A stretch of 64,000 nucleotides of DNA. Origin: an uncultured Chloroflexota bacterium. Its GTDB lineage: Bacteria; Chloroflexota; UBA11872. The notes under the pieces are model-generated. The model had not been told where the DNA came from. It ran no database searches and saw only the letters and a list, made by a program, of their open reading frames with translations. Position numbers and translations under genes: made by a program. Location of the stretch: the NCBI GenBank assembly GCA_958296175.1, contig OY282448.1, forward strand, positions 62,001 through 126,000. The letters are read 5' to 3'. Numbering within the stretch: position 1 is the stretch's first letter; every line of letters starts with the position of its first letter. Below are positions 1 through 64,000 of this stretch, in pieces.

Positions 1-773
1 GCGGCGGCGTCGGTCACCTCGTCCACCGCTTCCAGCGTGTCGGGCAAGAAGGCCGGATCGAACAGCGGCAGCCCAAACGCCTGGCCGCTCTTGCGCCAGT
101 CGTCGTCGTCGAACTGCGGGTCGGCACTGAACGTGCCCGTCAGCACGCCATGCGCCAGCGAGCCGTAGGCCATGACGCCGATGTCGTGCCGCGCGCAGTA
201 GGGGATGATCTCGTCCTGCTTGCGTCGGTCGAGCATGTGGTAACCGACCTGGTTGGCCACCAGGGTCGTGACTGCGCGGGCCTCGTTCATCTGCGCGGTG
301 GAGTAGTTGGACACCCCCACGTGGCCGATCTTGCCGGCGTTTTGCAGCTCCTCCATGGCGCGCATGGTTTCGTCGATGGGGGTGTCCGGGTCGGGCCAAT
401 GGATGAGGTAGACGTCGATGCGGTCGGTTCCCAGTTCGCGCAGGCTGGCCTCGCATTGCTCGCGCAGCACGTGCGGGCGCGAGTCGCGGAAAAACGCGTC
501 CGCCCGCTCGTTGGGGACGATGCCCGTCTTGGTGACCAGCACGACCTCGTCCCAATGCCCCTGCAAGGCGCGGCCCATGAGCGATTCCGAGTGGCCGACG
601 CCGTACGCCAGCGCCGTGTCGAACAGCGTGATGCCCTGATCCAGGGCGCGTTGCACGGAGGCGAGCGCGTCGTCGTCGTTGCGGGACCCGTAGCGGGCGC
701 CGCCCATCGGCCAGCCGCCGAAACCGAGAGCCGAGACTTGGAGGCCTGAGCTTCCCAACGTTCGGTATTGCAT
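1..773 (-). CDS. Aldo/keto reductase, 3' end outside window
   Basis: This is an NAD(P)H-dependent oxidoreductase of the aldo/keto reductase superfamily, predicted to be cytosolic. The N-terminus MQYRTLGSSGLQVSALGFGG is typical of the family. The catalytic tetrad is visible: Asp and Tyr in FDTALAYG, Lys in VTKTG and His in LIHWPD. About 257 residues are inside the window and the C-terminal part lies beyond position 1. The start is the ATG at 773, where family homology begins. The physiological substrate cannot be read from the sequence; many relatives act on sugars or aldehydes. It is divergent from rplU, about 410 bp away. Confidence 0.9.
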   Translation of the reverse strand, partial: MQYRTLGSSGLQVSALGFGGWPMGGARYGSRNDDDALASVQRALDQGITLFDTALAYGVGHSESLMGRALQGHWDEVVLVTKTGIVPNERADAFFRDSRPHVLREQCEASLRELGTDRIDVYLIHWPDPDTPIDETMRAMEELQNAGKIGHVGVSNYSTAQMNEARAVTTLVANQVGYHMLDRRKQDEIIPYCARHDIGVMAYGSLAHGVLTGTFSADPQFDDDDWRKSGQAFGLPLFDPAFLPDTLEAVDEVTDAA

Positions 774-1183
774 GGAGCGCACCCCCGCGAACCGTGGTCG
801 GCGCAGCATGGCCGCCGGACGGGCGGGTCGTCAACTGGGCGGCCGTCCGAGCCCTTGCGGCCTGCGCGCGGGTCATACCGGTCCAGACTTGGCCGACGGC
901 TGCACGCGCACCCTTGCGGCCTTACGCCATCCCGGCACCGGCGCGCCGGCAGCACGCGCACCCTTGCGGCCTGCGCGCGCGGGACATTACGCCATCCCTG
1001 GCGGGCCGCCGCGAAGGCGTCCACCGCGGCGGCCTGCGCGCGGACCTAACGGACCTCGACGACACGGGATGCCGGCGTAGCCGCAGGCGGGCGGTGCTGC
1101 TAGAATGCCGCACGCGAGCGAGGCGCGCCGCAGCCGGCGCGTGCCGCAGCAACGGATTCGACACGTCAGCAGCAGGATTCCCC
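774..1183. repeat. Gene-free spacer with degenerate GC-rich repeats
   Basis: This 410 bp region between the aldo/keto reductase and rplU has no convincing gene. It holds at least three imperfect copies of a unit containing CCCTTGCGGCCT (near 862, 910 and 961), the last two continuing into ACGCCATCCC. The promoter of rplU-rpmA must lie here or just upstream of 1184, but I cannot pick out clear -35/-10 boxes. Confidence 0.5.
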
Positions 1184-1558
1184 ATGGCTTTTGCGGTTTT
1201 TGTGTCCGGCGGCAAGCAGTACCGTGTGCAGCCTGGCGACGTGGTCGAGGTCGAGCGCCTGGAAGGCGTGGAGCCCGGCCCCACCACCTTCAGCGACGTG
1301 TTGATGGTGGAGGGCGCCGACGGCTTGCAGGTCGGCCAGCCGACCGTTGCGGGGGCCGAGGTGCAGGCGCAGGTGCTGGGGCATATCCGCGGCCCCAAGA
1401 TTCGGGTGTTCACCTATCAGGCCAAGAAGCGCCACCGCCGGCGTCTGGGCCACCGCCAGCCGCTGACCCGTGTGCGCATCGAGGCTATCGGCCCGCGCGG
1501 TGCGGGGTCCGACGAGGCGGAGACGCGCGCCGCGCCGGCATCCGCCGGGGCGGACTAA
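1184..1558 (+). CDS. rplU: 50S ribosomal protein L21
   Basis: This is structural protein bL21 of the large ribosomal subunit, which binds 23S rRNA. The 124-residue product starts MAFAVFVSGGKQYRV, and the family signature KIRVFTYQAKKRHRRRLGHRQ lies at about residues 72-92 (given here as key residues: KKRHRRRLGHRQ). The tail after about residue 105 is an acidic, Ala-rich extension longer than in many L21 proteins. It precedes rpmA by 52 bp on the same strand, the usual rplU-rpmA pairing, so the two are probably co-transcribed. An upstream in-frame extension is open but lacks L21 homology, so the ATG at 1184 is preferred. Confidence 0.96.
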   Translation: MAFAVFVSGGKQYRVQPGDVVEVERLEGVEPGPTTFSDVLMVEGADGLQVGQPTVAGAEVQAQVLGHIRGPKIRVFTYQAKKRHRRRLGHRQPLTRVRIEAIGPRGAGSDEAETRAAPASAGAD

Positions 1559-1610
1559 GGGCGGCCCGGCGGCAACGGGTCGGATGTAACCAGAAGGAGT
1601 AGAGCACGTC

Positions 1611-1865
1611 ATGGCGCACAAAAAAGGCCTGGGCAGCAGCCGCAACGGCCGCGACAGCAACCCCAAGATGCTGGGGGTCAAGAGGTTTGCCGGCGAGCAC
1701 GTGCGCACCGGCCAGATCATCGTCCGCCAGCGCGGCACGCGCCTGCTGCCGGGCGAGCACGTGGGCCTGGGGCGCGACCACACGCTGTTCGCGCTGACCG
1801 AAGGCACGCTGGTGTTCGAGCGGACGCGCGGCCGCAAGCGCGTGCGCGTTCAGCCCGCCGCCTAG
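1611..1865 (+). CDS. rpmA: 50S ribosomal protein L27
   Basis: This is bL27, whose N-terminus reaches toward the peptidyl-transferase centre of the ribosome. The 84-residue product begins [19 protein letters not shown], a near-universal L27 start, and continues with [21 protein letters not shown]-type core residues. There is no N-terminal cleavable extension of the kind known from Firmicutes. AAGGAG lies about 10 bp before the ATG and serves as ribosome binding site. It is the second gene of the rplU-rpmA operon. Confidence 0.97.
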
Positions 1866-1993
1866 CGCGCCGCGCGGCTTTTGCGCATCCGTCCGCCGCT
1901 CTCTTACCCTCATCCCCGTTGGAGACCTATGCGTAACTCCCAGACGAGGGGGCGCCGACGAACCAGTTGCGGCAACGGTGCGCCCTGCGCCTC

Positions 1994-2023
1994 CTGGATT
2001 GCGGCGAACGCCGGAATGACGGG
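1994..2023. repeat. Degenerate dispersed palindrome (GGATT...GGAATGACGGG type)
   Basis: This is a degenerate copy of a short palindromic repeat that also occurs near 23,693-23,728 and 61,792-61,818. It lies in the 225 bp spacer between rpmA and tRNA-Ala, which otherwise holds no gene that I can support. Confidence 0.4.
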
Positions 2024-2090
2024 GGTTGCCGAGGTCTGCGTTGGCGAGACAGCGCGAGGTTGCCGCTGACCTGATCCACCGCCGCTCCAA

Positions 2091-2166
2091 GGGCCGATAG
2101 CTCAGTTGGAAGAGCGCCGCACTCGCATTGCGGAGGTCGTGGGTTCGAGTCCCATTCGGTCCACCA
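2091..2166 (+). tRNA. tRNA-Ala(CGC)
   Basis: All four arms fold: a 7 bp acceptor stem (GGGCCGA with TCGGTCC), D arm GCTC...GAGC, anticodon stem CCGCA/TGCGG with loop CTCGCAT, and T arm GTGGG TTCGAGT CCCAT. The anticodon CGC reads the GCG alanine codon. The G3:U70 wobble pair, the classical identity element of tRNA-Ala, is present (G at 2093 opposite T at 2160). The 3' CCA is encoded (2164-2166). Confidence 0.96.
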
Positions 2167-2351
2167 GGCCGCAGCCCGGCGCGCGCCGGGCGCGGCGGGG
2201 GCGGCGGGGTTCGCGCGCCTAGCGAATCGCCGCGTCCCTGCGCGCGCCGGGCGCGTGCAGCCGCCGCGGCGGTGTCGGCCGACTTGGCCTCGATGCAGGC
2301 GCTGTTCGACGCGCCCCTGGCCGACGCTCGACCTCCAGGCCTCGAGCGCGG

Positions 2352-3206
2352 TCACGAGCCGCTGCTCGCCCCCGCGCTGCGGAAATACACGCCGTCGGCC
2401 AGGGGGGGCGCGTGTTTGTGGATGGTTTCCAGACATTCGTCGTGGGTTTGCTGCAACAGACGTTCGTGTTCGCGCGTCAGGCCGACGGGGTCATCGACGT
2501 CGTTGGCTGCGACGAACAAGAGGCGGTCCAGCACCTGGGAGTCCTTCAGGCGCTGCAGCAGGCGTCGAAATCCCAGAGAGCGCAGCAGCGCGGCGCCGAG
2601 CCTGGCCGTGACGGCCAGCACCACGGAGCGGCAGCGGACCGACGGGTTGACGGCCTGGGTCGACACGCGCCGGAGTTCGGGGACGCCGCAGAGGTCGGTG
2701 AGACAGCGGAATACCTGGCGCGGGCGCTCGATCAGCGCCGAGAACTCCAGGCAGAGCACGTCGACGCCGATCCCGAAGATGTCGTCCACCTGCCGCGGCG
2801 TCAGGCGGTCGCGGATCACTCCCTGCTCCAACCGAGCGCCCAGCCAGGCCGACACGTGGCCGCGGCTGGTTCTGAACCGGACCATGGAGCGCGCCCGCTC
2901 GCGGTGATCGCGGAGCAGCACGACGAGCAGGACGCGGACGCCCTGCGCATGCAGCCGCGCGGCGCCGGGAGCGAGCGCCTGGTCTCTGTAGGCCAGGTTG
3001 GTGACGTCGGCCAAGATGCGCCCCGCCGGCCGCGCGCGGCCGGCATGCGCGCGGAAGCGCCGAGGCGAGCGGTAGTAGCCGCCCTCCTTGATTTCGGGAA
3101 AATCGAACTGGGGATGCGCTTGCAGGTTGCGGAAGAGGAAGTCCGTGCCCGAGCGGCCGGGGCCGACCACCAGCAGGTAGTCGTAGGCGGGTCCGTGGCG
3201 GGTCAC
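2352..3206 (-). CDS. Sulfotransferase family protein
   Basis: This is a predicted PAPS-dependent sulfotransferase of about 284 residues. The 5'-phosphosulfate loop VVGPGRSGTDFLFRNLQAHP lies near the N-terminus, and the 3'-phosphate motif appears as LRDHRERARSMVRFR about 110 residues later. The downstream parts are typical of bacterial sulfotransferases acting on glycans or lipids, but the acceptor is unknown. The reading frame stays open further upstream, but that extension is compositionally biased and overlaps the 3250-3546 gene on the same strand, so the GTG at 3206 is preferred; this gives a 43 bp gap to that gene. No signal peptide is seen. Confidence 0.78.
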   Translation of the reverse strand: MTRHGPAYDYLLVVGPGRSGTDFLFRNLQAHPQFDFPEIKEGGYYRSPRRFRAHAGRARPAGRILADVTNLAYRDQALAPGAARLHAQGVRVLLVVLLRDHRERARSMVRFRTSRGHVSAWLGARLEQGVIRDRLTPRQVDDIFGIGVDVLCLEFSALIERPRQVFRCLTDLCGVPELRRVSTQAVNPSVRCRSVVLAVTARLGAALLRSLGFRRLLQRLKDSQVLDRLLFVAANDVDDPVGLTREHERLLQQTHDECLETIHKHAPPLADGVYFRSAGASSGS

Positions 3207-3249
3207 CGCGGCGGGTCGTTGCAGCGCGGGACTGGCGGGGTTGGGGCGG

Positions 3250-3546
3250 CTACGCGCGGACGAGGCGCTGGGGGCCGCTGAAGCCTTCGCGCTCGGTGCG
3301 CTGGCCGCCGACGAGCGCGCGCCAGACCCAGACGCGGCGCGGGACGCCCGCGTCGTCGCGCTCCACGCGGATGCGTACGCCGCGCCCCCACATGGCGTCG
3401 GCGCCGTGCTCCCGGGCGACGGCGGCTTCCAGACGGGCGCGCAGGTCGCCAACGTCATCGTCGGACGCGACCTGCACGGCGTGGCGGTACTCCGGATGCT
3501 GGTACAGCCCGCGGACCAGGGCGTCGAGTTTGGATTGGTCGGTCAT
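3250..3546 (-). CDS. Conserved-looking hypothetical protein (98 aa)
   Basis: This is a small basic and acidic protein without a family that I recognise. It begins MTDQSKLDALVRGLYQHPEY and contains a predicted helical N-terminal half, followed by a strand-rich part (WGRGVRIRVERDDAGVPRRV). It has no membrane segments. It lies 43 bp upstream of the sulfotransferase on the same strand and is probably co-transcribed with it. Codon use and amino acid balance look like a real gene rather than a shadow frame. Confidence 0.6.
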   Translation of the reverse strand: MTDQSKLDALVRGLYQHPEYRHAVQVASDDDVGDLRARLEAAVAREHGADAMWGRGVRIRVERDDAGVPRRVWVWRALVGGQRTEREGFSGPQRLVRA

Positions 3547-3728
3547 GGCCTCGCGGCAGTGGGCAGGGCGTTGCTGGCGGGGATAGTAGCAGGAATGGGA
3601 CGGGGGAGCGGCCGGTGGATGGAGGACTGTGGTTCCGGGTCGGCGGCTCGCGGCGCGCGGGCTGTGTCCGACGGGGGCGCGGCTGGAAGGCGGGGATGGC
3701 GGGGCGGGCGGCGGGGGACGGGTGAAGA

Positions 3729-3829
3729 CCCTCTCCCTGCCATCTCCCAGAGGGAGAGGGTAAGACACGGACGGGGGCGGCGCGGGTTGGGTGACGACCC
3801 TCTCCCTGCCATCTCCCAGGGGGAGAGGG
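3729..3829. repeat. Two copies of CCCTCTCCC/GGGAGAGGG palindromic repeat
   Basis: Two hairpin-forming copies lie at 3729-3760 and 3798-3829. Each has the left arm CCCTCTCCCT, a CCATCTCCCAG-type loop and a right arm GGGAGAGGG. They sit in the 345 bp gap between two divergent genes, which holds no other recognisable feature. The same element recurs at 20,300-20,526, 23,896-23,917 and inside a coding region at 33,805-33,827. Confidence 0.8.
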
Positions 3830-3891
3830 TGGCGATGCGGGGCGTGGCGTAGGATGCGGGGCAATCCGAGCTGGCCGGTGCGAGGCGCTGC

Positions 3892-4944
3892 ATGTTCGAG
3901 GCTCCCACGCAGCGCGTGCCCGCGGCCGTGCTCACGGCGTTTACGCAGGACCTGCTGGAACGGCACGGCCTGTCGCCCGAGCACGCCCAGCTGATGACCG
4001 CCAACCTGGTGGAGGCGGACATGCGCGGGGTGAAATCGCACGGCCACTGGCTGATGAAGCGCTACGCCGGCTGGCTGGACGACGGCGACATGAACGCGCG
4101 GCCTGACGTTCGCGTGGTGCGGGAGACGTCCGCCGCGGTGCTGATGGACGCGGACATGGCGCCTGGCCACGTGGCGGGGGCGCTGACCATGCGGCGCGTG
4201 GTGGCGAAAGCCCGCGAGGCGGGCGCCGCCACGGGCATCACGCGCGGCAGCCGCCACTTCGGCGCGGCGGCGCACTTTGCGCTGATGGCCGCGCCGCACG
4301 ACATGATTGGCTACGCCACCACCAACGCCGGGCCGACGCTTTTTCCCTTTGGCGGGCGCGAGCGCGTGGTGGGCAACAACCCCATCGCCTACGCCATTCC
4401 GCTGGAGGGGGAGCGTCCGCTGGTGTTGGACATGGCGATGTCGGTCTCGGCCAACGGCCGCATTGCCATCATGGAGCAGCTGGGGCAGCGGCTGCCCGAA
4501 GGCTGGGCGCTGGACCGCCGCGGCCTGCCCACCACCGACCCGCGCGACTTCAGCGCCGGCGGGGCGGGCGCGCCCATCGGCGGGCCGAAGGGCGTGGGGC
4601 TGGCGCAGGTGGTGGATGCGCTGACCGGCGTGCTGTCGGGGTCGGGGTTCGCGCGCGCGGTCTCGCGCGCGGCGGGCGGCGCGGGAACGATTTCGCACAT
4701 GTTCCAGGCGTTCGACGTGGCCGCCTTCATGCCGCCGGCCGAGTTCAAGGCGCGCATGGCGGAACAGATTCGGCAGTTCCGCAGCACGCCGCGCGCCGCG
4801 GGCGTGGACGAGATCGTGATCCCGGGCGAGCTGGAATGGCGGGCCTATGACGACGCGGCGGCGCACGGGGTGCCGCTGCTGGAACCGGTGATCGCCGACC
4901 TCAACGAGATCGCCGCCCGCAAGGGCGCGCCGCAGCGGCTGTAG
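3892..4944 (+). CDS. LDH2-family malate/L-lactate-type dehydrogenase
   Basis: This is an NAD(P)-dependent 2-hydroxyacid dehydrogenase of the LDH2/MDH2/YlbC family, unrelated to classical LDH. At 350 residues it has full family length. Family landmarks are ADMRGVKSHG near residue 43, the catalytic His in GSRHFGAAAHF, NNPIAYAIP in the dinucleotide region, and the Gly-rich GGPKGVGL loop. It is expected to oxidise a malate-, lactate- or ureidoglycolate-like hydroxyacid in the cytosol; the substrate cannot be assigned. The ATG at 3892 has GAGGCG about 6 bp upstream. It appears monocistronic. Confidence 0.9.
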   Translation: MFEAPTQRVPAAVLTAFTQDLLERHGLSPEHAQLMTANLVEADMRGVKSHGHWLMKRYAGWLDDGDMNARPDVRVVRETSAAVLMDADMAPGHVAGALTMRRVVAKAREAGAATGITRGSRHFGAAAHFALMAAPHDMIGYATTNAGPTLFPFGGRERVVGNNPIAYAIPLEGERPLVLDMAMSVSANGRIAIMEQLGQRLPEGWALDRRGLPTTDPRDFSAGGAGAPIGGPKGVGLAQVVDALTGVLSGSGFARAVSRAAGGAGTISHMFQAFDVAAFMPPAEFKARMAEQIRQFRSTPRAAGVDEIVIPGELEWRAYDDAAAHGVPLLEPVIADLNEIAARKGAPQRL

Positions 4945-5227
4945 GCGGGCGAGAGCCGCACGCCCCGCCGCTGGACGAACACGTGGCGCGCCGCAGCGGC
5001 CGTAGGCGGGCGGCTGGCCGCTCGCCTGGCGGCGCGGCCGCGGGCCGGCTCGGCTCGCCGCGCCTCCGCTCGCTGCCAGCGGGTGGAGGCGCGGCGCCCC
5101 CAGCGCGGCTGCCGCGCCAATGCGCCGCCGGCTGCATGCAGAGGCGGAACGACTCGATCCTCGCCCTCGTTCGTCCAGCGGGGGGGTGCGGACGGAACGA
5201 GGGAGAACGGGGGGAGGCCGGCGGGGG

Positions 5228-6100
5228 TCAGGCGGGGGCTGGGTCGAAGGCTTCGACGAACTCGATGACCTCGCGGGTAACGCGGGCAGGGGTGGAGGCG
5301 CCGGCGGTGACGCCCACGCGCATGCCGGGTTCGAACCAAGCGCTGTCGACGTCGGCCACGTCGTCCACCAGGAAGGCGGGTTTGTTCTTGATGTCGCGCA
5401 CCACCTCGACCAGGCGCTTGGAGTTGGAGCTGCGCTGGCTGCCCACCACGATGATCAGGTCGCAGGAATCGGCGGCGCGCACGGCCGCTTCCTGCCGGTC
5501 CTGCGTGGCCAAGCAGATGTCGTTGTGCACTTCGGCATGCGGCCAGCGCGCCCGCACGGCGTCGATCACGTCCTGCGTGTCCCAGATGCTGAGCGTGGTC
5601 TGGGTGGTCACGGCAATGCGCGGGCCGTCCAGGTCGAGCGCGGCCACGTCGTCGGGCGTGCCGACCAGATGCACGCGCCCCGGGGCCTCGCCGATGGCGC
5701 CTTCCGGCTCCGGGTGGCCGGCTTTGCCCACATAGATGATCTGATAGTCGCGCTCCGCCAGGTCGATGATGAGGTCGTGGGTGACGTAGACGTCGGAACA
5801 GGTGGCGTCGATGACGGTGAGGCCCTTGGCGACGGCGCGGTCTTTGACGGCCGGGGACACGCCGTGGGCCGTGAGGATGACCGTGCCGTGCTCGATCTTG
5901 TCCAGACCGGCCAGGCGGTCGTCGAAGTCGATGAGCTGCACGCCGTGCTGGGCCAGCTCGGACACCACGTGCGCGTTGTGCACCAGGTAGCCCAGCATGT
6001 AGACGGGGCCTTCCAGTGTTTCCCCGGCCTCGTTGGCGAGGCGGATGGCGTCGACCACGCCATGGCAGAACCCGCGGGGCGTGATGCGCAGAACGTCCAT
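5228..6100 (-). CDS. ispH: 4-hydroxy-3-methylbut-2-enyl diphosphate reductase
   Basis: IspH (LytB) performs the last step of the MEP isoprenoid pathway, reducing HMBPP to IPP and DMAPP with a [4Fe-4S] cluster. The 290-residue protein carries the three cluster cysteines in RGFCHGV, DATCSDV and NDICLAT. Conserved histidines occur in YLVHNAHVV, TAHGVSP and GKAGHPEPEG, and the serine-rich substrate loop is VVGSQRSSNSKRL. Together with ispD near 59.9 kb, it shows that the organism uses the MEP pathway. The gene ends in an Ala/Pro tail, and a GC-rich 283 bp spacer separates it from the convergent LDH2-family gene. Confidence 0.96.
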   Translation of the reverse strand: MDVLRITPRGFCHGVVDAIRLANEAGETLEGPVYMLGYLVHNAHVVSELAQHGVQLIDFDDRLAGLDKIEHGTVILTAHGVSPAVKDRAVAKGLTVIDATCSDVYVTHDLIIDLAERDYQIIYVGKAGHPEPEGAIGEAPGRVHLVGTPDDVAALDLDGPRIAVTTQTTLSIWDTQDVIDAVRARWPHAEVHNDICLATQDRQEAAVRAADSCDLIIVVGSQRSSNSKRLVEVVRDIKNKPAFLVDDVADVDSAWFEPGMRVGVTAGASTPARVTREVIEFVEAFDPAPA

Positions 6101-6190
6101 CAGTCGATCAGGCGGCGGTCAGGTCGTGCGTGGATGGTACCGCCCGCCGGGGGGTGCGTGCGTCCGAAGGGGGGCGCGGGGGCTGGGCGC

Positions 6191-8233
<2,043 letters not shown>

Positions 8234-8417
8234 GCGCGGCATACGGGCGGAGGGGGCGGTCAATTCTGGCGGACGGCGCGGACGCGGCCAAGCGGGTCGA
8301 CCATGAATGGGGCGGCCGTGCAGGCTGGGCGCGGCGGATGGCTGGGCGGCGGACGGCTGGGCGACGGCCGCTGGTTTGGCGGTGCGGCAGCGATCGTCAT
8401 CTGGGGTCCGTGCACTT

Positions 8418-8831
8418 TCACCGTCGATCGCGAAGCTCGGCTGGGGTAAGAACGGGGACGGCGAACGACGGCGCCAGGGCGAGGATGTCGGCGTCGCCTG
8501 TAATCGAGGCGTCGGCCCGGCCGCCGAGCGCCAGTTCCAGGAACGGACGGTCGTTCGGGTCGCGGCAGGCAGGCACGGCGGGCGCGTTCGAAACGTCGAC
8601 GGCTTCGCACCAGGGCAGGTACTGGGCCAGCAGGTCGCCGCGCTCGTCGGCCGTGAGCCTGAATTTCGGGTAGTGGAGTACCCGAATCAGTTCCGTTGTG
8701 GTCACGCGGCTTGCGAGCGGGACCACGTCTTGGGACTGCCAGGCGCGGCGCAGCCAGGACACCGCCCCCGCAGGGAAAAGCAGCGCCGACAGCACGACGT
8801 TAGTGTCAAGCACCAGACGGCGCAGGTCCAT
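8418..8831 (-). CDS. PIN-domain toxin of a toxin-antitoxin pair
   Basis: This 137-residue protein has the PIN nuclease fold. The first acidic residue sits in [15 protein letters not shown], a conserved Glu in TTELIRVL, and the C-terminal acidic cluster in [12 protein letters not shown] and [10 protein letters not shown]. It belongs to the COG1569-like group, which cleaves RNA when released from an antitoxin. Its start codon abuts the stop of the upstream AbrB-type gene (TGA then ATG), so translation is coupled. As usual for these modules, the antitoxin gene comes first. Confidence 0.85.
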
Positions 8832-9050
8832 TCAGGGGCGGCGCGCCCAGGCCACGGCGTCGGCCACGTCAGCCTCGGTCACGCCGAGTTCGGCCAGCTT
8901 GCGGTGCACCGCGTCCATCCGCGTGACGCGCAGCGGCGTCAGCGTGATGCGGCCGTCGTCGTTGGCGGCCTCGAAGTACTCCGTACCCTGGAAGTCGGCC
9001 ATCAGCGCCTTGGGCAGCGTGAGCTGGTTGCGGGACAGCAGCTTGACCAC
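8832..9050 (-). CDS. AbrB/SpoVT-type antitoxin
   Basis: This 72-residue protein has the swapped-hairpin AbrB signature at its start (MVVKLLSRNQLTLPKALMA) and an acidic helical C-terminus that would wrap the PIN toxin. It is expected to bind its own promoter and repress the operon. The ATG at 9050 is preferred because AAGGA lies 12 bp upstream and because the family begins here; an in-frame TTG at 9083 would add 11 residues. It is directly followed by the PIN toxin gene. Confidence 0.8.
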   Translation of the reverse strand: MVKLLSRNQLTLPKALMADFQGTEYFEAANDDGRITLTPLRVTRMDAVHRKLAELGVTEADVADAVAWARRP

Positions 9051-9140
9051 CATTTCGGTAATGTTTCCTTGTGATTTCGTCAATCCAGGGTATCAGTAAT
9101 CCATACTTTCATACAATGAATTGACGTTTACACCAATAAA
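9051..9140 (-). promoter_or_regulatory. AT-rich probable promoter/operator of the PIN-AbrB operon
   Basis: This short stretch is strikingly AT-rich for the region and lies immediately upstream of the antitoxin. On the minus strand it contains TATGAAAG and TATGGAT, which are possible -10 elements. Exact boxes cannot be fixed by eye. An AbrB-type antitoxin would be expected to bind here. Confidence 0.4.
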
Positions 9141-9263
9141 TCATGTTTTCTGTCGAGCGCGCGGACGGCGGCGCGGGGCCGCGCGGATTGCCGCGCCTGA
9201 ACGGCCGCGACGCGCCGGGTGGAACGGGAGGGTCGACTCGGCTGCGTCTGCGGACGCCGCCCG

Positions 9264-10106
9264 TCAGCCGGCGGGGTCAGGGGGAGCGGCAAGGATGCCG
9301 CGCAGGTGGTCGCGCAGGCGGACGGTTTCGCCCAGCACGTCGTGCCGGTCCAGGTTCAGCCACGGGACGTGCACGACTTCCAGCGCGATGACTCCCTGGT
9401 AGCCGGACGCCTGGAGGCCGCGGACGATGCGGGCGAAGTCGATCTCGCCGTCCTCGAACCGGGCTTGCAGCTGGCCCAGCGCCGCCTGGCGCGCGTGCCA
9501 GTGCGTGCCGCGCGGGTGCATGGCGGCAATGTGCTCGTAGGTCATGCCATGGAACACGAAGTGCGAATGGTCGATGGTGAAGGTGAGGCCGGGCACGTCG
9601 TCCGCCATGCGCAGGGCGAGCTCCGGGCTCCAGGTCACGCTTTCCACGTGCGGTTCGATGCGCAGGCGCACGCCGCGCGCGGCGGCGCGCTCGGCCAGCG
9701 GCCGCAGCTGCTCGCGTCCGCGGAGGTAGGCGGTCTCGGCGTCCAGCCCCGGCCAGTATTTCCCCGGGCTGAGCGTGATGCCGTCCAGGCCAGCCGCGGC
9801 GGCAAAGTCGATCCAGCCGGCGTAGACCTCGCGCTGGTGCGCGTATTCCTGTTCGTCGGGCGTGTTGGTGATGTGCTTGTCGGTCGCTTGCGGAAAGGCG
9901 TCGACGAAGCGCATGCCGTGGCGCGCGCCGACGGCCTGCACGCGCTCCGCCGCGCGGTGGGGATCGGCGGCGACGGCCTCGGGGTCGAGATCGCGTCCGT
10001 TGCCCAGGTCCATGACGGAAATCCCCAGGGCGCGCCACACGCGCACGGCCTCCTCGAGTTCCAGGTGCGGGGTGGAAAAGATATGGCCGCCGAGTTCGAT
10101 GGACAT
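9264..10106 (-). CDS. Sugar phosphate isomerase/epimerase-like TIM barrel
   Basis: This is a 280-residue protein of the xylose-isomerase-like TIM-barrel superfamily (AP endonuclease family 2 fold). Metal-ligand candidates are visible in IEPHVESV, TIDHSHFV, HWHARQ and IALEVVH, arranged as in sugar phosphate isomerases/epimerases such as the IolE or hydroxypyruvate isomerase-like groups. The substrate is unknown. The ATG at 10106 has AGGAG about 8 bp upstream, which supports the start. Confidence 0.85.
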   Translation of the reverse strand: MSIELGGHIFSTPHLELEEAVRVWRALGISVMDLGNGRDLDPEAVAADPHRAAERVQAVGARHGMRFVDAFPQATDKHITNTPDEQEYAHQREVYAGWIDFAAAAGLDGITLSPGKYWPGLDAETAYLRGREQLRPLAERAAARGVRLRIEPHVESVTWSPELALRMADDVPGLTFTIDHSHFVFHGMTYEHIAAMHPRGTHWHARQAALGQLQARFEDGEIDFARIVRGLQASGYQGVIALEVVHVPWLNLDRHDVLGETVRLRDHLRGILAAPPDPAG

Positions 10107-10264
10107 GGGAAGCTCCTGAACCTCAGACCGCCGCAGTAGAGCCGCGGGCGCCGCCGTGTGTCAACTGGCGCGCCGCGCGGCCTGGGCGCGTTCGAGCGCG
10201 CAGTCAGCCGCAGGGCGGTTCGCCGCGCAGGCGGGCGGCCAGTGGGCAGTCAAATGCATGCGCA

Positions 10265-10819
10265 TCATGGCCGAGGCGGTTCGCCGCGCAGGCAGGCGGC
10301 CAGGCGGGTGAGGGCGGCGCGCCAGAAGGCGCGTCTGGTTTCGACGTCGGCGCGGTCGACCAGTTTGGAGTGCTGCACCTGCACCGAGCTTTTGGCCGCG
10401 CCTTTGTCCCAGAAGGTCACGTCGACGTTGGTCTGGTCGCCCCAGGTAACGCGCATGGACGCGGCGGGCGTCGCGCGGCGGACGGTCAGGGTCTCATCGC
10501 CCAGCCAGGCGCGGCGAGCGGCGGGATCGTGCCAGGCCGCAAAGAGCCGCTGGACGGACACGGGAACCGTCTTGCTGACGCCGACCTGATAGCCGCGCGG
10601 CGTCTGGTGCGGCTGGCGGCGGCCGCGGGCCTGTTCGTACGCCACCGTGACCATCTGACTCCACCAGCCGGAGAGGTCATGGCGCTCGTGCAGATAGGCG
10701 GCGATCTGGGGGTGCGCCATGGCGTCCGCCCCCGCCGCGTCGAGCAGGGCGAACCACTCGTCCCACACGCGCCCGGTGCTGGCGCGAACCGCCGCGTCGC
10801 TGATGGTTGGTCTGGTCAT
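10265..10819 (-). CDS. DUF4287 plus SRPBCC (AHSA1-like) domain protein
   Basis: This 184-residue protein combines an N-terminal DUF4287-like helical region (STGRVWDEWFALLDAAGAD, LSGWWSQMVTVAYEQ) with a C-terminal SRPBCC/AHSA1-like hydrophobic-ligand fold (VSKTVPVSVQRLFAAWHD). The latter ends in a strand that reads VQVQHSKLVDRADVE. Proteins with this architecture are widespread and lack a defined function. The ATG at 10819 is the first that precedes the conserved part. A short repeat near its 3' end (CGGTTCGCCGCGCAGGC) also occurs about 60 bp away. Confidence 0.75.
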   Translation of the reverse strand: MTRPTISDAAVRASTGRVWDEWFALLDAAGADAMAHPQIAAYLHERHDLSGWWSQMVTVAYEQARGRRQPHQTPRGYQVGVSKTVPVSVQRLFAAWHDPAARRAWLGDETLTVRRATPAASMRVTWGDQTNVDVTFWDKGAAKSSVQVQHSKLVDRADVETRRAFWRAALTRLAACLRGEPPRP

Positions 10820-11013
10820 GGGCTCCGTCGGCGCGCGGTGGTCACGAGATCGTCCGCGGCGTGCGACCGTCAGACTACGCGCTCGCCTCCAGCGAGCGCA
10901 GAACGAATGAACGCGGACCAGGGATGAGCCGTGGACCAGAGATGCCGTGGGCAAGGAATGGACGAATCCGTGCCTGGAGGGTACCGTGAGCGCGACGCTT
11001 GCGGTTTGGTGGC

Positions 11014-11787
11014 ATGGTGGCGATGCAGTCTGGATCGGTCGTCTCGCGGCCAGTGGTGCGCGCGCTGGCCGCCGCGGCGCTGGCTGTGGTGGTTGCAGCT
11101 GCGGCGCTGGCGTGCGATTCCGGCGAGGAGACCCCTCTGCCGACCGTCGCGCCGGTGGTGGAGCTTCCGCCCTCGCCCACGCCGGTGCCCTTGCCGACCA
11201 ATACGCCCGCGCCAACGCCCACGCCCACGTTCGCCCCGCCGGAGCCCGCACCGCCGCCCGAGCCCACGCCCACACCAGCACCGGCGCCGGTACCGGAACC
11301 TACACCCACCCCGACGCCGGAACCTACGCCGCCGCCGCCGCCGCCCGAGCCGGCGCTGGTTCCCGCCGTGGGCGAGGTGATTCCCGACCTGGGTCTGAAC
11401 GTTCGCAACGCTCCCAGCACCGCCGACGGCGAGGTGCAATACGTCGCGCAGGCCGGCGACCAGCTGACGCTGACGGGGGAAACCGCCGAGGCCGACGGCA
11501 TCCAGTGGCATCGGCTGGACGACGGCAACTGGGTGCAAAGCCAGTACCTGAACATCTCGCAGGTCAGCACGGGCCAGCTCTCGCTGCGGGTTGGCGTGGT
11601 GCTCCCCGACATCGGCTTGAACGTGCGCGACGCGCCCAACACGCAGAGCAGCACGATCGCCTACGTGGCGCTGGCGGGCGACGAACTCACGCTGTCCGGC
11701 CAGACCGTGGAAGCCGAAGGGGTGGTCTGGTACGAGCTGGACGACGGCAACTGGGTGCAAGGCCAGTTCCTGGAGCTGCGCGGCTGA
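11014..11787 (+). CDS. Secreted SH3b-domain (putative lipo)protein
   Basis: The product has a signal sequence with a hydrophobic Ala/Val core and a Cys after residues ALA, so it may be lipidated, although the lipobox is imperfect. About 85 residues of Pro/Thr-rich linker follow, made of PTPTP- and PEP-like repeats. Two SH3b repeats follow, each with the pattern LGLNVRNAPST or IGLNVRDAPNT and ending DDGNWVQ(S/G)Q(Y/F)L. Such proteins bind cell-wall or surface polymers outside the cell. The start is uncertain between the ATGs at 11,014 and 11,023; the latter would begin MQSGSVVSRPVVRALA. It appears monocistronic. Confidence 0.8.
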   Translation: MVAMQSGSVVSRPVVRALAAAALAVVVAAAALACDSGEETPLPTVAPVVELPPSPTPVPLPTNTPAPTPTPTFAPPEPAPPPEPTPTPAPAPVPEPTPTPTPEPTPPPPPPEPALVPAVGEVIPDLGLNVRNAPSTADGEVQYVAQAGDQLTLTGETAEADGIQWHRLDDGNWVQSQYLNISQVSTGQLSLRVGVVLPDIGLNVRDAPNTQSSTIAYVALAGDELTLSGQTVEAEGVVWYELDDGNWVQGQFLELRG

Positions 11788-11829
11788 CGAGCGCGCGCGG
11801 CGGGGTTCGGTGAGCGGCGGCGGGGTTCG

Positions 11830-12015
11830 GTGAGCGGCGGCAGGGAGCGTCGCATCGAGCATCTGCGCAACATCGGGCCGGTCACCGCGGGGCGGCTGGC
11901 CGTCCTGGGCGTCCACATGGCGGCGGACCTGGACGCGCTGGCCGGCCGCGGCGATTCAGACGGGGGGCGGGCGTCCACGCCCCTCTGCTTCCCAGGGCGG
12001 CGGCAGACGGCCTAG
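11830..12015 (+). pseudogene. Short ORF resembling TfoX C-terminal/helix-hairpin-helix segment
   Basis: A GTG-initiated 61-codon frame reads RIEHLRNIGPVTAGRLAVLG near its start, which resembles the TfoX C-terminal domain (L-x-N-I-G-P followed by a second helix). The later part (STPLCFPGRRQTA) looks non-homologous, so this is probably a truncated remnant. The frame is preceded by a tandem pair of GGCGGGGTTCGGTGAGC units (11,798-11,840), and the GTG lies in the second copy. It may equally be a small intact gene. Confidence 0.35.
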
Positions 12016-12055
12016 ACTTGCCCGAGTGCGCGGCGCACGGCGGGGGGGCGGTGAG

Positions 12056-12259
12056 ATGGCGTTTCTGGGCAACCTGGTGCGCGGCATTCTGACCAGCGTC
12101 ATCACGCGCTACGCGTTCCTGTTCGTCTCGGCCGTGCTGCTGCCCTTCAGCCTGCGGCATCCGGTGCTGGCCGCAGCCGTGCTGGCGGTACTGGCCGCGG
12201 CGGGGTATCTGCTGTTCACCTACCAGCGCCAGGGCGGCGGCGGGGAGCGCAGGGACTGA
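12056..12259 (+). CDS. Small membrane protein (67 aa)
   Basis: The product has two predicted membrane segments: ITRYAFLFVSAVLLPFSL and LAAAVLAVLAAAGYLLFTY. Its short basic/Gly tail is probably cytosolic. GGTGAG lies just upstream of the ATG. No family is recognised. It converges with the RbsD/FucU gene, whose stop is only 7 bp away. Confidence 0.6.
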   Translation: MAFLGNLVRGILTSVITRYAFLFVSAVLLPFSLRHPVLAAAVLAVLAAAGYLLFTYQRQGGGGERRD

Positions 12260-12266
12260 GCGGCGG

Positions 12267-12692
12267 CTATAGCACGCCCTTTTTTAGGATCAGGTTGCCG
12301 TAAAGCCGCCGTTCGCCGGTGGCCGCGACCGCAAAGGCCTGGCGCGCGCGCTCGTAGAAGGCGAAGCGCTCCACACGCTCGAACTGCACGTCCGCGCCGT
12401 GCGCCCGCTGGGCGATCTGGCGGAAGTCGGCCACGATGGACGGCTCGGCGTCAGGGTCGCCCACCACGGCCATGACGGCGGCGGGCGCGTCTACGAAGTC
12501 GTCCAAGGGCAGCAGCGACAGGATCGCCTCGGCGGCGCGCGTGGCGGTGATTCCGTCCAGCCGCACCAGCCGCCGCGCGTTGGCCTCGGCGGGGAAGTTG
12601 GCATCCACGACGGCAATCTCATCGCCGTGCCCCATCGCCGCCAGCACCCGCAGCAGGTCCGGCCCCAGCAGCGGATCGATTCCCTTCAACAT
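12267..12692 (-). CDS. RbsD/FucU-family sugar mutarotase
   Basis: This 141-residue protein is of the RbsD/FucU family, which interconverts alpha and beta anomers of ribose or fucose. The N-terminus MLKGIDPLLGPDLLRVLAAM followed by GHGDEIAVVDANFP is the family hallmark, with the catalytic His in GHGD. The C-terminus ERRLYGNLILKKGV is also typical of FucU. The FucU branch is more likely than RbsD, but the sugar is not proven. It is divergent from the large membrane protein gene that follows. Confidence 0.88.
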   Translation of the reverse strand: MLKGIDPLLGPDLLRVLAAMGHGDEIAVVDANFPAEANARRLVRLDGITATRAAEAILSLLPLDDFVDAPAAVMAVVGDPDAEPSIVADFRQIAQRAHGADVQFERVERFAFYERARQAFAVAATGERRLYGNLILKKGVL

Positions 12693-12791
12693 GGCAGTAT
12701 CCCTTCACGCTCGCCTGGCCGCATGCTGGCACAGCGGCCGGCAGCCCGAGGGATTCCGCACGCGGCCTTCGCCCGCGGAGCGTCCGTTGCA

Positions 12792-15116
12792 ATGCTCCAG
12801 AAGCAGCGGGGGCAGAACCCGCCTGGACGCTGCCGCAGCGCACGCAGACGCGGCGGAGCGAGGATTTGGGGGGCGCGTCATGCTCATGCCTGGCGCGCGG
12901 TTGGTGGTATCGTTACGCCGCAGACGGCCTTCTGGATACATTCCTCGATCTCTCGGTCAATCGCTCGGCCGCGCACGGCTTGGCGCGGCTGGCTTCCATA
13001 CGCCGTACTTATCGCCGTCCCGCTGCTGCTGTACGCGCCGATGCTGGTCTACTCGCTGACCACGCCCTTCAGCCTGGTCGACGACTATCACGACTGGGGA
13101 GTCACCCGCATCTTCGACAGCCCGGACGTCTTCATCCGTTGGATCGACTTACAGTTCCGTTGGGATATGCGTCTGGACCCGAATAGATACCGTCCGTTGT
13201 GGCACTTCAACACCGCCGTGATATGGAACGTCTTCGGCCCCACGCCGTGGCCGCATCACTTGCTCCGATGGGTGATCCATTTTGGCGCCGCGGCAATGTT
13301 TGCCGCCGCGTTTCTCTCTGTTTCCAAGGCCGAGCGGCCCGCGGCGTCCAAGCTCAGCGTGATCCTATCCCTGTCCGTCCTGGGCTATCTCTTGCTCTTC
13401 TTTCCCAATCAGCCAGCTGCGCCGCTGGGCGCCACGGAAAAGTACACCGTCTTCTTCCTGGGCCTCTGCACCTGGATGGCCGCCCTGACGCTCGCCCGTC
13501 ACGACCGGGAATCAACGGCCCGCGCAACACGCCTGACCTACGGCCTGTTCTTCCTCGGCTATCTCGGCCTCGCCGTGTCCAAAGAGACGAACCTCGCCGT
13601 CATGCTCTGGTTGCTGGCGGCGTACTTTGCCTACGTCGTGATCATCGCTCCACACTTCCGGCGGAGACGACTGCAGGTCTCGGGGAGCGCCCGACGCAAC
13701 CAGCCCACCGCATCCATTCGCCCCCCCCTCTCGAATTATGTCGAGCTCCCGCGCACGCTCGCACTTCTGGGCGGTTTGCCGCTCGTCCTGGTCTTCGCTT
13801 ACACGCTGGCCAAGGTGTACGGCGTCTGGAGCTTCCAAAGCTACGGCATGTCGCCGATAACGCCGAATCTCGTTCGGGACAACGCCGGCTGGATTCTTCG
13901 AGAACTCTTTCAGCTCGACACCTCCCTCGTCATCACCCTCGGTCTGGCCGCCCTCTCGGTGGCGCTGCTGCTCGCTCTTGCCGCCAATGCCGCCGCGCGT
14001 CGATTCGACCCTGCGTTCGTCTTCGTCATTTTTCTTCTCGGTCTATTCGTCAGTATGTTTCTCATCTTCTGCACGTCCTGGAGTCAGGCTCTGCGCTACT
14101 GGTATCCCCTCGTCCCCGTGTTTGCCATACTGTTGGCCTGGGCAACATCGTTCGTCTTCCAATTCGCCGCGCACCTGCGCCGGCGTCTGTCCGTCCGCTC
14201 GGGCCGCGCCTCCATCCTTGCCCATCCCATATTCAATCCAGAACGCGCAGCGGCAGTTCTGCTTGGTGTCTTCGTCGTGTTCTTCACCGTTAGCAACTAC
14301 TTCAACTTCCTCATGCAAACCGTGGTGCAGCACCGCGCGCGCCATGCGGACGCCGACGTCTTGACCGAAATTACGCAGCTGCACGACCAGGGTCAATACG
14401 TCCAGCTCTGGCGCGAGAAACCGCCGCCACCATTACCGCCTCGACGACTCTCTAAAAAACTCGCGGATTACTTTCATGAATTCCTGCCCTACTTCTACGG
14501 CGGCACGTATGACATCCATACGTCCGCACCGACCGAACCCGGACGGCTGCATTACGTCGTCCGAGCTACGCCTGCCGACGCGTCGCAGTATTCCCACGCG
14601 CTGCCGAACGATTATTGGCCCCTCGCCTTCGCGCAACGCGCCGCCGCCCTCTTCCAGGCCGGACGGCCCTACTGGCGCATCAACGACATCACCGGCATAC
14701 CGATATGGCACGTGTACGCCAGCGACGGGCGCACGTTGTGGAGCAACGGGCAGGAGTTTCGGCGCCTCATCGAAAGCGCAGGCGCGCCGGTCGTCCGCGG
14801 GGTCTTCGACGTCTATACCGCCGACGGCCTTCTGGTCTATCGGAAAGAGTCGTGCACGACCGCGGACACCGAGGCGGCCTTCTTCCTGCACGTCACTCCG
14901 CTCGACCCGGCCGACCTGCCGCGCGAGCGGCGGCCGCACGGCTTCGACAACCTGGACTTCCGATTCGATCAGCGCGGCGTGCGCCTGGGCGGGGCGTGCG
15001 TTGCGACGGTTCCGCTGCCGGCGTACCCCGCCGCCAGCCTGCGGACCGGCCAGTACGTCCCCGGCGAGGGCAGCGTCTGGGAGGGCGAGGCCGCCGTCCG
15101 GACGGCGGCGCCCTGA
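12792..15116 (+). CDS. Polytopic membrane protein, paralogue A (glycosyltransferase-like)
   Basis: This is a large integral membrane protein of about 774 residues. From 12,988 on there are roughly ten hydrophobic segments (for example WLPYAVLIAVPLLLYAPMLV), then a soluble C-terminal region of about 250 residues. That region contains QEFRRLIESAGAPVVRGVFD, FFLHVTPLDPADLP, HGFDNLDFRFD and VPLPAYPAASLRTGQYVPG. The overall plan resembles GT-C-fold (DUF2029/GT39-like) membrane glycosyltransferases, but I see no decisive active-site motif. The start is uncertain: the ATG at 12,792 is the nearest in-frame one, and there is no in-frame ATG, GTG or TTG close to the first membrane helix. It is nearly identical to the gene at 24.1-26.4 kb. 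Confidence 0.75.
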   Translation: MLQKQRGQNPPGRCRSARRRGGARIWGARHAHAWRAVGGIVTPQTAFWIHSSISRSIARPRTAWRGWLPYAVLIAVPLLLYAPMLVYSLTTPFSLVDDYHDWGVTRIFDSPDVFIRWIDLQFRWDMRLDPNRYRPLWHFNTAVIWNVFGPTPWPHHLLRWVIHFGAAAMFAAAFLSVSKAERPAASKLSVILSLSVLGYLLLFFPNQPAAPLGATEKYTVFFLGLCTWMAALTLARHDRESTARATRLTYGLFFLGYLGLAVSKETNLAVMLWLLAAYFAYVVIIAPHFRRRRLQVSGSARRNQPTASIRPPLSNYVELPRTLALLGGLPLVLVFAYTLAKVYGVWSFQSYGMSPITPNLVRDNAGWILRELFQLDTSLVITLGLAALSVALLLALAANAAARRFDPAFVFVIFLLGLFVSMFLIFCTSWSQALRYWYPLVPVFAILLAWATSFVFQFAAHLRRRLSVRSGRASILAHPIFNPERAAAVLLGVFVVFFTVSNYFNFLMQTVVQHRARHADADVLTEITQLHDQGQYVQLWREKPPPPLPPRRLSKKLADYFHEFLPYFYGGTYDIHTSAPTEPGRLHYVVRATPADASQYSHALPNDYWPLAFAQRAAALFQAGRPYWRINDITGIPIWHVYASDGRTLWSNGQEFRRLIESAGAPVVRGVFDVYTADGLLVYRKESCTTADTEAAFFLHVTPLDPADLPRERRPHGFDNLDFRFDQRGVRLGGACVATVPLPAYPAASLRTGQYVPGEGSVWEGEAAVRTAAP

Positions 15117-15195
15117 CGGGTGACCCGCTCGGGACGGATTCGCGCCGGCGCCGCGCTAAGCTTGGGCGAACGCCGTCGCCGCGAGACGCCGATGC
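12874..15195 (+). repeat. Long direct repeat, copy A (2.3 kb)
   Basis: This segment is highly similar to 24,149-26,430 in the same orientation. Similarity starts at GGCGCGTC(A/G)TGCTCATGCC, runs through the membrane protein gene and continues about 75 bp past its stop (ACGGGTGACCCGCTCGGGAC). The two copies differ by substitutions and small indels in a few loops, for example after the second membrane helix. Confidence 0.85.
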
Positions 15196-15980
15196 CTGCG
15201 CCTGCCGACTATGCCGAGCTGGTTGCGCGGGTGGCTGCGGCGTCCACGGCGGAGGGACTGACGCTGACCCGGCGCCCGATCGACGAGCTGGGGCTAGATC
15301 TGCTGCGTGTGGACGTGGCCGCGCAGACGGCGGATGCGGCGCGCGTGGGGCTGTTTGCGGGGGTGCACGGCGACGAACCCGCCGGCGTGGCCGCGGCGCT
15401 GGAGTTCCTGGAGGAGCGGCGCTGGACGCGGCATCCGTCCGTGGCCTTCAGCGTCTTTCCCTGTCTGAATCCCACCGGCTTCACGCTGGGCACGCGCGAG
15501 AACGCGGACGGCGTGGACATCAACCGGCAGTACGACCGCGACGACACGCCGGAGACGCGCACGCTGCGGGCCATGGTGAAGCACGACGCCTTCGACGCCT
15601 TCATCGACGCGCACGAGGACCCGGACGAAGACGGGTTCTACGTATACGCCTTCCTGGAAGACCCCGCCTGGCACCCGTCGATAGTGCAGGCCGTGGCCGA
15701 GCGCGGGCCGGTGACCGGCAAGGCCGAGGTGGACGAGACGCCGGTGGAGGCGGGGCTTATTTCGGTGGGCGAGGGCCGCACGCAGGCCGAAGCGTTTCAG
15801 GAATACATGCAGGGCGGCGACTGGCCGCTGCCGTTCTATCTGTACTCGCGCGGCATGCGGTCGGGCATGACCACCGAGACGCCGGGGCAGATCGACCTGG
15901 CCACGCGCGTGGCCATGCAGCATGCGGCGCGCGCGCGGCTGCTGGAGCTGCTGGCGGCCGCCCGACGAAAGGGCGCCTGA
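15192..15980 (+). CDS. Succinylglutamate desuccinylase/aspartoacylase-like M14-family protein
   Basis: This 262-residue zinc-dependent carboxypeptidase-like protein is of the AstE/ASPA (M14) superfamily. The zinc site is visible as GVHGDEPAG (His and Glu, near residue 57) and IDAHEDPDED (His). NPTGFTLGTRENADGVDINR is the typical substrate-pocket segment. It is expected to hydrolyse an amide bond in an N-acyl amino acid or a peptide-like substrate. The ATG at 15,192 is chosen; a GTG at 15,120 would add residues without homology. Confidence 0.85.
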   Translation: MPAPADYAELVARVAAASTAEGLTLTRRPIDELGLDLLRVDVAAQTADAARVGLFAGVHGDEPAGVAAALEFLEERRWTRHPSVAFSVFPCLNPTGFTLGTRENADGVDINRQYDRDDTPETRTLRAMVKHDAFDAFIDAHEDPDEDGFYVYAFLEDPAWHPSIVQAVAERGPVTGKAEVDETPVEAGLISVGEGRTQAEAFQEYMQGGDWPLPFYLYSRGMRSGMTTETPGQIDLATRVAMQHAARARLLELLAAARRKGA

Positions 15981-16052
15981 AGTGCGCGCACCCAGCGCGG
16001 GGAGCGTCGGAACGCGCCGCGCCGCGCCGCCGCTTCCAACGGAGGCTGCCGT

Positions 16053-16964
16053 ATGACCGCCAGCCGCATGCCCGTCATCGACGTGCACATGCACGTGGGC
16101 GCTTACGAACCGCAGGACTGGATGCCCGGCATGCTGCCCGTCTCGAACCGGGGGCAAAGCCCGCGCGACATGCTGCGCTGCATGGACGCGGCCGGGGTGG
16201 ACATGGCCGTCATGCACACGTGCGACGTGTGGGGCATGCGCTACGCCGCGCGCATGCTGCGCGAGCACGGGGAGCGCTTCATCGGCGTCTGCAAGGTGGA
16301 CGGCGGCACGGCGCACTTGCGCACGGCGCTGGACGCCATCCCGCGGCACGTGGACGAGGAAGGGTTCCGCGGGCTGTACTTCGACCCCTGGCCGCCGGCG
16401 CTGGACGCCTTCCGCAACTTCCACGCGCCGACCTACCGCCCGCTCTGGGACCTGGTGCAGGCGCTGCGGCTGCCCGTGTGCGTGGTGTCCTATGGGACCG
16501 ACTCGCCGGACCTGTTCGCGGGGCTGGTCGGCCTGCTGGACCGCTATCCCGACCTGACGGTGACGGTGGTGCACGGGCTGTACGTGGGGCGCAAGACGCC
16601 GCCGGGTCTGATCGACGCGGACGGCCGCGTGCACGTCGAGCCGTCCATCGTCGAGCTGGTGCGGGACTGCGACGTGTACCTGGAAATCCTGGCCGGCTAT
16701 CCTGGGGCCTGGTTCGGACCCGACGACGCGGTGCTGCAATGTCTGTACAATACGTTTGGGCCGCGCAAGCTGTTGTGGGGGTCGGAATTCACCAAAGCCA
16801 ACGCGCTCAGCCAGGAGCAGGCACGCTCGCCGACGTTCTACGCGCGGCAGGTGGGCTACCTGCGCGACCACTGCCCGTACATCCCGGCCGCCGACCGCGC
16901 CTGGATTCTGGGCGGCAACGCGGCGCGCATTTACGGCGCGGGGCCGCTGCCGGCCGATGAATGA
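16053..16964 (+). CDS. Amidohydrolase-2 family protein
   Basis: This 303-residue TIM-barrel metal-dependent hydrolase belongs to the amidohydrolase_2 family (ACMSD-like). The N-terminal metal motif is VIDVHMHVG. The HxH residues, a His in TVVHGLYVG and the C-terminal WGSEFTKAN give the expected layout, although the usual final Asp appears as Glu in GSEF. Related proteins decarboxylate or hydrolyse aromatic or lactone substrates; the substrate is unknown here. GGAGG lies 7 bp before the ATG. It overlaps the next gene by 8 bp. Confidence 0.87.
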   Translation: MTASRMPVIDVHMHVGAYEPQDWMPGMLPVSNRGQSPRDMLRCMDAAGVDMAVMHTCDVWGMRYAARMLREHGERFIGVCKVDGGTAHLRTALDAIPRHVDEEGFRGLYFDPWPPALDAFRNFHAPTYRPLWDLVQALRLPVCVVSYGTDSPDLFAGLVGLLDRYPDLTVTVVHGLYVGRKTPPGLIDADGRVHVEPSIVELVRDCDVYLEILAGYPGAWFGPDDAVLQCLYNTFGPRKLLWGSEFTKANALSQEQARSPTFYARQVGYLRDHCPYIPAADRAWILGGNAARIYGAGPLPADE

Positions 16965-17349
16965 CGGAGACTCGCTGACGCGCATGATCCTGCGAACCGC
17001 GCTCTTTTCGCTCTGGCTGCCGCTGGCGGTGCTGGCGGTGACGCTCGTGCGCTTGCAACGGCTGCCGGCGGGCGGCGACGCCGTCATGCTCCTGGCGCTG
17101 CTCTGGCCGACGGCGGTTCCGCTGACGCTGGCCGTGCTGCTGTTGCACCGCCGCACGCGCGTGACCGCCTACGCCTGCGCCGTGGTGTTCGGGTTGCTGT
17201 CGGTGTATGCCACCATCGTCGGCGGGCTGTTCGGGCCGCCGTTCGTCGTGATTTACGTCGCCGTGGTGTCGCTGCCGGCCTGGATTGCGCTTGGGATCGT
17301 CGGGCTGGTGCACCGCAGCCGCAGAAATCCGGACATGACGAGCGTCTGA
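16957..17349 (+). CDS. Small polytopic membrane protein (130 aa)
   Basis: The product has four predicted membrane segments, including TALFSLWLPLAVLAVTLV, AVMLLALLWPTAVPLTLAVL and VVIYVAVVSLPAWIALGIV, with a basic C-terminal tail. No family is recognised. Its start overlaps the end of the amidohydrolase gene by 8 bp, so it is translationally coupled to it. A strong hairpin about 100 bp downstream probably ends the transcript. Confidence 0.65.
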   Translation: MNDGDSLTRMILRTALFSLWLPLAVLAVTLVRLQRLPAGGDAVMLLALLWPTAVPLTLAVLLLHRRTRVTAYACAVVFGLLSVYATIVGGLFGPPFVVIYVAVVSLPAWIALGIVGLVHRSRRNPDMTSV

Positions 17350-17448
17350 CGCCTGCGGCCTGCGGCGTCAGACGTGACCGCGCAGCCGGTTCTCCACCCT
17401 CGAATCGACGCGCGGGGAGCGGTGCCAGCTCGGCCGAAGAACATCAGA

Positions 17449-17480
17449 GCGGCGGGCGGGGCGTCTGCCCCGCCCGCCGC
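17449..17480. terminator. Strong bidirectional hairpin terminator candidate
   Basis: The perfect 14 bp stem GCGGCGGGCGGGGC / GCCCCGCCCGCCGC encloses the loop GTCT. On the plus strand it is followed by a pyrimidine-rich TTCCTCTTCT. It lies between two convergent genes (17,349 plus strand and 17,497 minus strand), where a shared terminator is expected. Confidence 0.7.
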
Positions 17481-17496
17481 TTCCTCTTCTCCGCCG

Positions 17497-17664
17497 CTAC
17501 CCCAGCAGAACCAGGATCAACATCACCGCGGCCATAACGCCAATCCCGATGGCGGCGACGCCGATGGCCCAAGCGGTCGTCACGGCTTCCTTTCGCAGGA
17601 TGGCGAAGCCAACGATTGGCGCTCCGACGGCCACGATCACGAACAGGAGGAGAGGGTTCATCAT
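17497..17664 (-). CDS. Small two-helix membrane protein (55 aa)
   Basis: The product begins MMNPLLLFVIVAVGAPIVGF and has a second hydrophobic segment near its C-terminus (IGIGVMAAVMLILVLLG). It may act as a small membrane subunit or a stress peptide; no family is recognised. It follows a 46-codon frame with a strong ribosome binding site by 10 bp, so the two could form a mini-operon. The ATG at 17,661 is an alternative start. Confidence 0.55.
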   Translation of the reverse strand: MMNPLLLFVIVAVGAPIVGFAILRKEAVTTAWAIGVAAIGIGVMAAVMLILVLLG

Positions 17665-17674
17665 GATGACTGTC

Positions 17675-17815
17675 TCACGTCTGAGTCCCAGCTGCCGAGT
17701 TCGCCAGTCGCCAGGACCTTCTTCGTGACCCACGCGACTCGGCAACCGATGCCGCAAAACCTACCCTCGCCGCGGTTCGCGGCGTGCGAATGGCTGCGGC
17801 CGCCTTATTCGTCAT
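17675..17815 (-). CDS. Possible small basic peptide (46 aa)
   Basis: This short frame starts MTNKAAAAIRTP and is Ala/Arg-rich. The argument for it is the strong Shine-Dalgarno sequence AGGAGGT placed 5-6 bp before its ATG, the best in this neighbourhood. The amino acid composition is not convincing and no family is recognised. It may be a leader peptide for the membrane protein that follows 10 bp downstream. Confidence 0.35.
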   Translation of the reverse strand: MTNKAAAAIRTPRTAARVGFAASVAESRGSRRRSWRLANSAAGTQT

Positions 17816-17956
17816 TTCCAACCTCCTGGCGGTTGGGTCACGACGACGTTGTCGCTCTATCCATCGATAGCACAGAAATCGAGAGCTGTCAGCCACGTCA
17901 GCGTCTACGTGCGTCCCTCTTGGCTCCGGCCAAGCCGCGGGCGCTTCGCACGGGCC

Positions 17957-19351
17957 TCAGAAGATGTCTTCGGGATCCGGCGGCCGGCGCAGGTGGTGGT
18001 CGGTCGCCTGTTGAAAGGCGTGGCCGACGCGCAGCACCGTGGCGTCGTCGAACATGCGGCCCACGATCTGCAGGCCGGCAGGCAGGCCGTCCACGAACCC
18101 CATGGGTACCACGAGCGCCGGATGCCGCGAGGCGTTGAACAACGAGGCGTGCAGCGTGTCGTTGGCGCGGGGGTCGAAGGGCTGGATGGGTTCCGCCGGG
18201 TAGGGATAGGCCGGGCTCAGCAGGACGTCGCGCGAGGTCAGGGCCGCGGACACCGCGGCCTGGATGGCCGCGCGCGCCTCCAGCCCCTGGATATAGTCCA
18301 TGGCGGAGGCGCCCGAGCCCACCGCCAGGCGGTCGCGGATGGGCGCCGCGATGGAGCTGAAGTCGCCGCCGAACATGGCGTGGACGCTCACGTAGCCCTG
18401 GGAACGCGAGGCCACCTGCGCGCCTTTGGGGTTCAGGTCGGCAGGCAGCGCCCAGGCGTCGAGCGACACGCCCAGGCCCTCGAGCGCCGCCAGCGCCTGC
18501 CGAAACAGCGCGCGAATCCCTGGCTGCGCGTCGTCCGCAAAGTCCTGAATCACCCCGGCGGCCAGACCGCCCACGTCATGGCCGATTCCGGCCGCGTAAG
18601 CCCCGGCGGGCCGCGGCAGCGCGTCGGGGTCCTGCGGGTCTGGCCCGGCGATGGTTTCCAGCAGCAGGGCGCAGTCGGCCGCCGAGCGCGCCAGGGGGCC
18701 AATGTGGTCGTAGCTGCGCACCAGCGGGCGCGCGCCCGTGCGGCCCACCAGCCCGAAGGTGGGCTTGAGGCCGCTGACGCCGCTCATGTGCGCCGGAATC
18801 CTGACCGACCCGCCCGTGTCGGTGCCCAGCGCGGCCGGGGCCATGCCCGCGGCCACGGCGGCCGCCGAGCCGCCGGAGGACCCGCCGGGATGGCGCGTCG
18901 AATCCCAGGGGTTGCGCGTGGGGCCGAAGTGGGGGTTGTCGGTGGTGATGCCGCGCGCCAGCTCGTGCGTGTTGGTCTTGCCCAGAATCACGGCCCCGGC
19001 CGCGCGCAGGCGCCGCACCACGTGCGCGTCGGCGGCGGGGACGTGGGCGCGGTACCTGGCCGACCCGTAGGCCGTGGGCGTGCCGGCGGTGTCGATGACG
19101 TCTTTCACCGCCGCGGGAACGCCGTCCAGCGGCCCGAGCCGCCGGCGCGCCGCCGTGCGCGCGTCGGACGCCTGGGCCTCGGCCAGCGCCGACGCAGCCA
19201 TGACCTGCACGTAAGCGTTGACGGCGGGGTCGAGCCGCTCGATGCGCGCCAGCAGGGCCTCCGTCAGCTCCAGCGAGGTCAGACTGCCGCCGGCGAGCGC
19301 GGCGGCGGCCTCGCCGAGGCCGAGCCAGGCGGGCGGGCGGGCGTCGGGCAT
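17957..19351 (-). CDS. Amidase (amidase signature family)
   Basis: This 464-residue protein has the amidase-signature fold with a Ser-cisSer-Lys triad. The Lys lies in PAAVKDVIDTAG, the cis-Ser in HPGGSSGGSAAAV, and the nucleophile Ser in LGTDTGGSVRIPAH. The length and the C-terminal FNASRHPALVVPMGFVDGLP fit the GatA/AtzF-type branch. It is not obviously GatA: no gatB or gatC gene lies nearby, so it more likely hydrolyses a small amide in catabolism. It is divergent from the phytanoyl-CoA dioxygenase gene, with about 140 bp between them. Confidence 0.92.
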   Translation of the reverse strand: MPDARPPAWLGLGEAAAALAGGSLTSLELTEALLARIERLDPAVNAYVQVMAASALAEAQASDARTAARRRLGPLDGVPAAVKDVIDTAGTPTAYGSARYRAHVPAADAHVVRRLRAAGAVILGKTNTHELARGITTDNPHFGPTRNPWDSTRHPGGSSGGSAAAVAAGMAPAALGTDTGGSVRIPAHMSGVSGLKPTFGLVGRTGARPLVRSYDHIGPLARSAADCALLLETIAGPDPQDPDALPRPAGAYAAGIGHDVGGLAAGVIQDFADDAQPGIRALFRQALAALEGLGVSLDAWALPADLNPKGAQVASRSQGYVSVHAMFGGDFSSIAAPIRDRLAVGSGASAMDYIQGLEARAAIQAAVSAALTSRDVLLSPAYPYPAEPIQPFDPRANDTLHASLFNASRHPALVVPMGFVDGLPAGLQIVGRMFDDATVLRVGHAFQQATDHHLRRPPDPEDIF

Positions 19352-19488
19352 GGCGGCTCTCCGCGGTCGTTCGGGACGTGGCGCGGTTCACCGTAGCAGC
19401 TTGGCCAGCGCGGCCAGCGGCCAGGGATACGCGGGCGGCGCGTTGTGCCAGAATCTGCCCACGGGCGCTTCCACCAGCAGGTGACGCG

Positions 19489-20286
19489 ATGTCGAATGTC
19501 CACGCCGACGAATTGCGCGACCGCGGCGTCACGCTGATCGAGGACGTGATTCCCGCCGCGGCCGTGGACGGGGTGCGCGACCGCGTGCGCGCCGACATCC
19601 TGGCTCACAACGACACGGACATTCCCGCGCTGGGCAAAGCCTCCAACCTGCTGCGCTTCAATCAGGATCTGGCGCCCTACCTGTGCCATCCGCGTCTGAC
19701 GGACACCCTGGAAGCCGCGCTGGGGCCGGGGTTCCGGCTCTCGTTCTTTACCGGGTTCGTGACCGGGCCGGGCCGCGCGCGCGACGTGTGGCACGCGGAC
19801 TGGCCCTTCAACCAGGAGCACACCACCAAAATCCCGGCGCCCTATCCCGACATTGCCGTGCACCTGACCACGTTTTGGATGCTGACGGACTTCACGGTGG
19901 AGAACGGCGCCACGATCGTCATGCCCGGCAGCCACAAGCTGGGCGACCATCCGCGCGCGGGCGGACCGTTCGGCGAGAGCATGACCCCGCGCGACGATGA
20001 AGAGCGGCTGATTGGACGGGCGGGGTCGGTTGGCATCGTGGACAGCCGCCTGTGGCACGCGGTGTCGCCGAACGTGACCGCCCAGGACCGCGTGGCCGTG
20101 GTGATTCGCTACGCCGCCTGGTGGCTGAACCTGGGACCCACCAGGTCGAGCTCGCAGGAATACGACCCGACCTACCACAAGTCGCGGATCGACGACCTGC
20201 CGCCAGAGGTCTACGCCGACCTGCCGCCAGCGCTGCAAGCCCAGGTGCGGCACATGCTGCCGCCAGGGGCCGCCGTTCCGAGCTAG
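19489..20286 (+). CDS. Phytanoyl-CoA dioxygenase (PhyH) family protein
   Basis: This 265-residue Fe(II)/2-oxoglutarate-dependent oxygenase is of the PhyH family. The iron ligands are the HxD of DVWHADWPF and the distal His in SRLWHAVSPN; the 2-oxoglutarate-binding Arg is likely in RVAVVIRYAAW. The strand VENGATIVMPGSHKLG is highly typical. The substrate cannot be inferred. The ATG at 19,489 is chosen over an earlier frame start because family homology (RDRGVTLIEDVI) begins right after it. Confidence 0.92.
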   Translation: MSNVHADELRDRGVTLIEDVIPAAAVDGVRDRVRADILAHNDTDIPALGKASNLLRFNQDLAPYLCHPRLTDTLEAALGPGFRLSFFTGFVTGPGRARDVWHADWPFNQEHTTKIPAPYPDIAVHLTTFWMLTDFTVENGATIVMPGSHKLGDHPRAGGPFGESMTPRDDEERLIGRAGSVGIVDSRLWHAVSPNVTAQDRVAVVIRYAAWWLNLGPTRSSSQEYDPTYHKSRIDDLPPEVYADLPPALQAQVRHMLPPGAAVPS

Positions 20287-20299
20287 GGCTGCCACTCTT

Positions 20300-20526
20300 C
20301 CCTCTCCCCGCGCTGCGGGGAGAGGGTTAGGGTGAGGGGCGGCCGCCGCGCCAGATGGGAAGACTCTTCGTCTTCGCGCAGCGCTCCACGGGCATGGTCT
20401 GCTTCACGCCAGCTCCCCCCCCTCACCCTGCCCTCTCCCTCCAGGGAGAGGGAAAGAAAAGACGCAGGCCGGGCGCGCGCCGGCTTCCCCTTCAGCCTGC
20501 CTTCTCCTTGGAGGGAGAGGGCAGGG
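20300..20526. repeat. Cluster of three CCCTCTCCC/GGGAGAGGG palindromes
   Basis: Three copies of the palindromic element lie at 20,300-20,326 (12 bp perfect arms), 20,431-20,452 and 20,498-20,526 (imperfect). They fill the 263 bp gap between the convergent PhyH and VOC genes and could act as transcription terminators. Nothing else is seen in the gap. Confidence 0.8.
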
Positions 20527-20549
20527 ATCGAGGGAACGGAGGAACGCTG

Positions 20550-20933
20550 TTAGCCGAAGGTTCCGTCGTTGCGTTGGTGCAGAATTATTGGGTTGCCGTC
20601 GGGGTCGGCGATGACGGCGAAGCGGCAGGATCCGGGGACTTCGATGAGTTCGGCCGCGACGTGCGCGCCGGCCGCGCGCGCGGATTGCAGCGCCGCCTCC
20701 ACGTCCTCGCAGGCCAGGGCTACGGCCGGGCGCATGCCGGCGCCGCTGGAGGCCACCGGCGCGCTCTGCGAGGCGTCCAGCGCAATGGTCACGCCGCCGG
20801 CTTCGAACTCGACCCAGACGCCGTCGCCGTACGACCCCTTCGGCTCCAGCCCCAGAACGCCGCGGTAAAACGCTTCGGCCCGCGGCATGTCGGCCACGGG
20901 GTAGTAGATGAAATCGACGCCGCGCACACGCAT
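20550..20933 (-). CDS. VOC-family (glyoxalase/bleomycin-resistance-like) protein
   Basis: This 127-residue protein is of the vicinal-oxygen-chelate superfamily. It starts MRVRGVDFIYYPVADM and follows the pattern RAEAFYRGVLGLEP, typical of the first beta-alpha-beta module. The closing FAVIADPDGNPIILHQ is the usual last strand. Most such proteins are metal-dependent lyases, isomerases or drug-binding proteins; the function is unknown here. The ATG at 20,933 is chosen because homology starts there. Confidence 0.88.
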   Translation of the reverse strand: MRVRGVDFIYYPVADMPRAEAFYRGVLGLEPKGSYGDGVWVEFEAGGVTIALDASQSAPVASSGAGMRPAVALACEDVEAALQSARAAGAHVAAELIEVPGSCRFAVIADPDGNPIILHQRNDGTFG

Positions 20934-21084
20934 GGAACGCGCTCCTCGAAGGCTCTGTGCGCCTGCCAGCCTACACGGCGTGCGTAGCATGAAGCAGGCG
21001 CGCGGTCAGGAAGAACTGCGACGGTGCGCCGCGGGGCCGTCCCGCAGCATGGCGCACCGTATCGATACCTAAGGAGGCGCGTCG

Positions 21085-21450
21085 ATGGCGAACAACGTGG
21101 TGCACTGGGAAGTCACCGGCAAGGACGGGCCGGCATTGCACGAGTTCTTTGCGAACCTGTTCGACTGGGACGTTTCCACCGACAACCCCATGAACTACGG
21201 CGTGGTGGCGGCGGATCCCGACGGCGGCGCCGGCATCGGAGGCGGCATCGGCCAGACGTTCGACGGCTCGGCCGGGCACGTGACGTTCTACGTGGGCGTG
21301 GACGACGTGACGGCCGCGCTGGAAAAGGCCGTGCGCCTGGGCGGCGCGATTCTGATGCCGGAGACGAACGTGATGGAAGGCGTGACCATCGGCCACTTCG
21401 CCGACCCGGAGGGCCACGTGATTGGGCTGGTGAAGAACGAGCCGATGTAA
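21085..21450 (+). CDS. VOC-family protein
   Basis: This 121-residue vicinal-oxygen-chelate protein is of the CFP32/DUF-like type that pairs two beta-alpha-beta modules. It begins MANNVVHWEVTGKDGPALHE, has FFANLFDWDV in the first module and ends with GHFADPEGHVIGLVKNE. It has a very strong ribosome binding site, TAAGGAGG, 9-10 bp before the ATG. It differs from the VOC protein at 20.6-20.9 kb and the two are divergent. Confidence 0.88.
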   Translation: MANNVVHWEVTGKDGPALHEFFANLFDWDVSTDNPMNYGVVAADPDGGAGIGGGIGQTFDGSAGHVTFYVGVDDVTAALEKAVRLGGAILMPETNVMEGVTIGHFADPEGHVIGLVKNEPM

Positions 21451-21466
21451 GAGAGGCGCGGGGAAG

Positions 21467-23557
21467 CTAGCCGCCGTGGAAGACAGCGCGGCCTTCCCAT
21501 AACCGGCGATCCGAGCCGTCGCCGCTCCGGACGTATTGGCCCGTGCGCACGGCGGCGATGGAGTAGGCGGGCAGCGGGACCTTTGCAACGAGGCGGCGGC
21601 TGGGCAGGCTGTGGTCGTCGAATTGGAAATCGCGGTTGTCGAACCCGTGCCGCCGCCGCTCCTCGGCGAGGCTCCCCGGGTCGACTGGCTCGACGTGCAG
21701 AAAGAACATGGGGTCAGCTTTGGCGCCGGCGTTTGCCACGTACCAGAGGTCGGCGCCGTGCCGATACACGTCGAACGCGCCGCGCACCAGCGGCTCGCCG
21801 GCCGCGGCGATGGTCTGGTCGATCCAGCGTTCGAAGCTGGATTCGAAGCTGGCCAGATCGAAGAGGTATAACTCCTGGTTCTCGGGCGTCGCAGACACGG
21901 CGCCTCCCGGCCGCTCGCGCGTGACGATGACGTCTGCCTGGTCGGGACCTCCCAGCACCAGTCCCGCGAAATAAACGTGCACGTACGGCGCCATACCCGT
22001 GTGCCAGACCGTCCAGTCCGCCCTGACGCTCGAGTCCACGTACACGACTTTGCCCGCCGCGCGGCGGCGAATCTCCTCGACGTCGGCGATCACCGAGCGC
22101 TGGACGCCGACCTGCTGAACGTCGAGTCCGACGAAGCTCATCTTCCAGCTGGAGAACACGAAGACGAGCAGCGCGGCGGCGGCGAGGCCAACGACCAGCC
22201 GCACGCCAAAGCTGCGCTGGAGCCACCGCAGCCCCAGGAATGACACGACCAAAGGAATGCCGAGGTGATACATGCTCTCGAAATCGTGAAGCGCGGAGCT
22301 GTGGCGGAACGGCAGCACCCAGAAAAATCCGGTCGACGCCAGCGCGGCCAGCGGCAGCCGCTCGCGGACGAACGCCAGGCCGATCAGGCATGCGGCGACG
22401 GCAACGGCGCCGATGACGACGCCCTGCACGCCCATCGGCCCGACCCAGTCCTCGCCCAGCCCGAACTGGTAGCCTGGCAGGCCGAATGGGAGCGACAGTC
22501 CGCCAATACGGTAGAACTCACTCGCCAGGAAATTTCCCCAGTTCAGCGCATCGGCGTACTCCGCGGTGAAGCCTGGATCGAACCCAGCGCGATACCGCAT
22601 TGCATTGAACGAGGGCAAGTCGGTTAGTCCGACTTCACCGTTCAGCGCGCGGTATTCGTTGACGAAGTTGAAGCCGAGGACAGCCAGGCCGAAGAGCAGC
22701 GTAACGACGCCGAGCGTCAGATAGCGGTTGCGCAGCAGCGCCCACAGCAGCCGCCCGCCTTCACGCCAGCCAGTGAGGAAGGGACGTGCACGCCGTGGAT
22801 CGACAGACGAATTACGCGCGGAGTGATCCTGTGGCGCTCGCCATTTTCTAAACAGCTCGCCCGCAAGACCGAGGATGATAAACGGCAGCACGAGCGCATA
22901 CACGTGCCAGTCCAACAGCAACGCCGCGCATGCCTTGAGCAGCAGCTGCCGGAAGCGGCCGTCCTGGACGAAGACGACCATGCCGTGGAACGCCAGCATT
23001 ACCCCGAACAGACCGAGCCCGTTGTCGGTGGATACCATGTCGTTGTAATACAGGAAATACCACGACGAGAAAGTGAGCAGCGTTGCGGTCAGCGCGACCC
23101 AGCGGCTGGCCGCGAGCCGGCTCATGGAGAGATACGCCAGAAGCGCGGTTGCCGCATAGAACACCAGCATCATCATGCGCGCCGCCAGTATCTGCGCCGC
23201 GAGGCTCTCGCTGAAGGGACGAATGATCAGCTTGAGCAGCAGGTAGCCGCCGATGGGGAAGCGGTTGTAGGGTATGTAGGTGATGGTTCCGTCGGCATTC
23301 ATCCCCTGCGTCAGAAACATCAGGAAGTCATGCGCCGGCGAGAGATTGGCCGCCAGCTTCAAGCTCTGCACCGTCAGATATGTGTGGTGGATGGGCCGGT
23401 AGAGAACGTCGCGAGCGTGGCCAAACACGAACACGCTGGCCAGCGCCAGCAGCAGCAACAGCAGCGGGACGTGCGGCCAGAGCGGCGAGGCTCTGAGCCT
23501 GTCGACCCAACCGCCGAGGCGGACGCGGACGCGGAGCGCGGCGTCAGCGGGCGTCAT
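21467..23557 (-). CDS. Polytopic membrane protein, paralogue C (shared C-terminal domain)
   Basis: This 696-residue integral membrane protein has about ten to twelve hydrophobic segments (for example VPLLLLLLALASVFVFGHA and LTLGVVTLLFGLAVLGFNFV). Its last ~190 residues share a domain with the two duplicated membrane proteins in this window: GEPLVRGAFDVYRHG, FFLHVEPVDPGSLAEERRRH, GFDNRDFQFDD, KVPLPAYSIAAVRTGQYV. The membrane part is clearly more distant from those paralogues. The architecture again suggests a GT-C-like glycosyltransferase or polymer-export protein, but no catalytic motif is certain. It converges on the VOC gene with only 16 bp between the stops. Confidence 0.75.
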   Translation of the reverse strand: MTPADAALRVRVRLGGWVDRLRASPLWPHVPLLLLLLALASVFVFGHARDVLYRPIHHTYLTVQSLKLAANLSPAHDFLMFLTQGMNADGTITYIPYNRFPIGGYLLLKLIIRPFSESLAAQILAARMMMLVFYAATALLAYLSMSRLAASRWVALTATLLTFSSWYFLYYNDMVSTDNGLGLFGVMLAFHGMVVFVQDGRFRQLLLKACAALLLDWHVYALVLPFIILGLAGELFRKWRAPQDHSARNSSVDPRRARPFLTGWREGGRLLWALLRNRYLTLGVVTLLFGLAVLGFNFVNEYRALNGEVGLTDLPSFNAMRYRAGFDPGFTAEYADALNWGNFLASEFYRIGGLSLPFGLPGYQFGLGEDWVGPMGVQGVVIGAVAVAACLIGLAFVRERLPLAALASTGFFWVLPFRHSSALHDFESMYHLGIPLVVSFLGLRWLQRSFGVRLVVGLAAAALLVFVFSSWKMSFVGLDVQQVGVQRSVIADVEEIRRRAAGKVVYVDSSVRADWTVWHTGMAPYVHVYFAGLVLGGPDQADVIVTRERPGGAVSATPENQELYLFDLASFESSFERWIDQTIAAAGEPLVRGAFDVYRHGADLWYVANAGAKADPMFFLHVEPVDPGSLAEERRRHGFDNRDFQFDDHSLPSRRLVAKVPLPAYSIAAVRTGQYVRSGDGSDRRLWEGRAVFHGG

Positions 23558-24101
23558 ACGCGCACAGCGGGGCCGCGGCGAACGTCACGGAAGGGGCGAG
23601 CCGCGAACCCGGCCCGCACCCTGGAGGCGCCGGTTGCCGTCTGACGCTGGGTTGCCGCACCGTATCGAGACCCCCGTACCGCGGACACCGTATCCACGCA
23701 CGGAGCCGGCTGTTCGCGGGAATGACGGTTGGTATCACATACATGCATCGTGCGGCGCGCGCCGGCAGAAATCTCGGGGCCGCCAGACGGCGCACATCGT
23801 ACACGCCGACGGCTCGCCTGTGCCCTCGCGCGGCGCGGGCGCGGCGACCGCGTAGTGCTCGGCGGCGTGCGGCTGCCGCGCCCCCCTCACCCCGACCCTC
23901 TCCCCCTGGGGAGAGGGGGGAGAACGGATCGGAGGCCGCCCATGCAGGCGAGGGCGCGCGTGTGATGCTGCGGCGCTGCTCTCCCCCGGGGAGTGGGGGA
24001 AGAGAAGAAGCGTGCGCGGGCGCGGGCTCCGGCTGTCGGCGCGGCCCTTGCTTTGTCGGTGTGGAGGTGCACGGGCGCGGGGCCGGGCTGTCCGATGATT
24101 C
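23558..24101. repeat. Spacer with dispersed palindromic repeats
   Basis: This 544 bp stretch has no supportable gene. It contains an ATTCCCGCGAACAG-type copy on the minus strand (23,693-23,728) and a CCCTCTCCCC/GGGGAGAGGG palindrome at 23,896-23,917. A second short hairpin, CTCTCCCCCGGGGAGT, lies near 23,980. It must also contain the upstream region of paralogue B. Confidence 0.6.
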
Positions 24102-26369
24102 ATGGTCGCTGACGGGGGGAGCGGCGGGGAAGAGGGTTTGGGAGCGGCGCGTCGTGCTCATGCCTGGCGCGCGGTTGGTGGTATCGTCACGCCGCAGACG
24201 GCCTTCTGGATACGTTCCTCAATCGCTCGATTAATCGTTCGGTCGCGCACGGCTTGGCGCGGCTGGCTTCCATACGCCGTGCTTCTTGCCGTCCCAGTGC
24301 TGCTGTACGCGCCGGTGCTGGTCTATTCGCTGACTACGCCCTTCGGCCTGATCGACGACTATGGCGACTGGAAGTTCACCCGCATCTTCGACAGTCCGGA
24401 CATCTTCATCCGTTGGATCGACGGACGGATCCGTTGGGATACGAGTGGGGGTCTAGACCATCTGGACCTGAAGAGATACCGGCCGTCGTGGCAACTCATT
24501 ACCGCCGCGGCATGGAACGTCTTCGGCCCCGCGCCGTGGCTGCATCACTTGCTCCGATGGGTAATCCATTTTGGCGCCGCAGCAATGTTTGCCGCCGCGT
24601 TTCTCTCTGTTTCCAAGGCCGAGCGCCGCGCGCGCCCCGCAGTGTCCAAGCTCAGCGTGATCCTGCCTCTGAGCGTCCTGGGCTATCTCGTGCTCTTCTT
24701 TCCCAATCAGCCAGCGGCGCGGCTGTCTCCGCCGGAACATTACACCGTCTTCTTCCTGGGCCTCTGCACCTGGATGGCCGCCGTGACGCTCGCCCGGCAC
24801 GACCGGGAACCAACGGCCCGCGCAACCCGGCTGACTTATGGCCTGTTCTTCCTCGGCTATCTCGGTCTCTCCGGGTCCAAAGAGACGAACCTCGCCGTCA
24901 TGCTCTGGTTGCTGGCGGTGTACTACGCCTACGTCGTGATCGCCGCTCCGCGCTTTCGGCGGAGACGCCTGCAGGTCTCGGGGAGCGCCCGACACACCCA
25001 ACGCGCCGCGTCCATTCGCCCCTCCCCGCTGGAACTTCTGGGCGGAGTGCCGCTGGTCCTGGTCTTCGCTCACACGCTGGTCGAAGTGTACCGCGTCTGG
25101 AGCCTCCAAGGCTACGGCACGTCGACCATAACGCCGAATCTCGTTCGGGACAACGCCGGCTGGATTCTTCGAGAACTCTTTCAGCTCGACACCTCCCCCG
25201 TCATCACCCTCGGTCTGGCCGCCCTCTCGGCGGCGCTGCTGCTCGCTCTTATCGTCAAAGCCGCCGCGCGTCGATTCGACCCTGCGTTCGTCTTCGTCAT
25301 TTTTCTTCTCGGTCTATTCGTCAGTATGTTTCTCATCTTCTGCACGTCCTGGAGTCAGGCTCTGCGCTACTGGTATCCCCTCGTCCCCGTGTTTGCCATA
25401 CTGTTGGCTTGGGCCGCAACCTTCGTCCTCCAATTCGCCGCGCACCTGCGCCGGCGGCTGGCCAACCGCTCGGGCCGCGCCTCCATCCTTGCCCATCCCA
25501 TATTCAATCCAGAACGCGCGGCCGCGCTTCTGCTTGGCGCGTTCGTCGTGTTCTTCACCGCCAGCAACTACTTCAACTTCCTCGTGCAAACCGTCGTGCA
25601 ACACCGCGCCCGCCACGCGGACGCCAACGTCCTGACCGAAATTACGCGGCTGCACGACCAGGGTCGATACGTCCAGCTCTGGGACGAGAACCCCACCGAA
25701 CCGTATGACAGGCTCCTGGATTACTTTCGCGAATTCCTGCCTCGCTTCTACGGCGGTACGTATGACATCCACACGTCCGCACCGACCGAACCCGGAAGGC
25801 TGCATTACGTCGTCCGACCTACGCCTGTCGACGCGTCGCAGTACTCCCACGCGCTGCCGCAGGACTATTGGCCCCTCGCCTTCGCCGAACGCGCCGCCGC
25901 CGTCTTCCAGGCCGGGCGGCCCTACTGGCGCTTCGACGACGGCGCCCACGTACCGATATGGCACGTGTACGCCAGCGACGGACGCACGTTTTGGAGCGAC
26001 GGGCAGGAGTTTCGGCGCCTCATCGAAAGCGCAGGCGCGCCGGTCGTCCGCGGCGTCTTCGACGTCTACACCGCCGGCAATTTTCTGGTCTATCGGAAGG
26101 CGTCGTGCACGACCGCGGACACCGCGGCGGCGTTCTTCCTGCACGTCACCCCGCTCGACCCGGCCGACCTGTCCCGCGGGCGGCGGCCGCACGGCTTCGA
26201 CAACCTGGACTTCCAATTCGATCAGCGCGGCGTGCGCCTGGACGGAGCGTGCGTTGCGACGGTTCCGCTGCCGGCGTACCCCGCCGCCAGCCTGCGGACC
26301 GGCCAGTACGCCCCCGACGAGGGCAGCGCCTGGGAGGGCGAGGCCGCCGTCCGGACGGCGGCGCCCTGA
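24102..26369 (+). CDS. Polytopic membrane protein, paralogue B (glycosyltransferase-like)
   Basis: This 755-residue protein is nearly identical over most of its length to the protein at 12.8-15.1 kb, with the same order of membrane segments and the same ~250-residue C-terminal domain. Differences cluster in the first extracytoplasmic loop (FGLIDDYGDW against FSLVDDYHDW, with a short insertion of TSGGLDHLD) and in the segment before the C-terminal domain. The ATG at 24,102 and an in-frame TTG at 24,138 are both possible starts. As with its twin, sequence alone does not prove the enzymatic role. Confidence 0.78.
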   Translation: MVADGGSGGEEGLGAARRAHAWRAVGGIVTPQTAFWIRSSIARLIVRSRTAWRGWLPYAVLLAVPVLLYAPVLVYSLTTPFGLIDDYGDWKFTRIFDSPDIFIRWIDGRIRWDTSGGLDHLDLKRYRPSWQLITAAAWNVFGPAPWLHHLLRWVIHFGAAAMFAAAFLSVSKAERRARPAVSKLSVILPLSVLGYLVLFFPNQPAARLSPPEHYTVFFLGLCTWMAAVTLARHDREPTARATRLTYGLFFLGYLGLSGSKETNLAVMLWLLAVYYAYVVIAAPRFRRRRLQVSGSARHTQRAASIRPSPLELLGGVPLVLVFAHTLVEVYRVWSLQGYGTSTITPNLVRDNAGWILRELFQLDTSPVITLGLAALSAALLLALIVKAAARRFDPAFVFVIFLLGLFVSMFLIFCTSWSQALRYWYPLVPVFAILLAWAATFVLQFAAHLRRRLANRSGRASILAHPIFNPERAAALLLGAFVVFFTASNYFNFLVQTVVQHRARHADANVLTEITRLHDQGRYVQLWDENPTEPYDRLLDYFREFLPRFYGGTYDIHTSAPTEPGRLHYVVRPTPVDASQYSHALPQDYWPLAFAERAAAVFQAGRPYWRFDDGAHVPIWHVYASDGRTFWSDGQEFRRLIESAGAPVVRGVFDVYTAGNFLVYRKASCTTADTAAAFFLHVTPLDPADLSRGRRPHGFDNLDFQFDQRGVRLDGACVATVPLPAYPAASLRTGQYAPDEGSAWEGEAAVRTAAP

Positions 26370-26430
26370 CGGGTGACCCGCTCGGGACGGATTCTTGACG
26401 GCGCCGCGCCAAGCTCGAGCGAACGCCGCG
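24149..26430 (+). repeat. Long direct repeat, copy B (2.3 kb)
   Basis: This is the second copy of the repeat described at 12,874-15,195. It has the same orientation and lies about 9 kb away. Downstream similarity fades after CGCCGCGCCAAGCT near 26,415. Confidence 0.85.
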
Positions 26431-26476
26431 GCCGCTGGTTAGACTAGGGCTTCGCGCCGCAACGTCGAGGGTTCCC

Positions 26477-27451
26477 ATGGTCCGAGCCGCTTTCATCGGA
26501 GCTGGCCGCCGCGCGTCCAGCGCGCATTACCCGGCGCTGGCGCGGGCGCATCGGCGCGTGGAATTGACAGCCATGTGCGAGCTGGACGAGGAGCGGCTGG
26601 CCGACACGGCCGATCAGTACGACATCGAGGGCCGCTACACCGACGTCCGCCAGATGCTGGAGCGCGAGGACCCGCAGGTCGTGTATGCGGTCACGCGCCC
26701 GCCCGACATTGCCGACATCGCGGTGGAAGTTCTGGCGGCCGGCGCGCACCTGTTCATCGAGAAGCCGCCGGGCGTGGGGTCGGCCGACGCGGAGCGCATC
26801 GCCGCGGCCGCCCAGGAACATAACCGCCTGGTGTGCGTGGGCTTGCAGCGCCGCTGGACGCCTCTGACCCGCGCCGCGCGCGCGCGTGTGGAGGCCGACG
26901 GCCCGGTCATGCTGGCCAGCGCCGGCATGAGCAAGAACCTGCTGACGGACGACCAGGGCGGGCGCACCATCAACCGGCTCTACGAGCAGGACATCCACAT
27001 GGTGGACTTCCTGCGCTGGCTGTGCGGCGGAACCTGGGACCAGGTGCTCACGCGCGGCGACGACGCTTACACCGGCTGGATGAGCACCTATAACTCGATC
27101 ATTCACTTCACCAGCGGCGCGGTGGCCGTGCACTCGGTGACCGGCCACGCGGGCGCGCGCCACTACCGCATCGAGATGCACGGCAACGGCATCAGCGCCT
27201 ACCTGCTGCCGCCCATCCACGCCCAGATCTACGCCGACGACCGGCCCGAGCCTGAGATCATCGAGGGCACGCCGATTCCAGGCGGGTCCGGTGCCCTGGA
27301 CGACGGCGTGGACGCGCTGCACGCCGACTTTCTGAACGCCATTGCGAAAGGCCGCCAGCCGCTGACCAACATTCACGACGTCGTTCACACCGTGCGGCTG
27401 CTGGAAGAAATAGGTCACCTCGACCCCACAGGCCAGCCGCGAAAGCGCTAG
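26477..27451 (+). CDS. Gfo/Idh/MocA-family oxidoreductase
   Basis: This 324-residue NAD(P)-dependent sugar or cyclitol oxidoreductase has an N-terminal Rossmann fold (AAFIGAGRRASSAHYPAL) and the family EKPPG motif in HLFIEKPPGVG, with Lys as the conserved catalytic residue. The C-terminal alpha/beta domain includes the conserved QDIHMVDFLRWL with its His. GAGGG precedes the ATG. It is followed by a GH4-type gene after only 9 bp, so the two probably form an operon for carbohydrate oxidation or hydrolysis. Confidence 0.92.
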   Translation: MVRAAFIGAGRRASSAHYPALARAHRRVELTAMCELDEERLADTADQYDIEGRYTDVRQMLEREDPQVVYAVTRPPDIADIAVEVLAAGAHLFIEKPPGVGSADAERIAAAAQEHNRLVCVGLQRRWTPLTRAARARVEADGPVMLASAGMSKNLLTDDQGGRTINRLYEQDIHMVDFLRWLCGGTWDQVLTRGDDAYTGWMSTYNSIIHFTSGAVAVHSVTGHAGARHYRIEMHGNGISAYLLPPIHAQIYADDRPEPEIIEGTPIPGGSGALDDGVDALHADFLNAIAKGRQPLTNIHDVVHTVRLLEEIGHLDPTGQPRKR

Positions 27452-27460
27452 GCGCGCGCC

Positions 27461-28849
27461 GTGGCTCTGAACGTTGCGGTCATCGGCGCCGGCAGCGTGG
27501 GGTTCACGCGGCGGCTGATGCGGGACATCCTGTCGGTGCCGGAGCTGCGGGACACGCATTTCGCGTTCACCGACATCTCGCAGAGCAACTTGGATTTGGT
27601 CACGCAGTTATGCCGCAAAGACATCCGCGTCAACGCGCTGCCCGCGCGCATCTCGGCCACCGTGCAGCGGCGGCGGGCGCTGCGGGACGCCGACTATGTG
27701 ATTTGCTGCGTGCGCGTGGGCGGGCTGGAAGCGTTCCAGAGCGACATCGACGTGCCGCTGCGGTACGGCGTGGACCAGTGCGTTGGCGACACGATTTGCG
27801 CGGGCGGAATCATGTACGGCCAGCGCACCATCCCGCAGCTGCTGGCGTTCGCCGACGACATGAAAGCCGCGGCCAAGCCAGGCGCGCTGCTGCTGAACTA
27901 CGCCAACCCCATGGCCATGAACTGCTGGGCGCTGCTGGACCACGGCGCGCCGGCGGTGGGGCTGTGCCACGGCGTGGAGCACGGCTGGTCGCAGATTGCG
28001 GAAGTCCTGGGCGCCGAGCGCCGCGAGGACGTGGCCATCGAGTGCGTGGGCATCAACCACCAGACCTGGTACACGCGCATCGAATATCAGGGCCGCCGCA
28101 TCGGCGCGCCCGAACTGCTGGCGGCCTTCCAGGCGCACCCGGTATACGCACGAACCGAGAAGGTTCGCCTGGACGTGCTGCGGAGGTTTGGCTGCTATTC
28201 CACCGAGTCCAACGGGCACCTCTCGGAATACCTGCCCTGGTACCGCAAGCGCCCCGACGAGCTCGAGCGCTGGATCGACCGCTCGAGCTGGAGTTACGGC
28301 GAAACCGGCGGATACCTGCGCGTCAGCAAAGAGCGGCGCACCTGGTTCGAGACCGACTTTCCGCAGCTAATGGCGGCCGACGATCCGCCCATCGGGCCTG
28401 ACGACCGCTCCGACGAACGCGGCAGCCGCATCATCGAGGCGCTGGAAACCGGGCGCGTCTACCGCGGCTTCTTCAACGTGCGCAACAACGGCGCGGTTGG
28501 CAACCTGGACGCCGACGCGGTGGTGGAAGTTCCCGGCTTTGTGGACGCGCTGGGCATCCACGTGCCCCAGGTTGGCGACCTGCCCCTGGCCTGCGCCGCC
28601 ACCTGCGGCGCATCCATCGACGTTCAGCGCATGGCCGCCCGCGCGGCGGTGACCGGCGACGCCGAGCTGCTCAAGCAAGCCATGCTGCACGACCCGCTGG
28701 TGGGCGCCGTCTGCAACCCGCCGGAAGTCTGGCAGATGGTGGACGAACTCCTGGTCGCCCAAGCGCAATGGCTGCCGCAATATCAGGACGAGATTCCACG
28801 AGCGCAGCGCCGCCTGCGCCAAGGGCCGCGGGTGAAGACGCGAACCTGA
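27461..28849 (+). CDS. Glycoside hydrolase family 4 (alpha-galactosidase-like)
   Basis: This 462-residue GH4 enzyme uses NAD+ and a divalent metal for an oxidative elimination mechanism on glycosides. The Rossmann start is NVAVIGAGSVGFTRRL. NYANPMAMNCWA, the metal-binding Cys and His in GLCHGVEHGW, and GINHQTWYTRI are family landmarks, and DQCVGDTICAGGI marks the alpha-galactosidase/galacturonidase side of the family. It starts with GTG 9 bp after the Gfo/Idh stop and is probably co-transcribed with it. Substrate linkage is not certain. Confidence 0.9.
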   Translation: MALNVAVIGAGSVGFTRRLMRDILSVPELRDTHFAFTDISQSNLDLVTQLCRKDIRVNALPARISATVQRRRALRDADYVICCVRVGGLEAFQSDIDVPLRYGVDQCVGDTICAGGIMYGQRTIPQLLAFADDMKAAAKPGALLLNYANPMAMNCWALLDHGAPAVGLCHGVEHGWSQIAEVLGAERREDVAIECVGINHQTWYTRIEYQGRRIGAPELLAAFQAHPVYARTEKVRLDVLRRFGCYSTESNGHLSEYLPWYRKRPDELERWIDRSSWSYGETGGYLRVSKERRTWFETDFPQLMAADDPPIGPDDRSDERGSRIIEALETGRVYRGFFNVRNNGAVGNLDADAVVEVPGFVDALGIHVPQVGDLPLACAATCGASIDVQRMAARAAVTGDAELLKQAMLHDPLVGAVCNPPEVWQMVDELLVAQAQWLPQYQDEIPRAQRRLRQGPRVKTRT

Positions 28850-28873
28850 TCGGGCGCAGATCGACCCCGCGCG

Positions 28874-29413
28874 TTATCGAGTGTTATCTACCCAATCGGC
28901 AATGTCGTATCCCGTAACCCTGCGTGCGTGTATGACAATCTTGGCTGAAGCTACGGCGTCCTCCAAAGCATCATGATGTCTGAATTCGATCCCAAGGTCG
29001 TTTGCAATGAGCCTCAGACTCCAGCGCCGCCTATACTTCTTCGGCCACGCGCGGCGGGCAACGTGAGCACTGTCCAGCCACACGACGGACAATGGATGCA
29101 AGCCATGCCGCTCGGCCGCATGACCGAAGGCTGTCCTATCGAACGCCGTATGGCTCACGAGTACTTCACCATACAGCCTGTCGGAAAGCTCATTCCAGAG
29201 TTCCGGCAGCGTTGGTTTTCCCTTTACGCTGGATTCGTCAATGCCGTGAATCCCGACGAATGACGGTTCGAAGGCTGCCTGCGGGTCAACGAGGGAGCCC
29301 CACGTATCGACGATGCGGTTGCCCCGAACCGCCGCGACACCAATCTGGCATATCGTAGCTCTGTCGGGGTTGGCCGTCTCGACGTCGACGGCGTAGAAGT
29401 CGATCCCCTTCAT
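28874..29413 (-). CDS. DEDDh 3'-5' exonuclease (DnaQ/PolC-epsilon-like)
   Basis: This is a 179-residue exonuclease of the DnaQ-like RNase H superfamily. The four acidic residues and the histidine are visible: FYAVDVETAN (Asp, Glu), LVSHTAFDRTAFGHAA (Asp) and HHDALEDAVASAKI (His, Asp). It is a stand-alone domain without BRCT or helicase parts and probably acts in nucleic-acid repair or RNA degradation. GC content appears lower than in its neighbours, which may indicate acquisition. It converges with the GH4 gene. Confidence 0.88.
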   Translation of the reverse strand: MKGIDFYAVDVETANPDRATICQIGVAAVRGNRIVDTWGSLVDPQAAFEPSFVGIHGIDESSVKGKPTLPELWNELSDRLYGEVLVSHTAFDRTAFGHAAERHGLHPLSVVWLDSAHVARRAWPKKYRRRWSLRLIANDLGIEFRHHDALEDAVASAKIVIHARRVTGYDIADWVDNTR

Positions 29414-29473
29414 CGAACGTGTGCGGGGACGAAACCATCGACGCGCGTCGTGCGCAAACGCTCCGGCAGCGTT

Positions 29474-30373
29474 CTACAACCCCGCCGCGTCCGCCTTGGC
29501 GGACACGATCTCGGCCATTTTGAGGGTGGCGGCGTCCACCATCTCGCCGTCGATGGCAATGGCGCCTTTACCTTCGGCCAGGGCCTGGGTGTACTCGGTC
29601 ATGATGCGGCGCGCTTTGGCCGCGTCGGCCGTCGAGGGCGAGAAGACGTCGATGGCCACGTCGATCTGGTCGGGATGCACCGCCCATTTCCCGTCGCAGC
29701 CCAGCGCCAGCGCCATCTCGCAGGATTGGCGGTAGCCTTCCAGGTTGCGGTAGTCGGCGAAGGGCCCGTCGGTCACTTGCAGCCCGGCCGCGCGGGCGGC
29801 CACCACGATGCGGTGGATAGCGTAATGCCACACGTGGCCGGGGTAGTTTTCGCTGGCGCCAATGGACAGCCCGCGCGCCTGCACGCTGGCGGAGTAGTCG
29901 CCGGGCCCGAAGATCAGCGACTTCAGCCTGGGGCTGGCAAAGGCCACCTCGTTGACGTTGGCCATGCCCAGGGCCATTTCGATCTGCGCCTCGATCCCAA
30001 TGCGCCCCACCTCCTGGCCGGTGTGCATCTCGATCTGGGTCAACAGCGTGTCCAGCATGTAGACGTCGGCCGCGCAGTTGGCCTTGGGCAGCATGATGGT
30101 ATCGAGCCGTGGGCCGGCGCCTTCCACCACCGCGATCAGGTCGCCGTAAAACCACTCCGTGTCCAGGCCGTTGACCCGCACGCAGGCAACCTTGCCCGAC
30201 CAGTCGAAGTCGTTCAGCGCCTGGACCACCACAGCGCGCGCTTCGACCTTCTGGTTGGGCGCCACGCTGTCCTCCAGGTCGAGGAACACGTGGTCGGCCG
30301 TGCTCTTGCTGCCGTGTTCGAGCATGCGCAGGTTGGAGCCGGGGCTGGCGAGCTGGACGCGGCGAAGTTCCAT
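29474..30373 (-). CDS. CitE/HpcH-family lyase
   Basis: This 299-residue TIM-barrel enzyme is of the HpcH/HpaI-CitE family, which cleaves acyl-CoA thioesters such as citryl-CoA, malyl-CoA or related compounds. The N-terminus has SPGSNLRMLEHGSKSTADHV and the metal/CoA-binding FLDLEDSVAPNQK, and later VRVNGLDTEW and MLPKAN. The distal segment GCDGKWAVHPDQID is typical of malyl-CoA/citramalyl-CoA lyase-like members. The substrate is not resolved. The remnant of an aldehyde dehydrogenase lies just upstream on the same strand. Confidence 0.9.
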   Translation of the reverse strand: MELRRVQLASPGSNLRMLEHGSKSTADHVFLDLEDSVAPNQKVEARAVVVQALNDFDWSGKVACVRVNGLDTEWFYGDLIAVVEGAGPRLDTIMLPKANCAADVYMLDTLLTQIEMHTGQEVGRIGIEAQIEMALGMANVNEVAFASPRLKSLIFGPGDYSASVQARGLSIGASENYPGHVWHYAIHRIVVAARAAGLQVTDGPFADYRNLEGYRQSCEMALALGCDGKWAVHPDQIDVAIDVFSPSTADAAKARRIMTEYTQALAEGKGAIAIDGEMVDAATLKMAEIVSAKADAAGL

Positions 30374-30425
30374 GCGGGTGTTTCCTTGAGTGCAGCCGCC
30401 GTAGCGGCGCAGGCGGCGCCCGATG

Positions 30426-30548
30426 TTAGACGCTTTCCAGGTTCACGACCAACAGCCTGGGCTCGGTCGTCTCCTCGATGGCGTATTTCAGACCCTCGCG
30501 GCCGAAGCCGGAGCGCTCGACGCCGCCGTCCACAGCCGCGGCCATGGC
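30426..30548 (-). pseudogene. C-terminal remnant of an aldehyde dehydrogenase
   Basis: On the minus strand an open stretch of about 40 codons ends at TAA (30,426) and reads VDGGVERSGFGREGLKYAIE then EETTEPRLL. This is the diagnostic C-terminus of aldehyde/succinate-semialdehyde dehydrogenases. No other part of the enzyme is present upstream, so this is a decayed fragment. It sits immediately upstream of the CitE-like gene on the same strand, so an ancestral ALDH-CitE operon is plausible. Confidence 0.6.
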
Positions 30549-30900
30549 AGAGTTCCTTACAGCACCCAACGCTTGCGCCCGCGAGTGCAACGCCGCCGCG
30601 CCCCGCCCCGCACAGACGGCGGCGCGAGGTCTGGGGCCGCGCGCACCACCATCCGCAGCGGCCCCGCCCCGCGCGGGCGGCAGCGTGCCGTGGGGAGCGG
30701 CGGCGGCGATGGCGGCGGGGGGGGGGCGCCCCGCGCGGGCGGCAGCGTGTTTCGACTGCCGCCTCTACCAGCTTCGAGTCTCACGCGCCGCCGCGCCGGG
30801 CGCTACCCGCCGCCTGGAGTGACCGGGCGCAGGGATACGGCTCACGCGCCGCCGCGCCGGGCGTTACCCTGGATTCGCAGGCGGCCATGAGCAAACGGCA
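30549..30900. repeat. Spacer with low-complexity GC-rich repeats
   Basis: This gap before the SNF2 helicase holds repeats such as CGCGGGCGGCAGCGTG (30,674 and 30,735) and CTCACGCGCCGCCGCGCCGG (30,779 and 30,840), each spaced by about 60 bp. No gene is supported. The helicase promoter presumably lies here. Confidence 0.5.
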
Positions 30901-33900
30901 GTGAGCACGGACGACAGCCAAGCGGACGCGCGCGGGCGGGTGCTGGACAACCGGCGCCGCACGGTGGCGGACTACCTGCGGCCGCGGCTGCCCGGCGCCG
31001 CCGTGTTTCGGCTGGTGTCGGCCTATTTCAGCATCTACGGCTACGAGCTGCTGGCCGACGAGCTCGACCGCGTGAGCGCCGTGCGCTTTCTCTTTGGCGA
31101 CCCGGGGTCGGTGGAACATCTGGACCCGGGCGAGAAAGAGCCAAAGGCCTTCGTGCTGACCGAGCGCGGCCTCGCGCCCACCCACACGCTGCAGCAGAAG
31201 CATCTGGCGCGCCGCTGCGCCGCCTGGGTGCGCAGAGGCAGCGTCGCCATTCGTTCCATCCGAACGTCCAACTTCTTGCACGGCAAGCTCTACCTCGCCG
31301 ACGCGCCCGACGCCGCGGCCGCCGTGGTTGGCAGCTCCAACTTCACCCGCCGCGGCCTGGGCGGCGGCGCCAGCGCCAACCTGGAAATCAACCTGGCGTC
31401 CACCAACCCCAAAACCCTAAACGCGCTGCACCGCTGGTTCGACGACTTGTGGACGGACGACAGTTCGACCCGCGACGTCAAACAACAGGTGCTCGACGCC
31501 CTCCAGCGCCTCGGCCGCGACCATCCGCCCGAGCTGATCTACTACAAGACGCTCTACGAACTGTTCCAGGCCGACATCGACGCGCGCGGCGACGCCAACC
31601 AACAGCTCGAAGACACACACTTGCACGACACCGCTGTCTGGAACGCGCTGTACGAGTTTCAGAAAGACGGCGCCTCCAGCGTCATCACCCGCTTGCAGCG
31701 GCACAACGGCTGCATCCTGGCCGACAGCGTGGGGCTGGGCAAAACCTACACCGCGTTGGCCGTCATCAAATATTACGAACTGCGCAACCAGCGCGTGCTG
31801 GTGCTGTGCCCAAAAAAGCTGCGGCAGAACTGGGCGCTGTACCAGGCGCACACGGGACAACGGCACAATCCGTTTCTCGACGACCGCTTCGGCTACACCC
31901 TGCTGTCGCACACCGACTTGTCGCGCCAGAGCGGCTTCGCCGAGGACGTCGACCTCGCCGCCTTCAACTGGAGCGGCTACGACCTGATCGTCATCGACGA
32001 GTCGCACAACTTCCGCAACAGCGAAGGCCAGCGCTACCAGCGTCTGATCGACGACGTCATCAAGCAAGGCGTGGCCACCAAAGTCCTGCTGCTCTCCGCC
32101 ACCCCGGTCAACACCTCGCTGACCGACCTGCGCAACCAGCTGTACTTGATGACCGAAGGCCGCGAAGACAGCTTCCGCCAGAGCCTGGGCGTCGGCAACA
32201 TCGGCGCGCTTATGGCGGCCGCCCAGCGCGAGTTCAAGCAGTGGGAAAACCGCACCCCGCCGTCCAGCGGCCAGCGCGACAAAGGCGAACTGCTGGAACG
32301 TCTGGGCGCAGACTTCCTGCGCCTGCTGGAAGGCGTGTCCATCTCCCGCTCGCGCCGCCACGTCGAGCAGTTCTACCCGCAGGAAATGCAGCGCGTGGGT
32401 CAGTTCCCCGCGCACGAAGCGCCCGTCAACCGGCACCCGCCAACCGACCTGGACGACACCCTGTCCTACAAAGAGCTGGCCGACCAGATTGGCGCGTTTG
32501 CCCTGTCGGTGTATCGGCCCTCCGCCTATCTCGTCAGCGAATCCCGGCTGCGCGAACTGGACGACGAACGGGAACGGCGCAACTTCGATCAGCGCGACCG
32601 CGAGCGCTGGCTGACCGCCATGCTGCGCACCAATTTCTTGAAACGCCTGGAAAGCTCCCCCCACTCCCTCACCCTGACCCTTGAACGCACGCTCAAAAAA
32701 ATCGACGACCTGCTGGATCGCATCGCGCGGTTCCAGGACGGGCGCGCCGCGCGCGGCGCCCGCGCCGACGAGCGGCCCGACGACGATGACGACGACGAAG
32801 ACCTGATCGTCAACCGCACGCGCTATCCCTACCGCCTGGACGAACTAGACCTGCCCCGCTGGACGGACGACCTGCAGCGCGACAAAGCCACCCTTACGGC
32901 GGTCTGGGAACGCGTGCGCGTCATCACGCCCAACCGCGACGGCAAGCTGCAACAACTCGCACGCGACCTTCGAGACAAGGCGCAGAACCCCCCGCGCGAC
33001 CAGGACGGCCAGCCGAACCGCAAGCTGCTGGTATTCACCACCTTCAAGGACACGGCCAACTACCTGTACGAGAACCTGCACGGCCTGGCCGCCGAGTTGG
33101 GCCTGGCAACCGCGTGCGTGTCCGGCGACGCCGCCCAGACCGACCGCGGCCGCAACGACTACAACGAGATCTTGTCCCGCTTCGCCCCCGCGGCGCGCGC
33201 CCACAGCGCCGACGACGGCTCGGAAATCGACCTGCTCATCGCCACCGACTGCATCTCGGAAGGCCAGAACCTGCAAGACTGCGACACGGTGGTGAACTAC
33301 GACATTCACTGGAACCCGGTGCGCATCATCCAGCGCTTCGGGCGCGTCGACCGCATCGGCAGCCGCAGCCGCACGGTGCGCATGATCAACTACTGGCCAA
33401 CCGACGACATGGAGGTCTACCTGGACCTGCGCAACCGCGTGCTGGCGCGCATGGCGCTGGCCGACCTTTCGGCCAGCGGCGACGACGACCCCTTCACCGA
33501 AGACCAGGCCCAACTGGAACTGCGCTTCCGCGACGAGCAGCTGCGGAAACTGCGCCTGGAAATCCTGGACCTGGACGACCTGTCCGACGGCGTGGTGATG
33601 AGCGACTTCACGCTAGACCACTTCTTCGCGCAACTGCTGCGCTACCTGGAAACCAACCGCGCCCAGCTAGAAGCCACCCCCACCGGCGCCTACGCCCTCA
33701 CCCCCGCATCCCCTCCCTCTCCCCCCTCCCCCTCCCAGGACAGCCGCCTAGAAGCGGCAGTCGGGGTCCCCGCGTCCCCTCCCTCTCCCTCCCAGAGCTC
33801 TTCCCCCTCTCCCTTACAGGGAGAGGGTCGGGGTGAGGGTTCTTCCCCCTCGAAGCCCACCCCCCAGCATCCCCCCGCCCGCCGCGCCGCCCCGCCCGGC

Positions 33901-34335
33901 GTCATCTTCTTCCTGCGTCAGCGCAACGCCGCCGCCGACCTGCAGCACAAACCCGTCAGCCCCGTGCACCCCTTTTATCTGGTCTACGTCCACGCCAACG
34001 GCCACATCCGCCACGGCGCGGCCAACGCGCGCCAGGCGCTGACAATCTTCGAAACCGCCGCCGCCGGCCGCGCCAAACCGCTGCCAGACCTCTGCGACTG
34101 GTTCGACCGCACCACCACCCAGGGAACCGACATGACCCGCTACGACAAGCTCCTGCGCAGCGTGGCCGCCCACGTCCGCCAGGCGCACGCCCGCGAGCAG
34201 ACGCGCAACCTGGGCAGCGGCGGCCCGCGCGACTTCATCCTGCCCAAAGCGTCCGAAACGCCCGGCGCCCTCGACGACTTCGAGCTGGTCACCTGGCTGA
34301 TCATCGCGCCGCCCGCGGCGGCAGACGCCGCATGA
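30901..34335 (+). CDS. PLD-nuclease/SNF2-helicase fusion, defence-associated
   Basis: This 1144-residue protein has an N-terminal phospholipase-D-like nuclease domain with an HxK motif in FLHGKLYLAD (about residue 125) and SSNFTRRGLG, then a Swi2/Snf2-type SF2 motor. The motor shows Walker A DSVGLGKTYTA (about 277), DESHNFRN (about 366) and SATPVN, and the C-terminal lobe IQRFGRVDRIGSR (about 810). An aspartate-rich run precedes the C-lobe, and a ~65-residue Pro/Ser linker follows it. The start codon is GTG at 30,901. Its stop overlaps the ATG of the following methylase (ATGA). Relatives of this helicase are found with PglX-like methylases and in DISARM-like loci. Confidence 0.88.
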   Translation: MSTDDSQADARGRVLDNRRRTVADYLRPRLPGAAVFRLVSAYFSIYGYELLADELDRVSAVRFLFGDPGSVEHLDPGEKEPKAFVLTERGLAPTHTLQQKHLARRCAAWVRRGSVAIRSIRTSNFLHGKLYLADAPDAAAAVVGSSNFTRRGLGGGASANLEINLASTNPKTLNALHRWFDDLWTDDSSTRDVKQQVLDALQRLGRDHPPELIYYKTLYELFQADIDARGDANQQLEDTHLHDTAVWNALYEFQKDGASSVITRLQRHNGCILADSVGLGKTYTALAVIKYYELRNQRVLVLCPKKLRQNWALYQAHTGQRHNPFLDDRFGYTLLSHTDLSRQSGFAEDVDLAAFNWSGYDLIVIDESHNFRNSEGQRYQRLIDDVIKQGVATKVLLLSATPVNTSLTDLRNQLYLMTEGREDSFRQSLGVGNIGALMAAAQREFKQWENRTPPSSGQRDKGELLERLGADFLRLLEGVSISRSRRHVEQFYPQEMQRVGQFPAHEAPVNRHPPTDLDDTLSYKELADQIGAFALSVYRPSAYLVSESRLRELDDERERRNFDQRDRERWLTAMLRTNFLKRLESSPHSLTLTLERTLKKIDDLLDRIARFQDGRAARGARADERPDDDDDDEDLIVNRTRYPYRLDELDLPRWTDDLQRDKATLTAVWERVRVITPNRDGKLQQLARDLRDKAQNPPRDQDGQPNRKLLVFTTFKDTANYLYENLHGLAAELGLATACVSGDAAQTDRGRNDYNEILSRFAPAARAHSADDGSEIDLLIATDCISEGQNLQDCDTVVNYDIHWNPVRIIQRFGRVDRIGSRSRTVRMINYWPTDDMEVYLDLRNRVLARMALADLSASGDDDPFTEDQAQLELRFRDEQLRKLRLEILDLDDLSDGVVMSDFTLDHFFAQLLRYLETNRAQLEATPTGAYALTPASPPSPPSPSQDSRLEAAVGVPASPPSPSQSSSPSPLQGEGRGEGSSPSKPTPQHPPARRAAPPGVIFFLRQRNAAADLQHKPVSPVHPFYLVYVHANGHIRHGAANARQALTIFETAAAGRAKPLPDLCDWFDRTTTQGTDMTRYDKLLRSVAAHVRQAHAREQTRNLGSGGPRDFILPKASETPGALDDFELVTWLIIAPPAAADAA
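33700..33890 (+). repeat. Dispersed palindrome captured inside the helicase reading frame
   Basis: The element with CCCTCTCCC / TTACA / GGGAGAGGG arms (33,805-33,827), plus flanking CT-rich repeats, is translated in frame as a Pro/Ser-rich linker containing SPSPLQGEGRGEG. Its composition differs sharply from the flanking helicase sequence. The same palindrome is intergenic elsewhere in this window. Confidence 0.75.
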
Positions 34336-37300
34336 GCGCCCGCCGCCGCGCAAACGGCGGGAGCGGCGCGCCCGAGAGCCTCAGGCTCGACCGCATCCAC
34401 AAGGCGCTGGTCGAGGCGTCCGCCGCGGACCTGGCCGCGGCCGCGGAAAAGCTGCTGGGCGCGCTGGGCTACCGCAGCGAGCGCCGGCCGCCCGAGCAGT
34501 CCGGGTGCGTGGACGACTTCATCGCCAACTTCGGTGCCAGCGGAAGCTCCGACGCCCCGCCCACCCGGGCCGAAAGAGAGTTCCGCCAGCAGGCGCGCGC
34601 CGTCCACCTGCTGTTTCAGCTCACCAACGACGAAATCGCCGCCGCCGCGCCCGGCCAGGCCATGCTGTTCGAGACCAACGAGTTCGACCCGGGCGACATA
34701 CAGAGCTTCATGTTCGCGGCCGTGGACCTGTGCGGCCAGAAGTACCCGCGCGGCGCCTACGCGCGCTTCACGCGGGAAATCAACAAGCGGCTCGTCGCGC
34801 CGACCGTGGTCGTGTTCCGCACCGCCGACAGCAGCGGCGACAGCGACGGCGACGGCGACAGCAGCGGCGACAACAGCAGCAACGGCGACAGCAGCAGCGG
34901 CGGCGGCGTCAGCCTGGCCTTCGTGCACCGCCGCCCGCACAAGCGCGACCAGAACCGCGACGTGCTGGGCAGCGTGTCGCTGATCCGTGAAATCGACCCC
35001 GCGGACCCCCACCGCGCCCACCTGGACATCCTGCGCGACCTGGCCCTGGACCGCCGCCTGGCCTGGATGGAGCAGCACCGCCCGCGCAACGGGCACGGCT
35101 TCCAGAGTCTGCTGGACGCCTGGCTGGCGGCGCTCGACACCCAGGAACTCAACGCGTCGTTCTACCGGGACCTGGAAGACTGGTTCGACCGCGCGGTCGC
35201 GGCGGCCGTCTTCCCCGGCGGACAGCCGGGCGCGCCGTCCAACGAAGAGCACGTCATCCGGCTCGTCACCCGCCTGCTGTTCGTCTGGTTCATGCGGGAA
35301 AAGAGGCTGGTCGACCCAGGGCTGTTCGTCGAGGCGCAGATCGGCCCCTTGCTGCGCGACTACCGGCGCCAGGACAGCGGCGTGTACTACCGCGCCGTCC
35401 TGCAGAACCTGTTCTTCGCCACGCTCAACACCCAGATCGGCCAGCGCAGATTCAGCCGGCAAACCAACGCCACCCACCGCAACTTCTCGTGCTACCGCTA
35501 CAAAAAAGATATGCGCGACTCCAAAGCGCTGCTCGATCTGTTCGCGCGCACGCCCTTCGTCAACGGCGGCCTGTTCGACTGTCTGGACAGCGAAGCGTCC
35601 ACCAAAGGCGGCGGCATGCGCGTAGACGGCTTCTCGGACAACCCCAAGCAGCGCGGCGGGCTGAGCGTGCCCAACACCCTGTTCTTTGCCAGCAACGCGC
35701 GCTCCGGCCTGATCGACATCTTCCAGCGCTACAAGTTCACGGTGGAGGAAAACACCCCCGCCGAGCAGGAAGTGGCCTTGGACCCGGAACTCATGGGCCG
35801 CGTGTTCGAAAGCCTGCTGGCCAAAATCACCCCCGAAACCCGCCAAACCGTCCGCAGGCAGACCGGTTCCTACTACACCCCGCGCCCCGTGGTGGACTAC
35901 ATGGTGGACGAGGCGCTGGTGGAAGCGCTGGCCCAGAAAACGCCGCCGGACGACGGCGACGGCGGCTTCTGGCGCGAGCGGCTGCGCTACCTGCTGGACT
36001 ACCACGACGCCTTCGACGACGCGCTCGAGCTCTTCACCGCGCCAGAGACCGAGGGCCTGGTGCGCGCCATTGCCGGCCTCAAGATTCTGGACCCCGCCGT
36101 TGGCTCCGGCGCCTTTCCCATGGGCGCGCTGCACAAGCTGACCCTGGCGCTGCGCCGCCTGGACCCGCGCAACCGGCGCTGGGAAACCCTGCAAAAGGAG
36201 CTGGCGCGGCAGCGCGCCGGCGCCGCCTTCGACACCGCCGACCAAAAAGCGCGCGATGCGGAACTGCAGGAAATCAGCGCCACCTTCCAGCGCTACCGCG
36301 ACTCCGACTTCGGCCGCAAGCTCTACCTGATTCAGAACAGCATCTACGGCGTGGACATCCAACCCACCGCCTGCCAGATCGCCAAACTGCGCTTTTTCAT
36401 CTCGCTGGCCATCGAACAGGAGCCAACCGACGCCCCCGCGAACAACTACGGCATCGAGCCCCTGCCCAACCTGGAAACGCGCTTCGTGGCCGCCGATACC
36501 TTGCTGGCGCTGGACAAACCCGACCAGAAAACGCTGGAATCTCCTAAAGTCCGGCAGCTGCGGTCCAAGCTGGCCGACAACCGCGAACGCCACTTCCACG
36601 CCAGGACGAGACCCACGAAGTTGAAGTGCAGCAGCCGCGACCAGGACCTGCGCCAGCACCTGGCCAAGGCCCTGCAATCCGACGGCCTTGCCGCCGCGTC
36701 GGCCGGCCAACTGGCCGCCTGGGACCCCTTCGACCAGAACGCCAACGCCGCCGATTGGTTCGACGCCGAGCACATGTTCGACGTGCGCGGCGGCTTCGAC
36801 GTGGTGATAGGCAATCCGCCCTACGTCCAGCTGCAGAAAGAGAGCGGGCGGCTGGGCCGCCGTTACCAGAACGCCGGATTCACGACCTTCGTTCGCACCG
36901 GCGACGTCTACCAGCTGTTCTTGGAAAAGGGCGGCGACCTGCTGGCCTCCCGGCGCGGCGTGCTGGCCTTCGTCACCTCCAACAGTTGGCTGAAGGCGGA
37001 ATACGGCAAGCGCACGCGCCGCTGGCTGGCCAACCGCTGCGCGCCCCTGCGCCTGCTGGAACTGGGCAAAGACGTGTTCGCCAACGCTATCGTGGACACC
37101 TGCGTCCTGGTTGCCCGCCAGGGCGCGTCCACCGCCGCGGCCAAGGCCGTGGACGTGGAGCGTCTGCCCGACGGTCAGTTCCCTCCGCCCGACGACCGCT
37201 GGGGCGAGCTGCGCCTCGACGGCGACCGCCCCTGGAGCGCGCTCTCCGCCCTGGAACGCTCCGTCATGGACAAGATGGAGGCGGCAGGAACGCCGTTGAC

Positions 37301-38057
37301 ATCGTGGGACGTGTCGATCTACCGCGGCGTCACGACCGGCCTCAACGCAGCCTTCATCATCGACGACGCCATCAGGCAGTCGTTGGTTCTCGAAGATCCC
37401 AAGTCGGCCGACATCATCAAGCCGGCATTACGAGGCAGGGACATTCGACGCTATCGAGCGAATTGGGCGCAGATGTGGATCATCGATTCACATAACGGCT
37501 ACGGTGACGTTCCCGCTATCGATATCGACGAGTACCCCGCCGTGAAATCATGGCTCGATAGACACTACGACTACCTGGCAAAACGCTGGGACAAAGGCAA
37601 GACCCCATATAATCTACGCAGTTGCGCATACCATCAAGACTTTGCAAAAGAAAAGCTGCTTTGGATAGAGCTGGTGAACACAGGTCGTTTTGCTTATGAT
37701 AACAGCGGTTTGTATCCTGAAGCTACGGCATTCATACTCATTGGCGAAAGCGTAAAGTATCTGTGCGCCTTGCTGAATTCAACCTTGATCCGATGGTTTT
37801 TGTATCAGTCAGCCCCCACATCAGGCATGGGGACACTTCGTTGGAAGAAGGTATACGTCGAGACGATCCCCGTCCCCAAAATCCCCGCCGCCCGCCAGCG
37901 CCCGTTCATCCGTCTGGTCGACCGCATCCTGCAAGCCAAAGCCCACGACCCCCACGCCGACACCAGCGCCGAAGAGTCCAAAATCGACCACCTCGTCTAC
38001 CAACTCTACGACCTGACCAACGCCGAAATCGCCGCCATCCAAACCCACCACCCCTAA
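34332..38057 (+). CDS. PglX/Eco57I-like N6-adenine methyltransferase, type IIG-like
   Basis: This 1241-residue restriction-modification-type protein has a methylase core with motif I LDPAVGSGAFPMG (about residue 587), GVDIQPTACQIAKLRF, and motif IV VVIGNPPYVQLQKE (about 826), which indicates N6-adenine methylation. The last ~250 residues form the target-recognition part (GVTTGLNAAFIIDD, PALRGRDIRRY, TIPVPKIP). The N-terminal ~500 residues are an additional domain seen in large BREX/Pgl-like methylases; I see no clear nuclease motif. A DGDSSGDNSS-type insertion lies at about residues 165-195. Its ATG overlaps the stop of the helicase, so the two are translationally coupled. The DNA of the recognition domain is richer in A+T than the rest. 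Confidence 0.9.
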   Translation: MSARRRANGGSGAPESLRLDRIHKALVEASAADLAAAAEKLLGALGYRSERRPPEQSGCVDDFIANFGASGSSDAPPTRAEREFRQQARAVHLLFQLTNDEIAAAAPGQAMLFETNEFDPGDIQSFMFAAVDLCGQKYPRGAYARFTREINKRLVAPTVVVFRTADSSGDSDGDGDSSGDNSSNGDSSSGGGVSLAFVHRRPHKRDQNRDVLGSVSLIREIDPADPHRAHLDILRDLALDRRLAWMEQHRPRNGHGFQSLLDAWLAALDTQELNASFYRDLEDWFDRAVAAAVFPGGQPGAPSNEEHVIRLVTRLLFVWFMREKRLVDPGLFVEAQIGPLLRDYRRQDSGVYYRAVLQNLFFATLNTQIGQRRFSRQTNATHRNFSCYRYKKDMRDSKALLDLFARTPFVNGGLFDCLDSEASTKGGGMRVDGFSDNPKQRGGLSVPNTLFFASNARSGLIDIFQRYKFTVEENTPAEQEVALDPELMGRVFESLLAKITPETRQTVRRQTGSYYTPRPVVDYMVDEALVEALAQKTPPDDGDGGFWRERLRYLLDYHDAFDDALELFTAPETEGLVRAIAGLKILDPAVGSGAFPMGALHKLTLALRRLDPRNRRWETLQKELARQRAGAAFDTADQKARDAELQEISATFQRYRDSDFGRKLYLIQNSIYGVDIQPTACQIAKLRFFISLAIEQEPTDAPANNYGIEPLPNLETRFVAADTLLALDKPDQKTLESPKVRQLRSKLADNRERHFHARTRPTKLKCSSRDQDLRQHLAKALQSDGLAAASAGQLAAWDPFDQNANAADWFDAEHMFDVRGGFDVVIGNPPYVQLQKESGRLGRRYQNAGFTTFVRTGDVYQLFLEKGGDLLASRRGVLAFVTSNSWLKAEYGKRTRRWLANRCAPLRLLELGKDVFANAIVDTCVLVARQGASTAAAKAVDVERLPDGQFPPPDDRWGELRLDGDRPWSALSALERSVMDKMEAAGTPLTSWDVSIYRGVTTGLNAAFIIDDAIRQSLVLEDPKSADIIKPALRGRDIRRYRANWAQMWIIDSHNGYGDVPAIDIDEYPAVKSWLDRHYDYLAKRWDKGKTPYNLRSCAYHQDFAKEKLLWIELVNTGRFAYDNSGLYPEATAFILIGESVKYLCALLNSTLIRWFLYQSAPTSGMGTLRWKKVYVETIPVPKIPAARQRPFIRLVDRILQAKAHDPHADTSAEESKIDHLVYQLYDLTNAEIAAIQTHHP

Positions 38058-38100
38058 CCCCCACCCCTCCGCCGCAATGCAGCGCCTACGGCGAACCTGC

Positions 38101-38541
38101 TCAGACGCTGGTCAGCCACCAGATCAGGGCAACCACGGCGGCCTGGGCCAGGTAAAAGGGCAAGATCGAGACCGAGCGCAGAGCGGCGAACCAAGCAGCG
38201 AGCCCCGAGCCCTGCGGCGCAACCTCGAACAGGTCCGCGACGCCAGCCTCGCCGTTGCGGAGCTTGCGCAGGAACGTGTCGTAGGACGCGATAAAGCACC
38301 GCTCCAGGGCCAGGTAGTACGTGTCCAGACCAAGAAACAAGGCGATAGGCGCAAAGGCGATCCACTGGTAGTCGAAATCCATCACGCCCGCGCCCAACAC
38401 CAACATGGCCGCCACGACGATGACGCACCACGTCTTGTTGGCGCGGCTGCTTTCGGCCATGCGAGCGATGACGGCCTGCATGATGGACAGGTGCGCGTGG
38501 ACGGCGGGGGAGGTCTCGTCGAGTTTCGCGTCCCCGGCCAT
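38101..38541 (-). CDS. Small defence-island membrane protein
   Basis: This product of about 146 residues begins MAGDAKLDETSPAVHAH and has RMAESSRANKTWCVIVVAAM, a membrane segment, then IALFLGLDTYYLALERCFIA and a final membrane segment at the C-terminus. The R-M-A-x-S...K-T-W...LD-x-YYL-x-LER pattern recurs in widespread small membrane proteins of unknown function, which I recall as often lying near defence genes. It converges on the methylase gene with 43 bp between stops. An earlier ATG at 38,565 would add 8 residues. Confidence 0.65.
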   Translation of the reverse strand: MAGDAKLDETSPAVHAHLSIMQAVIARMAESSRANKTWCVIVVAAMLVLGAGVMDFDYQWIAFAPIALFLGLDTYYLALERCFIASYDTFLRKLRNGEAGVADLFEVAPQGSGLAAWFAALRSVSILPFYLAQAAVVALIWWLTSV

Positions 38542-38714
38542 GGGTCGTTCCGCCAAGCGCCGCATCCTCTAATTGTACGCGCCGCGTTGGAGCGCTCACG
38601 GTTAGCCGCCCCGCATTCCTTCGCTCCCGCCCTCGGGTTCTTGCCCCGTATCTACGAAGGGAGGCGGCTGTTGGCGGGAGCCGGCCGGGCTGGACGTGCG
38701 GCGGGGCCGGGCGT

Positions 38715-39047
38715 TTACCCGGGGGCGTGTTCGGCCAGGACCTGGGTGACCCAGGTGTCGATGCTCTGGCCGCTGTCGGCGGCGGCGGCGGCCACGCGCT
38801 GGTGCAGGTCGGTTCCCAGTCGGAGCTGGAGCTTGCCGGAGAACGGCGGTCTGGGGGCCACGCCGTCCTCGGCGCAGGACGCCAGATATTCGTCGATGGA
38901 GCGCTGGAACTCCGCCCGCAGCTGGCGCGCGTCGGATGCTTCGAACGTGGCGATGGGGTATGCGCCGGTGTTGACGACCCGCCCGTGCAGCCGCTGCACC
39001 GAGTCGTCGTATTCCACCGCCGCGGCATAGCCCTTGTACGTCAGCAC
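38715..39047 (-). CDS. hicB: HicB-family antitoxin with ribbon-helix-helix C-terminus
   Basis: This 110-residue protein has the N-terminal HicB fold (LTYKGYAAAVEYDDS) and a C-terminal ribbon-helix-helix-like segment (LQLRLGTDLHQRVAAAAADSG) for DNA binding. It neutralises HicA and should autorepress the pair. The GTG at 39,047 overlaps the end of hicA by 7 bp. It is oriented the same way as hicA and follows it. Confidence 0.85.
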   Translation of the reverse strand: MLTYKGYAAAVEYDDSVQRLHGRVVNTGAYPIATFEASDARQLRAEFQRSIDEYLASCAEDGVAPRPPFSGKLQLRLGTDLHQRVAAAAADSGQSIDTWVTQVLAEHAPG

Positions 39048-39316
39048 GGGGTCGACCTCCCGCCGGGGCGCACGCCCAGCGCCGCCAGGAACGCCGCAAG
39101 GTCGCGCACCGTGGCCCGGCCGATGTCCGGTCCGGGGTGCGGCCGATGTATCACCATTCGGTCTCCATCGTTCCTGAGCAGCACCCGCGACCCCTCCCGC
39201 TGGGTGACCGTTACGCCCAGCGCCGCCAGCAACGACTCGACGTCGGCCCAGCGGATATTCGCCGGCGTGGGTTTCTGGAAGAGCCGCCGCAGGGTGCGCC
39301 GATGCTTGGCTCGCAC
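39041..39316 (-). CDS. hicA: HicA-family mRNA interferase toxin
   Basis: This 91-residue product is a small double-stranded-RNA-binding-like toxin. The key His lies in RMVIHRPHPGPDI and the typical helix in RATVRDLAAFLAALGV. HicA cleaves mRNA when not bound by HicB. The start is probably the GTG at 39,316, since the frame upstream has no homology. The hicA-hicB order and overlap are those of classical hicAB modules. It points toward the helicase/methylase locus and is divergent from the GPP34 gene. Confidence 0.82.
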   Translation of the reverse strand: MRAKHRRTLRRLFQKPTPANIRWADVESLLAALGVTVTQREGSRVLLRNDGDRMVIHRPHPGPDIGRATVRDLAAFLAALGVRPGGRSTPC

Positions 39317-39501
39317 ACGGTCTACGGTACCACCGTCGGAATCGCCCGCCGGTCTCCCGCCCGTCTCCGCGCCGGCTCTGGACGCCCTGCGATGGCCGCG
39401 CGGACGCCTGGCTTGCTGGCCGCCGCGGTCTGGCGCGGGTGCGGGGTATGCTTGCCGCGGGCGGCCGGCTGGTGTGTGGCGCAAGGGCAAGGAGCGGTCT
39501 G

Positions 39502-40158
39502 GTGGTGCTGAGATTCGCCGAAGAGATCGTGCTGCTGCTGCTGGACGACGTGAGCGGGGAGTTTGCGCGCATTCCGGAGTGGTCGCTGCAGCGGGCGCTG
39601 GCGGGGGCGGTGCTGATGGACCTGGCGCTGGAGAACCGCATCGACACGGACCCGCAGCGGCTGTTTCTGGTGGACGGGTCGCCGACGGGGGACGACCTGC
39701 TGGACCCGACGCTGGCCAGCATTGCGAACGCGGAGGGGACGCACGACAGCCGCTACTGGGTGGAACAGACGGCCATGCAGCACGCGGACCGGGTGCACGC
39801 GCGCGTGCTGGAGCGGCTGGTGGAGCACGGCATTCTGCATCGGCGGGACGACCGCTTTCTGTGGGTGTTCCAGTCGCGGCGCTACCCGGCGGTGGACGGC
39901 ACGGCGGAGCGGGAAGTGAAGCTGCGCATCATGGAGGTGCTGTTCAGCGACGAGATTCCGGACCCGCGCGACATCGTGATCGTCTGTCTGGCGGACTCGT
40001 GCGGGATTTTCCAGGAGCTGCTGTCGAAGCGGGAACTGAACCTGGCCAGCGAGCGCATCCAACAGGTGCGCAAGATGGACCTTATCGGCCAGGCGATTTC
40101 GCAGGCGGTCTGGGATATCGAGATGTCGCTGGCGCTGGCGACACACCCGCTGATGTAG
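39502..40158 (+). CDS. GPP34 (GOLPH3-like) family protein
   Basis: This 218-residue protein is of the GPP34 family, whose eukaryotic members (GOLPH3, Vps74) bind phosphoinositides and organise Golgi glycosyltransferases. The typical start is LRFAEEIVLLLLDD, followed by GEFARIPEWSLQRALAGAVL and MDLALENRIDTD. The GTG at 39,502 has AGGAG 7 bp upstream. Bacterial members are widespread in Actinobacteria and related lineages and lack a defined role; a membrane-adaptor function is only an inference. Confidence 0.88.
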   Translation: MVLRFAEEIVLLLLDDVSGEFARIPEWSLQRALAGAVLMDLALENRIDTDPQRLFLVDGSPTGDDLLDPTLASIANAEGTHDSRYWVEQTAMQHADRVHARVLERLVEHGILHRRDDRFLWVFQSRRYPAVDGTAEREVKLRIMEVLFSDEIPDPRDIVIVCLADSCGIFQELLSKRELNLASERIQQVRKMDLIGQAISQAVWDIEMSLALATHPLM

Positions 40159-40315
40159 AGGACGCGCGCGGCCGGCGGCCCGGCCAAGCGTCTCGGCGGG
40201 TGCGTAAGACGCCCAGCCGATGTGGTGAGACAAGCGCGGCTGGCGGCCGCCCGCGCCGCTGCGGCCTGCGAGCCCCCCTGGCCGCTGGTCGCCGTGCCGA
40301 GGCGCCGCTGGCCGG

Positions 40316-41992
40316 TTACGCGGTGGTGACGGCGCCGGTGCTGGCGGAGGAGACGAGGGCGGCGTATTTGGCCATGGCGCCGCGGGGGTAGCGGGGGGCG
40401 GGGGGGCGCCAGTCGGCCAGGCGGGCTTGGAGGTCGGCGTCGCTCAGGTCGACGTCCAGACGGCGCGCGGACACGTCGAAGGTGATCAGGTCGCCGTCGC
40501 GCAGGGCGGCGATGGGGCCGCCGCGCGAGGCTTCGGGGGCCACGTGGCCGATCATGAAGCCGTGGGACGCGCCGGAGAAGCGTCCGTCGGTCATCAGCGC
40601 CACGGAGTCGCCCAGGCCCACGCCTTGCAGCGCGCCGGTGACGGCCAGCATTTCGCGCATGCCGGGGCCGCCGGCGGGGCCTTCGTTGCGGATGACGATG
40701 AACGAGCCGGGGTCGATGCCGCGGGTGGTCACGGCCTGGAAGCAGTCTTCTTCGCTCTCGAACACGCGCGCGGGGCCGGTGAAGGTGGTGCGCTCCTGGC
40801 CGGAGACTTTGATGACGCAGCCGTCGGGGGCCAGGTTGCCGCGCAGGATCAGCAGGCCGCCGCTGGGTTTGAGGGGCCGCTCGATGGGCGCCACGACTTG
40901 CTGGCCGGGGGTTTCGACGGCGGCTTGGGCGGCTTCGGCCAGGGTGCGGCCGTCCACGTAGCGCACGCCGCCGTGCAGGTGGCCGCCTTTCAGCAGCTCG
41001 CGGGCGATGAGGCTCAACCCGCCGGCGGCGTAGACGTCGGTGGCCACGAAGCGGCCCCAGGGCTTGAGGTCGGCCAGGATGGGCACGCTGGAGGCGATGC
41101 GGTCGAAGTCTTCCAGTTCCAGCGGCACGCCGGCTTCGTTGGCGATGGCCATGAGATGCAGCACGGCGTTGGTCGACCCGCCGGTGGCGGCCACGGCGGC
41201 AATGGCGTTTTCCACGGCCTGGCGGGTGATGATGTCGCGCGGGCGGACGTTGCGTTCCAGCAGGTCCATCACGATGCGGCCGGCCTCGAAGGCGGTGTCG
41301 TGCTTGCTGCCGTCGGTGGCGGGCACGGCGTTGGCGCCGCTGGGGCTGATGCCCAGGAACTCCAGGGCGGTGGCCATGGTGTTGGCGGTGAACTGCCCGC
41401 CGCAGGCGCCGGCGCCGGGGCAGGCGGCGTTTTCCAGTTCCAGCAGGCCGGCGTCGTCCAGCTTGCCCGCCGCATGCATGCCCACACCTTCGAAGACGTC
41501 CTGAATGGTGACGTTGCGGCCGCGGAAGCGGCCGGGGGCGATGCTGCCGCTGTACAGCGCCAGGCCGGGAATGTCGAGCCGCGCCAACACCATGGCGGCG
41601 GCGGGGATGGTCTTGTCGCAGCCGACGATGACCACCAGAGCATCGAAGGAATGGCCGATGGCGGCGACTTCGATGGAGTCGGCGATGACCTCGCGGCTGA
41701 CCAGCGAGGCGCGCATGCCCTCGGTGCCCATGGAAACGCCGTCGCTGACGGAGATGGTGTTCAGCTCCATGGGGGTGCCGCCGCAGGCGCGGATGCCCTC
41801 TTTGACGCGCTCGGCCAGGCGCCGGTGGTTGAAGTTGCAGGGCATGGTCTCGATCCACTCGTGCGCCACGCCAACGATGGGCCGGGCCAGGTCGGCGTCG
41901 CTGAACCCGATCGACTTGAGGTACGAGCGGGCGGGCGCGCGGGACGGGCCATCGGTCATGACGGCGCTGTTGCGCTTGCGGGGATCGGACAT
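40316..41992 (-). CDS. ilvD: Dihydroxy-acid dehydratase
   Basis: IlvD converts 2,3-dihydroxyisovalerate to 2-ketoisovalerate in branched-chain amino acid synthesis, using an Fe-S cluster. The 558-residue protein carries the cysteines in [22 protein letters not shown] and [15 protein letters not shown]. The IlvD/Edd signatures VGCDKTIP and [16 protein letters not shown] are intact. The start at 41,992 gives the usual N-terminus ([20 protein letters not shown]); an upstream frame extension is non-homologous. It is convergent with GPP34. Confidence 0.95.
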
Positions 41993-42707
41993 GGGGGGAC
42001 TTCCTGACTGCTGGGCGACGGGCTCGGGTTCGCCGCCCATGGTGAAACAGCGGGGCGCACGGTTTCAAGCGTTCAAGCGGCGGGACGGGCTGGCCCCGGC
42101 CCCTGCCGAGACCGCACGCGCACGGACGAGGGGCGTTCCGATGTTACTAGAGGCCCCCGACGTGCTTACTGGCCGCACGCGCGGACGGGGGTCGAGCACG
42201 GATGCGCCCGCCCGCGGGCGCTGGTTCCGCCCCGCGGGGACGCGGCTGGAGCGCCCGACGCCGCCAACGACGCTGACGCCACTTTACTATGACGGCCGTC
42301 CGCGCATGGAGGATTGGAGCGTCGCCGGTGGCCATGCTCGACGGCGGCCCGCGAGTGGCGATGGGAACGCCGCCGCTGGCGGCGCTGGGCGAGCTGGCGG
42401 ACGGCGCGGGGTCGACCGGGGGCTGACGGGCAGAGGTAGGCCGACGACCGACGGCTCGGAGTGAACGGCGGACGGCGCGGGATCGACCGAGGGCTGACGG
42501 GCAGGTGTAGGCCGGCGGCTCGGGGTGGGACGGCGGCCGGCGCGACAGCACGGTCAGATGCGGGGCGGTGGACGCGGGGCGGTACGGCGGCCGCGCAGCC
42601 GGCGCGACGGGGAGGCTTGCGGGGCTTATGCTTTCTGACGGCGGCCAGCGGCGCGGAACGTTTGGCGCGGCCGGCGGCGGGCGGAGCGAACCGCTGGCCG
42701 CACGCGC
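41993..42707. repeat. Long spacer with a ~71 bp tandem repeat
   Basis: No gene is supported in this 715 bp gap. Two tandem copies of a ~71 bp unit lie at 42,396-42,466 and 42,467-42,533. Each contains ACGGCGCGGG(G/A)TCGACCG, then GGGCTGACGGGCAG, then a TAGGCC stretch. The copies are about 85% similar by eye. The promoter region of ilvD lies at its left end. Confidence 0.55.
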
Positions 42708-43022
42708 TCAGTCCTGGTGGAAGACTTCCTCCAGGCGTTGCAGGGGGACCAGGCCCGTGGCGGTGTCGACGTCCAGAATGTCCGCGTGCTCGGCCTGCCA
42801 GCGCGCCTGCACCTCGGAAGCGCCCAAGAACGCGCTGGCCTTCTCCCAGTCGTCGCATTCCAAGAAGCCGATGGCGTGGCCGTGGAACAGGTAGATCGAA
42901 TAGTTGCGGATGCCGGCGCGGGTGTTTTCGTCTTGCAGCGCCTGCCAGACGTTGGCGTGCGTGCGGCGGTAGTCGTCCAGCCGGTCGGGTTTGATGGGCA
43001 GCGCAAAGGCAATGCGTTGCAC
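42708..43022 (-). CDS. rhaM: L-rhamnose mutarotase-like protein
   Basis: This 104-residue protein is of the RhaM family, which interconverts the anomers of L-rhamnose. The fold markers are QRIAFALPIKPDRLDDYRR, the His in DYRRTHANVWQAL, and IYLFHGHAIGFLECDDWEK. The C-terminus LVPLQRLEEVFHQD is typical of the family. It is divergent from nudC with 50 bp between the starts. The sugar specificity is inferred from the family only. Confidence 0.85.
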   Translation of the reverse strand: MQRIAFALPIKPDRLDDYRRTHANVWQALQDENTRAGIRNYSIYLFHGHAIGFLECDDWEKASAFLGASEVQARWQAEHADILDVDTATGLVPLQRLEEVFHQD

Positions 43023-43072
43023 GGGAGGCTCCCCCAGGCGTCAGGCGCGGGTGGGAGCATGCGCCGCCAGCC

Positions 43073-44038
43073 GTGACTCGTCCACACACCTTTAGCGGCA
43101 ATACGCTGGACCGCGCCGAGCGCGAACGGCGCGACCCGGCCTGGATAGCACGCCGCGAACGCGACCCCGCCAGCCTGTTCCTGCCGCTGCGCCGGCTGGA
43201 CGTGCTGGCGCGGGACGACGGCGGCGCGCTGCGGCTGGCCTGGCAGACGGGGCGGCGCCTGGCGCGGCTGGGCGTGGACGGCCCAAAGTTTCTGCTGGGG
43301 CTGCGGGACGGCGCGGCGCATTTTGCGCTGGACGTGTCGGACGCTGACGACGCGCTGACGCAGGACGGCGGCGGCCGTATCGACGCTGGCAGCCATATCG
43401 ACGGCGGTGCACGCACCGGCGGCGCGCCGCGGTTTGTGGAGCTGCGCGAGGCCTCGGTGCTGCTGCCCGCGGCCGAGGCCGGCATCGCCGCGCAGGCGCG
43501 CGCCAACCTGGACTGGCACGCGCGCCACCAGTTTTGCAGCGTCTGCGGGCAGCCCTCGCAGTCCGTGCGCGGCGGCCAGCAGCGCACCTGCGGCGGCTGC
43601 GGCGCCCATCACTTCCCGCGCACCGACCCGGTCGTGATCGTGGTGGTCAGCCGCGGCGACCGCTGCCTGCTGGGGCAGTCGCGCGGGCGCCTGGCGCGGC
43701 GGCGCATGTTCTCGGCGCTGGCCGGGTTCGTGGATCAAGGCGAATCCATCGAGGAAGCCGTGCGGCGCGAAGTGGCCGAAGAGGCCGGCGTCCAGGTGGG
43801 CCGCGTGACCTACCACTCGTCCCAGCCCTGGCCGTTTCCCTCCTCGCTGATGATCGGCTGCCACGCCGACGCGCTAACCACCGAGCTGCGCCCGGACGAC
43901 GTGGAGATGCAGGCCGTGCGCTGGTTCCCCCGCCCCCAAGTCCGCCGCGCCCTGGCCAACGCCGACCCCAAGCTGCGCGTCCCCGCCCAGTTCGCCATCG
44001 CCCACCACCTGATCAAAGCCTGGGCGGAACGCGCCTGA
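43073..44038 (+). CDS. nudC: NAD(+) diphosphatase of the NudC family
   Basis: This 321-residue NUDIX hydrolase is of the NudC type, which hydrolyses NAD(H) and can remove NAD caps from RNA. The zinc ribbon is FCSVCGQPSQS...CGGCGAHHFPR. The Nudix box runs from GFVDQGESIEEAVRREVAEE to the closing AGV. The SQPWPFPSSLMIG motif is diagnostic for NudC. Family length is normal. The start is the GTG at 43,073. Confidence 0.93.
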   Translation: MTRPHTFSGNTLDRAERERRDPAWIARRERDPASLFLPLRRLDVLARDDGGALRLAWQTGRRLARLGVDGPKFLLGLRDGAAHFALDVSDADDALTQDGGGRIDAGSHIDGGARTGGAPRFVELREASVLLPAAEAGIAAQARANLDWHARHQFCSVCGQPSQSVRGGQQRTCGGCGAHHFPRTDPVVIVVVSRGDRCLLGQSRGRLARRRMFSALAGFVDQGESIEEAVRREVAEEAGVQVGRVTYHSSQPWPFPSSLMIGCHADALTTELRPDDVEMQAVRWFPRPQVRRALANADPKLRVPAQFAIAHHLIKAWAERA

Positions 44039-44144
44039 TCCGGCATGGAGGACAAGCCGCAGGACGGCGCGGACCGGGTTTGGACCGTCAACGACACGCT
44101 CAGCGCGACGCGATGGAGTCGAGCCTCTCCCACCGATCAACGGG

Positions 44145-44174
44145 TTGACACCCCATGGTCGGGCGTCGTAGCTT
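44145..44174 (+). promoter_or_regulatory. Sigma-70-like promoter before the small protein/dCTP deaminase pair
   Basis: TTGACA at 44,145-44,150 is an exact -35 box. TAGCTT at 44,169-44,174, spaced by 18 bp, is a plausible -10 box. It lies about 30 bp before the ATG of the 44,206 gene and marks the left edge of the AT-richer segment. Confidence 0.5.
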
Positions 44175-44205
44175 CAGTATTTGACGCGAGCGGAGATTTT
44201 AACTG

Positions 44206-44514
44206 ATGCTTGACAGGATTGAGATCCCAAAATGGCTCTCGCCGCCTCGACAGGGAGCCTTACGGTGCACCTACATTGACCAGGACCTCTCCAGTATGGA
44301 ATACACCGTGCAATTCAAAGTCAATGGGCGCACGTATACCTCGTTTGTTCCAAAAGAGGTCGTTGACATCAAAGAAAAGCAGATGCTCGTTCACGTCATT
44401 GGGTCGCTCAAAGACGGTTCACATCTTGTCGACCTTCCCTCCGACACGTTGATCTCTGGCACCAGGATCAAGATTCGCAAAGACGAACCGGGGCTCATTT
44501 ATGATCCTCTGTGA
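44206..44514 (+). CDS. Hypothetical protein coupled to dCTP deaminase-like gene (102 aa)
   Basis: No family is recognised. The protein begins MLDRIEIPKWLSPP and looks like a small beta-rich protein (MEYTVQFKVNGRTYTSFVPK, MLVHVIGSL). Its last 14 nt overlap the start of the dCTP deaminase gene, so translation is coupled. Base composition is much more AT-rich than the surrounding genome. A dedicated partner or regulator of the deaminase is an inference from position only. Confidence 0.65.
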   Translation: MLDRIEIPKWLSPPRQGALRCTYIDQDLSSMEYTVQFKVNGRTYTSFVPKEVVDIKEKQMLVHVIGSLKDGSHLVDLPSDTLISGTRIKIRKDEPGLIYDPL

Positions 44515-45049
44515 CCTGGACATTCTCCAAGAGATTGAAAGTGGAAATCTGAAGTTTGAGCCAATGATCGAGCCGGACCAGGTATCTACTTCGTCCATCG
44601 ATCTTCGACTGGCGAATGTGTTTACCGTGCCCAACAAACCCGAACAAGGAATATCTATCACGATTGACCCTGGAAAAGTCTCACCAGAAAAGGTATTTGC
44701 AGACTACGCAAAGAGAGTCACCGTACCATCTGGAGAAAAGTTCAAGCTGAAGCCTGGGGGATTCGTTCTAGGATATACGCTGGAACGGGTAGAGTTGCCT
44801 AACCACCTCGCGGCACGAATCGAAGGGCGAAGCTCCATGGCGCGCCTCGGCGTTTCAATCCACCAAACAGCGCCTACGGTTCACGCGGCTTTTGCTGGGC
44901 AACTCCGACTGGAGATATCAAACGTCGGACCCTACACCGTGCTGCTCGAACCCGGGACTCGGTTCTGCCAACTGATCGTTGAAAAGCTGTCTTCACCCTC
45001 CCAAACAACAGGTAAAAGCCGCTGGCACGGCCAAGGCGCTTCCACGTAG
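44501..45049 (+). CDS. dcd: dCTP deaminase/dUTPase-family protein
   Basis: This 182-residue protein has the trimeric dUTPase/Dcd fold. The conserved nucleotide-binding patches are SSIDLRLANVF, GRSSMARLGV (Ser/Arg of the active site) and AFAGQLRLEISN, with the catalytic Glu in LRLE. The loop reads THAAF-like (TVHAAF) where classical Dcd has DPGW. Housekeeping Dcd makes dUMP precursors, while defence versions deplete dCTP during phage infection; its place in an AT-rich island beside HEPN and restriction genes favours, but does not prove, the latter. Confidence 0.82.
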   Translation: MILCDLDILQEIESGNLKFEPMIEPDQVSTSSIDLRLANVFTVPNKPEQGISITIDPGKVSPEKVFADYAKRVTVPSGEKFKLKPGGFVLGYTLERVELPNHLAARIEGRSSMARLGVSIHQTAPTVHAAFAGQLRLEISNVGPYTVLLEPGTRFCQLIVEKLSSPSQTTGKSRWHGQGAST

Positions 45050-45202
45050 CACCAGTCATAGCACAACGGACTGAAACGTCCCCGGCAATACACGAGCACG
45101 AAGTGATTGGATGCCGGATGGTGTCCCGCGTGATGGAGGATACCTATACTGCTTTGCGCATCGATAGACTCCAGTAAACATCTGAATTACGAAACGTTTT
45201 CT

Positions 45203-45937
45203 TTAGTGGAATTTTCGGAAGACATTGAGAAGAAGAATCTCGATGTGATGTGCACAAGTGTTCGCACCTATCTGTAGCGAATTTGGGTGACCGCAACCGT
45301 TACGCCTATCGAGACAAGCCTTAAGTTCTTTCTTCACATTCTTGCCAATTATTGATATCGCTGCGATTCGGTCAAGGAAGTCAGCCTCTCCCATCCTACC
45401 AAGATCGTCAGTCGTGATCGCCGTCTTCCATCGTGAATTGACTTGACTGGCCTCGGCGTTGAATTTATCAAGATGCTGTGTGCACACATGAGTATGCAGC
45501 ACATCCATTGCTGCAAGCCACGACATGACGATTGCCGAGCGATAAAGCCCCGCCTCGTGACACTTGATCGCCTCTTCAGCAAACGCGCGAGTGTCGGCGT
45601 TCTGGATATTTGGAAGCACAGCCCTAAGTTCGGACGCTACCCTCGCCACCGATGGACTTACAGCCGTGACACCCAGTCCGAAAAGATGCTGCCTTCCTGT
45701 AACAGTGAGCTCCCATCCCTGAGGCGTCCTGATCGCCGCTCCCTTTGACCGCCTGAGTGCAGCGGATGGGTTCCATCTCTCAGTAATTTTGAGGCCGGCC
45801 TGACTCGCTTTCTCCTTGATTTCTTTCACCTGACATGGCGTATCAAATGTAGCAAGAATCAGGAGTAACTTATCCAGCCGTGATAAGTCACGGTGCAGCC
45901 AGCTTTTCAGGTCAACAATGCTGAGCAAGTTTCTCAC
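45203..45937 (-). CDS. HEPN-domain protein (candidate RNase toxin)
   Basis: This 244-residue protein has an N-terminal ~75-residue region that looks like a winged helix (LSRLDKLLLILATFD, TPQGWELTVTGRQHL). Its C-terminal half is helical and ends with the HEPN nuclease-type motif R-x4-H in LDRRNGCGHPNSL (about residue 216). FAEEAIKCHEAGLYRSAIVM is typical of HEPN proteins. Such proteins cleave RNA in toxin-antitoxin and abortive-infection systems. It overlaps the upstream partner gene by 26 bp, so the two are one unit. Composition is AT-rich. Confidence 0.7.
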   Translation of the reverse strand: MRNLLSIVDLKSWLHRDLSRLDKLLLILATFDTPCQVKEIKEKASQAGLKITERWNPSAALRRSKGAAIRTPQGWELTVTGRQHLFGLGVTAVSPSVARVASELRAVLPNIQNADTRAFAEEAIKCHEAGLYRSAIVMSWLAAMDVLHTHVCTQHLDKFNAEASQVNSRWKTAITTDDLGRMGEADFLDRIAAISIIGKNVKKELKACLDRRNGCGHPNSLQIGANTCAHHIEILLLNVFRKFH

Positions 45938-46409
45938 TCAGAGATTGCCTCTCGTTAGCTGAGATTGCAAAAATACCCTCTCCGAACAACCGCAGGCGAT
46001 CGTTTTTTGCAAGTGTATTTAGATATGAAGAAAGATTGCTCGCGTATGATTTCTTATAGAACGGAGTGGCGGTTTTCATTTGGTCTAGCAGTTCGTTCCG
46101 ATTGAATTTTTCAGCTCCCTTGATGAATGTCAGATACGCTGCTGCTGCGATGATAAGATCCGACCCATTCTTCACTGATAGTGTCTGGGCAATAGCGTCA
46201 ACAGAAAGCCCTTCAAGACCCATCTTTGAGTCATCGTCATATGACTGACTCTTAGCGTCTAGCTCAATTGAGCTTTTATTCATTGAGTGCAAAGAGTGTA
46301 TTTCTTTCAGCAGTTGAGCCAAATCACGTTCGAGAAACAATTCTTCTCCCTCATACTCAAGTTCGATATCTCCCATTTTGATTCGGATTTTCACGATACC
46401 TTTGCTCAT
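45912..46409 (-). CDS. Unknown partner of the HEPN protein (165 aa)
   Basis: The product begins MSKGIVKIRIKMGDIELEYE, a short beta-rich N-terminal segment, then a helical region (SVDAIAQTLSVKNGSDLIIA). The C-terminal part resembles a helix-turn-helix or winged-helix fold (FNRNELLDQMKTAT, SYASNLSSYLNTLAK, LRLFGEGIFAIS). GGAGGT lies 7 bp before the ATG at 46,409, a strong start. It precedes and overlaps the HEPN gene, the usual order for an antitoxin or sensor followed by a toxin. No named family is recognised. Confidence 0.65.
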   Translation of the reverse strand: MSKGIVKIRIKMGDIELEYEGEELFLERDLAQLLKEIHSLHSMNKSSIELDAKSQSYDDDSKMGLEGLSVDAIAQTLSVKNGSDLIIAAAAYLTFIKGAEKFNRNELLDQMKTATPFYKKSYASNLSSYLNTLAKNDRLRLFGEGIFAISANERQSLSEKLAQHC

Positions 46410-46476
46410 CTCGAACACCTCCAAAGGTTCCGCAAGCGTAATGCCGGTGCGCGCGGATCATATTGCCCCATGGAAG

Positions 46477-49062
46477 CTAGCGTAGCACGTCTCCAGCCCA
46501 GACGCAAGCGATGGCGGTTTGAATCTTCCGTTCGAAGCGGTAGGTCAGCTCGCGGTTGGCGTTGACGAGGGAGCGTTCGGCTTTGAGTTCGGCGGCGATG
46601 GATTGTTGGATGTCTAGTGGCGGCAGTGGTATCTGCAGCTGGCAGAATCTGGATTTGGAGAGTTCTTTGAAGGTTCCTCCGCTTGCCCAGGCGTCCATCG
46701 TGGTCACGAGCTCTGTCAGGGCGAGGGCGATGTATTCGGGAACGGCTCGGGCCGGGTCTTCGATGATGACGTTCTTGAAGCCCTGGTTGGTGGCGATGGG
46801 GATGCGGTTGATGGCGATGCGGCCGATGGTGGCGCGGGTCGAGACGATGACGGAATTTGCAGGGACCAGCCTCGCGGATGATTCGCGGAGACCGCGCTCG
46901 CTGATCGTTCGTCGGGTGGACCTGATCTCGGTAATGACGTTGGCCGGTGGAAGGTCCACAAGGGTTGCCCACGGCACGCCACCATTCCAGTAGTCCTCGA
47001 CCGTGGATTTCGGGGTGCCGCCGCTCACGACACGAAAGATGGACGAATCGCCTAGCGGCGCCAGCGGCCAGTCGGGGTTGGTGGGGATGTGGGGGCGGTA
47101 GTTGTCGATGACGGCGCGGGCGCCGTCGATGACTTTTTGGTAGCGCTCGATTTCGGCGGCGATTTCTTGCTGGACGTCTAGCAGTGGCAGAGGTATTTCC
47201 AGATTTGCAAACGAGCGCCAACCTATGCGCGGGAGCTGCGCTCCTTTGATTTGACTCAGGACGGCGTCGTTGAAGTGCCTGCCTCGAAAAAGATAGGCGT
47301 ATAGGGATGACATAACCTTGCTCTCGACTGGTCGAATGACGAATATATCGGTCGAGCATATGCCCTTTCGATCCGCGAGCCAGACCTTGTTGAGATTCGG
47401 CCGCAGCTTCCCGTAGAGAACATCGCCTGGGTAGAAGAAGTTCTTCAGGCTCTTGATCTCCGACGGATCATGAACAAGCTCGTTGTCCAGCAACTGACCG
47501 CTGTTTTGTGCGATGTCTTGAAGCCCGACATAGGTCACGGGTCCACGCAGCGACTTTGGCACGACGGTTTCCCCTACCCGTTGAAACACATCTCCGACTC
47601 TCACCGAAGGCCAACTGGATCGGACGACGTGATCTATCCGATACCGCTCGCCGGTGAGGTTGTAGTCGCCGTCGGCGGCGATGCGGGCTTTGTCAACGAC
47701 CAGGGCGGCGCCTTGTTCGATGAGCTGGTCTAGCGTGGATGGAACGGGTGGGTCGGGTTCTTTTTCTCTATCCTGAACATCCTGGCCATCCATGTTCAGG
47801 TATTCCTTGACGGCCCGTGCGACGGCGGGCAGATCGTTGCGGTCGATGGGGCGGCGTTGGTCGCCGAGGTCGAAGCCGTCGTGGTCGACTTTGAAGAAGG
47901 CGATGCTGCTGGCGGGGCGGGCCAGGGCGCGGTCCAGGATGAGGATGGAGGTTTTGACGCCGGAGTAGGGTTTGAAGACGCCGGCGGGCAGGGAGATTAC
48001 GGCAACCAGGTAGTCGCGTACCAGCTTCTGGCGCAGCCGCGTGTGCGCTTTCTGGCTCTGGAAGATGACGCCTTCGGGCACGATGATCCCGGCGCGGCCG
48101 CCGGGCGTGAGGTGCTCGGCCATGTAGTCCACGAACAGCACCTCGCTGCGGCGGGACTGCACCGAGAAGCGGTTGTGCGTGCGGATGCCGCCTTTGGGCG
48201 ACATGAAGGGCGGATTGGCCAGGATCACGTCGGCGTATTCGTTCCAGCGCTCCTCGCTGGTCAGAGTGTCGTATTCGTGAATGCGCGGGCTGCGAAAGCC
48301 GTGCAGGTACATGTTCACCAGCGACAGGCGCACCATGTCGGGCGAGATGTCGTAGCCCACGACGTTGTCGGCCAGGCGGGCGCGCTCGTCGGGCGCAAGG
48401 GTCGATTGCGCGCTGGCGGCGGCGGATTGCGGATTGGAGCGCGAGGACGGGTCCGGGCGCTGGGCGTTGGCGGCCAGGATGTGTTTGTAGGCGGAGATGA
48501 GGAAGCCGGCGGTGCCGCAGGCGGGGTCGAGGATGGTCTCGTCCTTCTTGGGGTCGAGCACGGCCACGATGAAGTCGATGACGTGGCGCGGAGTGCGGAA
48601 CTGTCCGGCGTCACCCTGGGCGCCCATGACGGACAGCAGGTATTCGAAGGCGTCGCCCAGACGTTCGGAATGGTCGTACTCGAACTGGTCGATGACTTTC
48701 AGGAAGGCGCGCAGGGTTTCGGGGTCGCGGTAGGGCAGGTAGGCGTTGTCGAAGATGTTGCGGAAGAGCTGGGGGACGCCGGGGTTCTGGGGGATGCGGG
48801 TTATGGCCTCGGCGTAGAGGTTCAGGGTCTCGTGGCCGCCCAGGCCCGCGCGAACGAGCTGCGGCCAGGCGTAGCGGCCGAACTCACCGGTGAAGAAGCT
48901 GCGGCGGCCGCCCAGCATTTCGCTTTCGGCGTCGATGTCCCACATGAACTTGTAGATCAGGGCGATGGTGATCTGTTCGACCTGGGACTTGGGGTCGGGG
49001 ACCTTGCCGACCAGGATGTCGCGGGCGGCGTCGATGCGGCGGCGGGTCTCGGAATCTAACAT
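46477..49062 (-). CDS. Type I restriction HsdM-HsdS fusion (methylase plus specificity)
   Basis: This 861-residue fusion begins MLDSETRRRIDAARDILVGK, the N-terminal HsdM helical domain. Methylase motif I is ILDPACGTAGFLISAYKH (about residue 178), and motif IV is ILANPPFMSPKGGI (about residue 283). From about residue 483 two target-recognition domains follow, each ending with the conserved HsdS coil (IPLPLLDVQQEIAAEIERYQ and IPLPPLDIQQSIAAELKAER). So one gene supplies both M and S subunits. The linker before the S part contains a repeat-derived peptide (LNMDGQDVQDREKE). The start codon lies in a repeat copy and overlaps the GxxExxY stop. Confidence 0.9.
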   Translation of the reverse strand: MLDSETRRRIDAARDILVGKVPDPKSQVEQITIALIYKFMWDIDAESEMLGGRRSFFTGEFGRYAWPQLVRAGLGGHETLNLYAEAITRIPQNPGVPQLFRNIFDNAYLPYRDPETLRAFLKVIDQFEYDHSERLGDAFEYLLSVMGAQGDAGQFRTPRHVIDFIVAVLDPKKDETILDPACGTAGFLISAYKHILAANAQRPDPSSRSNPQSAAASAQSTLAPDERARLADNVVGYDISPDMVRLSLVNMYLHGFRSPRIHEYDTLTSEERWNEYADVILANPPFMSPKGGIRTHNRFSVQSRRSEVLFVDYMAEHLTPGGRAGIIVPEGVIFQSQKAHTRLRQKLVRDYLVAVISLPAGVFKPYSGVKTSILILDRALARPASSIAFFKVDHDGFDLGDQRRPIDRNDLPAVARAVKEYLNMDGQDVQDREKEPDPPVPSTLDQLIEQGAALVVDKARIAADGDYNLTGERYRIDHVVRSSWPSVRVGDVFQRVGETVVPKSLRGPVTYVGLQDIAQNSGQLLDNELVHDPSEIKSLKNFFYPGDVLYGKLRPNLNKVWLADRKGICSTDIFVIRPVESKVMSSLYAYLFRGRHFNDAVLSQIKGAQLPRIGWRSFANLEIPLPLLDVQQEIAAEIERYQKVIDGARAVIDNYRPHIPTNPDWPLAPLGDSSIFRVVSGGTPKSTVEDYWNGGVPWATLVDLPPANVITEIRSTRRTISERGLRESSARLVPANSVIVSTRATIGRIAINRIPIATNQGFKNVIIEDPARAVPEYIALALTELVTTMDAWASGGTFKELSKSRFCQLQIPLPPLDIQQSIAAELKAERSLVNANRELTYRFERKIQTAIACVWAGDVLR
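47770..47796 (-). repeat. ATGGATGGCCAGGAT-type repeat inside hsdMS
   Basis: This copy of a 27 bp dispersed repeat reads AACATGGATGGCCAGGAT, then GTTCAGGAT, on the minus strand. It is translated in frame in the HsdMS linker as NMDGQDVQD. The same repeat brackets the GxxExxY gene at 49,058-49,084 and 49,457-49,483. Confidence 0.7.
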
Positions 49063-49481
49063 GGATGGACAGGATTTACAGGATTTTTGGAGCGGGTGAG
49101 GCGTTTGAACTGGAACCTGGGACTGCCGAAATTGATGAGGAGGCCAACTTCGATGCCGGTGGCGTTGAGGTAGTTAATGACTTGAGCCTGGTGCTCGGGG
49201 GCAAGTGTCTTGACGGCTTTGAGCTCGACGAGCACTTTTTCCTCGACCAGGAGATCGGCATAGAAGTTGCCCACGGGCCTGCCGCGGAAGCTTACCACGG
49301 TGGGGTGCTGCGGCTCGACGGACACACCGGCGTCTGTGAGGGCGATCGTCAGGGCCTTTTCGTAGACGGACTCGAGGAAGCCGCGGCCGAGCTCGTTGAC
49401 GACGGCAAAGGCGCACCCAATGATTTTGTGCGTCAGCGCTGCGTGCGTCAGCACCGTATCCTGCCCATCCTGTCTATCCAT
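49056..49481 (-). CDS. GxxExxY-family protein (PD-(D/E)XK-like) inside the type I operon
   Basis: This 141-residue protein is of the GxxExxY family. The name-giving motif is ELGRGFLESVYEKAL (G-x-x-E-x-x-Y). A PD-(D/E)XK-like site is visible in NFYADLLVEEKVLVELKAVK (Asp, then E-x-K). It is set between hsdR (11 bp upstream) and hsdMS (7 bp overlap), all on the minus strand. Its N-terminal MDRQDGQD and C-terminal KNPVNPVHPC are encoded by short inverted repeats. Whether it is a subunit of the restriction enzyme or an inserted passenger cannot be told from sequence. Confidence 0.88.
   Translation of the reverse strand: MDRQDGQDTVLTHAALTHKIIGCAFAVVNELGRGFLESVYEKALTIALTDAGVSVEPQHPTVVSFRGRPVGNFYADLLVEEKVLVELKAVKTLAPEHQAQVINYLNATGIEVGLLINFGSPRFQFKRLTRSKNPVNPVHPC
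49058..49084 (+). repeat. Inverted repeat at the 3' edge of the GxxExxY gene
   Basis: Reads AACATGGATGGACAGGAT, then TTACAGGAT, on the plus strand. It matches the copy at 49,457-49,483 in inverted orientation at about 23 of 27 positions. It supplies the C-terminus of GxxExxY and the start codon of hsdMS. Confidence 0.75.
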
Positions 49482-49483
49482 GT
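49457..49483 (-). repeat. Inverted repeat at the 5' edge of the GxxExxY gene
   Basis: Reads AACATGGATAGACAGGAT, then GGGCAGGAT, on the minus strand. It supplies the ATG and the first eight codons of the GxxExxY protein. Confidence 0.75.
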
Positions 49484-49492
49484 TCAGGCTCT

Positions 49493-52120
49493 CTACCCGA
49501 CGAACTGGTTCAGGGAGACGTAGTCCCTGACGTATTGGGGGACCAGGCGGTGGAACTTTTGGGGCACCTGGCGGAAGTCGCTGATGGAAAAGGCGGGGTT
49601 GTCGGCCAGGGAGGCGTATTTGCGTTCGTCGACGGCCTGCCGGACGTAGCCGTTGGCGGCGTAGGCTTTGAAGTAGGTTTTGAGGGCGGGGATGGCTGCG
49701 ATGTCGGGGGGCTTGTGGTCGGCCAGGAACTTGGCGAACTCTTCTTCCAGCAGTTCGTCCTTGGACTTGAGGCGGGGGACGAGGCCGAGGACGTGTTCCA
49801 GAATCTCGCGCAGGGTCAGACGGCGGTCGACGGCGGCGGCGCAGCGCAGTTTTTTGAGCGAGTAATATTCTTCCGGTTTGTCGAAGACCTGGCGGTTGAC
49901 GTAGTCGACGACCCGGTCCCACTGGCCCAGGTCGACCGCGTTGGCGATGAAGGCGTCGGCGCGCACCGTTTCCGCAAAGCGGTCGTAATAGGCGCGGTCG
50001 ACGCGCATGCCGTAGATGCCGATGGTCTCTTCGCGGACGTCGGCCAGGACGTCTGGGCCGTGGTACTCGTAGACGCCGGTGAATCTGGCAGGCGGGCCGC
50101 CGTCCTTTCTGCCGCCAGACGGGAGGTTGGCCAGGGGCAGCTGGATGACCTGGTCGTAGTCGAACTCTTCTTCGAAGTATTCGCAGCTGGCGAAGAAGTC
50201 GAAGAGCTTGTAGGCGGTCTTGCGAGGCTGCGCGGCGTTGGCTTCGTGTTTGGCGTCGAACAGCTGGTCGTGGAAGTCGTGGGTGCGGGTTCCGCGGCCC
50301 TTGATCTGGATGAACTCGGTGGGGGAGAAGATGGGGCGGAGCAGGCCGAGGTTCAGGATGTCGGTGCAGTCGTAGCCGGTGGTCATCATGCCGACGGTTA
50401 CGCACACGCGGGCTTTGCTGGTTCGGTAGGCCGGAAGGACGTTGCCCGAGCCGTGGAGGTTGTTGTTGGCGAAGGCGATGGCGAATTGCTGGGCGTCGGG
50501 CACGTGGGAGGTGACCTGCACGGCGAAGTCGGACTGGTAGCGGCCGGGGAACTTGCGGTGGGCGATTTGGTTGAATATCTGGGTGAGGCGGGCGGCGTGG
50601 GCCTGGCTGACGGCGAAGACGATGGACTTGCCGACTTCGCCGCTGACGGGGTCGCGCAAGGCGTGGTCGAGGAAGGTTTTGCACATCACCTGGTTGGTGG
50701 CGCCGGCGTAGAAGCGTTTTTCGAAGTCGGTCTTGCGAAAGGCTTCGGCGCCTTCGGCGTCGGCGGCGGCATCGGCGGCGTCGGCGTCGGTGAAAGGGAC
50801 CACGAAGCCTTCGTCGGACAGCAGCCGGGCGGTGATGTCGGTGCGGGCGTCCACCACGGTGGGGTTGACGAGCCAGCCGCCGCGCACGCCGTCGATCAGG
50901 GTGTAGCGGAAGGTGGGGTCGCCGCTTTGGCAGCCGAAGGTGCGGTAGGTGTCGCGCAGCAGGCGCCGCTCGGTTTCGCGGGGGTCGCGCGAGGCAGGGT
51001 TCGCCTGGTCGAAGCCGCGCAGGTAGTCGAGGGGCGTGGCGGTGAGGCCGAGCTTGTAGCCAACGAAGTGCTCGAACACGGCGCGGGCGTTGCCGGCGAT
51101 GGAGCGGTGCGCTTCGTCGGAGACGACGAGGTCGAAGTCGGTGGGGGCGAACAGGCGCTGGTACTTGTTGTCGAACAACAGGGATTGGACGGTGCTGACG
51201 ACGATTTCGGCGCTGCGCCAGTCGCCGCGGTTCTCCTTGTAGACGACGGTTTTGTAGTCGTTGGCCAGCAGCGTGTGCAGGGCCTTGCGGGCCTGCTCCT
51301 CCAGTTCCAGGCGGTCGACCAGGAACAGGACGCGGCGGGCGTTGCCGGTGCGCAGGAAGAGTTTGGCGACGGCGGCGGCGACGAGGGTCTTGCCGGTGCC
51401 GGTGGCCATTTCGAAGAGGAAGCGGTCGGCGCCGTCTCTGACCGCGCGCTGCAGGGTGTGAACGGCGCGCAGCTGGTAGTCGCGCAGGAAGCGCAGGTTG
51501 TGGCGGTGGGTGAAGTCGGGGCGCTCGGCGGGGCTGCGCCAGGCGGCTTCGGCGGCGTAGGCGGGGCGCTGGGTCAGGGCGACGTAGTCGCGGCGGACGA
51601 TTTCGGAGGTCAGACGGCCCGGGTCGGGTTGGACGCGCTTGTAGTCGCCGACCGAGTCGGGCGTGGGGAAGGCGGTGACCTGGTAGGGGTTGCCGCGTTC
51701 GAGGTCCCAGAAGTAATGCAGGTTGCCGTTGGAGAGGATGACGAAGCGGCAGTTCTGGGCGCGGGCGTAGCGGCGGGCCTGTTCTTTGCCGGTGAGCGGG
51801 TCGAGGCTTTCGCGCTTGGCCTCCAGCACGACGAGCGGGAAGCCGCGGTCGTTCAGCAGCAGGAAGTCGATCTTGCCGTGCTGGGTTTGCTCGAAGTCGT
51901 TGCCGAGCGCGGCGAGGTCGGCGGGGGCGAGGGCGTGAGGCCGGGCAGGCGTGAGGTCGGCGCTGGCTTCGAGCCGGATGTTGGCGGGGCGGCCGGCGTC
52001 GTCGAAGAAGCGCCAGCCGGCGGCTTCGAGAAGTCGGTTGATTTTGATGCGGGCGGCGGCTTCGTTCATGGGCGGCGGGGCGGTGTGGGCGGCATGGGCG
52101 GAGTCAGGTTCTGCAGGCAT
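49493..52120 (-). CDS. hsdR: Type I restriction endonuclease subunit R
   Basis: This 875-residue HsdR has an N-terminal PD-(D/E)XK nuclease (KIDFLLLND and VVLEAKRES, about residues 83-104) and an SF2 translocase with Walker A FEMATGTGKTLVAAA (about 245), DEAH box LVVSDEAHRSIAG (about 340), SAT-like GLTATPLDY and motif VI FIQIKGRGTRTHD. The C-terminal helical region (RLKSKDELLEEEFAKF) would bind the M/S core. It is the first gene of the hsdR-GxxExxY-hsdMS operon. An alternative start is the ATG at 52,069 (MNEAAARIKINRLLEAAGW), which fits many HsdR N-termini better. Confidence 0.92.
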   Translation of the reverse strand: MPAEPDSAHAAHTAPPPMNEAAARIKINRLLEAAGWRFFDDAGRPANIRLEASADLTPARPHALAPADLAALGNDFEQTQHGKIDFLLLNDRGFPLVVLEAKRESLDPLTGKEQARRYARAQNCRFVILSNGNLHYFWDLERGNPYQVTAFPTPDSVGDYKRVQPDPGRLTSEIVRRDYVALTQRPAYAAEAAWRSPAERPDFTHRHNLRFLRDYQLRAVHTLQRAVRDGADRFLFEMATGTGKTLVAAAVAKLFLRTGNARRVLFLVDRLELEEQARKALHTLLANDYKTVVYKENRGDWRSAEIVVSTVQSLLFDNKYQRLFAPTDFDLVVSDEAHRSIAGNARAVFEHFVGYKLGLTATPLDYLRGFDQANPASRDPRETERRLLRDTYRTFGCQSGDPTFRYTLIDGVRGGWLVNPTVVDARTDITARLLSDEGFVVPFTDADAADAAADAEGAEAFRKTDFEKRFYAGATNQVMCKTFLDHALRDPVSGEVGKSIVFAVSQAHAARLTQIFNQIAHRKFPGRYQSDFAVQVTSHVPDAQQFAIAFANNNLHGSGNVLPAYRTSKARVCVTVGMMTTGYDCTDILNLGLLRPIFSPTEFIQIKGRGTRTHDFHDQLFDAKHEANAAQPRKTAYKLFDFFASCEYFEEEFDYDQVIQLPLANLPSGGRKDGGPPARFTGVYEYHGPDVLADVREETIGIYGMRVDRAYYDRFAETVRADAFIANAVDLGQWDRVVDYVNRQVFDKPEEYYSLKKLRCAAAVDRRLTLREILEHVLGLVPRLKSKDELLEEEFAKFLADHKPPDIAAIPALKTYFKAYAANGYVRQAVDERKYASLADNPAFSISDFRQVPQKFHRLVPQYVRDYVSLNQFVG

Positions 52121-52239
52121 CGGCGGCGCGTGCCGGCGCGGCCGCGGTCTGGCGCCGGCGCTGGGCGGCGCGGCCGGGGCTGGGGGCGCGGCGCGGCCCG
52201 GCGCGGCCGGCGGGCGTCAGCCGCAGGGCCGACCAGCGG

Positions 52240-52332
52240 CGGAGGAGGTGGGATTCGAACCCACGACCGGAAGGAATACTCCCGGTAACCGCTTAGCAGG
52301 CGGCCGCACTAGACCAACTATGCGACTCCTCC
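52240..52332 (-). tRNA. tRNA-Ser(GCT)
   Basis: A class II tRNA of 93 nt. The acceptor stem is GGAGGAG/CTCCTCC with G73, the anticodon loop is CTGCTAA (GCT), and the long variable arm (TTACCGGGAGTATTCCTTCC) is typical of tRNA-Ser. The T arm GTGGGTTCGAATCCCAC is standard. The 3' CCA is not encoded. Confidence 0.96.
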
Positions 52333-52362
52333 AGGCGAGCATGGCCGCGGAACTGCGACGGG

Positions 52363-52449
52363 CGGAGGGGGTGGGATTCGAACCCACGAGGCGGTGGTAC
52401 GCCTAGTGGTTTTCAAGACCACCTCCTTAAGCCACTCGGACACCCCTCC
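52363..52449 (-). tRNA. tRNA-Ser(TGA)
   Basis: A class II tRNA of 87 nt with acceptor stem GGAGGGG/CCCCTCC and G73, anticodon loop CTTGAAA (TGA) and a long variable arm. It lies 30 bp upstream of tRNA-Ser(GCT) in the same orientation, so the pair is probably co-transcribed. The 3' CCA is not encoded. Confidence 0.96.
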
Positions 52450-52880
52450 ACGGCGACGCTCGAGTATAAGACTTTTGGAGCGCGAGGGGCGCTGGGGGCG
52501 TTAGGGAGGATGTGCTCTGGGGCGCATCCGAATCCTTTCTGCATCCTGACCGACGCTTCGAGGGGACTGGGTGCACGCCGCGGCGGGGCGGTGCGGCACC
52601 GCCGGCGCGACCGCCGCATCTGCTGGAAGCTGAGGATGGGTTGCCGCGTGCGGGGAGACGACGAGCGCATCGTCCACGTCTCAGGCGCGGTCGTGGACGG
52701 GCTCCCGCGTGCGCGGAAGTGAGACGGTGGGCGTCGACGGCCACGCGGGGCGGGTGGATTGGGCGGGCGGCGCGGCGGGCGCGGCGGCGCACCGATAGTT
52801 CCGACCGCGCCGGCAGGGTTGCGGCGCGGGGCGGAGAGGCCGCAGACTCCCGGCGCCAGGCGCAGGGCTGACGCAGGGGC
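52450..52880. repeat. Spacer with degenerate GC-rich palindromes
   Basis: This 431 bp gap between the tRNA pair and the SDR gene has no supported gene. Two degenerate palindromes containing CCGCGTGCGCGG or CCGCGTGCGGGG lie near 52,643 and 52,703 and resemble the ATTCCCG-type dispersed repeat. The tRNA promoter should lie within the first ~60 bp. Confidence 0.45.
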
Positions 52881-53654
52881 ATGGCGGCATCACAGGCGGT
52901 GGCCATCACAGGGGCGGGGCGCGGCATTGGGCGGGCGTGCGCGCTGCGGCTGGCCGCGCGGGGCTGGGCAGTGGCCGTGTCCGACGTGAACGGCGAGGCG
53001 GCGGCCGCGGTGGCCGAGGAAATCCGGCAGGGCGGCGGGTCGGCGGTGAGCGCGCGTCTGGACGTGACCGACGCCGAAGCCGCGCGGGACTGGGTGGACG
53101 AGGTGGACCGCGAGCTGGGCGGGCTGACGGGCGCGGTGGCCAACGCGGGGATCATGCGCGTGCAGGAGTTCCTGGACCTGACCCCGGCCGTCTGGCGCGA
53201 GGTGATGTCGGTGAACCTGGACGGCACGTTCTACTTCGTGCACCCCGCGGCGGCGCGCATGGCGGCGCGGGGGCGGGGCAGCATCGTGATCATCGCGTCG
53301 GCGTCGTCACGGCTGCCGTCGTTTGCCACCAACGTCTACAACACCAGCAAAACCGCGCTGCACGGCCTGACGCGGGTGATGGCGCTGGAGCTGGGGCCGC
53401 TGGGGGTGCGCGTGAACGCGGTGAGCCCCGGCGTTGTGGACACGGACATGTGGGAGCTTATCGACCGCAAGCGGGCGGCGCTGCTGGGCAAGCAGCCTGG
53501 CGAGGTGCTGGCCGAGGCCGTGGCGCGGATTCCCCTGGGCCGCGTGGAGACGCCGCAGGACGTGGCGAAGGTGGTGGCGTACTTGCTGTCCGACGATTCG
53601 GACTACATGACGGGGCAGAACATCAGCTACGACGGCGGGATGGTGATGCCGTAG
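52881..53654 (+). CDS. SDR-family NAD(P)-dependent oxidoreductase
   Basis: This 257-residue classical short-chain dehydrogenase has the cofactor motif TGAGRGIG (residues 10-17), the NAG motif in AVANAGIMR, the catalytic Ser in IIASASS and the YNTSK catalytic Tyr/Lys. The closing YMTGQNISYDGGMVMP is the usual family end. It resembles FabG- or acetoin-reductase-like members, and the substrate is unknown. A good start is the ATG at 52,881 following CAGGGGC. Confidence 0.93.
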   Translation: MAASQAVAITGAGRGIGRACALRLAARGWAVAVSDVNGEAAAAVAEEIRQGGGSAVSARLDVTDAEAARDWVDEVDRELGGLTGAVANAGIMRVQEFLDLTPAVWREVMSVNLDGTFYFVHPAAARMAARGRGSIVIIASASSRLPSFATNVYNTSKTALHGLTRVMALELGPLGVRVNAVSPGVVDTDMWELIDRKRAALLGKQPGEVLAEAVARIPLGRVETPQDVAKVVAYLLSDDSDYMTGQNISYDGGMVMP

Positions 53655-53892
53655 GGGGGGGCGGACGGGGGAATGCGGCCCGAGGATTGGCGCGCGGCGC
53701 GCGGGGATGGGCGTTGCACCAGAGCGCCAGCGCGGCCTCCATGTCGATTGGCGCGGGGATGGGCGGCCGGGGCGCCCGGCTTTGCGCAGGAGACGGCGGG
53801 GCGAATCGCCGCGCGTCCTGACTCTCGGCCGGGAAGGGTCGGGGGAACGAGGCGGGAGGAGCGCGGGGAACGAGGGGAACGGGCGGGGGTGG

Positions 53893-53923
53893 TTGCCAGA
53901 GGGAAGGGGGACGCTGGTATACT
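53893..53923 (+). promoter_or_regulatory. Sigma-70-like promoter of the S1-protein gene
   Basis: TTGCCA (53,893-53,898) and TATACT (53,918-53,923) are spaced by 19 bp, so transcription would begin near 53,930. The rest of the 329 bp gap after the SDR gene holds only GC-rich repeats with a GATTGGCGCG(C/G)GG core and no gene. Confidence 0.5.
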
Positions 53924-53983
53924 GGCCGTTGGCGCCGTGCGCGTGACGTGCGCTTGTCTTGCTCCGAAAGGCCACTGCTGACC

Positions 53984-55516
53984 GTGACTCGCGACGCCAC
54001 ACCCACAGCGGAGACGAACCCTGCGGCGCCCGATGCGGCCAGTGAAGTTGCGGCGGCAGCGGCGATGAACCCCGACGCGGCCAGCGAGGTCGCGGCGGCA
54101 GCGGCGGCAATTGACTCCGACACGGCCAGCGAGGTCGCGGCGGCAGCGGCGGCAATGGACTCCGACACGGCCAGCGAGGTTGCGGCGGCAGCGGCGGCAA
54201 TGGACTCCGACACGGCCAGCGAGGTCGCGGCGGCAGTCGCGGAAATGGACTCCGACGCGGCCAGCGAGGTTGCGGCAGCGGCGGATACGAGCCCCGAGGC
54301 GTCCGGCGCCGCCGGCGAGGCCGCGTCGCTGGACGAGCTCGAGTCGATGGAAGACCTGCTGCGCGAGCCTGGCGGCGAGATGCAGGGCATCTCGCGCGGC
54401 GACGTGATCGAGGGCGTGGTCGTCGGGGTGGACCCGGACGAGCTGCTGATCGACGTTCGGCTGAAGTCCGAGGGCGTGGTGCCGCAGCGCGAGCTGTGGG
54501 ACTCGCGCTCCGACGAACCCAAGCCGAACTTCAGCCTGGGCGACACGGCGCTGGTGTACGTGGTGCAGCCCGAAGGCGACGGCCCGGCGCTGCTCTCGGT
54601 GCGCCGCGCGGCGCAGGAGAAGGTCTGGCGCGCGACCGAGGAGCTGTTCGAGAACGGCACGATCATCGAAGCCACGGTGCAGGAATACAACAAGGGCGGC
54701 GTGCTGGTGGACGTGGGGCCGCGCGGCTTCGTGCCGCTGTCGCAACTCACCAGTCTGCGGCGCGGGCCGGCCGACGAGACGGAAGAAGAGCTGAACGCCA
54801 AGCTCTCGGAGCTGGTCGAGCGCAAGATTTATGTCAAGATCATCGAGCTCGACCGTCGCCGCAACCGCCTGATCCTGTCCGAGCGCGTGGCCGAGCGCGA
54901 AATGCGCGCGCAGCGCCGCGAGGTGCTGCTGGACGAGCTGCAGGTGGGCCAGGTTCGCAAGGGCATGGTCAGCAACATCTGCAGCTTCGGGGCGTTCATC
55001 GACCTGGGCGGCGCCGACGGGCTGGCGCATATCTCGGAGCTGTCATGGAGCCGGGTGGAAAGCCCGGAGGAAATCCTGCGCCCCGGGCAGGAAGTGGACG
55101 TCTACGTGCTGGCGCTGGACCGGGTGGACAAGAAGATTGCGCTGAGCATGCGCCGCGCCACGACGGACCCCTGGGCGGACCTGGAAACCCGGTTCGGGGA
55201 GAACCAGGTGGTGGACGGCGAAGTCATCAAGCTGGCGCCGTTCGGCGCGTTCGTGCGGCTGGAGGAAGGCGTGGAAGGGCTGGCGCACGCCTCCGACCTG
55301 GGGAACGCCGCGCTCGATTCGGTGCACGAGGGCGACCAGGGCACGTTCCGCATTCTGAGCATGGACGCGCAGCGCCGCCGCATTCGCTTGTCGCCCATCG
55401 AGCTGGGGCCGCCGGACGACGCCGAGGAGGCCGACGGCGTGCTGGCGGCCGTGGCCGAGAATCCCGACGCAGACCTGGACAGCGCGGACGGCGATCAGAA
55501 TGCGAAAATGGACTAA
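53984..55516 (+). CDS. S1 RNA-binding-domain protein (RpsA-like)
   Basis: The protein has four S1 domains: around GDVIEGVVVGVDPDELLIDV, IIEATVQEYNKGGVLVDVGP, KGMVSNICSFGAFIDLGGAD and GEVIKLAPFGAFVRLEEGVE. Each ends in the usual GLAH-(I/A)-S or PLSQL motif. It probably binds mRNA and aids translation, like short bS1-type proteins. The N-terminal ~120 residues contain six near-identical 14-residue repeats (DSDTASEVAAAAA-like), coded by a 42-nt minisatellite. The start is uncertain: the GTG at 53,984 has GAAAGG upstream, while a GTG at 53,948 would also be in frame. It precedes clpC by 57 bp. Confidence 0.88.
   Translation: MTRDATPTAETNPAAPDAASEVAAAAAMNPDAASEVAAAAAAIDSDTASEVAAAAAAMDSDTASEVAAAAAAMDSDTASEVAAAVAEMDSDAASEVAAAADTSPEASGAAGEAASLDELESMEDLLREPGGEMQGISRGDVIEGVVVGVDPDELLIDVRLKSEGVVPQRELWDSRSDEPKPNFSLGDTALVYVVQPEGDGPALLSVRRAAQEKVWRATEELFENGTIIEATVQEYNKGGVLVDVGPRGFVPLSQLTSLRRGPADETEEELNAKLSELVERKIYVKIIELDRRRNRLILSERVAEREMRAQRREVLLDELQVGQVRKGMVSNICSFGAFIDLGGADGLAHISELSWSRVESPEEILRPGQEVDVYVLALDRVDKKIALSMRRATTDPWADLETRFGENQVVDGEVIKLAPFGAFVRLEEGVEGLAHASDLGNAALDSVHEGDQGTFRILSMDAQRRRIRLSPIELGPPDDAEEADGVLAAVAENPDADLDSADGDQNAKMD
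54027..54293 (+). repeat. 42-nt in-frame minisatellite in the S1-protein gene
   Basis: About six tandem copies of a 42-nt unit containing GCCAGCGAGGT(C/T)GCGGCGGC encode the Ala-rich N-terminal repeats. Inner copies are almost identical, so recent slippage or conversion is likely. Changes by whole units keep the reading frame. Confidence 0.85.
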
Positions 55517-55573
55517 GGGGACGCGCCTTCTGCCATCGTGTAGGCGTGAGAACGCCCGCATTGGAGGTATGCC

Positions 55574-58039
55574 GTGAACGACCGGCTGGACAAGTTTACG
55601 GAGCGGGCCAAGAAAGTCCTCGTCTACGCACAGGACGAAGCCACACGCTTCAACCACAACTACATCGGCACCGAGCACCTGCTGCTGGGGCTGGTGCGCG
55701 AGGGCGAAGGCATCGCCGCGCAGGTGCTGACCAATCTGGGGGTCGACCTCAACAAGGTGCGCAGCGCGGTCGAGTTCATCATTGGCCGCGGCGAGCGCAT
55801 GGTGGTGGGCGACATCACGCTGACGCCGCGCGCCAAGCGCGTGATCGCGCTCTCCATCGAAGAAGCCCGGCGGCTGGGCCACAACTACATCGGCACCGAG
55901 CACCTGCTGTTGGGGCTGGTGCACGAGGGCGAGGGCATCGCCGCCGGCGTGCTGGAAAGCCTGGGGGTCAACCTGGAAAAGGTGCGCGCGCAGGTCGTGC
56001 AGGTCGTCAGCCAGGGCCAGAGCGAGCGGCGCGCCGAAGCGAAAGTCGCCTCCCGCCGCTCCTCGAAGACGCCGGTCGTGGACCAGATGGGAATCGACCT
56101 CACGGCGGCGGCGCGCGCCGACAAGCTGGACCCGGTGATCGGGCGGCACGACGAGGTCGAGCGCGTGATTCAGATCTTGAGCCGCCGCACCAAGAACAAC
56201 CCCGCGCTGATCGGCGACCCCGGCGTGGGCAAGACCGCCATCGTGGAAGGTCTGGCGCAGCGCATCGTGGTTGGCGAAGCGCCCGAATCGCTGCAGGACC
56301 GCCGCGTGCTGACGCTGGACATGGGAGCGCTGGTGGCCGGCACCAAATACCGCGGCGAGTTCGAGGAACGGCTCAAGAAGGTCATCGACGAAGTCAAGGG
56401 GTCGGCAGACGCGGTGCTGTTCATCGACGAGCTGCACACGGTGGTGGGCGCAGGCGCCGCGGAAGGCGCGGTGGACGCGGCCAACATCCTCAAACCCTCG
56501 CTGGCGCGCGGCGAGCTGCAAGTGATTGGCGCAACCACGCTGGACGAGTACCGCAAGTACATCGAGCGCGACGCCGCGCTGGAGCGGCGCTTCCAGCCGG
56601 TGATGGTGCGCGAAGCCACCATCGAGGAGACCGTGGACATCCTGCGGGGCGTGCGCAGCCGCTACGAAGACCATCACAAGGTGACGATCACCGACGCCGC
56701 GCTGACCGCGGCCGCCGAGCTGGCCGGGCGCTACGTCACGGACCGATTCCTGCCGGACAAGGCGATCGACGTGATGGACGAAGCCGCGGCGCGCGTCAAG
56801 ATTCGCCACGGCACGCCGCCCAGGGAGCTGCGGGCGCTGGAATCCCGCCTCGACGAAATCACGGCGGAAAAGTCCAAGGCGATAGACATGCAGGAGTTCG
56901 AAGCCGCCAACACGCTGCGCGAGCAGGAACAAGCGCTGCGCCGCGAGGCCAGCGACCTCCGCGAGACCTGGCAGCAGCGCCACCGCGACGCGCAGCCGCG
57001 GGTGACCGAAGAAGAAGTCGGCCAGGTCATCTCGATGTGGACGGGCATCCCGGTCACCCGCATCCGCAAGGAAGAGTCGGAACGCCTGCTGCACATGGAA
57101 GACGATCTGGCGCGCCGCGTGGTGAGCCAGACGGAAGCCATCACGTCCATTTCACGCGCCGTGCGCCGCGCCCGCGCGGGACTGAAGGACCCGCAGCGGC
57201 CCATCGGCGCGTTCATGTTCCTGGGCCCCACCGGCGTGGGGAAGACGCTGCTGGCGCACGCCCTGGCCGACTTCATGTTCGGCAGTGAGGACGCGCTGAT
57301 CTGTATCGACATGTCGGAGTACATGGAACGGCACGCGGTGTCGCGCCTGGTGGGCGCGCCCCCCGGCTATGTGGGATACGAAGAAGGCGGCCAGCTGACC
57401 GAAGCCGTGCGGCGGCGCTCCTACGCCGTGATCCTGCTGGACGAAATCGAGAAGGCCCACCCCGAAGTCTTCAACATCCTCTTGCAGCTGATGGACGACG
57501 GACGTCTGACCGACGCCAAAGGCCGCGCGGTGGACTTCCGCAACACTGTCATCATCATGACCTCCAACGTGGGCGCCCAGCACATCAAGCGCGACGCCAT
57601 GCTGGGGTTCCGCAGCGACGCGTCAGCCGTGTCCGAAGACGCGCACTACAAGAACATGCGCGCCAAGGTGCTCAACGAACTCAAGAAGGTCTTCCGACCC
57701 GAGTTCCTCAACCGGGTGGACGCGACGGTGGTCTTCCACTCGCTGACACGCGCCGACGTGGCGGCCATCGTCGATCTGGAACTGGCGCGCGTGCGCTTGC
57801 AGCTGAGCGAGCACGAGTTCGATCTGGAGGTCACGGACGAGGCCAAGGAGCTGCTGGCCGAGAAGGGCTATGACCCCGACTTTGGCGCCCGACCGCTGCG
57901 GCGGGTGATCCAGAACCTGATCGAAGACCCGCTGGCCGAAGAGCTGCTCCGAGGCGCGTTCGACCCCGGCGCCAAGGTGATCGTGGACCGCGAGGGCGAC
58001 GAGATTGACATCACCTCGCGCTCACCAGTCGAAGCATAG
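55574..58039 (+). CDS. clpC: ATP-dependent Clp protease ATPase subunit ClpC
   Basis: ClpC unfolds proteins for the ClpP protease. The 821-residue protein has two Clp_N repeats ([20 protein letters not shown] and [18 protein letters not shown]), AAA-1 with Walker A GDPGVGKT (about residues 215-221), a UVR/M-like region ([18 protein letters not shown]), and AAA-2 with GPTGVGKT (about 548). NRVDATVVF and FGARPLRR are typical of the sensor-2/C-terminal part. GGAGG is 9 bp before the GTG start. No CtsR or McsAB genes are near. Confidence 0.96.
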
Positions 58040-58456
58040 GCCGTTTGCGCCACTCGTTATCCTTGCCCTCGAAGCCGAGGGCAGGGTGACGGCGAATGGC
58101 TTTCCCCGCTCCCTTGCGGGCGAGGGTGAATTGCCAGGACGAAGCTCTATGCAGGCGGGAAGCACAGCCCCAGAAGGGTCGTCCTGCCATCCAGCATCAC
58201 GGTCGGCGCCGCACCCCTCATTGCATCCGTACGGAACTGCGGAAAGTGCACGTGCAGATGCTGGAAGCACCGAGCACGGGCGAAGACCATTGCGCGGCAG
58301 AGCTGCCAGCGTCACCGCGTCTCCCGCGGCGCTGACCTCGGCCGCGCGGTGCGCCGCTGCCGAGCGCCCTCGTGGGGAGCGGACCGCTCCCCCGCCGCAC
58401 CCCTGCCGCTCCAGCGGCGCTACTATTCCTGACGCCCGCTCCTAGATACGCGCCCC
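58040..58456. repeat. Spacer with terminator-like hairpin and GC-rich repeats
   Basis: This 417 bp gap after clpC has no supported gene. A hairpin TGCCCTCG/AAGC/CGAGGGCA at about 58,064-58,083 may terminate clpC transcription, though it lacks a T-run. A degenerate GCGGGCGAGGGTGA element follows. Confidence 0.5.
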
Positions 58457-59797
58457 GTGGCCCGACCCCGCCGAGTTTTTGCGTGCTCGTCCTGCGGCGC
58501 GGAGCATCCGCAGTGGACGGGGCAGTGCAGCGTCTGCGGGGCGTGGAACTCGCTGGCCGAACGCCGCGCGCCGACGCGCGCGGCCAGCTCGGGCGACGCG
58601 CCGCGCGCAATTCCCTTGCACGAGATCGACACCTCCGGCGACGAGCGCGTGTCCTCGGGCATGCCCGAGCTGGACCGGGTGTTGGGCGGCGGCCTGGTGC
58701 GCGGTTCGCTGGTGCTGCTGGCGGGAGACCCGGGCGTGGGCAAATCCACTCTGGTGCTGCGCATGGCCGCGGAACTCGCCGCGCCCGACCGCCCCAGCCT
58801 CTACGTGGCCGCGGAAGAGTCGGCCGCGCAGATTCGCATGCGCGCCGGGCGCATGCAGATCGGCGGCCAGGGGCTGCTGGTCTACGCCGAAACCGCCATC
58901 GAGGGCGCACTGGCCGAGGCCGAACGGGTTCGCGCCGGCCTGCTGCTGGTCGACTCCATCCAGACGGTGCGCGCCGACGAGCTGCCGTCGGCGCCGGGCA
59001 GCGTGACGCAGGTGCGCGAGTCCACCTTGCGGCTCCTGCACTTCGCCAAGTCCCGCCAGACGCCCGTGCTGATCGTGGGCCACGTCACCAAGGAAGGCAC
59101 CGTTGCCGGGCCGCGGATGCTGGAACACATCGTCGACACCGTGCTGTATCTGGAAGGCGACGACCACTACTCGCACCGGCTGCTGCGAGCGGTCAAGAAC
59201 CGCTTCGGCCCCACGTTCGAAGTGGCCGTGTTCGAGATGCACGCGCGCGGATTGCGGGAAGTGGCCAACCCGTCGGCCATGCTGCTGGCGGGCCGCGACG
59301 CCTCGGCGCCAGGCTCCGCGGTGGCGGTGGCGATGGAAGGCACGCGGCCCTTGCTGGTCGAGGTGCAGGCGCTGGTGGCGCCCACGACGTATAGCCAGCC
59401 GCGGCGGCTGGCCAACGGGTTGGACCTCAGCCGCCTGCACTTGCTGCTGGCGGTGCTGGCGCGGCGCACGGGCGTGGCGCTGGCGTCGCACGACGTGTTC
59501 GTCAACGTGGTGGGCGGCCTGCGGCTGCGCGAACCGGCCACCGACCTGGCCGTGGCGCTGGCCGTGGCGTCCAGCTATCGCGGCCAGCCGCTGCGGGAGC
59601 GCACGGCCGCCGTGGGCGAGGTTGGCCTGGCCGGCGAACTGCGGTCGGCGCCCTCCGCGCCTCAGCGCATCGACGAAGCTCTGCGCCTGGGGTTCACCCA
59701 CTGCATCGTGTCGGCCGGGTCCGACGCGAACGGACGCCGCCGCGGCGCAATCCGCGCGGCCAACCTGCAACAGGCGCTGGACGCCGCGCTGACGTGA
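58457..59797 (+). CDS. radA: DNA repair protein RadA
   Basis: RadA is a RecA-like helicase that processes recombination branches. The 446-residue protein has an N-terminal zinc finger (CSSCGAEHPQWTGQCSVCGA), Walker A LAGDPGVGKSTLVL (about residues 92-100), the RadA-specific KNRFGPTFEV motif (about 245) and a C-terminal Lon-protease-like domain (PLRERTAAVGEVGLAGELRS). The start is the GTG at 58,457. Its stop lies in a direct repeat shared with the ispD start. Confidence 0.96.
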   Translation: MARPRRVFACSSCGAEHPQWTGQCSVCGAWNSLAERRAPTRAASSGDAPRAIPLHEIDTSGDERVSSGMPELDRVLGGGLVRGSLVLLAGDPGVGKSTLVLRMAAELAAPDRPSLYVAAEESAAQIRMRAGRMQIGGQGLLVYAETAIEGALAEAERVRAGLLLVDSIQTVRADELPSAPGSVTQVRESTLRLLHFAKSRQTPVLIVGHVTKEGTVAGPRMLEHIVDTVLYLEGDDHYSHRLLRAVKNRFGPTFEVAVFEMHARGLREVANPSAMLLAGRDASAPGSAVAVAMEGTRPLLVEVQALVAPTTYSQPRRLANGLDLSRLHLLLAVLARRTGVALASHDVFVNVVGGLRLREPATDLAVALAVASSYRGQPLRERTAAVGEVGLAGELRSAPSAPQRIDEALRLGFTHCIVSAGSDANGRRRGAIRAANLQQALDAALT

Positions 59798-59903
59798 GCG
59801 CCCACGCGGCGGGCTGACGTGACCTCGCGCGGCGCCGCAGCTTTGAGGGACGTCACGGTTTTGCATCGGGCGCTGGACGCCGCGCCGACGTGAGCGCCGA
59901 CGC
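59773..59903 (+). repeat. Direct repeat spanning radA stop and ispD start
   Basis: GGCGCTGGACGCCGCGC(T/C)G followed by ACGTGAGCGCC occurs at 59,773-59,807 and again at 59,869-59,903 with 33 of 35 positions equal by eye. The first copy holds the radA stop, the second the ispD start. Confidence 0.85.
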
Positions 59904-60585
59904 AGTGGTGCTGGGCGCCGGGGCGAGTGCGCGCATGGGCGGCGGCGACAAGCTGCTGGCCGACCTGGCGGGCGAGCCGGTCATCGTCTGGAGCCTGCGC
60001 GCGTTCGAAGCCTGCCCGGCCATTCGCACGCTGGTGGTCACCACCTCGGCGGCCAACGACGCGCAGATTCGCCGCGCGGCGGCAGCCGCCGGCGTGACCA
60101 AGATTCGCGCGTTCGTTCGCGGCGGGTCGTGCCGTGCCGAGTCCGTGCTGCACGGGTTGCAGGCGCTGCAGGACCACCCCCCGGCGCTGGTGGCCGTGCA
60201 CGACGGCGCGCGTCCGCTGGTGACGCCGGGCCTCATTGCGCGCGTCGTCCAGGCAGCCGCGCGCCGAGGCGCCGCCATCGCCGCCGTCCCCGCCACGGAC
60301 ACGCTCAAGATCGTGAACGCCGACCGCGACATCGTCAGCACGCCCTCGCGCGCGTCCGTCTGGCACGCGCAAACCCCGCAAGCGGCCCGCTTCGACGCCC
60401 TGCTGAACGCCCACGAACGCCGCGCCGACGCATTACAACGCTTCACCGACGACGCCTCCCTGCTGGAAGCCGCCAGCCTTCCCGTTCGCGTCGTCCAGGC
60501 CAGCCGCGAGAACCTGAAGATCACCTCGCCCGACGACCTCGCCGCCGCCGCGCGAATCGTCAGGAAACGGCGCGCACCCGCCTAA
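59890..60585 (+). CDS. ispD: 2-C-methyl-D-erythritol 4-phosphate cytidylyltransferase
   Basis: IspD couples CTP with MEP in the MEP isoprenoid pathway. The 231-residue protein has the nucleotidyltransferase loop VVLGAGASARMGGGDK, then LVAVHDGARPLVTP and WHAQTPQAARFDAL, all family hallmarks. The GTG at 59,890 gives the expected length. The usual partner ispF is not adjacent. It is on the same strand as radA, and the shared repeat suggests that the two once overlapped. Confidence 0.95.
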   Translation: MSADAVVLGAGASARMGGGDKLLADLAGEPVIVWSLRAFEACPAIRTLVVTTSAANDAQIRRAAAAAGVTKIRAFVRGGSCRAESVLHGLQALQDHPPALVAVHDGARPLVTPGLIARVVQAAARRGAAIAAVPATDTLKIVNADRDIVSTPSRASVWHAQTPQAARFDALLNAHERRADALQRFTDDASLLEAASLPVRVVQASRENLKITSPDDLAAAARIVRKRRAPA

Positions 60586-60618
60586 CCGCGGCCTGGCGCC
60601 CGCAGGCACGCGCCGCGG

Positions 60619-61209
60619 TCAGCGGCGCATGCGTTCGACGACCTCGTGGTTCAGTTCGAAGCGTTCGTCGGCGGTCTTGAAGAGTTCGTAGGAATAGGTG
60701 GAGCCGCCGTCTCGGCCGTGCGGGGGGCCGTGCACCAGCCAGACCAGCACGCCTTCGGCCTTGAGCACTTGCAACGCGGGCACGAAATCGCCGTCGCCCG
60801 CCACCAGCGCAATGTGCTGCACGTGGCCCTTGCCGGCCAACAGCGCCATGTCCAAGCCCAGCAACAGGTCGACCTGCTTCTGTTCGAAGACCGGGTCGCC
60901 CCATTCGTCCACGCCGTTCATCCGCAGCCGCCCCCGCCGCACTTCGAAGCGGGGCAGGTAGCGCAGCGCGTCTTCGAACCGCCGCGAGTTGGAGTGCCGG
61001 TCGATCTCTTCCTGCGTGGGGGGGTCGCCCTGGTAGGGCGGGCAGTGATAGAAGTAGGTGCGCAAGAGATCGATCGGCTCCGCGCTGGTGCGCTCGACGT
61101 GGCTCCGCACCTCGCTCACGAGCTTTTGCACGTCCAGCCGAGCGTCGAACTCGTGCCTCTGGATCGCCATGAAATATGCGCCGTCGATAAAGACTGCCAG
61201 CCGCCCCAT
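60619..61209 (-). CDS. NYN-domain (LabA/DUF88-like) protein
   Basis: This 196-residue protein has the PIN-like NYN fold, predicted to bind or cut RNA. Acidic landmarks are AVFIDGAYF (Asp), DLLLGLDMALLAG and IALVAGDGDFVPALQVLKAE, with the typical GDGDF. GGAGGA lies 5-6 bp before the ATG at 61,209, so this start is preferred to one 24 bp upstream. The gene is convergent with ispD. Confidence 0.85.
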   Translation of the reverse strand: MGRLAVFIDGAYFMAIQRHEFDARLDVQKLVSEVRSHVERTSAEPIDLLRTYFYHCPPYQGDPPTQEEIDRHSNSRRFEDALRYLPRFEVRRGRLRMNGVDEWGDPVFEQKQVDLLLGLDMALLAGKGHVQHIALVAGDGDFVPALQVLKAEGVLVWLVHGPPHGRDGGSTYSYELFKTADERFELNHEVVERMRR

Positions 61210-61364
61210 CTGCGTCCTCCATTCATGCGACATGGTTAGGTTCGTACTCTGACGCGCGCACCGGCCTGCGGCGCGCCCGACGCACGCAATCGGCGGACCA
61301 ACGAGGGTGCGCGCCCCAATAGTAATAGTCCCAGACGCCGGCGCGGAGCGAGAGGGATGCAGGC

Positions 61365-61727
61365 TCAGGCGGTGTCGTCGGGCCGCTGGCGCCTGATCGT
61401 GACTGCCGCCTCGCGCAGCGCTGCGCCAGGGATAGCGACGCCAGGCTTGGCAATGCGGACCTTCGCCGAGCGCACCTGAGGAAAGTCGGCGAACACGGCG
61501 CGCGCGATGCGGTCGCCCAGGGTTTCCAGCAGGTCTACCGGCTCGCCATTCACGATCTGGGCAACCCGCGCGTACACCTGGCTGTAGTCGACGGTGCGGT
61601 CCAGCGCGTCCGACGCCGCCGCGTCCCGCAAGTCAGCCTGCATGTCCACGTCGACCACGAACCGCTGCCCCAGCGTGCGCTCCTCGGGCCGGACGCCGTG
61701 ATAGCCGTACAGCACGATCCCGCGCAA
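61365..61727 (-). CDS. folB: Dihydroneopterin aldolase
   Basis: FolB cleaves dihydroneopterin in folate synthesis. The core LYGYHGVRPEERTLGQRFVV, the catalytic Lys in SAKVRIAKPGVAIPGA and DLLETLGDRIARAVF are all present. The N-terminal start is unclear: no in-frame ATG or GTG precedes the family start (DTVSLRGIVLYGYHG), and the TTG at 61,727 is the nearest and trims four or five conserved residues. The frame stays open far upstream through a dispersed repeat. It follows rlmB on the same strand and may be co-transcribed. Confidence 0.82.
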   Translation of the reverse strand: MRGIVLYGYHGVRPEERTLGQRFVVDVDMQADLRDAAASDALDRTVDYSQVYARVAQIVNGEPVDLLETLGDRIARAVFADFPQVRSAKVRIAKPGVAIPGAALREAAVTIRRQRPDDTA

Positions 61728-61791
61728 GCTGACGGTGTCGAGCGAATGCTGCCCTTCCCGATCGGCCTCACGGTCGGCGCGCTGCGGACCT

Positions 61792-61818
61792 GGATTCCCG
61801 CCGTCACGGGAATGGCGG
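61792..61818. repeat. ATTCCCG/CGGGAAT dispersed palindrome before folB
   Basis: GGATTCCCGCCGTCACGGGAAT is a short inverted repeat in the gap between rlmB and folB. It reads in frame with folB on the minus strand as RHSRDGGNP. Related copies lie at 1,994-2,023 and 23,693-23,728. Confidence 0.65.
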
Positions 61819-61893
61819 GGGGTGCTGGATTGGCGGTGGGCGCTGGCGCTACTCGCGCCGCGGGGGCGCCGCGGGACGCTGGCGTGCTGCGCC

Positions 61894-62673
61894 TCAGCCG
61901 GCATCCGGCCGCCCCGCTCCGCGCGCGCGAATCGCGTGATAGAGCACGATCCCTCCCGCAACGGCGACGTTGAGCGAGCCGACGCCGCCAAACATAGGGA
62001 TGCGCAGCGCGGCGTCGCAGGCCTTGCGCACCGTCGGCCGCACGCCGCGCGCCTCGTTGCCAACCACCAGACAGGCGGCGCGGTCGAAGTCGGCCGCGTC
62101 GTAGTCCATGTCCCCGTCCTGATCGAGCGCGTAGACCCAGGCGCCGCCCTCGCGCAGCCGGTCCAGCGCGCGCGCCACGTTGGCAACCCGCACCAGGCGC
62201 GTGCGCAGGCTGGCCCCGGCCGACGCGCGCGCCAAGCCGCCGGTCAGCGCGGCAGAGCGTCGGTCGGGCACGATGACGCCCGCCCCGTCCGCAGCTTCCA
62301 GCGTGCGCAGCAGCGCGCCCAGGTTCCCAACGTCGTGCACCTGGTCCGCCGCCAGCATCAGGGGCGGGCCGCCAGCGCTGCGGGCCTGCAGCAGATCGTC
62401 GATCCCGACCGGCGGTGGCGGCCGCACCGCCGCCGCCACGCCCTGATGCCGTGCGCCGTAGCTCAGCTCGTCCAGCTCCGACGCGGTGCTGAACGTGACG
62501 GCCACGGCCGCAGTCGCGGCGGCGGCGCGGATGTCGTGCAGCGCCTCCGCCTGCGGGCGGGCCACGTAGACCCGTTCCACGCCGCTGCCGCGCCGCAAGG
62601 CCTCGGCAACCGCGCGGCGGCCCCAGATGCTGGCAGCGGCGGCTGGCGCGGCTGGGGCTACCCGCGCCGCCAC
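61894..62673 (-). CDS. rlmB: TrmH/RlmB-family 2'-O-ribose RNA methyltransferase
   Basis: This SPOUT methyltransferase of about 259 residues is of the RlmB type, which modifies G2251 of 23S rRNA. The substrate-binding N-domain holds SIWGRRAVAEALRR. Motif 1 is DQVHDVGNLGALLRTLEAAD, motif 2 LVVGNEARGVRP and motif 3 IPMFGGVGSLNVAVAGGIVL. The GTG at 62,673 overlaps the end of cysS by 16 bp, as expected from translational coupling and as in the cysS-rlmB pairing of other Gram-positive bacteria. Confidence 0.9.
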   Translation of the reverse strand: MAARVAPAAPAAAASIWGRRAVAEALRRGSGVERVYVARPQAEALHDIRAAAATAAVAVTFSTASELDELSYGARHQGVAAAVRPPPPVGIDDLLQARSAGGPPLMLAADQVHDVGNLGALLRTLEAADGAGVIVPDRRSAALTGGLARASAGASLRTRLVRVANVARALDRLREGGAWVYALDQDGDMDYDAADFDRAACLVVGNEARGVRPTVRKACDAALRIPMFGGVGSLNVAVAGGIVLYHAIRARGAGRPDAG

Positions 62674-64000
62674 ACCGTGGCGCCGGGTTTGTCTTCCAGC
62701 ACCACGCCGTGCGCGGCCAGGTCGTCGCGAATCTCGTCGGCGAGCTCCCATTGCTTGGCCTCTCGAAGCTTCTGGCGCACGCGCACCAGCAGGTCGATAT
62801 ACGGATCGGCGCCGCCGGCCGCGTCCTCGGGCGCATGCAGCTCCACCCCCACCACGCGCAGCAGTTCCTCGAACACGTCCTGCGCGGCGCGCACGTCGGC
62901 CGCGGCGGCCTGCGGCGCCAGCCGGTTGATCGTCCGTCCAAACTCGAACAGCGCGCCGATGGCGCGCGGCGCGTTGAAGTCGTCGTCCATGGCGGCCTCG
63001 AACCCCGCGCGGGCGGCGGCGGTTTCGGCGCGCATGTCATGCTGGCTCGAAGCCCCGCTCGAATCGGCGCCCTGACCGCGCGCGCGCATGACGGACAGCA
63101 GGCGGTCGTAGCCAGTGCGCGTTTGCTCGAGCGCCGCCGCCGAGAACTGCAGCGACGAGCGGTAATGCACGCTCAACAGGTAGAGCCGCAAGACGTCCGG
63201 CGGGACATCGGTCAGCACGTCCGCGGCCGTGGTGAAGTTGCCCAGCGAGTGCGCCATCTTTTCGCCCTCGGTCAGCACCAGGCCCGTGTGCACCCAGTAG
63301 GACACGAAGGGGCGGCGGTTGGTGGCGGCCTCGGCCTGGGCAATCTCGTTTTCGTGATGGGGAAACGTCAGGTCCGCGCCGCCGCCGTGGATATCGATCC
63401 GGTCGCCCAGCGCGCGCCGGATCATGGTGGAGCACTCGATGTGCCAGCCGGGCCGACCGCGGCCCCAGGGGCTGTCCCAGCCAATCCGCCCCGCGGCGTC
63501 CAGCTTCCACAAGGCCCAGTCGCGCGGGTTGCGCTTGGCCTCGTCCACCTCGACGCGCGCCCCGGCCGACCCGTCCTCCTCGGTGCGGCCGCTCAGCTCC
63601 CCGTAGTCCTCGAACGTGGTCACGTCGAAGTAGACGCCCGTGGACGCGGCGTAAGCGTGGCCGGCGTCGATCAGCTCCTGCACGTCGTCGATGATGGCGG
63701 CGATGTTCTCGGTCACGCGCGGGAACTCCTGCGCGCGCCGCACGCGCAGGCGGTCCATGACCTGGAAATACGCCTCGGTGTGCTCACGCGCCCAGTCCAG
63801 CGGATCGCGTCCCGCCGCCTCCGCACGGTCGATGATCTTGTCGTCGATGTCCGTGAAGTTCTGCACGTGGCGCACGCCGTAACCCCGATACTCCAGGTAA
63901 CGCCGGATCACGTCCATGTGAACGAACATGAAGGCGTGGCCCAGGTGCGGGCGGTCTTTGGGCGTCATGCCGCACACGTACATCGTGACCGGATCGGCCA
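62658..64000 (-). CDS. cysS: Cysteinyl-tRNA synthetase, 5' end outside window
   Basis: CysRS charges tRNA-Cys. The class I signature appears as PHLGHAFMF and the KMSKS loop as EKMAHSLGNFTTAADVL. The zinc ligands are in MYVCGMTP, GWHIECSTM and FPHHENEIAQAEA. About 447 residues are seen; the N-terminal few residues lie beyond position 64,000. The 3' end overlaps rlmB. The conserved GDRIDIHGGGADLTFPHHENE segment is intact. Confidence 0.95.
   Translation of the reverse strand, partial: ADPVTMYVCGMTPKDRPHLGHAFMFVHMDVIRRYLEYRGYGVRHVQNFTDIDDKIIDRAEAAGRDPLDWAREHTEAYFQVMDRLRVRRAQEFPRVTENIAAIIDDVQELIDAGHAYAASTGVYFDVTTFEDYGELSGRTEEDGSAGARVEVDEAKRNPRDWALWKLDAAGRIGWDSPWGRGRPGWHIECSTMIRRALGDRIDIHGGGADLTFPHHENEIAQAEAATNRRPFVSYWVHTGLVLTEGEKMAHSLGNFTTAADVLTDVPPDVLRLYLLSVHYRSSLQFSAAALEQTRTGYDRLLSVMRARGQGADSSGASSQHDMRAETAAARAGFEAAMDDDFNAPRAIGALFEFGRTINRLAPQAAAADVRAAQDVFEELLRVVGVELHAPEDAAGGADPYIDLLVRVRQKLREAKQWELADEIRDDLAAHGVVLEDKPGATVWRRG

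Follow-up and report, generated by a model that had tools for sequence, protein, structure and literature searches.

Three genes, A, B and P0003, in a 64,000-nucleotide stretch of an uncultured Chloroflexota chromosome (the whole stretch analysed, hereafter the window) probably encode laterally acquired and locally amplified surface enzymes, each composed of a GT-C-type membrane module and an outward-facing, Ig-like binding tail, which entered as insertions of one or two genes. The tail is a C-terminal domain (CTD) that recurs across phyla and is fused to different types of enzyme. The repeat formed by the paralogues A and B is in itself an ordinary gene duplication; what is new is a compact, confidently modelled and unnamed domain, which unrelated phyla carry in tens of copies per genome and which is shared by several classes of surface enzymes. 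If the link to habitat considered below is true, the domain offers a sequence handle on how surface chemistry comes to be shared within a symbiotic community.

Two paralogous membrane-protein genes

A and B have a start-to-start spacing of 11,253–11,298 bp and are the sole full-length copies in the 3.0-Mb, single-contig genome, of which the window covers positions 62,001-126,000. The repeats comprise the following features:

12850..15182, + strand: repeat copy A (homology block, BLASTN); the gene ends at 15116
24121..26435, + strand: repeat copy B (homology block, BLASTN); the longest open reading frame spans 24102-26369
15090..15109, + strand: 20-nt perfect palindrome immediately before the stop codon of A, with an identical one in B at 26343-26362

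A sequence-only reading of the window had described two near-identical direct repeats of approximately 2.3 kb that continue beyond the stop codons. Two such long direct repeats are present, and both extend for about 60 nt past the stop of the one multi-spanning membrane-protein gene that each contains; 'near-identical', however, is too strong a term for an alignment (BLASTN) with 87.9% identity over 2360 columns, 72 of them gap columns. The ungapped identity is 90.4% (2257 columns of the shared block), the proteins are 82–84% identical, and the similarity is far above chance (E = 0). The shared block begins upstream of the membrane protein. In the frame of copy A, the closest upstream ATGs are at 12792 and 12723, and a gene start near 12874 is uncertain because the shared block holds no in-frame start before 13041.

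A misjoined assembly, in which one repeat is a duplicate of the other, has the similarity of A and B in its favour and nothing else; since the copies differ by about 10%, with in-frame indels, and the unique flanks of A and of B are each syntenic in congeners, we regard such an artefact as exceedingly improbable.

Neither protein matched any Pfam family at E values up to 1, and copy A matched no NCBIfam family. A simple hydropathy scan gave nine hydrophobic segments for A and nine for B, and an Asp-Asp-Tyr motif after the first segment is kept in four of four sequences, the topology of A and B being putative. Their membrane part was found in just two more proteins (L104 and L147) when 225 proteins were compared, and a full-length model of B, built from only four sequences, had a pLDDT of 41.5 and was discarded. 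Unlike the ends of a composite transposon with direct repeats, A and B code for membrane proteins without a Pfam match and not for a transposase. A defence system was rejected: PADLOC returned no defence-system match for A, B, P0003 or one protein of group I, the largest set of relatives described below.

Smaller repeats occur elsewhere in the window. Two-copy direct repeats of 111 and 165 nt (spacing 222 and 225 nt, 75–76% alike) lie at 11440-11772 and 55634-56023, and a tandem array with a 45-nt unit at 54005-54329 is probably a segment of an Ala-rich repetitive protein.

Insertions into a conserved gene order

The region 9,000-28,900 of the window was compared with a family-level set of 19 genomes, one of them that of the window, and the loci of congeners were mapped back onto the window. 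The congeners hold the identical gene order without A or B, and the segments are as follows:

12739..15199, + strand: insertion A (ends approximate), absent in 10 of 12 congeners
21461..26423, unstranded: insertion of B with P0003, a divergent pair with its spacer (ends approximate), absent in 11 of 12 congeners
21467..23557, − strand: P0003, the third CTD gene, inserted with B; membrane part related to L052, L056 and L057
15200..21449, unstranded: ancestral syntenic backbone by congener synteny, with Amidohydro_2, Amidase, glyoxalase-type and other genes; 70.4% GC

At the empty A site of the ten congeners the flanks are 93–207 bp apart (the other two genomes, G002 and G008, were uninformative); in the window the left flank stops at 12,693-12,738 and the right one starts at 15,200-15,275. 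At the site of B and P0003, the flanks are 33–98 bp apart in eleven congeners (G002 being uninformative), and the corresponding limits in the window are 21,449-21,460 on the left and 26,424-26,477 on the right. A further locus of the family, L051, which spans 5.8 kb and carries a pair of group I genes, is likewise empty in 9 of the 12 congeners, with flanks 14–54 bp apart. Two insertions can be told apart, A alone and B together with the divergent gene; the metabolic genes between the repeats are the ancestral backbone and the repeats are later arrivals, because the congeners have this segment in the same order without them.

The intervening 9 kb had been read as a set of metabolic genes, PhyH among them, framed by the repeats as an unstable cassette at 15.2–24.1 kb. 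Amidohydrolase_2, Amidase and a glyoxalase/VOC-type gene are present, but the segment also holds the third family gene, and PhyH found no match in the nine frames that were scanned. It is very improbable that recombination between A and B deletes or duplicates the segment and acts as a structural switch for the metabolic genes. The direct orientation, the identity of 87.9% over 2.3 kb and a 149-nt identical run, a possible recombination substrate, would suit such a switch; against this, the congeners hold the segment once, in the same order and without either repeat, so that it is independent of the repeats, and no form with a deletion or a duplication was seen in any of the genomes searched. 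The idea of an unstable cassette was abandoned on these grounds.

The inserted genes have a GC content of 64–65%, against 70.4% in the segment between them, and a GC3 of 79–80%, against 92.5% in the amidase gene; the low GC and GC3 of A and B are a foreign composition for the host chromosome (the chromosome that carries the window). No target duplications were seen at the aligned junctions, where the spacers are too diverged to show them. No match was obtained in plasmids, phages or viral contigs, and a phage or plasmid vehicle was rejected on this basis. The tail common to A and B includes a stretch similar to the one that precedes, in congeners, the next gene after A; as B holds a copy of this A-site stretch besides its own, inspection by eye gives a weak hint that B was copied from A. 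Under the reading that we prefer, lateral acquisition with local amplification, the family genes would have come into the chromosome as compact units of one or two genes, landing in intergenic gaps of the conserved order, and one inserted gene would have duplicated to give A and B.

A stretch of approximately 235 nt at 20235-20470 of the window occurs as two tandem copies (96% identity) at G000:C1:1237211-1237662 and is likely an interspersed repeat.

Divergence and possible gene conversion

A and B appear to be under weak constraint (Ka/Ks 0.60, with Ks 0.149 and Ka 0.089). Across 28 pairs of group I the Ka/Ks ratio is 0.65–0.98; sliding along seven of the group I genes, one sees strong constraint at 156-235 (Ka/Ks 0.12) and point estimates of Ka/Ks above 1 at 76-155, 316-395, 556-595 and 676-715. 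One tract of A and B deserves a line of its own:

13989..14137, + strand: 149 nt without a difference between A and B, a possible gene-conversion tract

A run of this length was reached in none of 2000 shuffles, and a series of 104 successive codons identical in amino acid between A and B and free of silent changes was reached in 2 of 5000. These long identical runs hint at some gene conversion between A and B. Of the earlier proposal of gene conversion with local diversification, what stands is a pair of paralogous genes in direct orientation, with this hint of conversion and with weak constraint. The two copies would have drifted apart after their duplication and been partly homogenised by conversion.

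A C-terminal domain with a predicted Ig-like fold

The proteins A, B and P0003 each carry at their C-terminal end a CTD of about 100 residues:

14790..15104, + strand: CTD of copy A (approximately 105 aa)
26043..26357, + strand: CTD of copy B, predicted Ig-like beta-sandwich (pLDDT 94.4; modelled residues from 26049-26354)
21473..21790, − strand: CTD of P0003, without both conserved cysteines

A scan of 90 copies gave no consistent Pfam or NCBIfam profile match, there being scattered weak matches in one to three members, and judged by these profiles the CTD appears to be an unnamed domain outside the families of both collections. Profile searches of the PDB with the CTD gave no meaningful sequence match. 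No report of the CTD or its context was found among open-licence PMC papers, and the available parts of PMC6306507 and PMC9531527 do not mention it. Both conserved cysteines occur in 258 of 259 distinct CTD copies that passed the length and score limits (a filter that excluded P0003 and partial copies), and the remaining copy has the first only; because P0003 lacks both, a disulfide would not seem to be needed in every copy.

The model of the copy-B CTD, based on an alignment of 90 sequences, is mostly beta, with a mean pLDDT of 94.4. Foldseek against the PDB gave a best E value of 0.021 and none below 0.001. The best VIA-align match was the immunoglobulin-like 9ard_A (Z 7.9, rmsd 3.4, 95 residues), with many Ig/FN3 domains close behind, a Z of 7.9 being in what the tool ranks as the common-arrangement range, from which no ligand can be read. 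The predicted fold of the CTD is an immunoglobulin-like beta-sandwich. It may resemble Ig/FN3 domains in this predicted fold (at the same Z of 7.9), but differs from them in sequence, with 10% identity, and has its own conserved motif and cysteine pair.

The family in the host genome

A search with the last 109 or so residues of A gave 36 matches in the host genome, which lie in 19 open frames with one to three copies in each. Six of these 19 genes lie at 2.979–2.998 Mb, three at 148–159 kb, two at 265–270 kb and three in the window, the other five being single. By their membrane parts they form group I, the A/B pair, P0003 with L052, L056 and L057, and two other groups. Group I has 11 genes, most of which align over long stretches at 70–86% identity; two are short or aberrant. 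PMT was matched by 9 of the 19 family genes and PMT_2 by 8 (Pfam); a scan of genome_contigs with the whole of copy B returned no relatives.

None of the 12 congeners has the CTD, against the 36 copies in 19 genes of the host genome. With the host genome counted in each case, it was found in 6 of the 41 class-level genomes and in 6 of the 400 phylum-level ones; the other carriers in the class have seven copies (G029), six (G033), two (G034 and G037) and one (G017, of the same family as the host). That the window genes are ordinary old paralogues, of a family that was present in the ancestor of the genus and lost in all sampled congeners, would agree with these few copies in G029, G033, G034, G037 and G017. 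We nevertheless consider it improbable: all 12 congeners are without any CTD copy, the junctions at three sites are tight (14–207 bp), A and B have a low GC3 by the standard of the host chromosome, and loss in the congeners requires many parallel and precise losses.

The single CTD of G017 (L064, G017:C25:99940-100230) lies in a putative open frame of 2788 residues. The spacers between family genes (window 23890-24000; group I, e.g. L051 at approximately 12100-12600) contain GC-rich inverted repeats of the CCCTCACCC...CTCTCCC type, and the spacer sequences of L051 were found again at many places in the genome and in congeners.

Partner enzymes and possible role of the CTD

By resemblance, A and B may be GT-C-type enzymes. 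Like glycosyltransferases of the GT-C PMT type, they are rich in hydrophobic segments, and the conserved Asp-Asp pair that follows the first of these may correspond to the acidic motif that PMT enzymes have in their first extracytoplasmic loop; other family members of the host match the PMT and PMT_2 models (PF02366, PF13231). Unlike this type, A and B reach no Pfam model, and the CTD is not part of the PMT models.

A census of partners, in which 41 representatives out of 159 proteins were scanned, placed the CTD also at the C-terminus of arylsulfotransferases, GSDH-cytochrome c (sugar dehydrogenase-cytochrome) proteins and SGNH hydrolases. These enzymes, as well as PMT-like proteins, act outside the cytoplasm, and because its partners do so, the CTD is presumably outside too. 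Its most plausible function would be that of a binding module, which on the outside would hold various surface-modifying enzymes to one common polymer or partner.

The CTD could instead be a sorting or anchoring signal, as known from type IX secretion and PEP-CTERM, a reading that we find unlikely. It is almost always at the extreme C-terminus, in the named loci mostly within some 15 residues of the end and usually 6–15 residues from it, on very different catalytic parts, as such a signal would be. However, most CTD carriers are multi-spanning membrane proteins, and export routes of the type IX or PEP-CTERM kind are not known to handle these. Furthermore, two to four copies were counted in 56 of the 189 open frames of the named loci (one copy in 133, two in 43, three in 11 and four in 2), which is unusual for a signal of this kind.

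Spread across phyla and probable lateral transfer

In named species genomes, 250 CTD loci were confirmed, and their taxonomy rests on the best 80 of the 250, equivalent to 77 loci. All of these 77 belong to 27 metagenome-assembled genomes (MAGs), whose accessions are OY282352-OY282494 or CATQH* and whose labels are Dehalococcoidia, Tepidiformaceae, Caldilineaceae, Nitrospirales, Entotheonella, Binatia, Bryobacterales, Vicinamibacterales, Gammaproteobacteria, Pseudomonadales, Latescibacteria and Spirochaetia; by our own grouping of these records (again for the best 80 of 250 loci), they fall into eight phyla. Whole-genome searches gave 17–65 CTD copies in each of the 27. Of the 196 genomes in the order to which the Nitrospirales record belongs, that record alone has the CTD. 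Among 46 genomes of the family that includes the Caldilineaceae record, 14 have it, and because the other 13 have one or two weaker copies, against 65 in that record, the CTD is not confined to amplified genomes. RpoB puts the host genome among the Chloroflexota records. In view of their sequencing project, the OY282xxx and CATQH records are presumably sponge-derived, and the 27 named records are probably those of sponge symbionts. Their taxa fit two sponge genome notes, as far as the available parts of these go (PMC12586988, PMC12648040).

The CTD proteins appear to have spread across phyla by lateral transfer, because their identity across phyla exceeds that of RpoB. Among 1038 cross-phylum protein pairs with at least 350 residues aligned, the highest identity was 88.3% over 420 residues (Latescibacteria and Binatia), and further pairs reached 85.9% over 759 residues and 84.5% over 714 (the latter Vicinamibacterales and Nitrospirales). 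In eight cross-phylum pairs of records taken from the top of this list, RpoB is 60.6–70.5% identical, with 63.4% for the Latescibacteria–Binatia pair and 68.9% for the Vicinamibacterales–Nitrospirales pair. The copies of the host genome are at most 50% identical to their nearest named-record proteins (at least 350 residues aligned); the nearest match of P0003 among the named records is gammaproteobacterial, at 47%.

On a FastTree phylogeny of 245 CTD copies, in which single branches of so short a domain are not to be trusted, the phylum label needs 50 changes, against 7 for one origin per phylum; in 100 shuffles of the labels the mean was 93.7 changes and the minimum 87. On these counts, the copies are grouped by phylum, yet far from a single origin in each. 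A comparable case is that of the steroid clusters of Ircinia symbionts in sponge microbiomes, which are likewise horizontally shared across phyla: in the available parts of the source, their gene trees conflict with the genome phylogeny in a multi-phylum microbiome that includes Binatota (PMC9531527). Those are other genes, whereas the CTD is a C-terminal module on several types of enzyme, with 17–65 copies per genome. More speculatively, and with considerable doubt, the CTD might be an Ig-like recognition module that has been exchanged among at least eight phyla sharing a habitat, probably sponge tissue, repeatedly fused to useful surface enzymes and amplified to dozens of diversifying copies in each genome, with all of these enzymes aimed at one common target, for example the matrix of the host animal or a surface glycan that is shared.

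In the Nitrospirales record (OY282373), the loci L162 and L168 represent an apparent tandem duplication of approximately 7.2 kb of CTD genes, with pairs of places that have identical scores.

Follow-up and report, generated by a model that had tools for sequence, protein, structure and literature searches.

Can an ATP-driven restriction system be built from two genes? The question is raised by a gene pair in a 64,000-nucleotide stretch of DNA from an uncultured Chloroflexota bacterium (the window), where a PLD-SNF2 helicase gene (HEL) is followed directly by the gene for a large adenine methylase (MT). The original prediction took the pair for a compact restriction system in which the PLD domain is the nuclease, and measured it against DISARM and BREX. 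The comparisons described here make it likely that HEL and MT form a two-subunit, ATP-dependent restriction-modification (R-M) system, although a different set of known enzymes provides the appropriate comparison.

Architecture of the gene pair

The features of the locus are collected in Table 1. Both reading frames are open along their full length at the predicted positions, and the domains and the ATGA overlap that had been read from the DNA are borne out. Pfam matches PLDc_2 (E = 1e-9), SNF2-rel and Helicase_C in HEL, and Eco57I (E = 4e-31) and TaqI_C (E = 7e-15) in MT. Four other class genomes encode counterparts that align along the whole of both proteins, with 62-72% (HEL) and 49-61% (MT) identity to the window copies. 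Because the genes are also always adjacent and overlapping in these genomes, their pairing is not a product of chance.

Table 1. Features of the HEL-MT locus (window positions)
Feature	Position	Strand	Remarks
HEL, predicted PLD-SNF2 motor/nuclease subunit	30901..34335	+	1144 aa, GTG start
Putative PLD nuclease domain of HEL	31180..31452	+	PLDc_2, residues 94-184
HEL predicted catalytic residues H127, K129, N147, E162	31279-31386	+	tetrad intact in 68/68 MT-clade relatives
SNF2-type ATPase core of HEL	31660..33360	+	SNF2-rel from residue 254; Helicase_C 704-820
In-frame low-complexity insert in HEL, about 60 residues, with REP-like palindrome	33709..33891	+	private to the window genome
ATGA stop/start overlap coupling HEL and MT	34332..34335	+	read directly in the sequence
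MT, predicted adenine methylase and target-recognition subunit	34332..38057	+	1241 aa
MT N-terminal domain, residues about 1-300	34332..35231	+	conserved, without a recognised fold
MT catalytic core, motif I (DPAVGSGAF) to motif IV (NPPY)	36090..36824	+	Pfam, motifs
MT target-recognition (TaqI_C-type) region	36825..38054	+	Pfam TaqI_C; swapped between orthologues

HEL begins with the PLD domain, continues with a two-lobed SNF2-type ATPase and ends in a conserved C-terminal region. The predicted nuclease and the motor are fused in one protein, as had been claimed, and H127-K129-N147-E162 match the signature of the PLD (HKD) superfamily (HxK with Asn and Glu/Asp). The best PADLOC model for HEL is C3a139, 'HKD+Snf2' (E = 8e-96). 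Its AlphaFold model (mean pLDDT 84) retrieves RapA/SNF2 with Foldseek, and a PDB sequence search likewise returns only SNF2/RapA-type motors and other helicases. When the PLD domain is isolated, its sole PDB match is BfiI (2c1l). The match is weak (E = 0.29), and in it the H, K and N residues and a conserved N-(I/L)-E line up with those of HEL.

The window copy of HEL carries an insert (approximately residues 937-998) that is missing from its orthologues and from 74 other relatives. The insert contains the palindrome ACCCTCTCCC...GGGAGAGGGT and is predicted to be disordered, with pLDDT below 50 at residues 942-993. It could impair this copy of HEL, or it may be tolerated. The same palindrome recurs in the window at positions 3729, 3798, 20300, 20431 and 23896.

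The two sequence motifs previously reported for MT are present, DPAVGSGAF at residues 587-595 and NPPY at residues 828-831. Profile-to-PDB matches of the catalytic and C-terminal part of MT are to stand-alone adenine methylases, BseCI and TaqI among them.

Constancy of the pairing

A HEL profile scan of 84,980 species genomes found at least 576 relatives, the best 80 of which were kept as loci. These derive from Chloroflexota, Poribacteria, Cyanobacteria, Proteobacteria, Verrucomicrobia, Lentisphaerae, Planctomycetes, Bacteroidota, Ignavibacteria, Firmicutes, an archaeon and others. Nine of the 80 end at a contig edge, leaving 71 that are assessable. Among these best matches pairing is obligate: HEL lies beside a methylase in all 71. 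The partner is a window-type MT in 62 loci and DUF4391 with a type III Mod in the other nine, several of which also have a labelled Res. Sixty of the MT loci were identified by script, from an MT profile match downstream of HEL, and two by hand. In one of the latter (L055) an over-extended reading frame masked the overlap, and in the other (L124) MT lies upstream of HEL. MT overlaps the HEL stop codon in 17 of the 60 script-found loci, and the commonest HEL-MT start offset is -4 or -8 nucleotides.

The same constancy is evident within the class. Close orthologues of HEL (above 1200 bits) occur in five of 41 class genomes, and MT is present in exactly the same five, always adjacent to HEL (hypergeometric p = 1.3e-6). 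No MT core without HEL was found in these 41 genomes.

Some relatives depart from the simple arrangement. Genes for YhcG/DUF1016, Fic or Schlafen-AlbA_2 lie between HEL and MT in some loci, and an SMC/RecF-like ATPase gene is located 3' of MT in about a dozen (including L065, L061 and L075). Because of these added ATPases, two genes may not be the full set everywhere. The window locus has neither inserted genes between HEL and MT nor an SMC/RecF-like ATPase gene. L086 matches the MT profile in its N-terminal part only, and MT is broken or displaced in L058, L078 and L089. In the last of these loci, HEL is separated from broken MT/HEL fragments by the gene for a 1444-aa protein and two shorter open reading frames (3352-9008), possibly an effector cassette.

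Search for DISARM and BREX components

The pair might be what is left of a DISARM or BREX locus, degenerate or partial, the remaining genes having been lost or lying at another site. HEL does match the DrmD model (154.5 bits) and MT the PglX model of BREX-1 (67 bits), but both scores fall far under the curated cut-offs of 610 and 500 bits. The earlier description of MT as PglX-like is thus a loose one. As first observed, no drmA or drmB is found in the neighbourhood, and profile searches gave no match to PglZ or MZB (DUF1998) anywhere in the window's genome. The sole DUF499 gene of this genome is near 337.6 kb, about 245 kb from HEL, which starts at 92.9 kb. PglZ and DUF499 are also absent from the four orthologue genomes, one of which (G006) has an MZB protein on a different contig from the pair. 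In three loci where the chromosome is one long contig (L053, L054 and L061), PglZ and DUF499 matches are far from the pair.

Homologous loci consistently lack drmA/B and pglZ/brxC. What the survey finds is recurrent two-gene pairs without drmAB (62 of 71 assessable loci), the pattern that the original prediction had proposed to look for. The outcome that would have spoken against it, homologues that always come with full DISARM or BREX sets, did not occur, and PglZ is absent from all five pair-bearing class genomes. Descent from a partial DISARM or BREX locus is extremely improbable.

The same searches bear on DUF499-type BREX-related systems (Hma, Type-2 BR), one of which could have lost its ATPase to leave the pair. 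Such systems also join a helicase of the Swi2/Snf2 type, fused to an N-terminal HKD domain as in HEL, with an N6-MTase (PMC12839542), and HEL matches HmaA at 3e-27. However, no DUF499 gene lies beside the chromosomal pairs checked or occurs in the four orthologue genomes, and BR methylases nest the target-recognition domain (TRD) inside the MTase core, whereas here it is C-terminal. We regard this origin as very unlikely.

Location of target specificity

In ten orthologue pairs, HEL is 62-79% identical and the MT core 61-79%. In nine of these pairs the recognition region of MT retains only 15-24% identity; the window-L036 pair has 58%. No hypervariable block was seen in HEL across the ten. Because only the MT recognition region diverges while HEL and the MT core stay alike, specificity appears to reside in MT alone. 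A recognition domain in HEL would need to change alongside that of MT; none does, which suggests that HEL has no recognition role.

Between its MT and HEL genes, a more distant PLD-SNF2/methylase pair in the same genus (L039 3104-8830 and L040 5641-10755) contains an additional recognition-region fragment in inverted orientation, together with a putative gene for a tyrosine recombinase. In L039 this fragment and the TRD of the window MT share 62.8% identity. Specificity at these two loci is possibly phase-variable, and their arrangement is the one expected if switching the recognition domain alone switches the system. A search for inverted repeats around them gave no convincing recombination sites.

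The PLD active site and the type III sister clade

All four residues of the tetrad are intact in 68 of 75 aligned helicases, and these 68 are all the members of the MT clade in the alignment. The seven helicases with a lost tetrad all come from the DUF4391-Mod clade. All 75 retain the ATPase motifs, with Walker A GK and DEsH invariant. The PLD site is likewise lost in thirteen further HELs of the type III (DUF4391-Mod) clade, encoded on plasmids and in a phage (20 of 20 overall). Twelve of the thirteen are annotated (L134 has no annotation and is not scored for neighbours); all 12 lie beside a gene in the DUF4391 position and a DNA methyltransferase, and 11 also adjoin a Res-like helicase. In the phage member, the gene in the DUF4391 position goes under another name. 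An RE_endonuc domain is present in each of the four Res proteins of this clade that were scanned. The PADLOC 'HKD+Snf2' model is the top match for HELs of both clades, and a tree splits the two with an SH-aLRT of 100 (quick method, midpoint root).

Selection on the PLD site is lifted upon the change of partner. Since the tetrad is kept throughout the MT clade and gone where Res has an endonuclease domain, the view that the PLD domain serves as the nuclease of the pair is supported. PLD loss falls on a single branch and so reflects one evolutionary transition, not 20 independent events. The contrast of 68/68 with 0/20 is consequently strong as a constraint pattern, but not as a count of independent events. 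It had been recognised at the outset that a PLD domain without catalytic residues in most relatives would undermine the proposal. The survey finds the opposite, with loss confined to the sister clade.

Loci of the sister clade, in which type III R-M genes accompany a PLD-dead SNF2 helicase and DUF4391, include L113, L116, L119, L121-L123, L125-L133 and L135-L140. They are found on plasmids of E. coli, Acinetobacter, Lactococcus, Leuconostoc, Mycolicibacterium and an archaeon. Erysipelothrix phage phi1605 also carries a type III locus with a PLD-dead SNF2 helicase.

Two other assignments of the cutting activity can be weighed against this pattern. The nuclease could reside in MT, as a self-sufficient Type IIG enzyme with nuclease and methylase in one chain, leaving HEL as an auxiliary motor; annotation in the style of PADLOC and REBASE points this way. 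REase_MTase_IIG is the best PADLOC model for MT (E = 1.9e-142). Because the large, conserved and uncharacterised N-terminal domain of MT has no PDB match and no recognised fold, it may hold a nuclease of unrecognised fold. However, no conserved D...(D/E)xK triad was found in residues 1-300 among 51 MT homologues, and Foldseek of residues 1-600 gave no match and no nuclease fold. The lack of solitary MT cores in the class and the strict PLD-site constraint, found in the MT clade only, also count against a self-sufficient MT, which is unlikely.

Alternatively, restriction could proceed without cleavage. HEL would then be a translocase that stops the replication of phage DNA or displaces bound proteins, and its PLD domain would be structural. 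The type III clade retains a PLD-dead HEL whose ATPase is intact, so the motor does something that needs no cleavage, and PbeABCD, which includes an HKD-SF2 helicase, has been proposed to act without direct cleavage (PMC10853773). A catalytic tetrad conserved in every MT-clade member is not expected of a structural domain, though, and we consider this explanation improbable.

Proposed mechanism

The reading that we prefer, a two-gene restriction system with a PLD nuclease, draws its support from the recurrent pairs, the divergence of the recognition region in MT alone, the preserved tetrad, the precedent of PLD nucleases driven by SF2 ATPases and the setting in a defence hotspot. MT would use its C-terminal TaqI_C-like domain to bind a defined sequence, in which it would methylate adenine. 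HEL, which has no recognition domain of its own, would work in complex with MT. An encounter of MT with an unmodified site would set the SNF2 motor of HEL translocating along the DNA, and the N-terminal PLD domain, probably paired with a second PLD domain, would cut. Unmodified phage DNA would be restricted in this way.

Genomic context

The flanking genes, HpcH aldolase on one side and GPP34/IlvD on the other (window 29474-40158), are a conserved feature of the genus. In its other genomes, 5-17 kb of variable cargo lies between these flanks, with a BsuBI/PstI-type R-M pair, Fic, HigBA and metabolic genes in place of HEL-MT. Because conserved flanks enclose other R-M and toxin modules in relatives, the HEL-MT site is a variable defence/toxin hotspot. 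HicB antitoxin-like and HicA toxin-like genes lie downstream of MT on the minus strand (window 38718-39490).

Three further, divergent PLD-SNF2 and methylase pairs (L009, L010 and L011; about 30% identical) are present in the same 3.0 Mb genome. They also keep the PLD HxK...N motifs, and the methylase of L010 is divided between two open reading frames.

Implications

In the pair, ATP-driven restriction would be reduced to a minimum of two genes, one for a protein that picks the site and one for a generic motor-nuclease. With this division of labour, recognition can be swapped within one chain. The sister clade is a natural experiment in which the nuclease decays where Res brings its own and the motor is retained. 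Two questions become directly testable: what an SNF2 motor does besides cutting, and why some type III systems have third and fourth subunits.

More tentatively, and with somewhat less than even confidence, we suggest that the pair is an undescribed, widespread type of ATP-dependent R-M system (methylase-TRD plus PLD-SNF2 motor) whose motor passed into type III systems in a single capture. The result would be a four-subunit machine with a nuclease-dead subunit and DUF4391, in which the SNF2 motor does type III work that is absent from two-subunit Mod-Res models. A literature search, with most subscription literature outside its reach, found no paper describing the two-gene pair, its recognition-domain swapping or nuclease loss in DUF4391-type III loci.

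Comparison with known systems

DISARM and BREX proved to be the wrong yardstick; the nearest working models are Type ISP enzymes, SauUSI and CglI/NgoAVII. DISARM (DrmA/B/C/D and DrmMI) shares with the pair an SNF2 helicase, a PLD nuclease and an adenine methylase. In contrast to DISARM, the locus has no DrmA or DrmB, combines the nuclease and SNF2 motor in one protein and scores low against the DrmD and DrmMI models. Membership in DISARM class 1 is rejected because DrmA and an MZB-containing DrmB are lacking and HEL falls below the DrmD cutoff. BREX membership is rejected on the absence of PglZ from the genome and the low PglX score.

Comparative genomics has already described HKD/PLD-SF2 fusions as effectors of ATP-dependent R-M-like systems (PMC12839542, PMC10853773). 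Type-2 BREX-related/Hma and CxC-ABC/PbeA systems place an HKD endonuclease-SF2 helicase fusion beside a DNA methylase, as here (PMC12839542, PMC10853773). However, the former need a DUF499 ATPase and DUF3780 and the latter an ABC ATPase and DndE, none of which is present. With no DUF499 ATPase in the locus, the pair is not assigned to Type-2 of the DUF499 BREX-related (Hma) systems.

CglI and NgoAVII, which consist of a PLD R-protein, an SF2 N-protein and a methylase, likewise have an SF2-powered PLD nuclease and a separate methylase. Their SF2 ATPases drive PLD nucleases to cut DNA, and H104A/H105A abolish cleavage (PMC4267653). They differ from the pair in three respects: the R-protein carries a B3 recognition domain, whereas recognition here is assigned to MT; PLD and ATPase occupy two chains, which are fused in HEL; and the methylase is of the C5 type, MT being an adenine methylase. 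SauUSI, a Type IV enzyme, has the PLD nuclease fused N-terminally to an SF2 ATPase (PMC7913695), as in HEL, but it has its own TRD, targets modified DNA and has no cognate methylase.

The four-gene type III loci (HEL-DUF4391-Mod-Res, on plasmids and phage and in Firmicutes and archaea) use the same HEL family, as a sister clade, with HEL first in the operon. They differ in having a PLD-dead HEL and in carrying the nuclease domain on Res. The sister clade qualifies as type III; the window pair does not, its partner being an Eco57I/TaqI_C methylase instead of Mod and Res.

Type ISP enzymes are single polypeptides with an Mrr-like PD-(D/E)XK nuclease. In LlaGI and LlaBIII, one TRD serves both methylation and ATP-driven restriction, and an SF2 motor is coupled to an adenine methylase, as proposed here. 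Formal membership is rejected because the window pair has two chains and a PLD nuclease instead of a single Mrr-type polypeptide, and its motor is of the SNF2 type. By analogy, the best reading of the pair is that it resembles a Type ISP enzyme split in two and equipped with a PLD nuclease.
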